Shown piece after piece: positions 1 through 64,000 of a stretch of 64,000 nt of DNA (position 1 is its first letter; every line of letters starts with the position of its first letter). This DNA comes from Seison nebaliae (Eukaryota; Rotifera; Pararotatoria; Seisonacea; Seisonidae): NCBI GenBank assembly GCA_023231475.1, contig JALJEE010001170.1, positions 1 to 64,000 of the forward strand, read 5' to 3'. Position numbers and translations under genes: made by a program. The notes under the pieces were generated by a model that saw only the letters and a list, made by a program, of their open reading frames with translations, was not told where the DNA came from and did no database searches.

Positions 1-2593
1 GAAATCATATTATGACGATTATAAAATTATCATTTTACTTTATGAAATTTAATTGAATAAAAACAATTAATTCTTATCAATCCACTTCAATAATCTCTCT
101 CCATTATAATCTTAATTAACGTAGGCCGACCAGCTTACATAAGTAAAATCAGTACTTCAATTTCCAATTTTCTTTTGTCATCGAATCCTCTCTTATCGGC
201 AAAACTTCCGACACCGAATTCCACTCATCATATATTTCGAACACATATTACTTTCATTCCAACTCCATCTTTTCTCATACTATCCGCTAATATCGTTTAT
301 CTCGCAATATATTGCGATTATAATTCATTAAACGAGATGAATATATTCATCTCGATGACTTTAAACAATTCATTTCGTCATACGAACCGCCATTATCTCT
401 GCCAATTGATCGAGTATCTCTTGCGGAGTTAAAACGGTTAATGCATGTCGGTGCCGGTAAAATTTTTTTTCATTTTTTCTTCTTTATTCCGGCGTGAATT
501 ATAATTATAAATAATAATAATAATATTAAATAGATCTAATTCTGGGAGATCTATTCTGTTAAATACACAGTACACATACTTTCCTAATCGTTCCTTTCAT
601 AGAAAGATCTTCTTCGCAATCCTAATATGTCGGGATCATACCGTCGGCTTGAACTTACCTTTATATTTACAACTTATAGTTTCTTATACGTAGCAGATAA
701 TACAGCGAAAACGAACATTTAACATATAAAATTAGTAAATTAATGATTAAAATAGAATAGATATAATTACATAGAAACAGGGAGGAGTTTGTTCCTTAAT
801 AACTCTTTTAAGGATTTATCTATATTTCTTTATAATTTACCCCGTGGGGATTTGGTCTAATAATAAAAAAAAAAAATGACCTTACTTAATGCTATGCAAA
901 TTTTTATTGAAAAATAAATTTTTATTCTAAATAGTGCCCTTGTTAGCATTATAATTCTTAAAAGTTTATATCGTTACTTCTCAATTATGCAAAGCAGTAT
1001 AATTAGAGGTGAATTATTATAACCATCAATAACTATCAACCATTATATCAACTTTATCATTCCATAATTTCTTTTAAAACGATAAATATATTCGTTTATT
1101 AAAATAAAGTTAAAGGAAAAGAAATATGAATCAAAGAACGATAGTTTTAAAAATTTAATATTGTTGAAATTTCCATATGTTTTTTTTCGCCTGATGTAAT
1201 TTTTAAGAAGGTAACTAGGGTCTATGCACATTCCATCACTTGATGATTTCGATAAAATTTAATTTATTTGCTTATTCTATTTGTTGTTGTTGTTTAAAAA
1301 ACATTCTCATTAACAACTTGGAGCACTAAAAATTCTACGTCTGTTTATACTAATAAGATGTAGTTTTATTGACATGACCTCCAATTTACTATTTTGATGG
1401 TGGTAAGTGCTCATTGTGAAATATCTCCAAAAATATGAATATTGGTTCTTCCTCTTTGACAAATGAAGAAACTCTTCATATTTATCGGATTCCCAAAATT
1501 TTCGTTAAATTGCGACACCAATTGTTGCAATTGCTTCTATTTCTCTTCGAATCCCGTCATCTGGTCCATCATCGAATACTCACTATTCTGATACGGAGTT
1601 TCCGATTGTGAACAAAATTGAATAATCTGGACACCAAAGAAGTTATTCCAGATTAATCTAAATTCGCCACATTTGTCGTTCCAATCTAGTCAACGATTCC
1701 AAAGTAAATTCCAACTATATCCAATGAAATAAAGCGAATGGATTCCTTTTTACTTCTCTGTTGAAAAAGACACAACGATTGTTTATAAATGGGTCCTTTC
1801 TATGGACAACCATAAACCATTAAATTCAACACCAATCTATCAAAAATTAGGTCAAATAGACACGTTGGCGACGGATTTTTATTCATTTTATTCATACCAT
1901 TTTAGGAAATTGTTCTTCCTTCCAAAGACGAATTTTTCTTATTTTTCGCCAATACTCTCACGAGAATTCAGTGAAATCATTTCAGACAGAAAAAATTTAA
2001 ATGAAAATATTGATGGTTTCCATTCTTTATTTATAATCGATGGTCAATTGTGTTGGTAATATACGTCATCTATTCTCTCTCTTTCTCTTTCCATGTCTCC
2101 AAGAACTTACACCTCATCTTATACGCGTATTACTCATGGCAACGACCAACGAATTTCTTACACGTGGCATCATCTTATGGATTGAATTAACAATTATCTT
2201 TTACATCGGTTAATTATATACGTCATCTTCTTTACTCGTTTCATCATTATTAATCCGTTTTCATTATAAATTATGAAAATCTCTAGCAATATTCCGAAAT
2301 TAATTGAATGAAAATTATAAAAAATGTAAAATATCGAAAACTAAATGAGTCAATTCAGAAATTTAATAGTTTAATTTTATTTATATCCCTCGTTTTTTCA
2401 AACTGGGGAAAAATTGTCAATGTGAAACATCATAATGTTGATACAAATCTTTTAAATTAAAAAAAACTGGTTTAAGTAACTATAACATAATAGCAAATTG
2501 TATTTTGTAAAGGTTTGGAACAGGTTCTCAAAAAACGCGGTGGCTTTTTGGGCTCTATAGTCAAAACCGATCGATAAGTCATTTGTTTTCCTA
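1..2593. other. intergenic, no convincing gene
   Basis: AT-rich sequence with only short open frames on both strands (for example 1802-2059 plus and 1043-1231 minus). None has a recognisable motif, composition or splice structure. Two perfect palindromes lie at 302-317 and 333-354. No gene can be supported here. Confidence 0.5.
302..354. repeat. pair of perfect palindromes
   Basis: 302-317 is a 16-base perfect palindrome (core CAATATATTG). 333-354 is a 22-base perfect palindrome (arms CGAGATGAATA). They are 15 bases apart. Both could form cruciforms or bind dimeric proteins; function unknown. Confidence 0.7.
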
Positions 2594-2709
2594 ATCTTTA
2601 GGATTCTCAGTTGGTACAGTGGAAGAATGTAGAGTTGTTTGTGCTGACAAAGAGTAGACTTGTAGAGTTGTGAGATCGTTAGGTCAGTGGCTCAAATCTG
2701 CTTCGCGAG
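2594..2709 (+). pseudogene. degenerate tRNA-Tyr-like sequence with intron-like insert
   Basis: Contains a D-arm-like CTCAGTTGGTA, then GAAGA followed by ATGTAGA (GTA anticodon context), a gap of about 40 bases where tRNA-Tyr genes carry their intron, and then AGGTC with a T-arm-like GTGGCTCAAATCTGC. The T stem pairs with wobbles, but the acceptor and D stems pair poorly. It is therefore a decayed copy or a chance similarity, not a confident working tRNA. Confidence 0.25.
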
Positions 2710-3406
2710 AGAAATTTTTTCTCGAAATTCGTGGAAAACAAACAAAGATTGAAAAGTATAAATATGTAAATTTATAAGAATTATATTTCACTGGTACTAT
2801 TGGTGGTGTTCCATATTGTTCTTGTTGTGTTTCTATTCTTATTGTCATCGTTTTTGTGTTTGGTATTTTTGTGGTTATGGCTGTTGGTTGCCCCAGTTTG
2901 TGTCCCAGTTGCCTACCGGTTTTGAATATTTTTATTAAAGTTCAACGTGGAATCCGAAGATCGTTTGGTGAACAAGTTTCCTAGAAGAAAATAAAAAGAA
3001 GAATTAGAAAATAGAATATTAGATTATTTATTCATTCTGCTTAACGAAATTTTTCCACCCAATTCATTTGTAACGAGTTTGACGGGAAAGGATTTTACGA
3101 AGATTATTAGTAGATAAATTGGAAATTTAAGTTTTTTTTCTTCGTCTTCTCGATGATTCATCTCTCATCTGAGCAGCTGTCTGTTGAATCCGTATTGTAG
3201 TAGTATAATCATCAAAGTCGACCACATAAACGGAAAATCAAACAATTCATTTTCGGTAACTGTCATTCCAACATGAAAATCGTAATAGACGAGTTCGAAT
3301 TGCAATATTCGAAGACTTCTTTCTAACAAATCCATGTGCAGTTCGTAAAACATTGATTGTTAAAAGAAAACTCCAAATCCCATCGAGCTTGTGAGTTTAA
3401 AATCTT
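2710..3406. other. intergenic, nothing recognised
   Basis: AT-rich with a T/G-rich patch near 2790-2900. No coding frame with recognisable content. Confidence 0.5.
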
Positions 3407-3479
3407 AGGTTCGAGCGAGAATTGAACTCGCGACCTTCTGCGTGTGAAGCAGACGTGATAACCACTACACCACCGAACC
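3407..3479 (-). tRNA. tRNA-Val (anticodon CAC)
   Basis: Read on the minus strand this folds into a full cloverleaf. The acceptor is GGTTCGG with TCGAACC (one G-U). The D arm contains GTGTAGTGGTTATCAC. The anticodon stem TCTGC/GCAGA encloses loop TTCACAC with anticodon CAC. The variable part is AGGTC, and the T arm is GCGAG-TTCAATT-CTCGC. A and B box promoter sequences are intact, and there is no intron. The discriminator base reads T rather than the usual A of tRNA-Val, a small oddity. It decodes GUG valine codons. Confidence 0.93.
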
Positions 3480-4441
3480 ATATAATTCGGAACCAATATA
3501 GAATAAAGTGCTACAAAAGATATAATACAACATACTACCTGTGAACAGATAATTAAGTATGGTTACATAAGTAACATATGTTACTTATGTTTTATGTTTA
3601 AAGGGCAACTTTTTCAGTTTTAAACGTAGCTTATATGCTATTTAATTAGTTCATAAATAAATTCTATTTTTTTGTTACCGATCAATCATTGTAATTTTCG
3701 ACTATATAAATTTGTTTTCATTATTCAAGGACCAGTTTAATTGAATTCAAGTGTTATGGAAGTGAGTTTAAAAAATGCTTTTGGATGTTTTGGGTTTGGA
3801 TTCTATGCAAAATGCTTGTTGCATTCTCCTCAAAAAAATCAATGATATTGGAGATATCCAAGTTATCTGAAATTTATTCAAAGTTATTCTTTTCAAATAT
3901 CTGCGCATTATTAAGCGTACTTGCATAAATTAGGTTTATTGAGGTTTTCTGAGGTGGCGACATCAATAAAAATATTTTTCTTAAAAGTTGCTGTAGAAAA
4001 ACGGATTACACAACTTATAGATAATTTGCACAAAATTTTCGTTTGAAACAAATCCTAGTGATTTATCTATTGGTCTCTTATTGATTTTTAAATAAGTTCA
4101 AATACTTGTTGCTAATTTAAAACTGATATTTAAATAATAATTTGTTTAAAAATATTTTTCAATTGAAATTCTTAGTCTTTTATTGCATTAAATTAAATCA
4201 TTAAGATTTTAAAGTTTTTTAACATAATTCGGTTCTTAATTCTCCGATATCAGATCGGATATTTATTGTGATGAATTGTGAAAGATATTTTTCTTTGAAG
4301 TTGACAGAGTAGAACATAAAAAAAATTCTTAAAATGAATCGATGTTACATTTTTGTATTATAATTAAACTATAATGGCAATGTCGTTCTGTCAACAGTGG
4401 TGTATTCATTTGAACGATGTGGAGTATCGCCATCGAAACGA
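3480..4441. other. intergenic with 26-base palindrome
   Basis: No gene seen. A perfect 26-base palindrome centred on CATATG occupies 3565-3590. A possible splice acceptor (TCTGTCAACAG) ends at 4396, just upstream of the pseudouridine synthase gene. Confidence 0.5.
3565..3590. repeat. 26-base perfect palindrome
   Basis: The arms are ACATAAGTAACAT and its complement, with no spacer. It lies about 85 bases from the tRNA-Val gene. Function unknown; a cruciform or a short-element relic is possible. Confidence 0.7.
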
Positions 4442-5413
4442 ATGATGGGAGATACGTTTGATCGTTTAAGCTGGCAGAAATGTTGGAATAATTGGTTCAA
4501 CGAGCACCGACTTAATATCGAAAATAAAACGCCATCAATTATTTATAATAATCACCAAATTTTAGCAATAAACAAACCGTCAACAATGCCAATTTATCCG
4601 GGGAATAATAAACTGAATGACAAGAAATCATTAGTTGAATGGATGATGTCAAATCCACTTCTTCGTCAACATCAGAATCATTCTTTGGATTTCAAATTTT
4701 TTACGTGTCACCGATTAGATATTTGTACTAGCGGAATTATTTTGGTGCCGCTAAACAAAGATGTTTGTCGGACGATTTCAACTTCTTTAAATAACAAAGA
4801 GAAATGTGAGAAATGTTATGATGCCATTGTTTTTGGTCATTTGAACGAAAGAGAATTATTAAAAAAGAATTCTTGTGAAATAAATCGGATAAACGATAAT
4901 GAATTTCTAATAACTCATCAACAAGTACGTGATCCAATTCATCGATATAAATGGAAGATTTATGATGAGAACGATGATGGATATTCATCACAATTTATTA
5001 AAGAATCTTTCATGAAAATCCAACAAATCAATCTGATACATCAAATGAAACATTCCATGAATTTATTGAAAGGACGAAATAGACCGAAAACTTGTCAAAC
5101 GATAATATCTTTGATTAAAAAGGGAAATTTAGTGAGATTATATGATAATCATCAATTTGATGTCACATTTGTTCGGTTGAAACCGATCACTGGTCGACAA
5201 CATCAATTGAGAGTGATGTTAAGTGAATTATTAAGACATCCGATCGTGGGCGATGAATTATATGCTGGACGAAATAAATTTGCATTTGGAAGAACATTTC
5301 TTCATGCATCTTCAATTCATTTGAATGGATTAGACAATATCGATAATTTATCACTTAACTCTCCTCCTGATTTCTATTCCACTAATTCAATTTCGATAAT
5401 TGAACAGAAATAA
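4442..5413 (+). CDS. RluA-family RNA pseudouridine synthase (RPUSD-like)
   Basis: Single-exon gene of about 323 residues. Enzymes of this family isomerise uridine to pseudouridine in rRNA, tRNA or mRNA. Seen in the sequence: an IIYNNHQILAINKPS segment (the entry strand of the catalytic fold), the signature HRLDICTSG holding the catalytic Asp, and downstream TGRQHQLRVM with HPIVGDELYA, the RluA C-terminal motif. There is no S4 domain. A GTG-initiated extension to 4397 is open, but a splice acceptor ends at 4396, so I chose the first ATG of the tandem ATG pair at 4442. The acceptor could instead join an upstream exon. The insert between the two motif blocks (about residues 130-230) is long and poorly conserved. 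The RNA target and compartment cannot be told; it is closest to the RPUSD1/2-type animal enzymes by recollection. Confidence 0.85.
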   Translation: MMGDTFDRLSWQKCWNNWFNEHRLNIENKTPSIIYNNHQILAINKPSTMPIYPGNNKLNDKKSLVEWMMSNPLLRQHQNHSLDFKFFTCHRLDICTSGIILVPLNKDVCRTISTSLNNKEKCEKCYDAIVFGHLNERELLKKNSCEINRINDNEFLITHQQVRDPIHRYKWKIYDENDDGYSSQFIKESFMKIQQINLIHQMKHSMNLLKGRNRPKTCQTIISLIKKGNLVRLYDNHQFDVTFVRLKPITGRQHQLRVMLSELLRHPIVGDELYAGRNKFAFGRTFLHASSIHLNGLDNIDNLSLNSPPDFYSTNSISIIEQK

Positions 5414-6254
5414 AACATTTGAATAATATTATTAATTTCGGATGAGAATTAAATTTATTATAATTTTTTTTTAATTTTAATTGAAATTCCCGTTAGGATG
5501 AACTGTATGATCGTTTTATTGTTTCATTTTATCAAAAAAATTAAATTCAAATTTCATTTGTTGAACTAAATTTTTGAATTTATATTTAATTGTTTAAAAT
5601 AATTATTTATAATATGGATGGACATAAAATTAATCCCTCAAAATCCGAATAATGAGAAGTCGTTCCAAAATATTTATTTCGTACTATGTTTCAATTACAA
5701 CATCATCATTATTTTAAATGTTATAACAGATCACGTATATCCTCTCATTCCCATTCTCTTACAATTGTTAGTCCCAATTTTCTCAGAGTCTATAGTGAAA
5801 AAGTTAAATATTTAACGCATTTTCTATAAGAGTTTAATTACAAAAAATACTAACAAAAGACGTAATTATTGACCACTTTCTTTAAAGTGGTATTCGTGCA
5901 ATTGTGGGTCACAAAAAATGTTAAAAAAATAAAATTAAGAAATAATTCTTCTCATGATGATAAGATTGTCGACTTTTTAAGAATTTTGAACTGTTGAAAA
6001 TTATTCTGTAATTATTTGAATTGAGATACCAAAATTATTCTGTCTTCTAAATTGTTCGATAATAATTATTATTATCATTCATACCGAAAAGATTAAATGT
6101 AAAGTTTATGAACTTGAAAGAAAATAATTGAAGGAATAGAATAAATTTCATATAATTACTCCATTATTTATATGATGACATAAATAAAAAGTTAATTACT
6201 GGTATTATAGTTCTGTTTAATGTCCTTGCAACTTTACTCTCACAACTTATTAAA
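5414..6254. other. intergenic
   Basis: AT-rich spacer after the pseudouridine synthase gene. It contains a short hairpin (CCACTTT-CTTT-AAAGTGG near 5872-5889). No coding feature is supported. Confidence 0.4.
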
Positions 6255-6392
6255 ATGGACGAAGTGGAATTAGAATTGAATCAAAATGAGCTTATGTTCA
6301 ACTTGTTAATCGAAGATAACTTTAAGTTCATATGTCCTAGCATGTATGAGGAATTCCTTAATGAGGGTCGAAAGATCATCTATTCGAACTAA
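6255..6392 (+). CDS. possible small ORF upstream of GST
   Basis: A 45-codon ATG-to-TAA frame encoding an acidic, leucine-rich peptide that starts MDEVELELNQ and ends GRKIIYSN. It has no match I recognise. It sits about 130 bases upstream of the GST start. It could be a small gene, an upstream ORF in a GST leader, or chance. Low confidence. Confidence 0.2.
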   Translation: MDEVELELNQNELMFNLLIEDNFKFICPSMYEEFLNEGRKIIYSN

Positions 6393-6526
6393 TGTATATT
6401 TTCAAACAAAAGATAAAAAATATTTAAGAATACCGAAAATTTCACTTATTTTACAGAGACATCTTTTAAAATTATTTTTTCCTTCTCTAAAGATCTTAAA
6501 TTACTAATTTCATTTCAGTAATTGTT

Positions 6527-7195
6527 ATGACAGCTAAATTGACTTATTGGGATGGACGAGGACGTGCCGAAATTATTCGATTGGCATTAGCAGCAGCTGA
6601 TGTAAAATGGACTGAGGATACATTGTTAGAACCAGAACAACTGGATAATTTACGGAAAAGTGAAAAACTGATGTTTCAACAAGTGCCATTATTAGAAATA
6701 GACGGACTAAATTTAGTTCAAAGTGACGCAATTGTTCGATATATTTGTGGAAAATATGGAATGTTGGCCAAGACATCAGTCGAAGCTGTCCAGCAAGATA
6801 TGATTTGCAATGGAGCTATCGATGCTTATGGTTCTCTATTGAAGATAGGATTCGATCCAAAAGCATATGAAGACGCTCTTCCTTTATTGAAGAATCGATT
6901 TCTTCCAATTTTTGAAAAGTTATTGTTGAAGAATAATTTCGACGATGAGAAAAACCGTTTTATTGTCGGCAACAAAATGACGATTGCTGATCTCTACGTT
7001 TTTCTAGTATTGCATGTCATCTATGATTATGATAAAGAATATTATGGATTCAATGTCTTGAAAAAATATTACAAGACATTAAGAAATGATACAAAATTAG
7101 CTGGTTATTTAAATAGTGAAAAGGCGAAGAAAGCGAATGACGAAAAATATATGGACGCAGTTGAGAAAGTTTTACGTATGAAAATTCGCGCTTAA
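6527..7195 (+). CDS. glutathione S-transferase, alpha-like cytosolic class
   Basis: Single exon, 222 residues, the usual length for alpha-class enzymes. It conjugates glutathione to electrophiles in the cytosol. The N-terminal thioredoxin-like domain (about residues 1-80) starts TAKLTYWDGRGRAEIIRL, with the catalytic Tyr near residue 7. It carries FQQVPLLEIDG with the cis-proline of the glutathione site, and LVQSDAIVRYI with the glutamate-contacting QS pair. The helical C-terminal domain follows, including NKMTIADLYVF, the N-capping box motif of GSTs. The motif wording is closest to the alpha class, with sigma as the alternative. A T-rich splice acceptor (CATTTCAG) ends at 6518, eight bases before the ATG, so the leader is either spliced or trans-spliced. 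Confidence 0.93.
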   Translation: MTAKLTYWDGRGRAEIIRLALAAADVKWTEDTLLEPEQLDNLRKSEKLMFQQVPLLEIDGLNLVQSDAIVRYICGKYGMLAKTSVEAVQQDMICNGAIDAYGSLLKIGFDPKAYEDALPLLKNRFLPIFEKLLLKNNFDDEKNRFIVGNKMTIADLYVFLVLHVIYDYDKEYYGFNVLKKYYKTLRNDTKLAGYLNSEKAKKANDEKYMDAVEKVLRMKIRA

Positions 7196-7476
7196 TTTTC
7201 ATCTCAACAAATCAAATCATTCTTAAGTGAATAAATTGAAAATGAATGATAATCATTTTATTTTTCTTTATCCTAATTCCTCTTAATCTTACTTAATTGT
7301 TAGAATTAAATAGAATTAGAATTGAAGATATTTTTTCAGAGATATTATAGTTTTAGTATGTCCTCAAATAAGATGAATATTTTAAGAAATAAAATTTTCC
7401 TCTTTTCTTCATTGGAAATAAATTAGAAATTTTTAATACATATTGTACATCGAAATAAAATGAAAATGATTAAAAA

Positions 7477-10400
7477 TTAGAGATCAAAGGGAAGAATGGA
7501 GGTGAACCGTTCCAAAATGTGCACGTATTTATTTAACACTTTTTGTAGCCATTTAGTATCTGACGTAAAATAAGTTAACCATAAATACGGTTCCATAACC
7601 TGATGTGCCAAATTATGAGAATTAACCATTGCATAATTTGACACCTGAATATTATTTATTAAAATTGAACCAGAGGTAGTTAATGGGGCAAAAGCAGAAG
7701 ATAAATCGATTTCTTCAATTCCAACTATTATGCCATTGGAAATATCTTGTGACTCTGTGTAAAGAATCGTATCATTCAGTTTTATGGTATCAGCTTGAGT
7801 ATATATTCCGTTAATCTTCAATAGATGTTTTGGTGATATGATAATGGTTTTCAAATGGATCTGATTCGTCAATCGGAAAGAAATATTAAGATATTTGAAA
7901 CGATTTTCCACATCGTAATGGAGATATCCTATGAATTTGGTTGTTGCAACTTTATTCTCTTCATTCAAATATAAAACATCTTCACCAAATTTTAATCGAT
8001 CAATTGATTCACTCGATCCATTAGCCAATGTAGCATATGAAGTGTTAGGGAAACATGATTTCATTTTATCGTTCACTATCTCACAATAATAACCGACAGT
8101 GCCATCTTTACAGAAACAAAATCCGGCAAAATTTTCATTATCCGAAACACAAGTCGCTCCATTTTTACATTTATTCGGTTTACAAAAATTTCGAACTATC
8201 GTTTCACACGATTGACCGGTATATCCTGAACGACAAACACATCTTCTTGTTTGAGCGTTACATGTACCCTGGGAAAATAAGTTGATTTATATTAGAAAAA
8301 TAATCATCACAAACTCCATTCAAACAATTGTTACTTAAACAGAAAGTATCAACTTCGCAATATCGTCCAGAGAAATTGGGTAGACATTTACAATAAGCTT
8401 TATTCAATTAATTCAAATAGTTAATGAATTATTAAGGAGAACCTGATGCTTCATCGTTCTCGATACATTCTCCATTATTCACACAATTTCGACCATCGAT
8501 ACAATAGTCACGTTGACAGAATCTTCCGAAATAGTTTTTCGGACAGAAACATTGATTAATTAATCCAACTTAAATAAAATAAAGAGAGAATATACGTATA
8601 TAGAAGGAAAAAATGGTGAAACTAACAATCGGTTGGTATATTGGCTACACACATTCCACTGTTCCGACAGGGATTTGACGCACAAAAATCATTATTTGTA
8701 GGTTGGGTAGTGAAAGGATTTATTGGAGTTCCATTTAAATTTTGTTCGCATAAAGTGGATGTGAATTGAGAAGTGCAAACACAGACGAAAGAATTGATCG
8801 ACGTAGTAATACAAGTTCCACCATTCTTGCACGGAACAGAATTACACGGTGACATTTGATTTTCACAAAATATTCCAGTAAATCCCATTTGACACACACA
8901 CACGAATTCACTACCTGAAATTATAGAAATTTCGATAAGAATTCTCTAAATCGATTCATTCTAATTTAAATTAACCTAAGGGTGTACAAATACCTTGGTT
9001 TTGGCATGGTTTTGAACGACATGGATCGTTCAACAAATTTTCACAATTCTTTCCCGTATACAACGCAGTGCATCGACAAAAATATCCGTTTACTATTTAA
9101 TTTAAAAATTTCGTCGAATCGAACAGGAAATCGAACTTGCAGGAAAACACATTCCCCCATTACGACATGGTTGGCTTAGACAAGTAACTAGAACATCGGG
9201 TGTTGAAAGAGAAAAAGGATAAGTCGTCGTTATCGGAGGAGCGATTGATGTTTGTGTTTCTACATTTGTTTCACATCTTTCTCCACTAAATGGTGCTAAG
9301 CACATACAATGGAAATTAACACCGTCTGATGAAAAAGAAGAATTATTTAATGGAAATAGATCGTCATCACGATAACCATAAGTTGTACAGATACCATTAT
9401 TTAAACAAGGATTAATCGTACATCCATTTCCGATAAATGATGTTTCACATCGTTGGCCAGTAAACGTGTTTGGACAAATACAAATGTATCGATCATAAGC
9501 TAGAATTTTTGTGATAAAATCAGTTGAATGGTACTTATTATTTAACCTATAATGACGCAAGTACCTTGATTCTTACATGGTGTACTAGCACAAACGTTCA
9601 TTTGACTTTGTATTCCACATGTCAATCCAGTAAAATTAGGATTACATTTACAAACAAATCCAGCATCTTGACAAATATGTTTGTAGAGGAATTTCTCGTG
9701 AAGAGTGACTAACTTGGATTATTGAAACATGTTCCCCCATTCATACAAGGATTACTCATACAACTGAAATTAGTTGTTAAAAATGTTGAACAGTTTTTCC
9801 CCGTATACTGTGCGGAACATCGACAAACGTAATCGTTTAATGTCGGATAACATAATCCACCATTCTCACATGGATTCTGTTGACAGATTGTAATTCGTGG
9901 CTTCTGACAGAAGTTTCCTTCGAAGTTTATAGGACAAACACAATAGAAGTTGAACGCTGTTAATATGGAATAATTATATGTATTTAACAATATAGTAAAC
10001 ATAAATCATACCTGATGAATAACAACTACCACCATTTAAGCAAGGAAAACTTTCACATGGATTGATCGGTTTCAATGGAGTATCACAATTATAGCCCGTA
10101 AACGGTCCTTTGCAAAAACATGTATATTTCCCGACTTAATTAGAAAAGTTTCTTGTTGTATTTTAAAGGAAAAAGACATAAATGAAGTTAACCTGTTTCT
10201 ACACAGACTCCATCATTCTTGCATGGTAAAGATCGACATACTTCTTTTAAACGATTATGTTCACAGTTTAAACCGTTATATGGATAATTGCACGAACAGA
10301 AATAATTCGATCCTAATCAATTAAACAATTATTATATGTTCAAATTAAAGAAATTATAAAAATGTTCCACCATTATTATGACAAATTCCATCGTTTAAAC

Positions 10401-11413
10401 ATGGATGTGATACGCAGGCACCACGATTAATCTCTTCGCAATATTTCCCAATAAAGCCTTTTGGACAAACGCATTCAAAACCGGATTGAGCTATATTAAA
10501 ATTGTATTAAATTCGTCAAATTAATAAAGAAAAATTTTATAAATCATTAATTAAATAAAAAAACTCAATAGACAAATTCCTCCATTTCGACAGGGTTCGT
10601 TTCGACAAACACCATTATAATCCTTTATCTCACATGAATGTCCATTATATATTGGGGGACATAAACATATGTATCCTCCAAAAACTACAAAATATATTAA
10701 AATAATTTTCTAATTGTGAAGGTAGTTAAAATAAACCTGTTGGATAGCAAGTTCCTGCTTTCACACAAGGATTACTGTAACACGAAGTAATTAATGTTTC
10801 GCAATGCCGTCCAGTATAATTTGGAGGACAATAACACGTTAATTCTGAAGAAGACGAAAAAATGAATATTGAACAAAGAAGAAAAAAGGAAGAGAAAAAT
10901 AACTGTTACATACTCCACCATTCTTACAATATGAGTCACATCCTCTTGTCTCAAAGATGTTGGTCAGTTTTTCACATTTAATCCCATGAAACAATTCCGA
11001 ACATTGACATTCTCTTCTAAAAACTAGAAAATGAGATTAATAATATTAGATTAAGAAGAAATGGTAAAATTAACGATGTTCATTGTAAACACATCTTCCA
11101 CCATTCAAACATCCGTCCAATGTACAATCATAATACTTATCTGGATATTTACGTAATAATTCGAAATCAGTTAAATTGCAATCATGAACTAAAGAGAATT
11201 TAACATGAATTTAGGATAAAACAAAAGAGAACTTTCACAGTCAATATCGAAATTCAATCGATAATTTTGAGTTTTATTCCAGACATTTTTATGGACATCT
11301 TTCAAAGTCACATCAGTTTCAGTTTGATTAATCCCAAATGATGGAATGGATATTTGGGATTGACAAATGACGGAATAATTGTGTAAAATCAAAACGATGA
11401 AAAGGAGATACAT
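7477..11413 (-). CDS. gene A: secreted multi-EGF protein with C-terminal Hedgehog-type Hint domain
   Basis: A multi-exon gene read on the minus strand. The start at 11413 gives a signal peptide ([18 protein letters not shown]); an in-frame ATG at 11458 would lengthen the n-region. After a unique linker with N-glycosylation sites come about 17 EGF modules of the pattern PCxNGGxC...CxCxxxFxGxxC, mostly one per exon, separated by introns of roughly 45-65 bases. Some modules share exons, such as 9709-10002 and 9102-9500. The C-terminal Hint/Hog domain is at 7480-8055: it opens with Cys in KSCFPN and continues through [14 protein letters not shown] and [13 protein letters not shown]. The position of the second conserved Cys (SCYA in Hedgehog) reads SNYA. 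It has no Hedge domain, so it is not Hedgehog itself. It is predicted to be secreted and to self-cleave. It lies divergent from gene B. Exact exon ends in the EGF part are approximate. Confidence 0.8.
7480..8055 (-). other. Hint (Hog) autoprocessing domain of gene A
   Basis: About 192 residues. The predicted cleavage nucleophile is the Cys at 8055. The conserved His is in SPKHLL (Ser replaces the usual Thr of TxxH). The hydrophobic block [17 protein letters not shown] and SHNLAHQ match the Hedgehog C-terminal domain. The residue before Cys is Ser, whereas Hedgehog has Gly. Confidence 0.85.
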
Positions 11414-11458
11414 GGGAACAATTTGTAAAAATTGATTCTCCAATTTGAGTGAGAACAT

Positions 11459-12246
11459 CAGCTGATTGCGGAAGAGAATTTCCTGCTTGTTTATAGAAGT
11501 GTCTGGTTCATCTATGAAATTTCGTCATTTGTGGTTCATCATCTCACATATCGACGATGGGAAAGTTTCGTTCAATTCAACAAGTTTCTTTAATTCCACT
11601 TTACTGGGCAAAAAGTTGACATAAAGTGAAATAGTCAGAACGAAATGACGAAGAGTAAAGAAATAGGTCGAACCATTGATGGATTGGATGATTGCTTTCA
11701 CACATCGTCTTCTGTTCTTCATTTCTGTTGATAATCGACTATATTGTCTGTCCGTTTGGTATTGTGGGAGTTAGTGTGAGTAACGGAAGTGAGAGACGTT
11801 GCATAAATTGATTATTCCCTAAACTTTCCCCAATCATACTTCCCACCGTCATATGGTTTGAGTTAAACTGAAAGAAGATTTTTGAATAATTTTCAATGAA
11901 TGAATTTTTAATTTTTTTCTTCTTCCGAAAACTCCTCCTTCCACATTGATGTAATAATCATTCATATTATTTGAGAAACAAACAATGAATTGATTATTTT
12001 CGTACTGAAAACATATTGACATTGTCTCAAACTTCATCTGAACGATTGGGAAGAGGATGGATGTAGAAGGTAACACATACACACATCTTATCATTATACG
12101 ACTTTGGTGTCTTATGTATTTTATCTTCAATTCATTATCTATTGTTATTTTCGTCAGGTTCTTTTTCAACTCATTCCATTCATTCCATAAATTTTTGGAA
12201 CGAAAAATTTCCTGTTTCTTTGTTCATCTTCATTCAGAGGAATAAA
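11459..12246. promoter_or_regulatory. shared divergent promoter region of genes A and B
   Basis: About 0.8 kb between the oppositely oriented starts of genes A and B, with short overlapping open frames but no recognised protein. Its position implies that it holds the promoters of both genes. A T-rich AG acceptor ends at 12237, nine bases before the gene B ATG. No specific factor sites are claimed. Confidence 0.4.
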
Positions 12247-15200
12247 ATGAATTTTTATTTAACTATCATTCTCATACAATTCGTCCATTGTTAGTATTCT
12301 TGACTATGGAACGATCTTCAACTAATCAGATTCCTTCACTTATAATTCCTACTTCTTTACGAGATATCATTCCAAACGAATCAAACGAAATGTACCAGGA
12401 GGTGATCGGACAGGTCCTTGCAGCAATCCAAATGCATGTGTCGCAGGTACATGTGAAGATTATCAATATCAGAATCAATATATTTGTCATTGCATCATAT
12501 TAGTTCGTATGAGAAATTAGAAAATAAGTAAATTTTTAAATTAAAAAAATTTTCTCAAAATTTTTAGGGAAAAATCGGAACTAAATGTAGCCAACCATGT
12601 CCGCTCAATTCGAGTGGTCAACGACGTTGTCGTCCATGTGACAGTAATCCTTGTTTTGGAAGTGCCGTTTGCATTGATGTTGATAGCAGTAATTATCGTT
12701 GTGTATGTCCTCCTTGGAGAGTGAACAATAAATGTTCAACTATCATTGGAAAAGTTTGTTCAATCAATCCCTGTCAACATGGCAAATGTAATCCAAAAGG
12801 TTTCATCTTCATTTCCTTTTTATCTTCCCTCAATCTTTTCTTTTTTTAATGTTCATCTTTTCTTCAGGTATTTCTTATTCTTGTAGCTGTTCAAGTGGTT
12901 GGACTGGGAAGAATTGTGACACAAGATTAGGTCCACCATGTTCATCGAATCCATGTCAAAATGGTGGTCGATGTATTGAACAAAGTTCCTCCAAAAAGTT
13001 TTTTGAAAAAAAATTTTTTATTTGATTTTCAGGTGGATATCGATATACTTGTCAATGTATAAATAAATATTTTGGGAATAATTGTCAATATCCGTTCGGA
13101 ACAATTACTCCATGTTCAAAGAAACCATGCCTGAATGAAGGAACATGTATTTCTGATGGTTATCAGATTCATTGAACAAATTGCAAAAAGAATAAAACTT
13201 TAAATTTTATTGAACAAATTAATAGATCCCAAAACTTACAGATGTGAATGTATTGAAACGTTTGGTGGGCCGCATTGTGAAATAAGTTTTGGGCAGTTTA
13301 AATGCAAGGACAAACCATGTCAAAACGGTGGTCGATGTTTTCCGATAAGTTCCATTGTTTTTCGTTGAATTATTATCTTTCTATTAGAAATTAGCCAAAT
13401 CGGACGTCATTTGTTATTGCAAGCAGTATTATATCGGGAAATATTGCGAGATTTTGGATCTTCCTCTTGATGCGTGTCGAACATTTCCATGTCTCAATAA
13501 GGGGGTATGTATACCAAATGGAAATGAATTTCGATGTGAATGTCCTGCCGGTTAGAAGAAGTTTCTGAATACGAAAGAAAACACTTCTACTCTTTTTATA
13601 GGTTATACTGGAAGTAGATGTGAATTAACTGCCTTTACCATAACTCCAAAACCAACCGGTGTTTGTTTATCCAATCCCTGCAAGAATAACGGTGCTTGTA
13701 TAGTGAAAGGTTACGACATTTCATGATAATTCAAATTAGAATGAACATTATTAATTTTAGGTAATACATTTGAATGTATCTGTCCTAGTGGATTCGTGGG
13801 GAATTTGTGTGAAACAAAAGCAAATTATGGAGGTCAATGTCGACCAAATCCTTGTCAACATAGTGGAGTATGTTATCCATATAGTGGTGGATCTGGTAAT
13901 TTGTTTCGATGTGAATGTGGGGCGTTATGGTCGGGGAAATTTTGTGAAACTTTTATTACTGAACTAACTGCATGTACCTCAAATCCATGTCGAAATAAAG
14001 GGAAGTGTGAAGTAGATTGTTAGTTGAAAATTTTCACTTTCCTCGACTCTAAATTTTCCAGCTATTTTAGGATATATCTGCAGATGCCCTTTCCTCTACA
14101 CTGGTCGCAATTGTGAAATCTTTCGAACAAATACTGGTTTCTGTCTAAGTGATCCATGTCAGAATGGTGGTATTTGTTTGGAAAATATTCCATTGGCTAA
14201 TGATCGTTAAGAAAATTTGAATATTTAGGAAATTTAATTATTTTTAATTACTTTTTAATTATTTTAGGCTCAAGAACAATTAGTCGATGTATTTGTAAGA
14301 ATAAAAATTTTTCAGGTTTCTTCTGCGAAACGAAAGGTTGCGTTGCTGGGAAAGTTTGTCAAAATGGTGGGGAATGTGTCACGTTTTCCGATGGAAAACG
14401 TTAATTTTATTTTTAATTCGAACTTTTCAATAACTTCTTTTAGGAGAATGTAATTGCATCAATGGTTTTAGTGGACCTCTTTGTACTGACTATAATCTTT
14501 GTCTTAAAGTGAAATGTCAAAATGGAGTTGGATATTTGAAAAAATTAAAATATATTTCAATTTCTTTTAGGCTACATGTTATAACGGTGCTTGTGATTGC
14601 GTAGCTGGTTTCACCGGGACACTATGTGACAAAATCGATGAAAAATTTTGTCAAGATCCCGCTGTTTGTAAAAATGGAGGTTCATGTGAAAAACCAAATA
14701 GACGAGCAAATATTCCTGGAAAATGTCGGTTAGTCATTCCCTTTTTCAATTTTTAACTTATTAAATTTTAAAACTGAATTATATTCTGTTCATTAGATGT
14801 CTACCTGGCTATACGGGAAGTTATTGCGACAAGAATTTAAATGGGAAAAATTGTTTCTCTCCTGAAACCTCAACTATTATGCTAGAAAATGGTGAGAGGG
14901 AATTATTGAAGCATCTACAAACTGGTGATAAATTGATAGGAAATAATGAATTTATTGGTTGGATTCATTTCGATGTGAATTCATCAAATTCACAAAATTA
15001 TTTGAGAATATTGGTCGAAGATGGATTTGTTGATATTTCTTCGAAACATTTAATAAAGAAAAGTGATTGTTTGAATTGTGGAAGTGAATTCGTTTTCGCT
15101 GAGAAATTGGAACGATCTCATTATCTGATAACGTCCAATGGAGAGAAGAAGAAGATAGATAAGATTGAAATTGTTGAACATTATGGAGCTCTGGCACCAT

Positions 15201-15496
15201 TGACAACGGATGGAATAATTTACGTGAATGATATAGAGTCGTCATGTTATGCTTTATATGATTCTCATAAGATATCGAACATTTTATTCTCACCGATTCG
15301 CTCCGTTTATAAAGTGAGTGGAGTTAATTTACTTAAAGGAAATCATATAATCGACCGAATGACATCATTTGTTAGTGGAATGGATGTTTTGGGTAAGACT
15401 TCAAACCAATTCACGTCAATCTATGACGATGAGAATGTGTCATGGATGGCGAAAATATTTCTAATGTTTTATGATCTTTCTTCTTCCTTCTATTAA
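12247..15496 (+). CDS. gene B: secreted multi-EGF protein with C-terminal Hint domain
   Basis: Exon 1 is 12247-12289 (signal peptide MNFYLTIILIQFVH). A 40-base intron (GTTAGT...CAG) joins in phase 1 to 12330. The next exon encodes GGDRTGPCSNPNACVAGTCEDYQYQNQYICHC, a cysteine module shared with genes C, D and E. About 13 EGF modules follow, mostly split by short GTT-AG introns. The final EGFs repeat the order seen in genes A, D and E: one ending CLENIPLANDR, then CVAGKVCQNGGEC, CLKVKCQNG, FCQDPAVCKNGGSC and CLPGYTGSYC. The Hint domain at 14852-15493 opens NCFSPETST and contains GWIHFDV, SSKHLIKK, GALAPLTTDGIIYVND and SSCYALYDSH. It is predicted to be secreted and self-cleaving. A direct splice acceptor lies upstream of the start. 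Internal exon ends are approximate; the ends and the Hint frame are firm. Confidence 0.8.
14852..15493 (+). other. Hint (Hog) autoprocessing domain of gene B
   Basis: About 214 residues. Candidate nucleophile is the Cys at 14852 (context GKN-C-FSP). The His is in SSKHL. APLTTDG and the second Cys in SSCYA are conserved. Asn, not Gly, precedes the nucleophile. Confidence 0.85.
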
Positions 15497-16101
15497 AAAG
15501 ATTGTCATTCATCTCATTTTTCTTTTGTTCGATATTTGGAATGTATTGTGTCTAATGAGAAGATTGAGACGATTCAGTTTCAGTCGCATGTTTCTTTCGA
15601 TTCCCAATTTTCTTTCTTTCTTTATCGCCATAGTTATTTAGTTATCATTCGAAATTAGGTGGTACCACCATCCAATGGTGGGTGTATAAGAAACACTTGT
15701 TTCACACAACATGCTTACCAAACACCTAAAAACTTTTACATAATTCATCAAATAGAATGGAACAATTAAAATTACACTTATAATTTTCATAACAATATAT
15801 CTCCTTTCTCACATATTCATTCCACACATTACATGGAATGATAACGGAGACAATAGATAGATACGTGATCAATAATTCGATTGTTTCAACCACGCATCCC
15901 TACTATCTTAAATACGACTTTTTGACACAAATCGTTCTTACTGATTCAATTCAGTGAATAAAGTTCATTACCTCCTCCAAACTCATGAAGTTTCCTTTAA
16001 TCGTCCCTTTAAAAACATCGATCTAATTCGATACTCCCATAATTTCTTAAATCATTTCATTCTCTTCTAATTTATTATACTTCAAAAAGAAATTTTAGAT
16101 A
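15497..16101. other. intergenic between genes B and C
   Basis: AT-rich spacer with no recognised gene. It ends in AAATTTTAG at 16098, a splice acceptor three bases before the gene C ATG. Confidence 0.5.
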
Positions 16102-17493
16102 ATGTTCAGTTTTTCAATCTCCATCATCACAATATGTATCTTAGAATACTCAATCGTATTAGCTAACTTACCTGGAAGTGACACAAGTGGACCTTGTGCT
16201 GATCAAACAGCTTGTCGTCATGGAATGTGTGAAAACTATAACAATCGACCATTATGCCATTGTAAATTGAGAGTTTATTTTATTTGTACTTTTTTTTAAA
16301 TATTTTTTTAAAGCGAATTTCTGGCGATCAATGTGATCGATTATGTTTCGGGTCTACTTGTTCACCTTGTAGTTCTAATCCATGTTATGGTGGGGGACAA
16401 TGTCAGAACATAAATAATAATAATGATTTCAAATGCGTTTGTACGAACGGAAGTCGCAAGAAGGATTGTAAGACAGTTGGATCACGTTCTTCTTTTCCAC
16501 CTTTCCAAACGACCAACAATAATAATAATAATAATAATGCGATAACGACGTGCTATCCAAATCCGTGTCTAAACGGAGGAGTGTGTCGTAGTTACAATTC
16601 GGGAAATCGTTTAAATTATTTCCGTCTTCTCTTATCAATTGTATTCCCTTTATAGAATTAATCATTCAATGTTCTTGTGCTAATGGATTTGTTGGGGTCA
16701 ATTGCGAAAGAAGACAACAACAAACCAATCCAACATTTCCGTCTTTGACACCTTCCCGATATCCGAATACTCAATATCCAAATACTCAATATCCAAATAC
16801 TCGATATCCAAATACTCGATATCCAAATACACAGAATCCGAATACTCGATATCCTCCAACCTTGACAACGGCTTTTGGTACAACTGCGTCATTCTCACAA
16901 AATCCTTGTTTATCGATGCCATGTCAGAATGGCGGTTTATGTAACGGATTCTTTTTTAATTGTTCCTTTTAAATTATTCGAATTCGTCTAATAATATATT
17001 TATTTTAGATAAATCTAATTATGTTTGTTCATGTCCACCCAATTTCCATGGACTTAATTGCGAACAACGAGGTTCGGGCAGAGTAGGCGATCTGTGTGAT
17101 ACGGAGCCATGCGAAAATGGAGGTCGATGTTTATCGCAAAGTTAAAATTATTTTGAGGAATTATTATTTAATTAATTAATATTATTATTTTTTCGATTAG
17201 ATAATATCAGAACTTGTATCTGTCCGCCAACATTCACCGGTCGATCATGTGAACAAATGGTTAGTGTAACTCAGCAACCATCGCCAACGACGAGTCCGAC
17301 ATTACCACCGAATTCGAGAACTACAAGCAAATCCGGTAGTCAGACATCAATTTACTTACTTCCGACTAAATGTGATGGAAGTGTCTGTCAAAATGGAGGA
17401 ACTTGTTATGATGTGGCAAAGGATTCGACTTACTGTCATTGTCTTCGAGGCTTCTATGGAATTCGTTGTGAGAATGATTTGAGTCGAAGGTAA
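16102..17493 (+). CDS. gene C: secreted multi-EGF paralogue lacking the Hint domain
   Basis: Starts with a signal peptide ([21 protein letters not shown]) and the family cysteine module [35 protein letters not shown] intron joins it to [24 protein letters not shown]. About five EGF modules follow. The protein carries low-complexity linkers: an Asn run from (AAT)n near 16517-16540, a YPNT[Q/R] pentapeptide array at about 16757-16855, and a Ser/Thr/Pro stretch near 17270-17345. The last EGF ([12 protein letters not shown]...YGIRCEN) is followed by LSRR and a stop. The terminal EGF block and Hint domain of the neighbours are absent. A GTAAAT donor-like site overlaps the stop codon (CGAAG/GTAAAT), but the next possible exon closes within about 15 codons, so the gene looks truncated at its 3' end. 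Confidence 0.72.
16757..16855 (+). repeat. 15-base minisatellite encoding YPNT[Q/R] repeats in gene C
   Basis: About six to seven copies of a 15-base unit (consensus TATCCAAATACTCRA) encoding Tyr-Pro-Asn-Thr-Gln/Arg. Copies differ at single bases. It lies in the linker between two EGF modules and could act as an O-glycosylated spacer (inference). Confidence 0.8.
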
Positions 17494-18138
17494 ATTGATT
17501 GAAGAATATTAATATTTTTTTTCGATCAGAATTTTAATAAAAAACTTCAATTACTTTCACATACACGTAATTTGATTAATATCATATGTTATGATTGGAA
17601 ATGGATCTCTTCGTAAGATAATTCATTTTCATTTCATCTTTAACAAGAAGTAGGAAACGAAATTGATTGAGAGGAATTGATTGGAAATTAATCTATAAAA
17701 TAAAGATTGGAGGATTGCCAGTTCATTATGGAGACGTGACTTCTAACTTTGTCATCACAACTGAATATCATCATTAATATTTTCACGTTCTTCAAATTTC
17801 CGTACATCGACGTATGGGACATGTTCGTTCACATATATCTAATGATTAGTAACAATCTTTGAATGAACTTCGACATCCTCCATACTCCCATCGAATAACG
17901 ACCATCGTTAATCGAAGTTAAATAAAACTCCTTCTATATTGCCATCTCCATTTGATACGTTAATTATGATAATCATTCCAACTCAACAGTAAATAGTTTA
18001 TCAAATATTCATATTTGTAATACATTTAGCATACTGCTGTTGGAAATAATTCTTGTTTTTAATATTTCTTCCCATCTTCACTTTCATCTTTAAGTCCACT
18101 TCTTCAAACTTTCACTCAAAATCATTTGTCAGAAAACA
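17494..18138. other. intergenic between genes C and D
   Basis: No Hint-coding remnant was found here, although gene C would be expected to continue into this stretch. It ends in TTTGTCAG at 18132, an acceptor six bases before the gene D ATG. Confidence 0.5.
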
Positions 18139-21100
18139 ATGGAAGTTAATCGTCTCATTCTCCTAGTTTTCATATATGGAATCCACGGTTCGTTGAATCT
18201 CCTTTATGTAACTAATTAATACATTTCCAAAGGATATTATGATGACGTGTTCTATCGGACTAATGCACCAAATAGTGATCGGACGGGTGTTTGTGCCGAT
18301 GTAAATAAATGTCGATATGGACGTTGTGAGAATATCGGAACGAACGATTTCGTCTGTCATTGCATTCAGCCAGTTAAAATTAAACTTCTCTTTCATTTCT
18401 TAAATTCGTCTATTCTTAGGGTATCGGTGGAAAGAATTGTGATAGATTATGTCGAACTAAACCTTGTGGTCCATGTGAAAGTAATCCATGTTTAGGAGGC
18501 GGAAACTGTATTCCAAGTGGTACAGCATTCACTTGTATTTGTCCCCCGAATAGAACTGGACAGAAATGTGAAACGATCACTGGTGCTGTCCCGATTACTC
18601 AATTTCCACCAGTAACTTCTGGTGTAACACAAGCTCAATTTTGTCAACCAAATCCATGTTTAAACAGTGGACAATGTATAAGTAACGGTTTTGTTCACTT
18701 TATTAAAGGATCGAGTTCAGGAATTTCGTTTTTAGGGTTAAGTTTCTATTGCATCTGTAAGAACGGATTTACAGGACAAAGATGTGAAAAAGCTGGGGCT
18801 ATTCCTACATCACCAACTGCAAATGCTTGTGCTCAACAACCATGTCAAAATAATGGTCAATGTATTCCTAACGGTTTAATTTACTTTTATTCAGTTTTTC
18901 TTTTGAATATTTGCTCATTGAATAGGTGCTGCTTTTACATGTAATTGTGTGAACGGCTATTCTGGTTTTGTTTGCCAAAATCCACCCACACCTGCAACAC
19001 AACCACCAGCTTCCAATGCATGCCTTCAAAATCCTTGTCAAAATAATGGACAATGTGTCCCAAATGGTCATTTTTAAATTAATAAAAATGAATTTTTCAA
19101 ATTTTTTTTAGGTGCCTCCTTCAAATGTAACTGCATTAATGGATATAGCGGATTTGTCTGTCAAAATACTCCTCAACCAGGAACGGTTCCAGTACAATTA
19201 ACTTCTCCAGCACCGACTACTGGACCTTGTATGTCAGGTCCTTGTAAAAATGGAGGAACTTGTTCAGATATAAGTTTCATATTCTAATCGAATATTTTAA
19301 CTAAAGAAATTTGGATAAATTGTAAAGATAATATTATATTCGCTTGTAGTTGTGTACCAGGCACGTATGGTGTAACTTGTGAAAATGGCTCACCAGTTGT
19401 CAGTCCTTGTAATCCGAATCCTTGCAAGAATAATGGAGTGTGTACAACTAATGGTTATTTTTCATAAAATTCAATGAATAGAATTTATAAATGCAAATAT
19501 ATTCATCCTTCTCTAATTGAAAGGAATCACACCCGTCTGTAGTTGCATAGCTGGATTTGCTGGTCAGTTCTGCGAAAAACAAGGTGCGCCCACCGGTCCT
19601 TGTCTATCTCAGCCATGCCGAAATGGAGGACAATGTCGAAATACAAGTGAACAATTTCTTTTTCATAATAATAATCGTTTTACAATTATTTTTAGTGGAT
19701 ACCGGATATATCTGTTCATGTGCCGGTACATTTTCGGGCAGGAACTGTGAATCTGATTTACGATCTATGAATTCATTCTGCACATCAGATCCTTGTCAAC
19801 ATAACGGTGTTTGTATTTCAAATGTTCCCACTGATTTCGGTTAGTTAATTTAATTTATTCAAATTAATTAAACATTCATCAATGAATAATCGTTAATTAT
19901 ACTTAAATAGGTCCTGTCAATCTGTGTTTATGTCCTGGTGATTATGGAGGTGAATATTGCCAAAAATTTGGATGTGTAAATAATCAACCTTGTCAAAACG
20001 GAGGAAGATGTTATACAATAAATGGAATGGGTTAAAAAATTATTCACCAACACGTAAATTAATTAGAATTATTTTATTAGATAATTGTAATTGTTCGGCA
20101 CCTTTCACTGGCGATAATTGTGAAAGTATTGATGCTTGTACCAATCGTGTTTGTAACAATGGTGGAACATGTATCGATGGTCAATGTTATTGTCTACCAG
20201 GATATTCAGGATTTGCTTGCGAATATATAGTTCCAGATTTTTGTCGTAAAAGTCCTTGTAAGAGTGGAGGTTAAATTGAAAAAAAAAAGAAATTTATTTT
20301 TCAATTGTCTTTCTCTTCATAAACAGCTACTTGTGTCCAAGAATATCCAAGTCCAGGACGCTGCGTGTTGGTAAATTATTTCGAAATTTAATTAATTAGT
20401 AATCTTAATTTTATCATCAAAAAATTTTTATAAATACTCGTGCTATTGATAATTGAATGATAATATCAAGATTGTTTAGGTCAAATTTTTTTTAATTAGG
20501 ATAAATCCCAGTTGAGAGGATAAATTTAAAATGATAATTTTTTTATTGTCATATGACAATAAAATAGTTTACTTGAAGAAAAATGAAAAAAATTTAATAT
20601 TTCTTTATTCAATTTGTTTCAGATGTCCAGGAAATGTTTTCGGTGCTCTGTGTGATAATAATCCGTGTTTGCCCAACCCTTGTAAGAATCGAGGAAAATG
20701 TATGGTGAATGGATTTGGGACATATCGATGTGTCTGCGGAAGAATTTACAAGGGAGCAAATTGTCAAAGTTTTGAGATTTATTTAAACTGTTCTAACTCA
20801 AATTCAAACTTTAAGTAACCGAATGTTTCCCATCGAATTCAGTTGTCACATTAGCAGACGGTAGTGAGAAACCGATGGAACAATTGGAAATTAATGATGA
20901 ATTATTATCATCAAATGGAGAAAGTACGACGTTAATTGGATGGTTACATCGTCAACCAAATAAATTGATTGAGAATGAGTATATTAAATTATTCGTGGAA
21001 TTGAATGATAATAGAACTTCGACAATAACGGCAACATCTCATCACTTAATCCAAACACCAAATGGATTTGAATATATGAAAAATTTAGAGATCAATGATT

Positions 21101-21420
21101 ATGTGATAGATGAGAAAGGAGAAAATGTTCGAATTATTTCTAAAGAAATTTCCCAATACGAAATAGGAGCAATGGCACCGTTGACATCATCCGGAACTTT
21201 GGTTGTCAATAATATTTGTACTTCATCATATGCAATTGTTAAATCACATCAACTTGCTCATTGGACATTATGGCCGATACGTGTCATTCATCAATTTCTT
21301 CCTTCCTTCTTGGAAGCATCGAACACTTCAAGAATTGACAATTACACGAACTATTTGTTGAGGACCATGGACGGAATTGGCAAATACTTTCCATCTCTTG
21401 TCGATTCGATTCTATATTAG
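18139..21420 (+). CDS. gene D: secreted multi-EGF protein with C-terminal Hint domain
   Basis: Exon 1 encodes the signal peptide MEVNRLILLVFIYGIHG. A 45-base GTT-AG intron leads to YYDDVFYRTNAPNSDRTGVCADVNKCRYGRCENIGTNDFVCHC (the family cysteine module), then GIGGKNCDRLCRTKPCGPCESNPC. About 14 EGF modules follow. Two adjacent ones near 18920-19170 are near-copies (CNCVNGYSGFVCQN and CNCINGYSGFVCQN) separated by Pro/Thr-rich linkers. The terminal EGF order matches genes B and E, including CISNVPTDFG, CVNNQPCQNGGRC, ACTNRVCNNGGTC, DFCRKSPCKSGG and NNPCLPNPCKNRGKC. The final intron joins NCQ to ITECFPSNS, which opens the Hint domain at 20824-21417 (VTLADGSEKPMEQL, GWLHRQP, TATSHHLIQT, AMAPLTSSGTLVVNN, SSYAIVKSHQLAHW). 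Predicted to be secreted and self-cleaving. Confidence 0.8.
20824..21417 (+). other. Hint (Hog) autoprocessing domain of gene D
   Basis: About 198 residues and the most Hedgehog-like of the four, with VTLADGSEKPMEQLEIND, GWLHRQ, a T-S-H-H version of the TxxH motif and APLTSSGTLVVNN. Glu precedes the candidate nucleophile Cys. The second Cys position (SCYA) reads SSYA. Confidence 0.88.
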
Positions 21421-22156
21421 AATTGACTACTGTTGAATAAGTCGAAAGTATTACATAGTTGAAAAGTGATATAATTATTATTATATTTTCTTCTCAAAAT
21501 TTCACGTTCTTATTATTCTCATCATCGTCAATTACGTGATATCTCAACAATAAAATTTAAAGAATTCTTCAATTTCTTTCCGTAAAATACTATTTAAGGG
21601 AAAACTTTACTTCATCAATTCTTTTAAGATAGATCAAAATTTAATAAAATTTGTAAAGTACTAATTCGAGGGAAATTTTTTCCATGAAAATTGGTTCAAA
21701 ATTTTTTCCATGAAAAGTCGTTCGAAATTGTATTCCATTTTCTCGTATGTGAATCGTGAACGATTCTTGTCAGAATGGAAATAATCTAGAAGAGTTTTAA
21801 AAATTTTGGAGTTGTCAAAACTTTGAGGTATGAAGTGGATCAAGTTACATATGAAAGTAATAGTTCCCTTATTCTGATATTGGAACAGTCCTTGTTGTGA
21901 TGTAACTAAATATGGAATGATGAATAGTTCCAATGGATTATGAAGACACAAGTTAAAAGAGGAACTGACAGTTGATGCCAATAAAATCTTTTATTCACAA
22001 AATATCGTTTGAATAGTAGAAAATTTCTTTAAACGATTTTCACTCAATTTTTCCTCCCATTTCCTTTCCATTTCATCCTATTTATAAAATTTCTTGTTCC
22101 ATTTTCAAATCTTTTTACATTCTCTCCATAATTTCTTCGTATTAGACAGAATTATT
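21421..22156. other. intergenic between genes D and E
   Basis: The spacer carries the minus-strand open frame listed at 21661-21960 and ends in a TTAGACAG acceptor at 22149, seven bases before the gene E start. Confidence 0.4.
21661..21960 (-). CDS. hypothetical minus-strand exon or small ORF
   Basis: An open frame of about 100 codons with protein-like composition (for example NPLELFIIPYLV, FICNLIHFIPQSFDNSKIF and YEKMEYNFERLFMEKIL) and a TAA stop. It has no in-frame ATG start; upstream on its strand is CTGTCAG, a possible acceptor. It could be the last exon of an unrecognised gene. No family was recognised. The adjacent direct repeat TTTTTTCCATGAAAA lies in its 3' part. Confidence 0.25.
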   Translation of the reverse strand, partial: SFNLCLHNPLELFIIPYLVTSQQGLFQYQNKGTITFICNLIHFIPQSFDNSKIFKTLLDYFHSDKNRSRFTYEKMEYNFERLFMEKILNQFSWKKFPSN

Positions 22157-25100
22157 ATGATTCTTATTTTGTTACTTGCAATTTCTGCGATAAAAGGTTC
22201 AACTGATTTAATAATAATATCGTTAAATAGGAGAAAAAATGATTTTTAGGAGAATTAGTTTCAAGACGAATTCCTTATTATCAACAAGCATGGAATAAGG
22301 TCATTCCAAGTCAATGTTGGTAATATGTATTTGTTTGATAAATCAACTTCTAATTCTTCGCTTTTATCAAGTACCAGATCCAGTGAAACGTGATAATTCT
22401 ATTGACAGTGACACGACTGGAGCATGTGCCAATCCATCAACATGTCGATATGGGAAATGTGAAGATATTGGAAATGGTGATTTCATATGTCATTGTACAT
22501 TTCCTGTTATTTTCTTCTTTATAAATGTTTTGATCAATTTTAAAATGTTTTCAGAGAATTGTCGGGAAGAAATGTGACAAATTATGTCCAACTGAATTTT
22601 GTGCTCCTTGTGACCAGAATCCATGTTATGGCAATGCCCAATGCATCAACAAAGGAAACGATTACCAATGTGTATGTCCAGCAGGACGTAGTGGAAAAAA
22701 TTGTCAACTTGGCGGTTCAGTTATTCCTGCAACGACTCTACTTCCCAGTAGTCCATGTCAACCAAGTCCATGTCTGAACGGAGGAAATTGTTATCCGAAT
22801 GGAGCGAAATATTTTTGTCAATGTGTCAACGGTTTCTCCGGAACGAATTGTGAACAAGGAGGTTCATCATCGACACCTTGCCAACCAAATCCATGTCTAA
22901 ATGGAGGAAATTGTTATCCAAATGGAGCGAAATTTTTTTGTCAATGTGTTAACGGTTTCTCAGGAACGAAGTGTGAACAAGGAGGTTCCACATCAAATCC
23001 ATGTCAACCAAATCCATGTTTGAATGGAGGACAATGTTATCCGAGTGGAACGAATGCTATATGCCAATGTTCAGGTTTATACACAGGAACACGATGTGAG
23101 CAAATGTTGAGTGTTACTGCTGGTCCAACTGATCCTTGTTTAAGTAATCCATGTGTTAATGGAGGAAGTTGTTACAATACAGGTTTTAAATTTTTTAAAA
23201 CTGATTTTATTATCTATTCCAAAAAATGTTAGGTGGCACTTTTATTTGTGCATGTCTTCAAGGTTTTCAAGGAACGAGATGTGAATCATCATCAATGATT
23301 CCGACAACTCCCTCACAATCAGCAGCATGTGGAGCAGGTGCATGTGAAGCAGGTCAAACGTGCGAACAAATTGGTTAAATGAATATTATTTATTTCTAAT
23401 TATTAATTTATTTCTTCAATTTTTTTCGTAGGAGTGAATTTTTTCTGTTGTCAAAGTAATTTACAAAATTGCGTACAACCGAAAGCATCGGGAATTAATT
23501 CTTGCTCAACATTACCATGTCTGAATGGTGGCACTTGTATTCAAGATGGTTTGATTATAGATAAACTAATATCATCTTTTCATTTGAATCCATTTTTTAT
23601 TAGTTCAAAATGATTATCGATGTGTTTGTAATGGAGAATTTACGGGAAGAAATTGTCAAACTAAAGAATCCCAATTATCTAATTTCTGTTCATCCAGTCC
23701 GTGTCAACATGGAAGTGTATGTTTAGAGAATGTTCCTACAGAATTCGGTTTCAATATTTAAACAATTAAATGAATACAAAATAATTTATAAATGTTTTTA
23801 GGTCCAACAAATGTCTGTGTTTGTGCTATAGGATATGGTGGTGAATTCTGTGAGAGATATGGATGTACCGACGGTTTACCTTGTTACAATAATGGACGTT
23901 GTATTGCAGTATCAGGACAGAAACGTTAATTTATCATAATTTTATTTAAATTTCCTTTATATCCATTTAGCTTATTGTAATTGCACGGGAAATTTTGTTG
24001 GAGATCATTGTGATCAAATTGATCAATGTATTGGTAGAACTTGTGCGAATGGAGTTAGAATTATATAAATCTACATATTCCAATTAAACTCTCCAATTTT
24101 AGGGTAACTGTGTTAATGGAGCATGTATCTGTTTACCATCTTATACAGGATTCAGTTGTGAATATGTTATGCGAGATTTCTGCAAGAAGAAACCGTGTAA
24201 AAGTGGAGGTTCATATAAGTTTGTTATCTATGATCTTTTAATAATGATTTCTCTCCAAAAATAATTTTCAAAAACAAAATTTTAATTTTTTTGACCAAAT
24301 ATGAAAATATGAAAAAAAAAACAATCTTTTAATTAACAAATTCGAAGGTACATGTATCCAGAGTGCACCAACTGAACCGGGTTTTTGTAAATGTCCTACC
24401 GGCATCTATGGATTGCTGTGTGACAACAATCCTTGTTTACCGAATCCGTGTAAGAATTTAGGAAAGTGTATAATTAGTGGATTTAATTCATATAAATGTA
24501 AATGTGGTTCGATTTACAAAGGAAAGAATTGTCAAAGTTGGAAAATTTTCTGGTTGTCATTTCTCTTTAATTTGTAAATCGACAGTAACCGAATGTTTCC
24601 CATCGACGGCAATGGTGATGGTAGAGGATGGAATGGAAAGACGAATAGATGAATTGAAGATCAATGACCATGTTTATTCACCTAGCACCGGAGGTAGTAC
24701 AAGAATAATTGGTTGGTTGCATTATGAGAAGAATATCGAGCAAGTGGATTACATTCAATTGATGACGGTGAATCATACAATCCTTTTATCTCCAAAGCAT
24801 TTGATTGCGACGAAGAAGATATCGAATGGTAACTACGAATATCAAGCAGCGAATGAATTAGTAGAGAATAGAGATCGAATAATAGGAAATGAGATTGATG
24901 AAGTAATCGAAATAAAGAAGTTGGTGAAGGAGACAGGTGCATTTGCTCCTCTAACAGAATCTGGTGATTTGATGGTAGATGGAATAATCGTGTCATGTTA
25001 CTCATTAGTATATTCTCACAAATTAGCACATATGGCATTGGCACCGGCACGTTGGTGGTATCAATTAAGTGGTAATACATTGATTGATGGATCAGTGACG

Positions 25101-25190
25101 AAAGAACGGTTGCCATCATATGCGGAAGCATTGTTGACAGGAGTGATGACACTCCCAATAACAATCTCCTCCAATATTGTCAATTATTAA
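22157..25190 (+). CDS. gene E: secreted multi-EGF protein with C-terminal Hint domain
   Basis: Signal peptide MILILLLAISAIKG, then two short GTT-AG introns and the family cysteine module (DSDTTGACANPSTCRYGKCEDIGNGDFICHC; then RIVGKKCDKLCPTEFCAPCDQNPC). About 14 EGF modules follow. Three of them (22753-23101) are a recent 123-base tandem array within one exon. One module is atypical (CGAGACEAGQTCEQIGVNFFCC). The terminal EGF block matches gene D closely: CLENVPTEFG, CTDGLPCYNNGRC, QCIGRTCANG, DFCKKKPCKSGG and NNPCLPNPCKNLGKC. The last intron joins NCQ to ITECFPST, the start of the Hint domain at 24594-25187 (GWLHYEK, LLSPKHLIA, GAFAPLTESGDLMVDG, SCYSLVYSHKLAHM). Predicted to be secreted and self-cleaving. 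The final intron happens to remain open in frame. Confidence 0.8.
22753..23101 (+). repeat. three-copy 123-base EGF tandem repeat in gene E
   Basis: Copies start at 22753, 22876 and 22999. The first two are nearly identical across the whole unit, while the third has diverged in its second half. Each unit is 41 codons, one EGF plus a Gly/Ser linker, showing that EGF number grows by in-exon duplication. Confidence 0.85.
24594..25187 (+). other. Hint (Hog) autoprocessing domain of gene E
   Basis: About 198 residues. The nucleophile candidate is in ITE-C-FPS. The His is in SPKHLI, the hydrophobic block is GAFAPLTESGDLMVDG, and the second Cys is conserved in VSCYS. Glu precedes the nucleophile. 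Confidence 0.88.
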
Positions 25191-26026
25191 GAGAAAACAT
25201 AACTTTTCTATCGGATATCTTCTCTTTTCTTATATGTGTTCATATTTCACCGTTCTAAACGGTAGAAAAGAAGTGAATTATTATCGATGAAATTATTATC
25301 GTTTTTCGCTCGAATTTTTCGTAGTACAACGCAAGTAGAGACTATGATTAGTGTATGAGTAAGAGGAGAATTTCTACATTTCATATTTGTTTTTAAATAA
25401 ACTTCTTTGTCCTTTCACCCATCGTCATCTTCATCATGATATCGTTGTTATGACAACGGACATAGTATAACAGATCAATCGAAATAAGTAAATGAGTATG
25501 ATTTAGGTAGATGGATGGAATAGGTAATAGGTAAGAAAGTAAATATGGAATGAACGAAATAGAACAGAATATTATTATATTATTTCAGTGGACACCATCA
25601 TTATGATTCCCATAGATAATATATAAAACAAAGATAAAGTGAATGATTAACGACAATGAATGTTATCTCGTTATCATTTCCATCCAATCAACACATCCAT
25701 CGTATGGGAATTAGTGGCGAATGAGGTGAATAATTAGAAACAGTTTGTAATTTGAATTAAATTAATTTATTCGTTCACTGCTTGTGTAAGAATTGGCTCG
25801 GATGGTCTGATTTCATCGATATCTAAAATTGAACAAAAGAAAAGAAAGATAACTTAAGAACTGAAATAATGAGAGATAGGAAGAATAATGAAATTATTTT
25901 TTAGAAGGAAATAAATCGATTGATTTCTCATAACAATTACAGTATGAATCAATGTCAACATCTGATGAAGAATGAGGAAATCGTCATTAATCACATGATT
26001 AATGAGATGAAACATCTGAGTAAATT
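25191..26026. other. intergenic, 3' sides of gene E and SR gene
   Basis: Convergent 3' flanks of gene E and the SR-type gene. AT-rich; no further gene seen. Confidence 0.5.
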
Positions 26027-26921
26027 CTAAGGTGACGTATGAACAGCATCGTAACCATCGCGATCTCTTGAATGTGATCGATAATCACGTCTTCTTGAAA
26101 ATTTGGTTTCCTCTTCAATTTTCGAATCTCTCGATCCATCTCGACTATATCCACCGCCGTATGGTGAATGTTTGTTGAAATGACGATTACGTGGTGATGT
26201 GGATGAATGAGATCTTGATCTCGATCTCAAACGTCGACTTCGTGGATGTCGAGGTGATCGTCTTGGTGGTGATCGATGTGATCGTTCTGATGGTCGGAAT
26301 GGTCTTTTCTGATAACGTTTTGGTAACGGTGCTTTCAAATATGGATGATTGACCGGCACCGCATGTTCCACATGAATATCACGATCATGTAGCCATCTGT
26401 GTTAACATGTGTCAAGTAGATAGAGAGTAAAGTCAGTTTTAAGAGTTTTCAAAAAGTTTTCCAAAAATTTTATGGAATTAAATGAGTAATGATGATTAAG
26501 AGGTAATTATCGTATAAATAAAGAAGTATTATCTATTCGAAATAGTTCAATGAAATTTTTTTCCGGAGGTAAAACTAGTCACATAACGCAAACAATTCGC
26601 CAACAATAGCATGAAAATCATAAAAATTTATTAACTTTCCACGTCTGGCGTGCACAGCACGATCTGCTTCTTTAGCTGATTTAAAAACAGCAAAACCAAA
26701 ACCTGGCGGACTTCTACGAACGATCGAAAGAACAAGAATTAATTGAATTTAAATTATTTGTGGAATATAGAAAAAAAATACCTGGCAATCCAACAATCAA
26801 TCACTTCACCAAATTGTCGTAGAACGTTGATGAGCATGTACTTACTCACTTCCGGTGACACATCACCAACGAATACACGATAACCGTTATGCTTTTCATC
26901 ATAAATAGGTTTATCACTCAT
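26027..26921 (-). CDS. SR-type RNA-binding protein (RRM plus RS tail)
   Basis: Three exons on the minus strand: 26921-26782, 26713-26636 and 26396-26027, giving 195 residues with consistent phases. Residues about 12-85 form one RRM: YRVFVGDVSPEVSKYML is RNP2, and SPPGFGFAVF is a shortened RNP1 of the SRSF3/SRSF7 type. The tail (about 90-195) is rich in Arg, Ser, Pro and His, with RRSPRHPRSRRLRSRSRS and later RSHSRDRDG, a typical RS domain. Such proteins bind exonic enhancers in nuclear pre-mRNA and promote splice-site choice. The first intron begins GTATTT, one of the few non-GTT donors in the window; the second is about 240 bases, long for this region. The paralogue identity is uncertain. 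Confidence 0.85.
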
Positions 26922-27483
26922 TGTTCAATAAAATTTTGAAGAAGAATGTCCAATGAAATTGTTTGCAAATGAAGTCTAAATTGAACAATAAATTTCAATT
27001 TCGATTTTTTTCGTAAAGAATGGATGAAATAGTACGTCGGAGGATGAACGGTAAGTCTTCGTTAAATCATCAACTCATCGTTAATTAAAGTGTCCAACTT
27101 ATTGTGCTGTTCAAATATAAATCCACCACAAATTTTCTCTTTCAAATTTCTAGCTCATCCTTAAATTTTCATTCAAAATTATTGATTATTCGTTTTATGT
27201 CGTATTATAGATGAATCACTTAATTCATTAAAACTCCAAAATTTTTCATGCACTTTCGGAACTTCTCAAATATGTTTATTTTGAAAAATAATAATTTTTA
27301 ATTTAAACTATAAAATTTAAATTTTAAGCTTTTTTATTAAATTAATCTAAAATTTAATGTTCGTTCCAAAACTCTGTTTTGAGTAGAATTTTCGATCATA
27401 AATTAATATAATACGAAAAAAATATTAAGATGGAATATGAGAATGATTAATTAAAGAGGAGAGAGATACCATGATTTCAATGA
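26922..27483. other. intergenic
   Basis: Very AT-rich spacer upstream of the SR gene and downstream of the small membrane-protein gene. No coding feature seen. Confidence 0.5.
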
Positions 27484-27735
27484 TTAAACCATCGGTAATC
27501 CAGCTAATAGAGCGTCGGCTGAGACACGAGGAAGATGTGCCACTTCTAAGAGAGCAAACGATATTTCCTGAATGAAATGCATACAAGAAGAGAATGGTTG
27601 AAGTAATACATATATAATGATAGCACAGAATGCTAAAGGATATGCAATTATTATTATAAATATGAACCAAAGAAATCCCCATAACATTTTCGTTCCACCT
27701 CCAGTTGGAAGTCCTTTATATTTGCGTAATTCCAT
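27484..27735 (-). CDS. small membrane protein of unknown function
   Basis: Single exon, 83 residues. It has a basic N-terminus (MELRKYKGLPTGGGTK), one long hydrophobic stretch at about residues 18-46 that could span the membrane once or as a hairpin, then LLQPFSSCMHFIQEISFALLEVAHLPRVSADALLAGLPMV. The closing pattern of a Cys after a hydrophobic stretch followed by LPRxxAxxxxxGxP resembles, from memory, a family of small uncharacterised arthropod and nematode membrane proteins. The other minus frame over the same bases is a shadow. It is head-to-head with the phosphoglycerate mutase gene 232 bases away, so the two may share a promoter. Function unknown. Confidence 0.55.
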   Translation of the reverse strand: MELRKYKGLPTGGGTKMLWGFLWFIFIIIIAYPLAFCAIIIYVLLQPFSSCMHFIQEISFALLEVAHLPRVSADALLAGLPMV

Positions 27736-27967
27736 TTTATCTCAATTCAAATACAACCAATTGTATAATTAGAAAATATTTTTATTTCAATTTTTTGTCT
27801 TTTCAAATTTTTTGTCTTTACTCCAAATTCCATTCATTTTGTCTCGTCCATACAAATTCCATCATATCAACTCACAATATTCTCTTGAGAGTAAATCAAA
27901 AAAGAAACACATTTTTTATCTGTCTTTCCAAATCTCAATAAATTGAAAAATTCTCTTTATATAAAGA

Positions 27968-28786
27968 ATGTCGAAAGTTTATAGAATTATTCTCGTTCGT
28001 CATGGCGAATCAGTTTACAATAAAGAAAATAGATTTTGTGGTTGGCATGATGCTGAATTATCAGAACGTGGAATAAATGAAGCGAAACAAGCAGGTAAAT
28101 GGATGAAGGAGAAGAAGATCGATTTCGACTATGCTTTCACCTCCGTTCTCACCAGAGCCATCAAAACTTTATATTATATTCAAGATGGTCTCAATCTACA
28201 TTGGGTACCGGTTGTCCGAGATTATCGATTAAATGAAAGAATGTATGGAGGTTTACAAGGACTCAATAAATCGGAAACAGCCGCCAAACATGGAGAAGCT
28301 CAAGTAAAAATTTGGCGACGCGCTTATGATGTTCCCCCACCTGTAATGGATGATAAACATCCAGATCTTCCAACGAAAGATCCTCGATATGCCTCTCTCA
28401 ATCAAAAGGTTCTACCCAAAACCGAATGTTTGAAAGATACCGTCGAACGATTCTTACCAGCTTGGAAAGAATTAATTGTTCCAAAAATTAAAGTTTTATT
28501 ATTCTTAAATTAATTTTATTATATTATAATAATTATTTTAATTCAAATTTATTAGGAAGGAAAGAAAGTGATCATTGCGGCACATGGTAACAGTTTAAGA
28601 GCACTTGTCAAATATTTGGATAATATCGGAGATAATGAGATTGTCGAGTTGAATATTCCTACTGGCATTCCACTCATCTACGAATTGGACGCCAATCTCA
28701 AACCCATCAAACATTATTATCTCGCCGATGAGGCTCAAGTGAAAGCGGCCTTGGACAAAGTCGCCGCACAAGGCAAAGCCAAATAA
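27968..28786 (+). CDS. 2,3-bisphosphoglycerate-dependent phosphoglycerate mutase
   Basis: Two exons, 27968-28492 and 28556-28786, with a 63-base GTT-TAG intron, giving 251 residues (usual size 249-254). It interconverts 3- and 2-phosphoglycerate in cytosolic glycolysis. The phospho-acceptor His sits in IILVRHGES near residue 12. [13 protein letters not shown] contains substrate-binding residues, [14 protein letters not shown] contains the catalytic Glu, and [14 protein letters not shown] contains the second His. The exon join restores [15 protein letters not shown] exactly as in the family. The C-terminal tail ends [14 protein letters not shown]. Start at the ATG following ATATAAAG. Confidence 0.96.
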
Positions 28787-28910
28787 ATTTATTATCAGTA
28801 AATTTTAGTAGAAATTTAATTGTCATCACATTAGAAACAAATTACAATAGAATGTTTGACTAATGAAATATGTAATGTTATTATTAATAGAAAAGAAAAA
28901 TACATTTACT

Positions 28911-29280
28911 AGAAAAAAATTTTATTTTTAAAAAATGGAAAAAAAAATTTTTATTTTTAAAAATGGAAAAAAAAATTTTTATTTTTAAAAATGGAAAAAA
29001 AATTTTAATTTTAAAAAAATGGAAAAAAAATTTTAATTTTAAAAAAATGGAAAAAACAATTTTTATTCTTAAAAAATGGAAAAAAAATTTTATTTTTAAA
29101 AATGGGAAAAAATTTTAATTTTTAAAAATGGAAAAAAAAATTTTTATTTTTAAAAAATGGAAAAAAAAATTTTTATTTTTAAAAAATGGAAAAAAAAATT
29201 TTTATTTTAAAAAATGGGGGAAAAAATTTAATTTTTAAAAAATGGAAAAAAAAATTTTATTTTTATAAAATAGAAAAAAT
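28911..29280. repeat. A/T minisatellite, unit about 30 bases
   Basis: About 12 imperfect copies of a unit such as TTTTTATTTTTAAAAAATGG followed by an A run, with unit lengths of 27-32 bases. The T-run, A-run and TGG order is kept. It fills the space between the convergent 3' ends of the phosphoglycerate mutase and DIS3 genes. Confidence 0.9.
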
Positions 29281-29319
29281 TCCTTTAATATGAAAAATGT
29301 TGGAAAATAATTAAAACTT

Positions 29320-32300
29320 TTATAGAAGTGAAGGAGTAATTAAATCAATTTTGACGGATTCATATTTGAATTTAGTTTCCGACACACTAACTTGAACGAC
29401 TAATCGATCGAATGCTCGAAATACGAGATCTTTCACTTTCAACGTATTATCCGTCTCGTTATATTGTGTGATATGACCGGTGAAGAAGAATGGCATTTCT
29501 ATTCCATATTTTGGCATCATAATTTGAATGCCATTCTTTCTCACATACATAATGAAGGCATCTAATTTCTCTAACCGATCTCTGAAATAAGCTTTCGTAT
29601 AAATTCCGATGGAAGCGCGCGATACCTCCTCCGCCATTTTATGACGATAATTGAGATTATTACAAATTTGTTGAACGACATTTTTATCTAATAATCGTTC
29701 ATCAATTCGATCGACATGTAATGCTGAGGAAAGAAGTCGATGTACCATAACATCAGCATATCGACGAATTGGTGATGTGAAGTGAGTATAAATGTCACTA
29801 GCTAAACCATAATGAGTGAAATCACTTTCGGGTAATAATCCTGAAGAGAAATATGCTGCTCTAGTCATGCATCTTGTCGTCATAATTTTCAACATCATAC
29901 TAAAATCTTTCGATGTTTCTCGTTCAACATTCTCTAACGATTTCGATAAAGTTAAATTTGATGTAGTATCTAAATGAATGTTTTTGGATCGAGCGACAGA
30001 AATCAAATGATCGAAATTGGATTGAGGTGGAATGGGATGACGACGTAAACAAGCGGATTGTGGAAATACTTCATAAATCTTCTTTGCTGCACTAATATTC
30101 GCCAACAACATGAATTCTTCAACCATTCCATTCGTTTCTCTAAAATTAGAATTAAAATAAAAAGTTAATAAAATAATAATAATAAATTAATAATAACAGC
30201 ATTTGTTTCGCTTTCACACTGACTGGATCATTAGTTTCAGAATCCAAATCAAATCGTACATCTGGTGATGCCAACAACAACGCACTAATATAGAGAGAAT
30301 AATTGAATAAAAATAAATAATTATGGTATTGAATAACCCTTTTTTTAATCGATCATTTCGAAGTATTTTTGCAACTAAATTCAATTTCCTTAAACTTTCC
30401 GTTAATTCATCAATTTTCGATTGATCATCAATCATCGATTGTGCCATTTGATAAGTCAATGATGCCTATTTAATTCAAATTAATATAATGAAATTTTATA
30501 TTTTAATTATTAACTCGACTACGAATTATGGACTTACAAAATGTAGTTGAAATAATTTCTCCAGTCGTCATATTCATTTGCCAAATGATGGAAAAAGCAA
30601 AACGATCACCATCGTCTCTCAATGAACAAAGATTTGATGATAATAATTCTGGTACCATATCAATACGTCGATCGATCAAATAAACGGTATTTCCTCTTTT
30701 TGCTGCTTCTTTATCAATTGGGGTTTGTGGACGAATAAAATGTGAAACATCAGCGATATGAACTCCACATTCAAAAATTTCTAATAAATTTAAAAATTGA
30801 AAAATTGGAAAAATGATGAGAACCCTCAGTAATTTTTCGACAATGCAATGCATCATCGATATCAGTACATCCTGGTGGATCAACAGAACAAATTGATAAA
30901 TGACGTAAATCTTTTCGATATTCATCGATTTCTTTTTCTAAATTCCACGGCATTGATGGTAAACATTTGAGGACTTCTTCTGAAAATTGATAAAATGGAA
31001 CGTCATGTTCTAATAATTGAATTTCCGTTTCAGTTTCCGTATCACCTATATCTCCCAAAACTCGAACGATGTGACCCAAAGGAAATCGTGATTCTGGTGG
31101 CCATGAATCCAATGCCACCATTACTCGTTTTCCTTCCCATATTTTTCTCTGACGACTTTCAATTCTAACGAAGGGAATTCGTTTATCGGTGGGAACGAAT
31201 AAATGACGATTACCATTGGCGATTTTTGATGGGAGAATTAATCCACAAAACGGTCTCCAACCTCGTTTCAATATTGCCACAACTCGACCAGTCGGTTGTT
31301 TGTCACCATCTCCTATTTCATCTTCCTCTTTCTCATCATCATCTTCTATTTCTCTTTTTTCATCAATATCATCATTCGAAATTTCCTTTCTCAATTTCAT
31401 AACATTTGATTTAGATTTCCATTGATCTTTTGGGAGTAGATCTATCACCACCAAATCATCATGAAATGATCGATTCAAATCAATTAATCCCTAAAACAAT
31501 ATTTGAGAGAGAATTTTCAAATGAAGAACTTTTATTAAAATTTCTTTTCTTTCTTCATTTCCTGAATGTTTCTTCATCTGCATCGGCAATACAGTTCCTT
31601 CCAGATAATTATATGAAGAAATTGTTAATTTCCCAAACGAATATTTCCCTTCAGCAATTCCTTTACGACCCTCCAAAAAACTGAGATGTTGTCGAAATGG
31701 ATTTGTCCTATTAATATTTCGATTTTCTCCTTTATTTCCATCCTTATTATCTGACATATCCACATCTCCATCATTTTCTTCTTTTAATGGTAATTTCATC
31801 TTAATCGATTCGTTATCAATCAATCCCTCCACATATGATCGAACTGAATTGATTTTAAAAAAAATTTTAATTCTTCAAAATTCAAACTTGTCATTGAACG
31901 CAAATTCTCAATTTTACCAAATAAATAATTGGCAGTTTTCGATAACTCTTCGTCATTTGTCAAGAGAATAATTTCAATTTCAAATGCTAAAACAAATTTC
32001 ATTCTTTCAATTCATGAGAAGAAAATTGGAGAAAGAACCATCTAATTTTTCTGCATAATATTTTGCTGAATTCATCACTGAACGGAAATTCCGTTGATCT
32101 ACCGTTTCACTTTCTAATTTATTAGTATATGTAAATCTAGAATATAAAATGTTCATTTTTCATATGAAATTCTTTTAAAATGAACTTGTTAAATTCGTTA
32201 ATGAAAATGAAAGATTTCTTCTTATTATTTTTTACCATTTCACAAATTCGTCGATATGAGTCGATATGTTTTTTCTTTAATTCGATTAGAGAAGTTTGTG

Positions 32301-32635
32301 TTATGATAATATTATTAATCTTCTCATCCTCGATCACATCTAACTAGAATGATAAGAAAAATTTGAAGTTCCAATACAAATTTAACTTGTTGTTGAAGAA
32401 CATCAGTATTCATCATCAGATAATGAGGTTGAATTATTTCATTTGAAATATTCTTATTAGGATTCTCATCCAATTTTTCTTTTCCTTTTTTTTTATTATT
32501 TTTATCATCATCACCATCATCAGGAATGTATGGTAATCCAAGAGGAATATCATCTCGAAGATAACATTCTCGAATGACTTTAATTATTTGACCTTGTCTC
32601 GTTTTCACCATGTGGATCTTTCGCGTTCTTTCCAT
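29320..32635 (-). CDS. DIS3: DIS3/Rrp44 exosome exoribonuclease
   Basis: Ten exons with all phases consistent: 32635-32387, 32343-32186, 32136-32039, 31986-31888, 31843-31530, 31490-30824, 30780-30515, 30465-30338, 30284-30198 and 30139-29320, giving 961 residues (human is about 958). It is the processive 3'-5' RNase of the nuclear exosome. Domains in order: N-terminus (KTRQGQIIKVIRECYLRDDI), a PIN domain, cold-shock domains (GRVVAILKRGWRPFCG; HLFVPTDKRIPFVRIESRQ), RNB (SVDPPGCTDIDDALHC with the catalytic Asp residues; HYGLASDIYTHFTSPIRRYAD) and a C-terminal S1. The RNB active site is intact. The PIN domain is unusual: the first catalytic Asp is Asn (MNTDVL where human has PDTNVL) and a later one reads Phe, so the endonuclease may be dead. 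The N-terminal Cys motif is absent. All nine introns start GTT. Confidence 0.95.
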
Positions 32636-33253
32636 TATTCTAAATTTTTTTTTATTTCGTTCTTTGTCTTCGAGTGGAAGAAGAAAAAAAAGAAAATTTA
32701 AAAGAATTATATTACAATTTATTTATTAAACTTTTAATAATTATTAAAAGTGACTAGATCACTTTGTAAATGAGAAATATATATATTTTTTTAAAATTCT
32801 TTCTCGAAAAATGAAAATTGGTAAAACATCGTGGGAGATTTTTGAAAAAAATCTTTTAAGCTTAAAATTTGAATTTATAATATTGAAATTTGAATTTGGG
32901 AAAAAATGTCTCTAGAAATCGGTAGTTGTGTCATCCAATTTTCACCATTTTCAAAAGTAGGAAGTAGGCAATGTGTATATTCTGCTCTGAGTCGAAAGCA
33001 ATACTGTTCAGCCACGTGGTTAGAACGTCAAACAAATTTTTTTAATGTCAAATATTCCATTCGACAGTTTAAATTTGTTGTTTGGAAAGACATTATATGA
33101 TTTTTTTCTTCTCCAATCTTTTCTCATGATTTGCAGTGGTAATTTCCTTTGTTATATTTCGAATCAATTAATTTCTTCTTTTACTTTCTACTACTCACTT
33201 TTCTTTTCCTTATTTCTCAATTAGAAATTTCAATTTCTGTTTTGATCTGAAAA
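32636..33253. promoter_or_regulatory. divergent promoter region, DIS3 and Tudor-SN
   Basis: About 0.6 kb between the head-to-head starts of DIS3 and the Tudor-SN gene. A 64-codon ATG frame at 32906-33100 is present but has no recognised content and may be leader sequence or chance. CAATTAG ends 31 bases before the Tudor-SN ATG. Confidence 0.4.
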
Positions 33254-36200
33254 ATGGCAGGAAATGATCCACAAATTCGTAAAACTCCCAATTATATCGT
33301 TGTTCATTGCAAAAGTGTGATGAGTGGTGACACTTTGACTGTTGTTACGAATAAACAACAAGGAAAAGAAGAAAAACAAATCTCATTGTCTCATGTGAAT
33401 GCACCGAGAATGGGAAAATATAATGCAGAACAGAAAAAGATGATTGATGGTGAACCGTATGGTTTTGAAGCAAGAGAATTTATTCGACGAATGTCAGTAG
33501 GTAAACCATTGAAATATTTATTGAATTATTCATTGAAATCGGGAAAAGAATTTGTCATTTTATATCCGATGGATTCCGTTGAGAAATCCATTCAAGAAAT
33601 GATGATTGAGAATGGTTTAGTCAATTTGAAACAAGATATCAGAAATGATGATGAATTTGGACAAAAATTGAAATTGTTAGATGAAACGATGAAAGATAAA
33701 GATATTGGTCTTTATTCTCCAAATCTCAAATTGCCATTACCAACTCAAACAATTAGTGAAGTTGAGAATTTATCGAAATTTATCGCCGAACATAAAAATG
33801 AAAAAATCGAATGTCTCGTCGAACAAGTTCGTGATGGGGGATCATATCGATTGTTGTTATTGCCGATGATGTTAAAATTACCGTTCAGTTTAGCTGGTGT
33901 TCGTTGTAACAGTAATTTGATTGATGGGAAATTTGCAGATGTTGTGAAAGATTTCATTGAAATGAGATTATTACAACGTGATCTCCGTGTCAAATTGTTG
34001 AGTACGGCAACGAATAATTCTCAAGCTCTCGGTTGTTTGTACACTCCGTCTGGATTTAATTTAGCAGAGACTCTCTTAGAAGAAGGAATGGCTCATTGTT
34101 GTGATTGGTCGATGGGATTAGTCGACGCTCAACAATATCGGAAGAAAGAGAAAATTGCTAAAATGGAAAGAAAGAGAATTTGGAAAGATTATGTTCCCAA
34201 AGATTCGTTGATGTTAGATGATGCCGAAAAAGAATTTACAGGAAAAGTGATGGAAATTTTGACTGGTGGTCTCATCGTTCGTACACCGTCGGATGAAGAT
34301 AAATCCTTTTTCTTTTCCTCTACTCGACCACCACGTGCTAGTGATTTCAAAACATTACCAGTTCAACGACCATTATATGATATACCTGGACTGTTTGAAT
34401 TAAGAGAATTTTTAAGGAAAAAATTAATCGGAAATAAAGTTCAAATTTCCGTCGATTATATTTCACCGGCAACCGAGAATTATGCGGAGAAAACTTATGC
34501 CACTGTGAAGTTTGGTGGGAAGAATGTGGCGGAAGCGATTATTCTAAACGGATTAGCTCGTGTCGTCCGTCATCGACAAGATGATGATAATCGATCATCC
34601 GAATTCGACGTGTTAATTCAAGCGGAAACGGTCGCTGAAAAGAATGAAAAAGGAATTTTTTCTTCGAAAGAAAAAAAACCTAAACATATTTCCGTTAGTT
34701 AATTTATTATTAATTGAAATGTTTTTAGAAATATTAAAAATTTTTATTTTCAGGAAATTACAGCAAAAGATGTGAAGAAAGCTGAATTATTTTTCCCATC
34801 ATTAAAATCAGAGAAGACATGTAACGGTGTGGTTGAAGCTGTAATTTCTGCTGATCGATTCCGTATTTTCATCGATAATCAAAGTTGTCTCTTCTCCTTC
34901 AAATTATCAGGAGTAGACGCACCGAAGGGATCGAGACCAAATATGGGAAATCGAGATCAAATGTTACCGGCTGAACCGTTCAGTACTGAAGCGAGACAAT
35001 TAATTTATGATTTAATCATGAATAAAACTGTTCAATTGCAAGTTGAAGCCTATGATAAGAGAGGTACCTTTATCGGAACAATTACTGTCAAAACGGCGAA
35101 AGATCAATTCGTCAATATTTCACTGGAATTGTTAAAGAATGGCTTAGCGAAATTAAACCAAACAGCTCGACGTGTTGCTGATTACAATCTATATTTAGCG
35201 ACTGAAACTGAAGCGAAAGAAAAACGATTAAATGTTCTCTTTATTTTTCAGAAAATAATTATTTCTAATTTTTAATTTGAAAAAAAAAATAGATGTGGGA
35301 GAATTATACAGAGGAAACGAATTTGGAAAATGAAGAAGATTTTGAACATGTCGGTGACGGAATTAAGGATTTAGAAGAGAAAATGAAAACCGGTTTAGAT
35401 ATGTCAACAGCGAAAACGTGGGGAACAATGTCATCGTCGGAGAATTCGGTTCAACAGAATTTAGCTAGAATTACAATCGTTGAATTGAATGGAGATTACA
35501 AAATATCTCTACAAAAAAAGAATAAGGAATCGGAATTGTTAGAATTCCAAAATCGTCTTCAGAAATATATGACGGAAAAACATGGAGACGTTAAGGGAGC
35601 AGTTACTCAATTTCGAAGAAAGACGATTTATGCGGCGAAATATTCAATGGACTCTAATTGGTATCGAGCTGTTGTTGATTCGATGGATGGAAGTGATAAG
35701 ATTTCCGTTCAATTTATCGATTATGGAAATAAGGAGACGGTGAAGAAAGATGAATTGAGACAATTACCAAACGAATTCAGTTCCGTTCCATCTTATTCTC
35801 ATCAATTCGATTTATTTGGTGTGAAATGGCCGACTGATGTCATTTCTAGACAACAAGCTTTCTCTTTCATTCAACAAATTCTTATTCATTCGACTCCCAA
35901 AGAGAATAGTTCAACACCTTTCCGAATGATTCAACCAGATAATCGTAAAACATCAACACCCATTACAAGCACAACAATATTCATTGATGTTATTTCTCCC
36001 AAATGGATTGATAGTCTGAAAGAGTCGTCTTCCACGTCATTCCCTACTATATCCGATTGGACAATCAAATCAGAAAGTGATCAACCGAAGAAAAAAGGAA
36101 AACGTCCGAAAGTGAGAGATATTGGAGAAGAATTATTCTCGAAAGTTGAAGTAGCGGCAGAATCGAATGATGATTACATTCCATGGAATTTCAATGATAC

Positions 36201-36485
36201 GAATGATCAATCAATCGATTTAGCCAAAATTATCATTCAACAAGTTTATTTTTAAAAATTTTCTATAAATCATTTTTTATTCTCCTCCTCCACTTCTTTC
36301 AGGGTTACGCCACTGTCAATCGATTAACGAAGAGATCAAAAACATATTATCAATTGATGCCGACTTATATAAAGGCGGAAGAATACGCAAAAAATAATCG
36401 TCTCAATTTATGGCAATATGGAGATATGACTGAAGATATCACTCCTGAATTTGGTTATGATAATAAAGGCAAAGTGAGAAATTAG
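33254..36485 (+). CDS. SND1: Tudor staphylococcal nuclease (Tudor-SN, SND1)
   Basis: Four exons, 33254-34693, 34754-35233, 35293-36243 and 36303-36485, all phase 0, giving 1017 residues (human is about 910). It acts in RNA silencing complexes, splicing, RNA editing-related decay and transcription co-activation. Four SN-like repeats: 1 (YIVVHCKSVMSGDTLTVV), 2 (KIECLVEQVRDGGSYRLLLLP), 3 (EFTGKVMEILTGGLIVRTP) and 4 (CNGVVEAVISADRFRIFI, LSGVDAP). Then comes a Tudor domain near residues 750-800 with the aromatic cage strand WYRAVVDSMDGSDKISVQFIDYGN, and a split fifth SN half at the C-terminus (LAKIIIQQGYATVNRL; EEYAKNNRLNLWQYGD). An insert of about 100 residues, rich in Ser/Thr/Lys, separates Tudor from the last SN part and explains the extra length. 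An alternative last exon near 36705 is possible. Confidence 0.94.
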
Positions 36486-37100
36486 AAATACTCATTATAA
36501 TCAATCGACTATGAAAAAAAAATTGGATAATTTATTGTAGGAAATATTTCCATATTTTCTCTTTTGAATGATATTTAGAATGAATTTCATTATCTATCAT
36601 CTTTCCTTTTCTGATGAACTCTTTTCATCAGGAGAATGGAAAAGAATTTCGTTTAATTACAAAAATTATTGATTGAATTTTATTTAAATATATTAAAATT
36701 TTAGGTTTTAGGTCATTCATTTGATTATCTCGTTGAATTTATCAATTTGTTTTTGGGAGACACTTATGTGTTCCAATGTAAAAAATAAAAGATGATTTTA
36801 TTTCACTTTAAATGAAAATCTAATTAGAAAGTGTTTTGAGAAAAAATAATGGATGAAAGGAAATTATAATAAAGTAGAATGTTTGATGGGTAAAATGAGA
36901 AGTATGAAATGATTTTGGGTATATATATATATATATCATGATAATTTTCATCATTGGAATGATACTGAATTTACTCTACTAATTCTTTAATATTTCTTCA
37001 TAGTTCTTCAATAAACCATATTAAAATATTTTTTAAAATTATAAATAAAATCATTGATTTATATTATTGATTTATATTAGTGATTTATTGATTTGTAAAA
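36486..37100. other. intergenic with short TA repeat
   Basis: Contains a (TA)n run at about 36919-36937. A possible alternative Tudor-SN terminal exon (acceptor ATTTTAG near 36704, open to a TAA near 36789) lies here but is not needed by the conserved protein. Confidence 0.4.
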
Positions 37101-39221
37101 TTATCGATGTAATAATGTCATTAGAAGACGAGAGAGCACTTTACGGAATTTACTTGAACTAACACAATATAAGAAGAAATTGATGACATGATTCAGATCA
37201 GCTAACCAATAAAATAAACATTGGAGATATCGATATTTGAGGAAAACGTCGTAATCGGCTGATGTTAATAATGTACCCATTTTAACGGATGGTTTGGGAT
37301 GTATGGATGTATACATATAGAAAACACTCACAGGTACATTGAGAATGACGTAGACGAGAATTACAACAACCAACATGAATGTGATATATCGATTGGTGTT
37401 GTAGAGGGAATTTCCAGCATTGTTCGACGTTCCACTTTCCAATGCAGCACGAGTATGTCGACGGAATTTATTAAAGGATCGAGTGAAAGTAAATGAAGAG
37501 AAAATAGGTGATGAGGCGAAAGAAGAACGGTAATCTTTCGATTTTTGTTTGGGCACACTCAATCGACTCCCAATCGTTCGATCACTATGATGATTCTTTA
37601 TAATCTTCGTTTCCATCTTCCCCAATAAATCCATTTGATCTTCTTCATCCGAACTGTATCGTTGTAATTGAGTGATTAATCGAGGTGCTATATTCCTCGG
37701 AACATGATACCATTCAGGAGGTTCACATCTTTCTGTACCCGAAAAATATTTCCGTTTAATTGGCCACGAATTAGAGATTCTTTTGTCGATAGTAAAACTG
37801 TTTGAAATGACAAATAATTTTGATTCTTCATTCTGTTTCATATTTGGTTCTTTCGACAGTTTCGTTATTTTCGAGTTCCCTTCAACTCCCAATTTAGTTC
37901 CCTTCAATTTCAATTTTCGAACTTTCGTCGTATGATATCGTTTCCGTGTTTGTCTAATCGAATCCGGTTTATATTGGAAAGATGTTTTATTCGATTGTGT
38001 GACATTGAGTGGATTTAATGTAAAATCGAGATGATAAGATAATTTTTGTTGATTATTATTTCCCTCATTCTCCCTCAATGTCGGCTTAGTATGATAAGTA
38101 TGATTCTCATGAAAAATGGCAATTGGGGCAATAAAGTTCGGTTTGGTTTTCTGTATATCGATATCAATATTTTCTTCTTCGTCCATCGTAATATTTTCTG
38201 GTTCGACATTGACGTGTGGAATCGTCACCATCAAATTACGATGTGTGATGTCGCCATTTTTTTGATTTGAAAAAATTCTTCTCAAATTGAAATTTCTCGA
38301 ATTTCCATTCATTCCATAAGAACTGTCATTCTTGGTATTATTGAAAGTATTCTTGATGAGATTGGTGGAGAAACAACAAAATAATTGGTGGAAGAATAGT
38401 TTCATGTTGTGGAATTGACAAGTTATTTTCGAAAAGTTGATCATCGAAGAATTCGAACTACGAATACTATTCGTACTCGGTTGTAAGATGTCACGTCTCT
38501 GTTGTAAGGATTTGTTTAATGAGAGAGCGATGAGACTATTCAATATTACGAGGACGATAATAGGAACTGCACACCATAATAATGAGTCGACCCAAGCGAT
38601 TAATTTGGCGGAGAAATGAGACCGATATTCACAAATCATATCTGATTTTTTCTTCGATACTCTCTTCTTTACAATTAACGACAACGGATGCATTAATGAA
38701 AGTATGGCCATTAGAAGGAAAATGAAAATTATCACTTTCTTCGCTTTCGACTTACTATTCAATCGTTGCACTTGTAACGGCCATTTAACCGCGATAAATT
38801 TATCGATTGCCATAACAATCAATAACCAAGTTGAACAATAATTGGAGAGATTCCCGAGATAACTGGTGAATCGACACATCTCTAAATTTAACTGATATTT
38901 ATCCAATTCCATATTGAACAACTTGATGATCAATGCAGCTATATCAACAATACATAATGTTTGGAGATATAACGATGTGCTAGTTTGCCGTAAGGTAGGC
39001 GATTTCCTTATGACAATAAATGCCAACAAATTACATAGAGTTCCAATGACCAAATAGAATCTCAAATAATTTGAATTGATCACTATAAATGTATTCTGAT
39101 ATTGGAATAATTGACTTCCCAGAATAATTAATGAGAAGTTGAAAGGAGGAGTAGAAGTTGATGAGAGGGAAGTTGTAGTAGAATTCCCTAAAACGAACCT
39201 AGTGATATTTGCGATTGACAT
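37101..39221 (-). CDS. rhodopsin-family GPCR with very long third intracellular loop
   Basis: Single exon, 706 residues. The N-terminus is Ser/Thr/Asn-rich with NxS/T sites. TM1 is near 52-74 (FYLVIGTLCNLLAFIVI), TM2 near 84-106 (LYLQTLCIVDIAALII) and TM3 near 120-140, ending AIDKFIAV, which replaces DRY. TM4 is near 162-182, and TM5 near 212-236 (LLWCAVPIIVLVILNSLIALSLN). TM6 is near 608-630 (FMLVVVILVYVILNVPVSVFYMY) and TM7 near 664-688 (WLADLNHVINFFLYCVSSSKFRKVL, a variant of NPxxY). Cys residues before TM3 (EMCRFTS) and after TM4 (DMICEYR) can form the usual disulfide. The loop between TM5 and TM6 is about 360 residues, basic and low-complexity. The overall look is of the peptide (FMRFamide-type) receptors of invertebrates. 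The ligand cannot be told. Confidence 0.88.
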   Translation of the reverse strand: MSIANITRFVLGNSTTTSLSSTSTPPFNFSLIILGSQLFQYQNTFIVINSNYLRFYLVIGTLCNLLAFIVIRKSPTLRQTSTSLYLQTLCIVDIAALIIKLFNMELDKYQLNLEMCRFTSYLGNLSNYCSTWLLIVMAIDKFIAVKWPLQVQRLNSKSKAKKVIIFIFLLMAILSLMHPLSLIVKKRVSKKKSDMICEYRSHFSAKLIAWVDSLLWCAVPIIVLVILNSLIALSLNKSLQQRRDILQPSTNSIRSSNSSMINFSKITCQFHNMKLFFHQLFCCFSTNLIKNTFNNTKNDSSYGMNGNSRNFNLRRIFSNQKNGDITHRNLMVTIPHVNVEPENITMDEEENIDIDIQKTKPNFIAPIAIFHENHTYHTKPTLRENEGNNNQQKLSYHLDFTLNPLNVTQSNKTSFQYKPDSIRQTRKRYHTTKVRKLKLKGTKLGVEGNSKITKLSKEPNMKQNEESKLFVISNSFTIDKRISNSWPIKRKYFSGTERCEPPEWYHVPRNIAPRLITQLQRYSSDEEDQMDLLGKMETKIIKNHHSDRTIGSRLSVPKQKSKDYRSSFASSPIFSSFTFTRSFNKFRRHTRAALESGTSNNAGNSLYNTNRYITFMLVVVILVYVILNVPVSVFYMYTSIHPKPSVKMGTLLTSADYDVFLKYRYLQCLFYWLADLNHVINFFLYCVSSSKFRKVLSRLLMTLLHR

Positions 39222-42200
39222 ATTGGTAAAATCTCATAATTTTATTTCAGCTGAATCGTTGTACATCTAATGATGTTGAAAAAGAAATTTTAAAATGTTT
39301 AATGAGAAATTCTTTCTTGATGACTGGTCAGTCTTTTTTGGGTTGGAGGATGGAGAATTTGATAAGATAAAGAAAATTAGAATCACATTTCCTGATTCTA
39401 CAAGGAATTTATGAATTGGTTGTTACATCAAATTGACACCATAGTCCATTGCTAATCATTTTCGCGAAAGGAAATGAATTTTAAATAATAAATGAACATA
39501 ATTAAGGGGGCAGTCTGTTAAAACCTTTCTTTTTTCTCCACTTCGCCTCTTGGTGATAGGAATAATTTCATGGTTAATTTGGCAAATTCAATTTTTACGT
39601 AAAATCAACTAATTACATTTCGTCTAATAATCAAACATAAATTTAAGAAGTTCAATACAAATTTTAAGTATGTCAAAAATTAATTAGTACATAATCCAAA
39701 TTCTGACGAATAATCCACATTTCGACGAATAATCCCATTAAATTGGAAGGGGGAGTGACGAAATCCATTTCGTCGAGTAGAAGTGCATAGATTAAATTGT
39801 AGACGTCAAAGGTTCAAACATGAGACTTTCACGAGAAAATAAGACTAAAATTAACATAAGAATAAGAGAAATATCAATATTCTTTTCACGGGAAAGAAAG
39901 TTGGAGAGACATAAGCACATTTCATAATAAGATTTGGATGAGAGAATAAGGAATATCCATTAATTGTCCACGTCCGAATTAAAGGAAATAATGACGATGG
40001 ATCAACGAAAATTTATGCTGATTTAGATGAAGTGATGACAAAGAAGTATGAAATGAATTTAGAATGAAATTAGAACATTTTACTGAAAGCAATCGACATT
40101 TCACCGTACAAATATCTAGGAGATTTCATGAATAATTATTGAATTAATAAAAAGAAATAACAATTCTGACAATATCAAACAAATTTGCCTTAATAAATTT
40201 TATAACATTTCATTAGCATTGTTGTTTTTTTAGATTCGTTAGTCCGATTGGAAAGAAAACTAACCGACACAGGAGAGAAACTAGTGTCATCAATCTTAAT
40301 TTGGTAAATTTCTGCATAATAATTATGATTAATTTTGATAAGACAATTTATCTAATCATCAATATAAAATATTTTCGAAATAACTACTATTCTTTTCATT
40401 GCTTATTGACAGTAAATAATTCGAAATGAAAGTCATGTCGGACTTGATTTTGACATGAAAGAATTTCATGAAAAAAAACTTTATCAGCAAATCATGAAAA
40501 TTATGATGTTGTTCATGAAAATAAATTCGAATTACATCAAAATTCGATTTGATACAGTCAATTATGGTATAAAATGTAACTATTAATTAAGGAATTTGTT
40601 CGAGGTGAGAGAAGAAGGTGAATTGGAATAAATAGGACTTTAGAGATATTGGATGGTGGATGACGTCGAATAGTTCGGATAATTCGTTGTATATAATACT
40701 TTCGTTTTAATTGAAGTAAATGTAATGTATGTAAAATGTACATTAATTGGAATGAGAAGAAGAAGTTTCAATTCGGATATTGAACGTAGTCGATTTTCTG
40801 AGAAAGAAATTGGAGGAATTAAGTTTAGTGGAAATTCTTTCAGTATTTCTTTAACAAGATTACGTGATAGTACGTAGTGGAGTGTAGGAAGATATCAAAT
40901 TCCTCATAATTTGATTAAACGTGATAAAGAATTTGGTAGTTTGAGAAGAAGATATTTGGAAAGAGATCAGACATATATAGTCTTGGATAAATTAGTTCTC
41001 TTCAATTTTTCAAAGCGTTCCATATGGGCGAGGAGAAGAACATTTCCATTCTTTCATTCGTTTATTGCCTTCGTTAGACAAGGGAAATCGGTACAAAGTA
41101 GGTCATTATATGAAGATATACAAACAGCAATCTAAAGATTCTAATCCTTCATTCTGTAAATATTGAGCAATATGCCTGATGGTCATTCATCTTTGTCATA
41201 AGAGTCGACTACGCTAATCATAATGTTTGTGCATTTCATAATAATTTTTCTTTTCTTTTCTTTATCATTAATACTTTGCCAATATTCCCGATTACGCATT
41301 ATAATTGTCTTTCTCATCTTCTTTTTTTCTCATAATACTTTCATTTATATAAAAAAAAGAATTAATAATGTTAAATAAAATTTCAAAATATTTTTTTATA
41401 AAACTTTCTTAAATTCATTGTCTGGGGAGAAGGAAAGTACCCAAACTCCCTCCAGACTACTCAAGAAGTTACAGACTTTTTTTTATAAGTGAAACAATAA
41501 ATATTTGAAACTAGTTTGATTCGGTCAAATTGGACGAAGAATGAAAATGCTCAATAAATTTATTTATTATATTCTTATTCTGAGTCAAGGAGTCAAATGA
41601 TCTTTAAGTTTAAAATTTCATTGGTAAGTTGGTAAGTTTCATTAATACCTTTGGAAATTGGTCCCCAACGTCAATTAGACGAGTAAAGTTACACCCTAAG
41701 TATGGAGAGTTTGAAGTATTCACTGAGGCATTCCAATTGGTACATCAATTTATTAATTAGTATTTACATGCGGCCATTATTTACCGAATTTGAAGTGAAA
41801 TGAGCATATTTCCATTTAAATAATACGTACCGAAAACTTACTTTTTTCCTGGTGGAATTACCAATGACAACGGAAATTATTATCGAGAAATGGAATTAAC
41901 ATCAACTTTCGAAAAGAACCATCATTAATAAATTAGTAGAAAAGAAAGAAATTGGAAGAGAAAGAGTCGAAGATCTTGGAAGAAGAAACTCTTCTTACTC
42001 CTGAAAATTGACCATTAAACATCAAAACAAACTCCATAAATCACAGACGGTCAATCATTTTCTAAAGTATTTTACGTCTGTTCATTTACATATGAAAGAA
42101 GATCTTTTCACAACTCTATCATTTAATTCGAACAAATAGTGAGCAATTAATTTAATTAAATTCTAATAACGTATCAAAATTTATCTCTCCCAATTCCATC

Positions 42201-42955
42201 AATTTGACCTCGCCCCTTCGTACCCATAAGAAATAGAAGAAATAGAAGAATACGATTAGATGAATTATTAGATTAACAGCTAATGCAATAAAATGAATTA
42301 CATCAGATAAATTCATAAATTATTCAACATAATTTTCCTTTAGATGGCAGGACAAATGAATTTGAAAGTTGTATGTCGTCATTCTCTTATTACCTCTTCA
42401 CTGAAACATCTTTCTAATTTTTTTCCTAATTTATTTCGTCATTTATAAGAGAACACACTAATAACCGGAAATACTCAAACAGAAATTATTCAATAATTGT
42501 AACTTATACAGGTTTCCAGAAGGAAGGAAATGTTCAAAAGATTCTCTCGTCTTCAAAATAGTATAGGTCGGGAGAAGTGGTTCCGTTTTTGGGTATGGTC
42601 TCAATCAGTTAATTTGTCAGTTAATGAGAATTTATAAACAAATCAATTTATTTGATTGATCTCTTGGAATAAAATGGAAAATTTAATTCGAAAAGAAATT
42701 ACTGGTTAAAGAATTGTTTTCTAATTTTCACCAATTCGAATTGAGAGAAAAGATAAAATGTTCCTCAGATGAATTGAATTTAAGATTAATAAGAATATCG
42801 TCAAAATCGAAATTGTGGAGAGAAATTGATATAGTGCGCTTTGACAGGAAATATGAAATATTAAATTAGACGAAAGATTATGGTCCTATTGTCGTTAGCT
42901 ATTCATCTAATTTGGATATCAAGACCATTTACTTAAATTTCATGACGACTTAAGA
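39222..42955. other. intergenic, 3.7 kb, no supported gene
   Basis: Only short frames are present (for example 40911-41135 plus). A stretch at 39505-39790 has two poly-G-flanked ends (AAGGGGGCAG; AAGGGGGAGTGACG) and several copies of a motif like ATTTCGACGAATAATCC, reminiscent of the Mutator-like elements near 57-59 kb, but no target duplication was found. Confidence 0.4.
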
Positions 42956-44056
42956 ATGTGTCTTAAAATCCAAAGGAAGCTCCATATGAAATATGGTATC
43001 CAACATTATTTCAATCGAATGTTCATTTATTCGGCAGAGGAACGACTTATTCAAGATTTGAAAGCACATGAATTTTATCCCTTCAAGTTTATATTTATGA
43101 ATGAAGAATTATTATTCATCTTTCCCAAATCATTCGATCTATTTTCCTTGTTGATTTGCGTCGACGAATTTTAACGATTCCTTCCATTTTTAGAGTGTTC
43201 TCACATCACCAATATAATGAGTTGCATCAACGAGTAGAAAGGAAAGAAATGCTTCTCCCACCAAGTTACACGGCCATCTTCGTCAAATCGAACATTCGTA
43301 AACTAATTCTGTACAATATCTTACTCATCGGATTGCTGGCGTATGGAACATATTACATAATGTTGATGTGCAAGGAAATAAAGGAAATTGAACGGTTCAT
43401 TCATCGATTTGGCATTGTACTTCCTTTAGTATATTTGTTGGCAACAAAGACTTTACATAAATTACATAAGATACGATTATTAGTCAATTTTAAATTGAAC
43501 TTATATCAGTTGTGGAATGGGAAAAAGTTGATGCACCATGCACATCTACATAATTTGCATATCCAACTACAAAAATTGGAACTTAATGGAGATTCCACTT
43601 ATTATCGAATCGTCTTAGCTGGAACAGGTATCGGTCGAATTAATGTTAGTTTTGTTTTATTCAAATTGATTTCGTGATAGGAAATCCATTCAGCATTTAA
43701 GTGGACTCTCGGAAAATAAGACTTTTATGACTAATTGTGCACGATACATTGCCAGTCAATTACATTTAAACTATGTCGATTGTGAACAATCATCAACTGA
43801 TCACATCTTACGAAATGCCTGTCCTTATGCTTTAGACAGTACGACACTTGAAGGACATATTCCTCTAAGATATTATCTCTCATGTCAAAGTTATCTGAAG
43901 CAGCAATTTGCTGTCATCGAACCAACTATTCATATTCCTTGGTGGACACAACCAGTCATGCAAACTACTCTCCATCCTAAGATTAAACTTGATCCTAAAC
44001 CTGATTCTAAACCTGAATCGAAAATTCCTCCTGAATCATCGAAGGAAGAAAATTAA
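42956..44056 (+). CDS. TMEM249-like two-pass membrane protein
   Basis: Three exons: 42956-43149, 43194-43644 and 43694-44056, with introns of 44 and 49 bases (GTTGAT...TAG; GTTAGT...CAG), giving about 335 residues. The N-terminal part reads ERLIQDLKAHEFYPF, then an inserted LSLVFSHHQYN join, two hydrophobic segments near residues 110-130 (LYNILLIGLLAYGTYYIMLM) and 142-160 (FGIVLPLVYLLATKTL), then HLHNLHIQLQKLELNGDSTYYRIVLAG and CARYIASQLHLNYVD. These phrases match my recollection of TMEM249, a subunit of the sperm CatSper channel assembly in mammals. The tail is Lys/Pro/Ser-rich. The third-exon acceptor is the one that keeps frame; an acceptor at 43680 would frameshift. Family assignment is moderate; role in this organism is unknown. 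Confidence 0.6.
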
Positions 44057-44418
44057 AAAATTTCGAAGAAAAAATTCTATTTTCTTTCCACTGACCAATT
44101 GACCTAAATTACAATTTTAATTTAATTTTAAATAATTAGAAGCTTAAAAATTATTATTAAATATAAGATATTTTAAAATGAAGACAATAAGAGGAGTGTA
44201 TAAACGATAAATTAAAATTTAATTCTTCTAAAAATTTATAAGGAATATTTAAATAAAAGAAACTTCAAAAATCCATATGGAAGACATATACGATAATTGT
44301 GTCCTTTTTCGTCTCACTCATAAAGAATATTAATATTAAGATTTTATTTTCTTTCAAATATCTTAAATGGCTCAAAGAAAATCGATTCGATATTGAAGAT
44401 CCTCTTGACACATTCCAA
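44057..44418. other. short intergenic, convergent 3' ends
   Basis: AT-rich spacer between the converging TMEM249-like and EF2 genes. Nothing else seen. Confidence 0.5.
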
Positions 44419-47400
44419 TTACATCTTATCGAGGAAATTCTCCAAATCGGGTACGTTCTCTTTTAATCCTTTTCTCGTTCGAATTGCAGTAATAATTGAA
44501 GATACTTTAGAACTGGCATCGGTGATGTCACCATTCAAAAGACTCCAATGATCAAAGACACATTGTGGGAAAGCTTGTCCGGATGTTCCTGCTCTTAATG
44601 CAGCAGTGAAACCTGAAAATAAAAAAAAATAAATTAGATATCATATCATAAAAATAAATTAAAAAATTATTTGTTAAAAAAAGAAAATCAGCTCAAAAAT
44701 TACTCTACATAAATCAACTAAAATTAATATTCAGAGGGCTCTTCCTATAAGCATTATGTCATCATTTTCTAAGTGTAATTCTCTAAAAAGAAAAGTAAAA
44801 AAAATAATAACCAAATGATTCATTTACTGGCAAGTATGCTTTCACGACGAACATGGGAGTTCCGAGAACTGGTGTTTCTTCAAATACATGACCACGACGT
44901 TTAGTTAAGACACCATAAATTCCACCAACGGCGGTATCTGGACACTAAAAGAAATAATTATGAGAATTAGAAAGAATGAATTGAATGATAAAAAGTAGGA
45001 ACTTGAATTTCGACAAGATATACTGGTTCGTATAATTGTGGTTTAGCTGTCAATTGACAGGCGTACAAGCAACGACGAGCTGTCGGAATAATTTGACCGC
45101 CACCACGATGAATTGCATCAGCATGAAGTGTAACATCATGAATGTTGAATCGAACGTTTCGCATGTGTTCTTCAGCCAAAACACCTTCCTTTGTTGCCCA
45201 TTGGAATCCCGCAACAACGGAATCTGTTATTATAAATTAAAATTATTTTTTCTTGAAAAAAATTAAATAATTATAAAAAATTATAAAAAAAATTTTTAAA
45301 TTACTAAAAAAATTGTATTAGAAAAATAAATTTTTAAAGGAATCTAATGTACATGAAAACACCAAATATAGTCGTTTCTAATTCTATGAAATGAGAATTT
45401 AACGGTGGAGATGTGTTTAGAAGGTAATGTGGGCCAAACTAGTCTCCATAATATAATTGTTGAATATATTATAGACAGCTTAATGTCTGGCCGTCATAAT
45501 AGAGAAGAATCATTAGAAATGTTAACCTTTAATTTCATTAAGATATTGGACTCCTTTCGACGTATCAACTACCATATTTGGTCCAGTTCCTTCAGGTCCG
45601 AAACACCAAATTTTTCTTGCTTCGACAATGTCCCATTCGTAATTATCGGCCAAATATCGTCCACGAAGTTTGAAATCTTGTCGTGCTGAAATGTCTCCTT
45701 TGTCGATATCATTGGCAATTCCATCCTCCAATGGTTGAGCAGTCATGAAGAGTCGATTATGTTTGTTTGGTGATTTACTCAAACACGTCTGATATGATTC
45801 ATCGGAAACCGTTTCTCGATATGAGACGACTGGATCTGAAATCTTCAAATCAATTCCAGCATGATCTTCTTTCAAATCTTTCAAACAAATTTCCAAATGC
45901 AATTCTCCCGCTCCAGCTACGATATGTTCACCACTTTCTTCGATAATACATTGCACCATAGGATCTGATTTACTCAACCGTTTCAATCCTTCCACCAATT
46001 TGGGTAAATCGGCTGGATTCTTCGCTTCAACAGCAACTCGGACAACTGGTGAGACACTGAATTTCATGACTCGTAAATTATGAGCAGTATCTGATGTACT
46101 GATTGTTCCCGATTTGACGAGATATTGATCGACACCAACTAAACCACAAATATTACCACATGGAACATCTTCGATTGCTTCCGTATATCTTCCCATCATT
46201 AATATGGTCCGTTGAATATTTTTAATGAAAAGATCGTCTTTCTTTCCTGGCACATAATGTGCTCCCATAATTCTCGCTTTCAAACCAGTAGCAACTTTTC
46301 CTGAGAAGACACGTCCAAAAGCATAAAATCGTCCACGATCTGATGTCGGTACCATTTTCGAAATGTACATCATCAATGGAGCATTTTGATCACAATTCTT
46401 AATTCCATTATAAGCCTCATCATCATGTGGTCCTTCGTATAACATTTCTGCACGATATTTTTGTGCAGTGACAGGTGATGGCAAATGAATAGCGATCATA
46501 CTCAATAAAGTATCTCCAGCTGGTAACCAACATCTCATGATCAATTTCAATGCTTGTTTACCTCCTTGTTCCAATTTCTCCTTCTCATCAACTGGTAATT
46601 TGATGTTTAATTTAGCGATCAATTTCAAATATTCATCTTTTTTGAAATTCATACAAGCTTCCGTTATACGTTTGATGGGATCAACAATGAATTGAGTGAA
46701 TCCTCGAGAATATCCTTCTTGAGATTTCTTCGACCATTTCTTCTCTTTCGCGTTAAAAAATTGATCACCCCATAATCGTTTCATCAATTTGTCCACACTG
46801 ATCTTGAATTTGCTCGAATATAAAGTGGCGAATTCTTTGATACTGAACGCCCATCCATGTAATCCTGAACCGAATCCAACTGTTCCCATACTTGGATTAA
46901 CTTGTACATCTCCCATCGGTCCTTTCTCGTCACTGTATGTGGCAATAATCACATTCACATTCTCTACGATACGTTGGAAGGTTTGATATAAACTTTCACT
47001 ATCCAAATTCAATTCCAATAATGCACGATCCATTTTATTCATAAAGACGACCGGCTTAATTCTCTCAGCGATAGCTTGTCGTAAAACCGTTTCCGTCTGC
47101 ACACAGACACCTAAACAAATTCCCAAAAACTTATTATTGAATTCGATAAATAATGAAAAAAAATTTGAAAAATTTTCAAAATAAAATTCAAGAAATGAAA
47201 TAAATAAATGAAAATATCAAAAATAAAAATTGAAAAATTATGAATAATATCGAAATTACAAACATCATGTAAATGACAATTAAATGTTTTTTTTATCAAT
47301 ATTATAATTATCATATGAATGATAATGAAATGTATTTTATCTAAATTAAAATTATCAAATAAATGATAATGAAATTTTGATAAAAATTGATTTATGATTG

Positions 47401-47912
47401 ATAAATCATTAACTTTCATATAAATATAATAAAAATTAATACTGTCAAAATCAATCAATTAGAAAAATGAGAATAATGAGAAAGAGAAGAATATATTAAC
47501 CAGAAACACAATCGACAACAACTAAAGCTCCATCAGTTACTCGTAATGCAGCTGTCACTTCGGATGAAAAATCAACGTGACCAGGTGAATCGATGAGATT
47601 GATCAAGAAAGCAGTTTCTCCACTTTCAATCTGATCGTCTCCTTTAATGAGTTCGAGATCATCTTTCGGCAATGGATAATAAAGAGAGATGGCTGTCGAT
47701 TTGATGGTGATACATCGATCTTGTTCGTCTTGACGTGTATCAGTGAACCTCGTTTCACCAGCTTTCGAAGCAGCGATGATTCCTGCTTTACTGACCAATG
47801 AATCAGTCAATGTACTTTTCCCGTGATCGACATGAGCAATGACGGACATATTTCGAATGTTCCGTTTCTTGTTCATCAGACTACGGATTTCCGTTACCGT
47901 AAAATTGACCAT
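44419..47912 (-). CDS. EEF2: translation elongation factor 2
   Basis: Five exons on the minus strand, 47912-47501, 47110-45527, 45223-45003, 44944-44812 and 44612-44419, giving 847 residues (human 858). It is the GTPase that drives ribosomal translocation. G1 is AHVDHGKST near residue 26, the switch region holds [13 protein letters not shown]3 is DSPGHVDF and G4 is NKMDRAL. Domain IV contains [19 protein letters not shown] with the diphthamide His. The C-terminus ends NFLDKM. Conserved protein sequence fixes all four introns exactly (joins VSG-VCVQTE, EIK-DSVVAG, EIQ-CPDTAV, SFG-FTAALR), and all four begin GTT. Intron 1 is about 390 bases. The protein is somewhat diverged from vertebrate and insect EF2 in domain II-III spacers. 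An AG acceptor lies five bases before the ATG. Confidence 0.97.
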
Positions 47913-50900
47913 GATTCCTAAATGATTCCAAGATATAAAGAAAGAAAATCTATATGGACATTAAATATTTGAATTAGAATAATTGAAATAAGAATGAATC
48001 TTCCAACATTCTCCATTAGATTCAGAAAAGAAAATTCATATCTTTCTAGAGAAAAAAGAAATTGAGAATTCATGTTAACTAAATGTCCCGATGCTCTTGT
48101 ATATATCATTACCACGTGGTAGAATAAAGAATACATGGATAGAAAGATAAAATCATGTTTTCACAACGGTAAATTTACATCGACCAATCTTACTTCAAAT
48201 TCAAATGTTAAGCTTCTCATTTTGCAATTTCTTCTCTTCTCAATTTTTCCACGTTCCTCTACCACTCTTATTCATAGTTCAGTATAATATGTCACTCACA
48301 ATATTTACATTATTGTCGACGTGATGAAGACATTCGTGATTGAAATATGTTCTCTTAATTATAATTTAGTACAGAAGCAATTGTAAAAGAATTTCTATAT
48401 TTCCCCATAATTTTAATTTGAACATTCTCTCTTTCCTTATTTAATTATTCAAATTATTAATAATTTCATGGGAAAAACATTTTATTTACCAATTTTTATT
48501 ACTCAATTTAACATTCAACGATAATATGAAACTTAATTAAAGAACTACTAATTCTATTACGAATTTACAGGAAACATTGAAAAATTATCGGAATTTTTAT
48601 TTTCTGAAATTGAATGAAATTCGATTACTTTTCATATTAAATTTATATGGAATTGGTTCTTCTTCCACAGTAATCTTGGCAAATTTTATTTGAAGATTTA
48701 AATAGTCAACAAAACTCTCTTTATTGCTAATTAGAAGCATTACTTTAATAATAAAACTATATTTAAAAAACATTTTATCAAATTACTAATTAAGTGGAAA
48801 ACGAATAAATAAAATTTCTAATTAAAACTTACATGTTATTCCATAAAATTATCTCCAAATTTCTCTTTTAGTTTGTTCATTGATTGTTTCGAGTTATTTC
48901 CTCCTCCACTTCCAAGGATTATAATCTGCGTCAGTTTCCTGGTATTTGAAAGAGTATATTTTATGCCATATATTATACTTGATATTCGTTAAGGAAAGAA
49001 AAATTGCAAAGTAAATTTGAGAAAGTGAACTAATTGAAAAATTTCAATGTAGCACAATAATACATGATTATGATAAGTGAACGGTGAAAAGTATTTGATA
49101 ACGAATTGTAAATAAACTGTATAATTCGACATCGAAAAATTATCGAAGAATTATCTAGTTGACCGAAGATAAGCGAAGATTAAGACATTCCTTGATGGTG
49201 TTATTGTGATCTAGTGCAATGGTAATCTTCTTTAGGGTAAAACAAATTCCTTCATATTTCTCCACATATTCATAATTTCTTTTTTCTAATTTATCTATTG
49301 ACATTATATATCCTACAGGCACGAAATTAATTCTGATTGAATCCATATCGTTTCATCGTTAGGCAATCATACTGTATATTCACTTCTCTCACAATTATTT
49401 GTCAATTATTTCATTTGAGAGAATATTTCAATTTATCTAGCAAGTTTCACCATATTTTTTAGAACTTCTAATCTCCAAGTTCAACTAGGACCTCATTAAA
49501 GACGTAGTTGGACATGCAATAATATATTTTGACAAAGTTATCATTTTAATGGTATTTCCTCCCACCAAACGAGTCTTTTTTAATACGATATTAATAAAAT
49601 TCTAATTTGTTCTAATATTTCCTTTCGGATGTAAACCACATCAACATTTTGGTTCTTTCTTTACCATAACTGATATCTGCTCAAATGTGTGGAGTTCGTT
49701 TACTGCTCGAAAATTGGTCATTATCTTTCTCAAATCTTTTAATTCCATAACAACAATTGCACGAATCAGCTACATCAGATTAATTATTTCTAAAGAAAAG
49801 TTATTGTTCAAAATAATTCAATTATTGACAATTATATGAAGATAAAAATAATTTGCCAATTAATTTAAATTTTGCATTACTAAACTGGATAATTCTTCCA
49901 TCGATCCCTTTCAAAATTGGACATTCACCCCAACATGTTTTAATCATTCAAAACATTCAATTTTCTTCCATCTCATATCCATACATTCATTTTTTTAATT
50001 GTTAGTTTATTCTGATCGATATGGATAATTTCATTGACAATTTTATGTTGATTCTAATTAACTTGCAAATTGTCCCATATTGAAATTTGAATACAACAAT
50101 TATTATCCGGAATAGAAGTTGTCACCTTCAAAATTTTCCCTTATTAAAAACGCACCATCATATTATTATAATGAAATTATTGTCAAACCATATCGTAAAT
50201 TGAGATATAAGCGAGAGAGATAATTTGAATAAAAACTACTACATGGACAATGTGCCAGTAGCATTGAAGTCAAATACACAACTTACTCACTCTCTATGTA
50301 CGTAAGAGGGCAACGATTTTTCATATGGAAAAAAATATTTCAGGAAAAATTATCTTTCGTTTCCAATAATATCTGTCAAAAGCATGATTTTTACGCAGGA
50401 CCTATAGTTTGAGTAAGAACGAAAAATACGAGAAACTGTTCGAATAATTCATCGAGAAATCACCTGTATCCTTTGAGCAATGTTCTCTAATTTTACTTTA
50501 ATTACACACTTGAGATTTCTTCCATTTGTAGTTTTCATCCGAATTTATTACCAAAATATCATTTGCGATACGTGTTTCCCCAATTTTTCAAGTTTATCTC
50601 AAATCTTTTTCGATACGTATAACGAATAAATATTGTGGCAAATTTTCCATCAAAATTTTCCTTTTCGGTACATTTAACCAATTGATCAGTATGATATGTA
50701 AATTGTCTAACTGACTTGTGAGTAAAAGTCTGACAGATGGCCAATCTATTTCTTTCGTATTTATTCTTCTATCAAGTATTAGATCATTTTATCAGTTTTC
50801 AATTAGTTTTATCGAAATTAATTAAAAATACATAGTATTTTTGAAGATATTCAAATGAATATGCAAATCTTTATAGATCAATCTCAGAAAATTAAGAAAG

Positions 50901-53056
50901 ATTGTTCAGGAACAAATTCTTCTTAAATAATACACGTGTAATTTAATGTGCCAAATAAAGGCCGTCCTGTTCTCCATCATCCATTATCATCCTTGTAGTA
51001 CTCCAACTGTCCAAAACGTTCATAGAAGGTTGAAAAGTGTCCGAAAGAATAATACGCTAGATTGAGAACTGTCTTCTGCAAAATTTTTATATAGGGTTAC
51101 AATCTGTCCGGTTACCGTACTTTAATTTTATCCCCAATTTTTCTTTCGGAAACTTTCTAACTTTCAAATAGCAACTATAATTTAGATAGTACAAGTGTAA
51201 ATAACAAAGAAAATTTTTTGGCAGTCTGGTTGAATAAGTTTTTTGGTTAAAACTGACTTATCTGTCCTTAAGAAAAGTAAAAGAAATTCTTCTTAACAAG
51301 TATTATGTATCTATATCTATCTTATTATGTAACTATATGTTTCTATGTATTGAAGATTTCCTACAAATTCTTATAATTCTAAACTATAGAGCCTTTGTCA
51401 TTTCTTACAATTATTATATTGTGTTAGTAATTGTGATTACGGATTTTAAACTCATTCGATTTCATTGACGTCATTTAATTGCCCACTAAAATTACAAATA
51501 CAGTTTTGATGGAAGGAAAAATATTGTTAATGTTGATTATTTTTATTTTCGAATTCTATCATCGAATAAGACATTGTGAGCTGAATCTTATTTCGATAAT
51601 GGCAAATCATCGAGTATTGTTTTAAATAACTTTCCTAGAAAAACATTTAAGGATTGTTTTTTATTTAGAAAACTTAGTAATTTTTGATATTCTTCATTAT
51701 TGGTAGATAGATAATATTTTTTATGTATACTATTATGTAAATAGTAAATATGTATTATATTTATTTTTGTTGTACAAGGAAACAATTTCACCATACAAAT
51801 ATATCCTTAAACTTACAAATTTTAAATGGAAAACTTCCAACTGTTGGAAGCGTTACCAGGTTTTTTTGCCCCCTATAAAATTTCTAAAACGGTGATTTCT
51901 TCGTCGTCCAAAACGGTCATTTCACACTTTTTTCATTACTTTGTTCTTTCGATAACAATAGAATTAACATTTTCAGTACGACTAATATTGGTATAACAAA
52001 TTTTATATCAAAATACGAAATTAATTTATACTTATTAAATTTTTTTTATTTTAAAAATTTTGAAAAAATCTGTAGAATAAAAAATTGGTTGTTCAACAAT
52101 AATGGTTAATGTCAAAATATCAATAATTGACCATAGAAAAAGGTAAATACCCTGTTGCAAAAAAAGTTGGTAAAGAAATTACCGAAAAGAAAAGTAAGTT
52201 TAGAAAAAATAACCATTTTGGTCCGTTACTTTATTGGGAACATTTTATGTAGAGTGAAGTCCTAAGGATTTGTATGATGGAAAGGTGCGAGTTCTGCAAC
52301 AAAAGTAGGAATTTCCGACCAATATTACGATCCCTAATTAACATAATAAATGATTTATAATAATTTTATTTCTTTTGTTCGCGATTACTGGAGATTGGAC
52401 AGCAAACCTTAAGAGAAATAGTAAGATGAAAGGAAGTTGTCGTTCAGATTTCTTTGTTTCCAACTTAATCCCAAGAAACATTAAACATTTCTTTTTTTCA
52501 TTGAAATGTGCACAATCTAATCTGATATGCATTCTATTTTTGGAGTGAAAATAAGCATTCTGTTTTCATTTATACTTTCCTTGTATTTCTTTCAGATATT
52601 TTAGTACACAAAAGTCTTCCTCTATCTTTATTTGTGAGTGGTATGAAGAAAGATATTCCTGTATTTGTTTCTGTAGTTTCTCTTCTTTGTAAATAAATGG
52701 AACGTCCTTATAACAATTATGTAATACGGACATACTAATACATTTTTTCCGCGACATCATCATGTTAGATATTATGTAATTCTGATAATAGTTCCTCATT
52801 GTTCTGAACTAACTTTTCTTATTCGTCTCAAATATTCATCTCTTCTTCTCCAAACTTTAAAATGTTTATTAATTTAAACTAATAAGTATACATAGTATAG
52901 TATATAGTTCAATAGTATAAAAATATCGTTGCCAAAATCGTTACTGGTAGTTTATTATATTATCCAAGAGTCTTCTCATTTCAGATGATGATTATAATTT
53001 TAAAGATTAGTTAGTTTATGGTAAAAATTCTCAATTTTAAATTGAAAATTTGACAG

Positions 53057-53239
53057 TTTATGCAGATAGAAAGGCTGATACTGTCAAGAAACAATTTGAG
53101 AATGCTCAATTTCTTTATAAAAAAGCGCAAAGTAATGTGAGAGAATGATTCATTCAGGATATTTGAAGCTGGTTTGGTCAAATTTCTTCGTTAATGGAAC
53201 CTTTTAGTTTATGCTCAATTGGAAGTTAAATTATCTGAG
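53057..53239 (+). CDS. possible two-exon fragment of an unrecognised coiled-coil gene
   Basis: Acceptor TTTGACAG, exon 53057-53131, donor GTAATG, intron ending CCTTTTAG, then exon 53208-53239 with donor GTATTA. The phases fit (1 then 0). Joined it reads YADRKADTVKKQFENAQFLYKKAQ then IYAQLEVKLSE, helical and coiled-coil-like. Flanking exons could not be chained with confidence, and the donors are GTA rather than the local GTT. It may be a decayed gene or chance. Confidence 0.2.
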
Positions 53240-55097
53240 GTATTATTATGACTAACATCTCAGATAAGATTATGTAGAAGCTTCCTACGGTAACCTGCTA
53301 AATTATCCTTAAGCTACCTAAGATAGAAAGAAATTAACGAAATTTCGTAAATTTATAATTTTTGTTAATCGATGCTGCTCGATTCATCTGATTATTTCTG
53401 TTTATTTCGGAAATATTTTTCTTTCGAATATTGTTTTTCTTACTACTAAAGCAAAACTCAATATTCCCGTAGAGGAAAAATATTTTTGACACCTTTTCTT
53501 AAAAATATTATATGTTTTTCTAAGATAACTCAATGCTTCAATCATTGAGTTGGAACTAAATAGATATTAGTTAACTGTTCAATTACTTTCAAATTTCTCC
53601 TATGTAGATGATATATATTGTAAATCATGTATTTCTTATCTGCTTTATTTTGAACCATCTAATGCCACTAAATGCCAACGGTCTGTTGATTCGGTTTTCT
53701 TTATTAAATCAATTAATGAAAAACATTAGACTTAATCATTATTTTTTTCGTATTATTCACATTACTCCCGAAATTCATTTTTCGATGAATCAACAAAAAA
53801 TAGGTGGAAAATAGCTGCATTCGATGGATGTAAGAAAATATTTTATCACCGTTCGTTGTAATTTAATAAGGAATGGAGTTTGTACAATTCATTTTTATCA
53901 TCTAAGATTTCCATATCAAGGAAAATTTGAAAATTAACTACGTAATCACAACCTAATTAATGAACGTTGAAGATAGTTCTATGTGATTGATGATTTTTAC
54001 AACTTTCTTTCAATGATTTTCAATTTCGTGATGAAGTTTTCAACTGATACATTCTTTTTGACGATTGTCAGCATCCGATAGAATTTTCTTCATGACTGCC
54101 GATATGACTAACGGTGTTAAATTAAGATCACAATCTTTTTTTGCTCATTTTTGAATCATTTCAATCTACCAGAGAGTTATTTGAACCTAAAGAATTTAGA
54201 AGACAATAAATATCGCATTGTGATATTATGTTTTCTCTGATTGTAATCACGTTTTTGACTTAATAGTAAATTATTAAAACAAAGAGGATTAATTTTGTAC
54301 CAACCTTTTCAATTATGCCTTTCAATTATTTTCCTTAAATATCTCATTCTATATTTTCTATTCTAAAAAACTCATTTTGTCTATTCGTTCATCATTATGA
54401 ATTACCATAGAGGTACATTTCATATTCGAACTTATTGTTGTTGTAACCAAAACTTAATTTTAAGATTAAAGTTTAGAAGTTTAGAATCTGTTCGGTCTTA
54501 TAATTTTACGCGTTTGATCATTCATGTTTTAAAGGATATTAATAATATCCTTTATATATAATAATATCATATTATTACGGAATTGATAATTTATGTGGGA
54601 AATATTTCTTTTTGAAGAGACAATTATTTATAATGAGTAAGACCTTATTACGCATTGAAGCGGAGTATAATGTCTCAAATTGAATGACATTTTGTAGTGC
54701 CATTGGGATTAATTTTGAAGAGTCGGAGAAGATATTAGACAGGAAATAATTTTTAGGATAAATTTTAGACGCTATTGCTCAGTTGCGTTCATGCTGAGAA
54801 GCAGACATTCGAGTTTCTTACATTAGGAATTTTCTAATCGATTGGTCCCTTAAGTTGAGACAAATTCATAGAACAATCTCTTCTAATGTGATTCATTCAT
54901 TTTATTTAAGTGCTTGTCCGAAAAATTTCTTTATTCCATTTGCTGTTGCTGTTGTAATTTACGAATTGGTTGATATATAGTATATATCAACTATATATAT
55001 ATATACAGATCATATACAGATTATATACAGATATATTGCACTATAGTGATGTTTCACTTCAATTTATAAGCAATTAATAGATAATAGTAATTTTATT

Positions 55098-55180
55098 TAT
55101 AATCCAATTAAATTCTCACATATTTGATTTGCTCCACAGGGATTTTTATCATGCTTATTACAAATTGTAGGATCATGATA
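55098..55180 (-). CDS. possible EGF-like terminal exon
   Basis: On the minus strand an acceptor TTTTTTCTAG is followed by YHDPTICNKHDKNPCGANQICENLIGL, a TAA stop and an immediate AATAAA. The CNxxxxNPCGxNQxC spacing is EGF-like or another small Cys-rich fold. No upstream exon was found. Low confidence. Confidence 0.2.
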
Positions 55181-55663
55181 CTAGAAAAAAATAAAGAATG
55201 TTTATGACATTGAAGGAACATTTTTATCAAAAAATTAATTCTCTTGATTTTGCACTATAAATTTGAAAAATAAAAAACATATCATTAAAAAATATCAATA
55301 ATTCTGATCTTTTGATTTTTGATGGTCTGATTTAATGATATTAAATATCATATTTTCGATAAGCCTAATGCAATTGCTAAAAATTCTTTCAGATGAACCA
55401 GAATTGCTGGTATCACCAGAATTAATCCAAGATGACACAATTAAAGTATATTTCTTATATCTCACAATTATATTTGTCAGTTCAACGATTTCAAGTAAAT
55501 GAACAGTTATGGCCCTTTTATAAAATAGCTCATTTTAAAATTAATTTGTAATCCTAATTTTGGGTAAATTAAGAGATAGGAGTAAGATACCAATTATTAT
55601 GCATCCAAGCTTTCTGAAATTTTAAGTCGGGATTAAGTCGATCCGGGATTTTCAATCCTATAA

Positions 55664-55786
55664 CGGACGTTAACGTCCGCTAACTATAGTTGAAAAAATA
55701 CGTAAAGAACAAAAAAAAATAAAAAAAACGTTAAAAGAAAACTTTAGGAAAAACAAGTTAAAAAAACCGAAGACGATAACGTCTTC
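55664..55786. repeat. 16-base palindrome plus nearby hairpin
   Basis: 55664-55679 is a perfect palindrome with core GACGTTAACGTC. 55769-55786 is a 7-base stem (GAAGACG/CGTCTTC) with an ATAA loop. Both include a CGTC word. Possibly parts of a small decayed element; no function assigned. Confidence 0.6.
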
Positions 55787-57497
55787 ATCAGGGTCGACTA
55801 AGGTTAACTAACAATTACTAAGGCAGTGTTGCCTTATGGCATGATTTGTATTAGCATAATTATCGATTGTATGATGTACATTTATAAGTTATAGTGACGA
55901 TTGAGTTATAAAATGCGAGAAAAGTATTACTTTAGAATCTGCAAAGTTCATCAAACTTTACACAATTAGGTCTTCGATGGTATTGATTTGAATGCAAAAA
56001 ATTAACTTTAAAAAAATGCTCCATTTTTAGGTCATTTTTCACGTCTTTTAATGTAATTAAGCATAATACACAGCATAAACATAATAATTCTTTTTATTTG
56101 AAAGGGCAAAAATTTATAGCAATAATTTGAGAACATACAAGAGAGAGAAAAATAAATCCTTTTTGAAAGAAACATCAAACAATCTTATTCTGTGTCTCAT
56201 TGAATAGGGCTATGCTTAAATAGGGCAATTTTGTCGTAAGTAAATTTATAAATTATTCGACAATCATTATGATCAGTTTTATAAAACTTCATAACTGTCG
56301 ATTACTGTAAGTAATCTTTTTTGGGATACGGTACTGTCAGTTAAGCAGGGTAAGTTATGATTGTTGTTCATGACACATAACTTATGTGACATAAGTAGGG
56401 ACATTGACTTTTGTGCAGTGAATTATGTGTGCTTATTTTAGATTATGTAAATGGAGTTAGTAGTAATTTAGTAGATTGAACCTTTGAAGATTTTTTCCAA
56501 CTAATGTAATTGTTTTTAAGTAATTTTATCAAATTAACAACGAACCATTATAGAAAGGAAATTAGTAACTATAAAGTAATAAAACTGTTAGTAAACAACC
56601 AAAAAATTCGAGATCTTGAAACTATGATTCATTTGTACTCGCTATTAGCGGAGTCGCTAATATTCGTGATTTTAATGTTTCCATTAGAAACGAGAATTGA
56701 ATCATTCCTTTAATATGAACTGATAAATAACTATACAGAAATTAGAAGCAGAATGGTCAATTTTCATTTTTTCCTTTAACTAATTTCAAGTTTTCTTCTG
56801 GAAATAGGCCAATACTTCTGGCCAATTTCTACATTTATTGTATTCTTTAAGAGTTTATAGAAAATATGGTTCTAAAATGATCAATAAAATATTTTGATGT
56901 AATATACTGATGACAAGTATGGAATGATAAATAAAATAAGAATTAACTAACCAGTAACAACATTTGTTTTAACATAATGCTAAGAAAAATAAATTAAAAA
57001 AGAAATCGATAAAATAGCCCTACTAGTTTTAGTCGTAATGTTATTGGTAATTCTATTGATAACATTTTAGTTCAGTTTTAGTCTCTATTATTATCTTTAG
57101 TCTCTTCATTAATTTTCCAGTGGAACATCCAATATTTTACATCTAATTCTCGGAGAATGAAAGAAAGTTACTGGTAATTGAATAAGATTGAAAGGAATTC
57201 TGCAAAAGAAGTTTCCTCGAATATTAGCACTTTAGCATATTTAAGAGGTTAATGTCCATTTCATAAGTGAAATAAATATTATTATTATTAAACAATTATC
57301 ATCATAAGAGGCAACTTGCAATGTTCCAGATGTGAGCAAAAAAGAGGAACCGCATGATGTTTCATCATTTCTCCATCTTTCCCTTTCACAACATGAACAT
57401 TCTTTTTTTGATTAAACAAATCCGAAATGTCTTCTCAATGAAATGAGCACACTCGTTAACCTCTCTAACCTCGTCACCCAGATTTTATATTCAATAT

Positions 57498-57691
57498 ATT
57501 TTTATAACGACAGACAATTCGGAGACTCGACAATTCGAAGACTCCCTAATACCTAAAACACACTACTACACTATCTATAATGTAGACGTTGTATAAACTA
57601 TATACTCTATGGTCTCCGAATTGTCGCGTCTCCGAATTGGCACGTCTTCGAATTGTCGAGTCTCCGAATTGTCTATCCCCCTATTTTTATA
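57498..57691. mobile_element. 176-base MULE-type MITE with 9-base target duplication
   Basis: The element spans 57507-57682. It is flanked by the 9-base direct repeat ATTTTTATA (57498-57506 and 57683-57691). The inverted ends share AGACAATTCGGAGACT followed by CGACAATTCGAAGAC. The right end holds two extra copies of the 15-16-base motif, so the terminal inverted repeats are themselves tandem repeats. There is no coding capacity. The 9-base duplication is typical of Mutator-like transposases. Confidence 0.72.
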
Positions 57692-58167
57692 CCTTCTCAA
57701 ATGAATTTTTTTAAGATTATTTTTTCACTATATTTTTTTCTTATTTAGAACGGAATGCATTAATTCTAATATATCCGACAATCGAACTATTCGCATACCG
57801 ATTGAAAAGACATTAAGCATGTGTCCTTTGATGGTAGCGATCGTTTGTTAGCGGAAACGACAATGTTATAAAACTGATTAATTAGTAGGGACATTAGAAA
57901 TGTGGATGTTGTTACTATCACCCAGAATTACTTGCCCTTCAGCAAGAATTGAGAATTAAATAGAACAATTTTCATATCAGATTTTTTTTGACAGAGAATT
58001 TTGCACTCTTTCAATTGAAATTCATATTCACTTAAGTGAATATAAGTTGTTTGCAAAACATAAAAAATAATTTTAAAAATTCAGAAAAGAAAATCCATTT
58101 TTTTTTGTTTTTCCAAAATATTCCACTCTGAATTTTTCGACATTGGCTCTAATAGTCATGTTCACAA
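57692..58167. other. short spacer between the two MULE-type insertions
   Basis: AT-rich sequence with no coding feature recognised. Confidence 0.4.
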
Positions 58168-59056
58168 GTTCTAACTGGGGGGAGGACAAAAGAGCCAAGG
58201 GACAAAAGAGCCACGAACTAAAAAACCACACAGACTTCTAAAAATAAGATATTTAGTTAGTATATATAGTTATAGTACTATATATATAGATAGTTCATAC
58301 AATTTTCTTTATTTCTTCGATATATGATGAAAAGTCCGTCGTATCAAATGCGTCAATTAAGTTTTTCAAATGATCAGTAAGTGTTTTCTTCATTTTTGGA
58401 TTTTTATTCTTTTCTGCTTCCAAAATCCTTATCTCGATGTATGTTTCAACTTCTTCGATGTTGTCCAAGAATCGGAATATACCTACCTGTTGACCCAAAG
58501 ATATTCGATTGAAATAATTATTGAATCTTTCCGCAATATTATTAGTAATAGAAGGAGTGCTGTTTTTCCGCATTGCTTCCAAATTGTTCCAAACATGAAT
58601 GGGAAAATATCAAATTATTCCGAATATCCCGAAAATCACTGAATTGTTGATGGAAATATTTCATCGTGATTAAGATTAAGATTAACGGAGCATCGTGATA
58701 ATATTTCTTTATAACTCTGGTTCAATTTTACCTGTAAATTCCTCTGTAAATTTTGGATAACAAAAACCTAGACATGATAATCCTGTACAGTCCTATACTG
58801 TGTTTTACTTATTTTATTTCATTTTGAGAGGAATACATTCCAATTCATGACCGGATTCGAGTCAAAGCATGAAAATGGCTTTCAATGTTTCTGCTGTTCG
58901 AAGAAAATCAAAGTCTGCGTGGCTCTTTCGTCGGTGGCTCTTTTGTCGGTGGCTCTTATGTCCATGGTTCTTTTGTCTCGTGGCTCTTTTGTCGGTGGCT
59001 CTTATGTCAGTGGGTCTTTTTTCTCGTGGCTCTTATGCCCTAGACTGGTTCTAACT
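58168..59056. mobile_element. 871-base MULE-like element with transposase relic and 9-base target duplication
   Basis: The element spans 58177-59047. It is flanked by the direct repeat GTTCTAACT (58168-58176 and 59048-59056). The left end begins GGGGGGAGGACAAAAGAGCC and repeats GGGACAAAAGAGCCAC. The right end, reverse-complemented, begins CAGTCTAGGGCATAAGAGCC and continues through about eight copies of a 14-15-base unit (GTGGCTCTTTTGTCG on plus, 58918-59035). The termini are therefore unequal arrays of the same short motif in opposite orientation. It contains a fragment of a MULE-type transposase on the minus strand. Confidence 0.7.
58295..58609 (-). pseudogene. MULE-type transposase C-terminal fragment
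   Basis: About 105 codons reading YFPIHVWNNLEAMRKNSTPSITNNIAERFNNYF, then a helical tail ending IEEIKKIV and a stop. The TNN.aE.fn block following a W and an N-rich stretch is the C-terminal signature of MULE/hAT-adjacent transposases (TNNxxExxH in most MULEs). A stop codon lies immediately upstream in frame, and the DDE core is absent, so it is a dead remnant inside the element bounded by 58177 and 59047. Confidence 0.5.
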
Positions 59057-62000
59057 ATTTTGTAAGTCACTATTTTATAACTCAAGAAAATGAGATGTTC
59101 CTAGGTTATGCATCTCCTAGATATTTCCTTCATTTTTAAAGTTATTTGACCTATTCTTCACCTATTCTTTCTACGGAAAATTAGAAGGAAGTATATCCAA
59201 TACAGAGGATATCCAAATTGGATGTTGGAAAGAGAATATGTTAATCGAAAATGATTGTTTATTCTTTTTAAGTTGAAAAATAAAAGTTTCCTTTAATTGA
59301 AATGCGGCTCGTTCCCTAATTATGGTTTATTTCTCTAAGCTAACCACTGACGCGAACAAGAATTAGCGCATATAAAGTACCTAAATGTATAAAAATCTGT
59401 CTCGTTGAATAATTAGTAATCAAGATTGAAGATGAAAAATGAGAATTTCAGATTAAATTAAAATAGTATATTTTTTATGCACAAATATGTAGAAATATAT
59501 AATTATTATCGAAAAACACTACTTTTACTAACATCATGTTAGATATAACATTCTATAATGAATGAAAGTGTTTCGTCGATATAAGAGAATAATTAATGAT
59601 AATAATCTTTTTCGACTATGTTTTCGGTGGAAAAAACTTTACATTTAAAATGAAAGAGGTTTCGGAAGCAAAAAAAATTCGGTTTTCAGAAAGAACAATA
59701 CATATAAAGATTGTTAGGAAATTCAATGAAATTTATTAGAATTATTCTGTTCGAACATCCATTCTCATTCTACCGTGTGTACAGTATAAGGTTTATTTGT
59801 GTTCTCTTATTTTTGCTTATAGTATAAAATGATTTTAAAGACAACTACTGTAATTAAGATTGGTCAACCGTTTCTTCCTTGAGTAATTAGAGAATATATT
59901 CAGCGAGTACTCATCAATATAATTGACTTCTTTAACTACTGGACATTGGAGGAGAATATACGGTATATATGCTGCCAATTCTTCATCATCAATGGTATGA
60001 AAGCAGAAAATTACCTGATTGTTCAATTGAAGGAGATGGTTATAGGACCAAAATATAGAATGTCAGTACAACATGTCTTGTCAATACCACACCATAATTT
60101 CGATGTTGTAATATTTCCTGTTACTGTTTTTTCAATTTCTACCTAAAAAATCTTTCTAGTCTCCTCATTTACATATTAATCAACAATGACAATTTATCGC
60201 ATAAATTTTGGTTATTTCTTTTAATGAAATTCTTTTAAACAAATAATCAATAAAATGAAGCAGTCTGGAAAAGAGAAGGAACTGTAACAGAAAATCACAT
60301 TAGTATTACAAGTATTTTCTTGCAGTTTTTCCTTTGAATAGAAAACTAGAACGATTACTCTTATGTTGCCCACTAAGTCAGGCATTTTTATTTTGTCACG
60401 AATAATTCCATTTCCATCTTTTCTGATTATCTATAAAACATTTCGATAATCTAAGAATTTTACATTTAATCATATCCTTGAACGTTAATCTTCTGTAGGC
60501 TCCAAATTCTAGACTTAATGGAGTAGAAGTAGGCAGTTTTTTCTAAAACTCTAAATTTTCCTTTTCAAATTTAACCAGTTCCATCTGGGTAATATGTTGG
60601 CCAACTCTCTTTCAAGTTGTCGTAAAATTTCTCGAACTTTTCTTCTCGTTGTAGAGGAAAATTTAGTCTAATTTATTTTGATCACGTTATCAGGAAAATG
60701 GTGTTATTAATTCCATTAAAATCTGATTCGTATAAACAGATTATTCGATTCATACATATACATTTGCCGCGAAATTTTGAGATGTCTCTCAAAAATTATT
60801 TGTTTTCGTTTGGAAGTTCATAGATCAATTGAATTCATTCTATTTCTTAATTCTTCCTCCTCATCCCTTTACTGGAAATATTATCTACCACCTTGGTTGA
60901 TGAGATGAATTGCTAACCGATGCAATTAAGTGTATAATTTAATTCAAATTGAAATGGAGGAATGTAGGAAGTAGACGAGAATTAGTGCTACCATCAAGAA
61001 GGAATGAGGTAAGATTGGATGAAATATCAAACTGTCAAAGATGTTATTCTTCATTTTATTGATGTAGAATTAGAGAAATATAATCCATTAGTTTTGATGG
61101 CGTATTATTATTATGAATTTCAACATTATGTTGAAACATTATTTCAATGGAGCTCCTGAAAAAATGTTGGTGGGAAATGTTGACTAGCCATTTCGTCTTG
61201 TTTCACTGATAAAGATTAATAAAAAAAAATCTCAAAATTCTTTATTGCCTTATTCTCTATTGGATTTTAATTAGAATTTTACTTTAAAAGACGAACAATT
61301 TTAGAATTGGATGTAGGATGTACGTCATTGAATATTCATCTGATGGAGGAACGTCTCTCACTTGCAGTGTTTGCAGCACATTATTCAAAGAGAATGCCCA
61401 TCATAATTTGTAATTTATACCACGATATATACAATTGTAGTTAGTGTTCGGATTGAAATATGAGAAACATTTATTCACATTTGAATGCTCCGAAAAGTTT
61501 TAATCGGAATTCTTATGTAGTTTTTGAAAACAAGAGAAGAAAAATAGGATAGTTTTCGCCAAGTTGAATATTATCCTTATTATCTATTACATAAATTGTG
61601 TAATATTGAGGTCAAGAAAGAAATTAATTTTAAATTATATATTTTCTTCAACTTACTTTGAGGTAGTTTAAATAATTGTAAATAGTTTAATTAATATTTG
61701 CACAATCGGTGCAGGAAATATTTACGAAATCAATATTGTCCGATATTAGTTCATTAAACGACATTATTTCAACTGGGAGAATGTTTGAATGTTATTGTCG
61801 AGTGAAAGAAAAATCGAAATAATACGAAATCTTACTATTCCATTGATGCCATTTAGTTGATGATTGTCCGATGGAAAGTTTCGAGAGAGAAACTGTCATA
61901 ATCATGTTGCAATAATGTCGAATTTTCGAATTCCATATGGGCAAATTATAACAACATGCAATATTCTCCTCATCTTCTCCTCTGGTGCAATGAAGGAACA

Positions 62001-62409
62001 TTTTCGCATATCTTCATACCTGCACATTTAGGTCCATTAGCTGTGCATTTTATTCATCTCCGTTCTCCATAAATCCAAATTAGGAGAATTGAAGTATATT
62101 ATTTATTTGAAATATGTTCTTTAACTATGACACAGATAATCATGGGAATAGAAGATAAATGAAAATTATCGAAAATATTCATCAAAAATAAGTAGTATGG
62201 TTAAAGTAAAGATTGTTATAGTTTTCGGAAATATATCATTTCTACACCCAACACACCTTCTCACCCTCTTTTTTTTCCTTTATACACTGTCTGATAAACT
62301 AACTAATTGGAAAGTTTCATTTTTTTGGTCAGATTTACATTTGGGGAAATATTTCTTTAAAATTATTTCTAATAAATTTTTTAATTCATAAAAACAATGA
62401 CACTTAACA
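59057..62409. other. gene-poor intergenic
   Basis: AT-rich sequence with short overlapping frames only (59835-60026 minus, 61792-62001 minus and others). No recognised domain, RNA gene or repeat. Confidence 0.4.
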
Positions 62410-64000
62410 ATGAACGCAATTGAACCACTTCCAAACAAACCATTAAATATCGATGAATCACAAACAATATTGAAATGTAATTGGCCCGAGAAAATTATTG
62501 CAGATACTCAACCGACACAGAGTCGATTGCAAGGTTGGATTTTAAAAATATTTGAAAATATTTCAAATTGAAAAATGTCCTTTTTAGAATTACTAATTGG
62601 CAATTTATCGTTATATGATAATTCGTTAACTTTACCATTATATGGAATATTATGTCCAATTTTTGTTGTGTTATCTATTATCTTGAATGTGATAATCGTT
62701 ATCATACTCCGCATGAATCATATGCGAAGTCCAACGAATACCATTTTAGTGGGATTGGCTATCTTTGATCTGTTGATGGGTATCTGTTCATTTCCTATGT
62801 TGATTCGATTTGCTGATATTCATCAAAGTCAATATTTATCTTACCATTCCTGCTACATCTATTTCCTCTTCTTCATCTATTTCCCTACCACCTTTCATAC
62901 CGCCAGCATTTGGACAACAGTCACGTTGGCATGTCAACGATATTTATTTGTATGTCATCCCTCTTGTTCTCTCGCCATCAAATTAGGCGCGAATAAGACA
63001 TATGGTCAAACAAATTCCAATCGATTCCATATAACTTTAACGCCTTCTTTCTACCGTTTGAGACAGTCCTTCAAAAAAAAGAATTCCACATTAACTGCCT
63101 TTAATTCATCAAGTAAACAAATCATTAATCCCACAATGACAACATCTACATCACTCGATGAATTGCAGAAAGGTCTCAATCGAAATAATTCACATAATTC
63201 CATTCGATATATCACATTCATTATCGGATTATTCGTCATTTTATCGTTCTTATTGAATAGTCCTTATCTTTTCGAAATCATCAGTTTACAACCAGTGAAG
63301 TGTATGGTAGAACCAAATCCGAGACAAGGTGAAAATCTCGCAATCGAAGTATTACATCTAGTAGGCTACAAATTATTGAACAATTTCACTTTAGATCGAG
63401 ATGATTTTTTGAAATCTGTCCAATATGACACAGATAATCGTCATTCAAACCGATTGAATGACGCAATATTTCAATGGCAAAATAATTGGTCTGGACATTC
63501 ATATGATTCCATGCTACAATCTAACTCTACCACAACAACAACTAGTACCACCACTACCACGACAACAAGTACTTCCACCAGTACAAGTACCACATCAGTC
63601 TTCATAGAATCATTACCTAATTTAATAACAACCTCTCAATTACCCATTTACAATCTGACTACTTGCATGAAATCTACATTCTTTCTTTCGAATTCTATTT
63701 CAGAAATGATGGAAATCGTCTGGAATGTCTTCGTCATTTTTCGTGTTATTTTCGTTCATGCAATTCCATGTACCTTACTCGTACTCTTCAATTATATGCT
63801 CATAAAAAAAATGAGAGAAGTCGAAGCAATACGAAGTCGACTAGTCGCTATTCCTTCTCGACAATCTCTCAACGTCACACCGAACAGATTATATGTTTCA
63901 TCACGCAATAAAACCAATTGTACGAGTAGTTTAGAAATGAAATATCGAAAAAATATCGTCATCTCCTCCACATTGACATCTCCTCCCGCCACATTACAAT
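62410..64000 (+). CDS. rhodopsin-family GPCR, partial (continues past window)
   Basis: Exon 1 is 62410-62533. A 54-base GTT-TAG intron joins in phase 1 to exon 2 at 62588, which stays open to the window end. TM1 is LCPIFVVLSIILNVIIVIIL. TM2 begins MRSPTNTILVGLAIFDLLMG, a phrase typical of sex-peptide/myosuppressin (DMSR/SPR)-like receptors. TM3 ends TTVTLACQRYLFVCHP in place of DRY. TM4 is IRYITFIIGLFVILSFLLNSPYLF and TM5 VFRVIFVHAIPCTLLVLFNYML-like. TM6 and TM7 lie beyond the edge. Odd features are a second intracellular loop of about 80 residues and a second extracellular loop of about 140 residues with a pure Ser/Thr run (63532-63600). The ligand is probably a neuropeptide (inference). Confidence 0.85.

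Follow-up and report, generated by a model that had tools for sequence, protein, structure and literature searches.

We identified five genes for EGF-repeat proteins, A to E, at positions 7477-25190 of the window, 64,000 nucleotides of a contig of the tiny marine rotifer Seison nebaliae, in agreement with the positions given by the first-pass annotation. Gene A (7477-11413, minus strand) has 16 exons and encodes a 1035-aa protein with 17 EGF modules and a Hint domain. The other genes lie on the plus strand: gene B (12247-15496; 14 exons, 843 aa) with 13 EGF modules and a Hint domain, gene C (16102-17493; 5 exons, 398 aa) with six EGF modules, gene D (18139-21420; 13 exons, 812 aa) with 13 EGF modules and a Hint domain, both recognised by Pfam, and gene E (22157-25190; 12 exons, 791 aa) with 12 EGF modules and a Hint domain. 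Gene E matches the S. nebaliae NCBI protein SNEBB_005785 exactly, over all 791 aa; this external check covers E, and A, B, C and D are our own gene models.

These EGF counts come from a relaxed six-cysteine pattern; a stricter one gives 16 modules in A, 13 in B, 6 in C and 11 in E. An earlier estimate of about 13-17 modules in the Hint-bearing genes fits A, B and D, but gene E has 12 and the range is thus 12-17. Matches to PF00008 are found in the whole proteins of C, D and E, in single exons of A, and in two further EGF-Hint proteins encoded elsewhere in the genome, on contigs C215 and C827. The order of EGF modules is more collinear than in shuffled arrays for D-E and B-D (0 of 1000 shuffles reach the observed value), B-E (5), A-E (7) and A-B (21). 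Collinearity is not clear for A-D, where 99 of 1000 shuffles reach the observed value.

Gene C is an EGF-only paralogue. Its N-terminal module is common to B, D and E, and a Pfam scan of the whole protein returned no Hint match. A candidate Hint remnant downstream of gene C was rejected (best match at E = 0.014, using 12 Seison Hints and Drosophila Hedgehog as 13 query rows).

Signal peptides had been proposed for A, B, D and E. By hydropathy alone, a hydrophobic N-terminal stretch is clear in A, C, E and C827 and weak in B, D and C215. The best N-terminal 19-residue hydropathy means are 1.59 (A), 1.02 (B), 2.01 (C), 1.19 (D) and 1.73 (E). In B and D the most hydrophobic interior stretch scores almost as high (0.90 and 1.16, respectively).

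The Hint domains of A, B, D and E match Pfam PF01079, as anticipated, with scores of 89.4, 87.1, 104.2 and 110.1 bits (cut-off 29.7) and E-values of 1.6e-24 to 1.6e-31 in the four Hint ORFs. These matches are not due to chance. The domain spans 7480-8055 in A (minus strand; an ORF from Cys to stop, with residues audited individually), 14852-15493 in B, 20824-21417 in D and 24594-25187 in E (all plus strand). The corresponding catalytic Cys codons are at 8053-8055, 14852-14854, 20824-20826 and 24594-24596 (Cys594 of E). A His occupies the position of Hedgehog Asp303 in each of the four (7918-7920, 14966-14968, 20947-20949 and 24720-24722). The gene E Hint aligns with Drosophila Hedgehog (6td6) at 5.1e-15, and its TxxH His is encoded at 24798-24800.

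The motifs reported earlier are largely in place. The catalytic Cys and APLT are present in all four domains, as is [S/T]xxH, but with Thr in D only; SHxLAH is intact in A, D and E and weaker in B (SHKISN). The position of Hedgehog Cys400 is Asn in A and Ser in D. Among the EGF-Hint proteins, identity to the E Hint is 25-40%. The reported lack of a Hedge domain was also upheld, with no PF01085 match in the whole proteins of C, D and E, in two exon ORFs of A or in one of B.

One exon of gene A encodes both the final two EGF modules and the Hint domain; in gene B, the Hint domain and the closing part of the last EGF are likewise encoded by one exon. Because the last EGF and the Hint domain lie on one exon in these genes, annotation error does not account for the fusion, and separate EGF and Hint mRNAs are very unlikely for A and B. 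In D and E, a phase-1 intron lies 8 bases ahead of the Hint Cys codon. The linker from the last EGF cysteine to the Hint Cys is 9 (A), 8 (B), 4 (D) and 4 (E) aa.

We identified 12 Hint genes in the Seison genome. Six encode EGF-Hint proteins, four of them in the cluster and one each on C215 and C827, and six encode proteins with a Cys-rich N-terminus. The first-pass annotation had described EGF arrays joined to Hog domains in a locally expanded family; this description holds and now extends beyond the cluster. Outside it, the Pfam scan placed C215, C827, C164, C168, C510a and C186 above the PF01079 cut-off, and a genome profile search did the same for C510b and C58.

All 12 Hints retain Cys258 and His329 (Hedgehog numbering). 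Just five columns are invariant when the 12 rows are aligned, these two among them; the C510b row has a faulty join in that alignment, and mean column identity is 32%. Position 326 is Thr in three and Ser in nine, and position 303 is His in 11 and Asp in C186 only. The cleavage site reads CF in every Hint, and none has a Gly before the Cys; the GCF motif is called highly conserved in a description of Hedgehog (PMC9695228). Position 400 is Ser in three Hints and Asn in one. A Seison Hint profile scored 134.5 bits against full Hedgehog (6td6, with the match over the Hint at 3.7e-38), 115.4 against the D303H chain 6tyy and 111.1 against wild type 1at0.

The Pfam Hint match reaches 204-212 of 213 model positions in D, E, C215, C168 and C186. 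Its extension nearly to the model end in D (206), E (204) and C215 (211) would fit a sterol anchor. The match ends at 179-189 in A and B (188-189), C827, C164 (181) and C510a, and therefore these five give no clear sign of a tail that binds sterol. Features at odds with a plain copy of Hedgehog are the missing Gly, the replaced Cys400 in A and D, and the early end of the match in A and B. The natural His at position 303, in turn, is the residue with which engineered Hedgehog can use sterols: a D303H change in the Drosophila protein is described as keeping structure and activity while widening sterol tolerance (PMC9163320).

In a tree of the 12 Hints and Drosophila Hedgehog, computed with the faulty C510b row, a weakly supported branch (36/48) separates the six EGF-Hints from the rest. 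With that row corrected they need three changes, and thus a single fusion origin is not shown by the Hint tree. C186, the sole Hint with Asp303, is nearest to Hedgehog in both trees (93/91 and 88/90, which is below star level).

We favour, as the probable reading of these sequences, Hog-tailed secreted proteins with an EGF array as cargo, in which the Hint domain would cut and attach to the array a sterol or a comparable adduct. A signal peptide would direct the precursor into the ER. Located 4-9 residues past the last EGF cysteine, the Hint Cys would carry out an N-to-S acyl shift aided by the conserved [S/T]xxH, and a lipid hydroxyl would then resolve the thioester; its likeliest donor is a sterol that the C-terminal tail would present, and His would take part at the Asp303 position. 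Cleavage is predicted to yield a Hog fragment of ~22-24 kDa and a secreted EGF array (12-17 modules) that bears a C-terminal lipid. In this scheme gene C is the family member that would go untagged. Such a protein may act as a membrane-tethered adhesive or signalling EGF protein. The predicted autocatalytic competence of the Hints is well supported, because Cys258 and His329 are strictly conserved. An earlier proposal, a self-cleaving and possibly sterol-anchored ligand family, is supported in part, namely for the competence to cleave; the sterol-anchored ligand is what we infer.

It is also conceivable, though unlikely, that the Hint domain cuts but the adduct is not a sterol, with water or another nucleophile freeing the EGF array, so that the domain would be a maturation device and no anchor. 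The absent Gly and the tails of A, B and C827, which go unrecognised by the end of the Pfam model, are consistent with this reading, and cholesterol addition is described as unclear for nematode Hog proteins too (PMC2362128). Against it, position 303 is polar in all 12 Hints (His in 11, Asp in one), and in Drosophila Hedgehog this residue is described as serving transesterification and as dispensable for DTT-driven cleavage (PMC9163320). Considerably less likely is a Hint domain that is no longer catalytic and instead has a role in the structure or sorting of an EGF protein that stays uncut: divergence among the EGF-Hints and the several changed Hedgehog positions would fit, but the nucleophile and the TxxH His persist in 12 of 12 despite the low mean column identity. 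That the fusion arose from gene prediction, assembly or host contamination is most improbable, since, although the assembly is a draft and the published Seison assembly is described as having needed filtering against host, flatworm and bacterial sequence (PMC8351084), single exons carry EGF and Hint in A and in B, the architecture recurs on C215 and C827, NCBI's prediction for Seison gives an identical E protein, and a conserved EF2 intron of the same window has the cluster's GTT donor.

The Seison EGF-Hint proteins, for which we favour cleavage with a sterol or similar adduct, belong to a known kind, Hog-tailed secreted proteins, and have EGF arrays as cargo. Like Hedgehog (Drosophila Hh, vertebrate SHH), they have a C-terminal Hint/Hog domain with a nucleophilic Cys and TxxH; unlike Hedgehog, they have an EGF array in place of Hedge, and the Seison Hints lack the Gly ahead of the Cys and have His for Asp303 (11 of 12) and Ser for Thr326 (9 of 12). 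Pfam holds nematode Wart- and Ground-type domains. No Wart, Ground or Ground-like N-terminus was found in nine Seison proteins at E <= 0.01, where matches were EGF-type, Hint-type and one that was sub-threshold. A further point of comparison is the Nematostella protein Nv 200640, also called hedgling. As described, it resembles the Seison proteins in joining a Hedgehog-family domain to EGF repeats, but is their reverse, with a Hedge domain, a transmembrane region and no Hog (PMC2362128).

Nematode warthog, groundhog and quahog proteins likewise join a secreted non-Hedge N-terminus to Hog in expanded families, some of whose members are described as lacking Hog, as gene C does (PMC2362128). By the same description, they begin with Wart, Ground and Qua domains, which sets them apart from the Seison EGF arrays, and their motifs K and L differ from those of Hedgehog. 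Lophohog, described in molluscs and Capitella and as enriched in Lottia, is also a spiralian Hog protein with a non-Hedge N-terminus; compared by description only, it has a single unique N-terminal domain whereas the Seison proteins have an EGF array (PMC9695228, PMC5103448). Hoglet of the choanoflagellate Monosiga ovata similarly carries Hog on a recognisable unrelated secreted domain, in this case one described as resembling cellulose-binding domains and not EGF (PMC2362128).

No description of an EGF array with a Hog domain was found in the open-access library searched. Protein database searches each returned one protein, Seison E or C186's own. The search that scored 8000 candidates did not return Seison D or C215, which were query rows of the right length, either because that database lacks them or because its word filter passed them over; these searches are therefore uninformative on other species. 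Our observations suggest that a Hedgehog-type tail cuts, and perhaps lipid-tags, a quite different secreted protein in Seison. By one description, Hedgehog proteins stand alone in becoming covalently ligated to cholesterol (PMC7242414), and another cargo on the same self-cutting domain would make the tail a portable tagging module. The natural His303 makes it possible to ask if the base swap introduced by engineering has a natural counterpart, broader sterol range included.

No Hedge domain (PF01085) was found in the Seison genome at E <= 10, in a search of an incomplete draft with no positive control for the family, and no Patched, Smoothened or SUFU was found in this incomplete assembly. We tentatively entertain the possibility that the Hedgehog signal and its receptor pathway were lost while the tail was kept and multiplied, with a dozen Hog genes putting sterol on two unrelated cargoes (EGF arrays and a Cys-rich domain) through a natural His303 base that perhaps accepts non-cholesterol sterols. 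Should the absence of Hedge, Patched and Smoothened be genuine, what would a lipid-tagged secreted protein do without a Hedgehog receptor?

NPC1, an HMG-CoA reductase and SCAP are present in the genome, in keeping with the favoured reading. We also detected seven MBOAT-family matches on four contigs; no Hedgehog acyltransferase was recognised among them with a family-level model, four of the seven having been given an identity. The best PDB match is DGAT1 for C287 and lysophospholipid acyltransferase 7 for C805 and one C733 match, and the C261 match looks like a sterol acyltransferase.

We identified at least 15 Hint matches on at least eight contigs (counts that are lower bounds) in a profile search of the 36.0 Mb, 846-contig genome assembly of Seison nebaliae, a rotifer of the class Pararotatoria. 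We grouped these matches into 12 Hint genes, six with an EGF array (EGF-Hint) and six with a cysteine-rich N-terminus. The EGF-Hint genes are A, B, D and E, in the cluster at 7477-25190, and one gene each on contigs C215 and C827, named here after their contigs.

The cluster, which also includes the EGF-only paralogue C, was modelled with our own small splice-aware gene finder; for A, B and D we carried the final exon through to the stop of the open reading frame. The resulting proteins have 1035 (A), 843 (B), 398 (C), 812 (D) and 791 (E) residues. After correction, gene E agrees residue for residue with NCBI's 'hypothetical protein SNEBB_005785 [Seison nebaliae]', the only match in our protein search. 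The first-pass annotation had assigned a Hint domain to A, B, D and E, and a Pfam match confirms it in all four. EGF modules are found by Pfam in C, D, E, C215 and C827; those of A and B were counted by cysteine pattern, with Pfam EGF matches in single exons of A. C827 encodes six EGF modules, with 140 EGF-free residues at its N-terminus. In a genome search (18 matches at E ≤ 0.01), gene C's N-terminal module recurs in B, D, E and C215; ten weaker matches, on at least six other contigs, resemble ordinary EGF repeats.

The last EGF cysteine is separated from the Hint cysteine, the predicted nucleophile, by nine residues in A, eight in B, four in D and E, and six in C215, as well as six in C827 under the splice chosen for that model. 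In A and B, Hint and EGF sequence share one exon. A phase-1 intron precedes the Hint cysteine codon by eight bases in D and E and by two in C215 and C827, an arrangement that would fit arrival of the Hint as a shuffled exon. In all seven EGF proteins, every 19-residue hydropathy mean after residue 30 is 1.28 or less; they therefore look soluble, added lipid aside.

The cysteine-rich Hint genes without EGF are loci L016 and L017 (contig C510, genes C510a and C510b), L020 (C186), L021 (C164), L022 (C168) and L023 (C58). Judged by eye, their N-termini look alike, with an approximate pattern of C-x10to12-C ... C-x8to9-C-x7to8-C ... CC. A Pfam scan of C164, C168, C510a and C186 (E ≤ 0.01) returned, beyond Hint, one below-cut-off match only, in C168, and no family for the cysteine-rich N-terminus of these four. 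All six genes are split by an intron shortly after the residue at Drosophila Hedgehog position 303, located from open reading frame ends in C186, C164, C168, C510a and C58 and from a frame break in C510b. In all six EGF-Hints, the Hint itself is free of introns.

Alignment of the 12 Hints to Drosophila Hedgehog shows that Cys258 and His329 are kept in all of them, as two of five invariant columns (12-row alignment, mean column identity 32%). Position T326 is threonine in three and serine in nine; position D303 is histidine in 11 and aspartate in one (C186); position C400 is cysteine in eight, serine in three and asparagine in one. Glycine precedes the Hint cysteine in none of the 12, the C827 residue being splice-dependent. 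A profile of the Seison Hints scores 115.4 bits against structure 6tyy vs 111.1 bits against wild type 1at0. A review (PMC9163320) identifies 6tyy as D303H and states that this variant retains structure and activity and broadens sterol tolerance, that D303A cuts with DTT without completing cholesteroylation, and that cleavage requires C258 and the TxxH residues.

Because both catalytic residues are invariant at a mean column identity of 32%, the alignment argues for live autoprocessing of the Seison Hints. The histidine or aspartate kept at position 303 points to an incoming alcohol being activated, as in Hedgehog. As regards the adduct, caution is called for: the glycine is lacking, position 400 varies, and in A, B and C827 the tail goes unrecognised. 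Cleavage would yield predicted EGF parts, signal peptide included, of 93 (A), 69 (B), 64 (D) and 62 (E) kDa, and predicted Hog parts of 22.0, 24.3, 22.5 and 22.2 kDa, respectively.

Several searches bear on whether Seison has a Hedgehog pathway. PF01085 gives no genome match at E ≤ 0.001 or E ≤ 10, a weak absence because the control genomes gave none either. Wnt (PF00110), included as a control for the detection of secreted ligands split into exons, gave six genome matches, and the exon-split Hints themselves were detected by genome search. The Patched/sterol-sensing models PF02460 and PF12349 match the same three genes only: NPC1 (contig C356, above the NCBIfam cut-off), HMG-CoA reductase (C535, best NCBIfam matches below cut-offs) and SCAP (C146, best PDB match 2.6e-29). 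Dispatched, an SSD protein, would be expected to match in these searches. Across the genome, the Patched model TIGR00918 matches NPC1 alone, far below cut-off. Two Frizzled-family genes favour Frizzled over Smoothened (1.9e-35 vs 4e-12 and 4.8e-27 vs 7.8e-14), and SUFU has no genome match, with positive controls. The Seison genome paper puts genome size at about 46 Mb and GC at 31.9%, and its assembly GA2 lacks 36.5% of metazoan BUSCO genes (PMC8351084); absence claims for Seison are therefore weak. A Hedgehog-free genome carrying a dozen Hog genes is plausible, though not proven. An shh ortholog is described as absent from a chaetognath transcriptome in PMC12852818.

In the open-access literature searched, which takes in few subscription journals, no account of an EGF-Hog protein came up. 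There, 'EGF-like' together with Hint domain and hedgehog refers, in the one paper that has all three, to Notch, and both EGF passages of PMC2362128 concern Nematostella Nv 200640, a protein without Hog. The combination of hedgehog-related and rotifer returns nothing from the same literature. Hedgehog and EGF are never mentioned in the Seison genome paper (PMC8351084), nor are hedgehog, Patched or smoothened in a 2025 study of how rotiferan parasites lost genes.

The 5' splice sites are mostly GTT. Gene E, whose model is NCBI's, has GTT at 11 of 11, and the five cluster models at 52 of 55 donors, a partly circular count with retrained splice scores. With flat scores, GTT accounts for eight of nine donors in 26500-64000 and, at other loci, for only three of seven, plus four GTC. 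An EF2 intron on the minus strand, between 47496 and about 47100, starts GTTAAT. Three of four U1 snRNA genes (loci L060-L063) start with ATACTAAC and one with the canonical ATACTTAC; contig C208 carries the canonical copy and one variant. By the pairing rule, the ATACTAAC change would base-pair with a T as the third intron nucleotide, and splice site and U1 thus seem altered together in Seison.

The window also carries a tRNA-Val gene (anticodon CAC, 3407-3479, minus strand) and neighbour genes at 4364-5413, 6500-7195, 27965-28513, 29320-31874, 33251-36255, 37101-39233 and 45522-47960. These include a pseudouridine synthase and a glutathione S-transferase by Pfam and, by our own reading of open reading frames, a phosphoglycerate mutase, a DIS3-like exonuclease, Tudor-SN, a long-loop GPCR and EF2.
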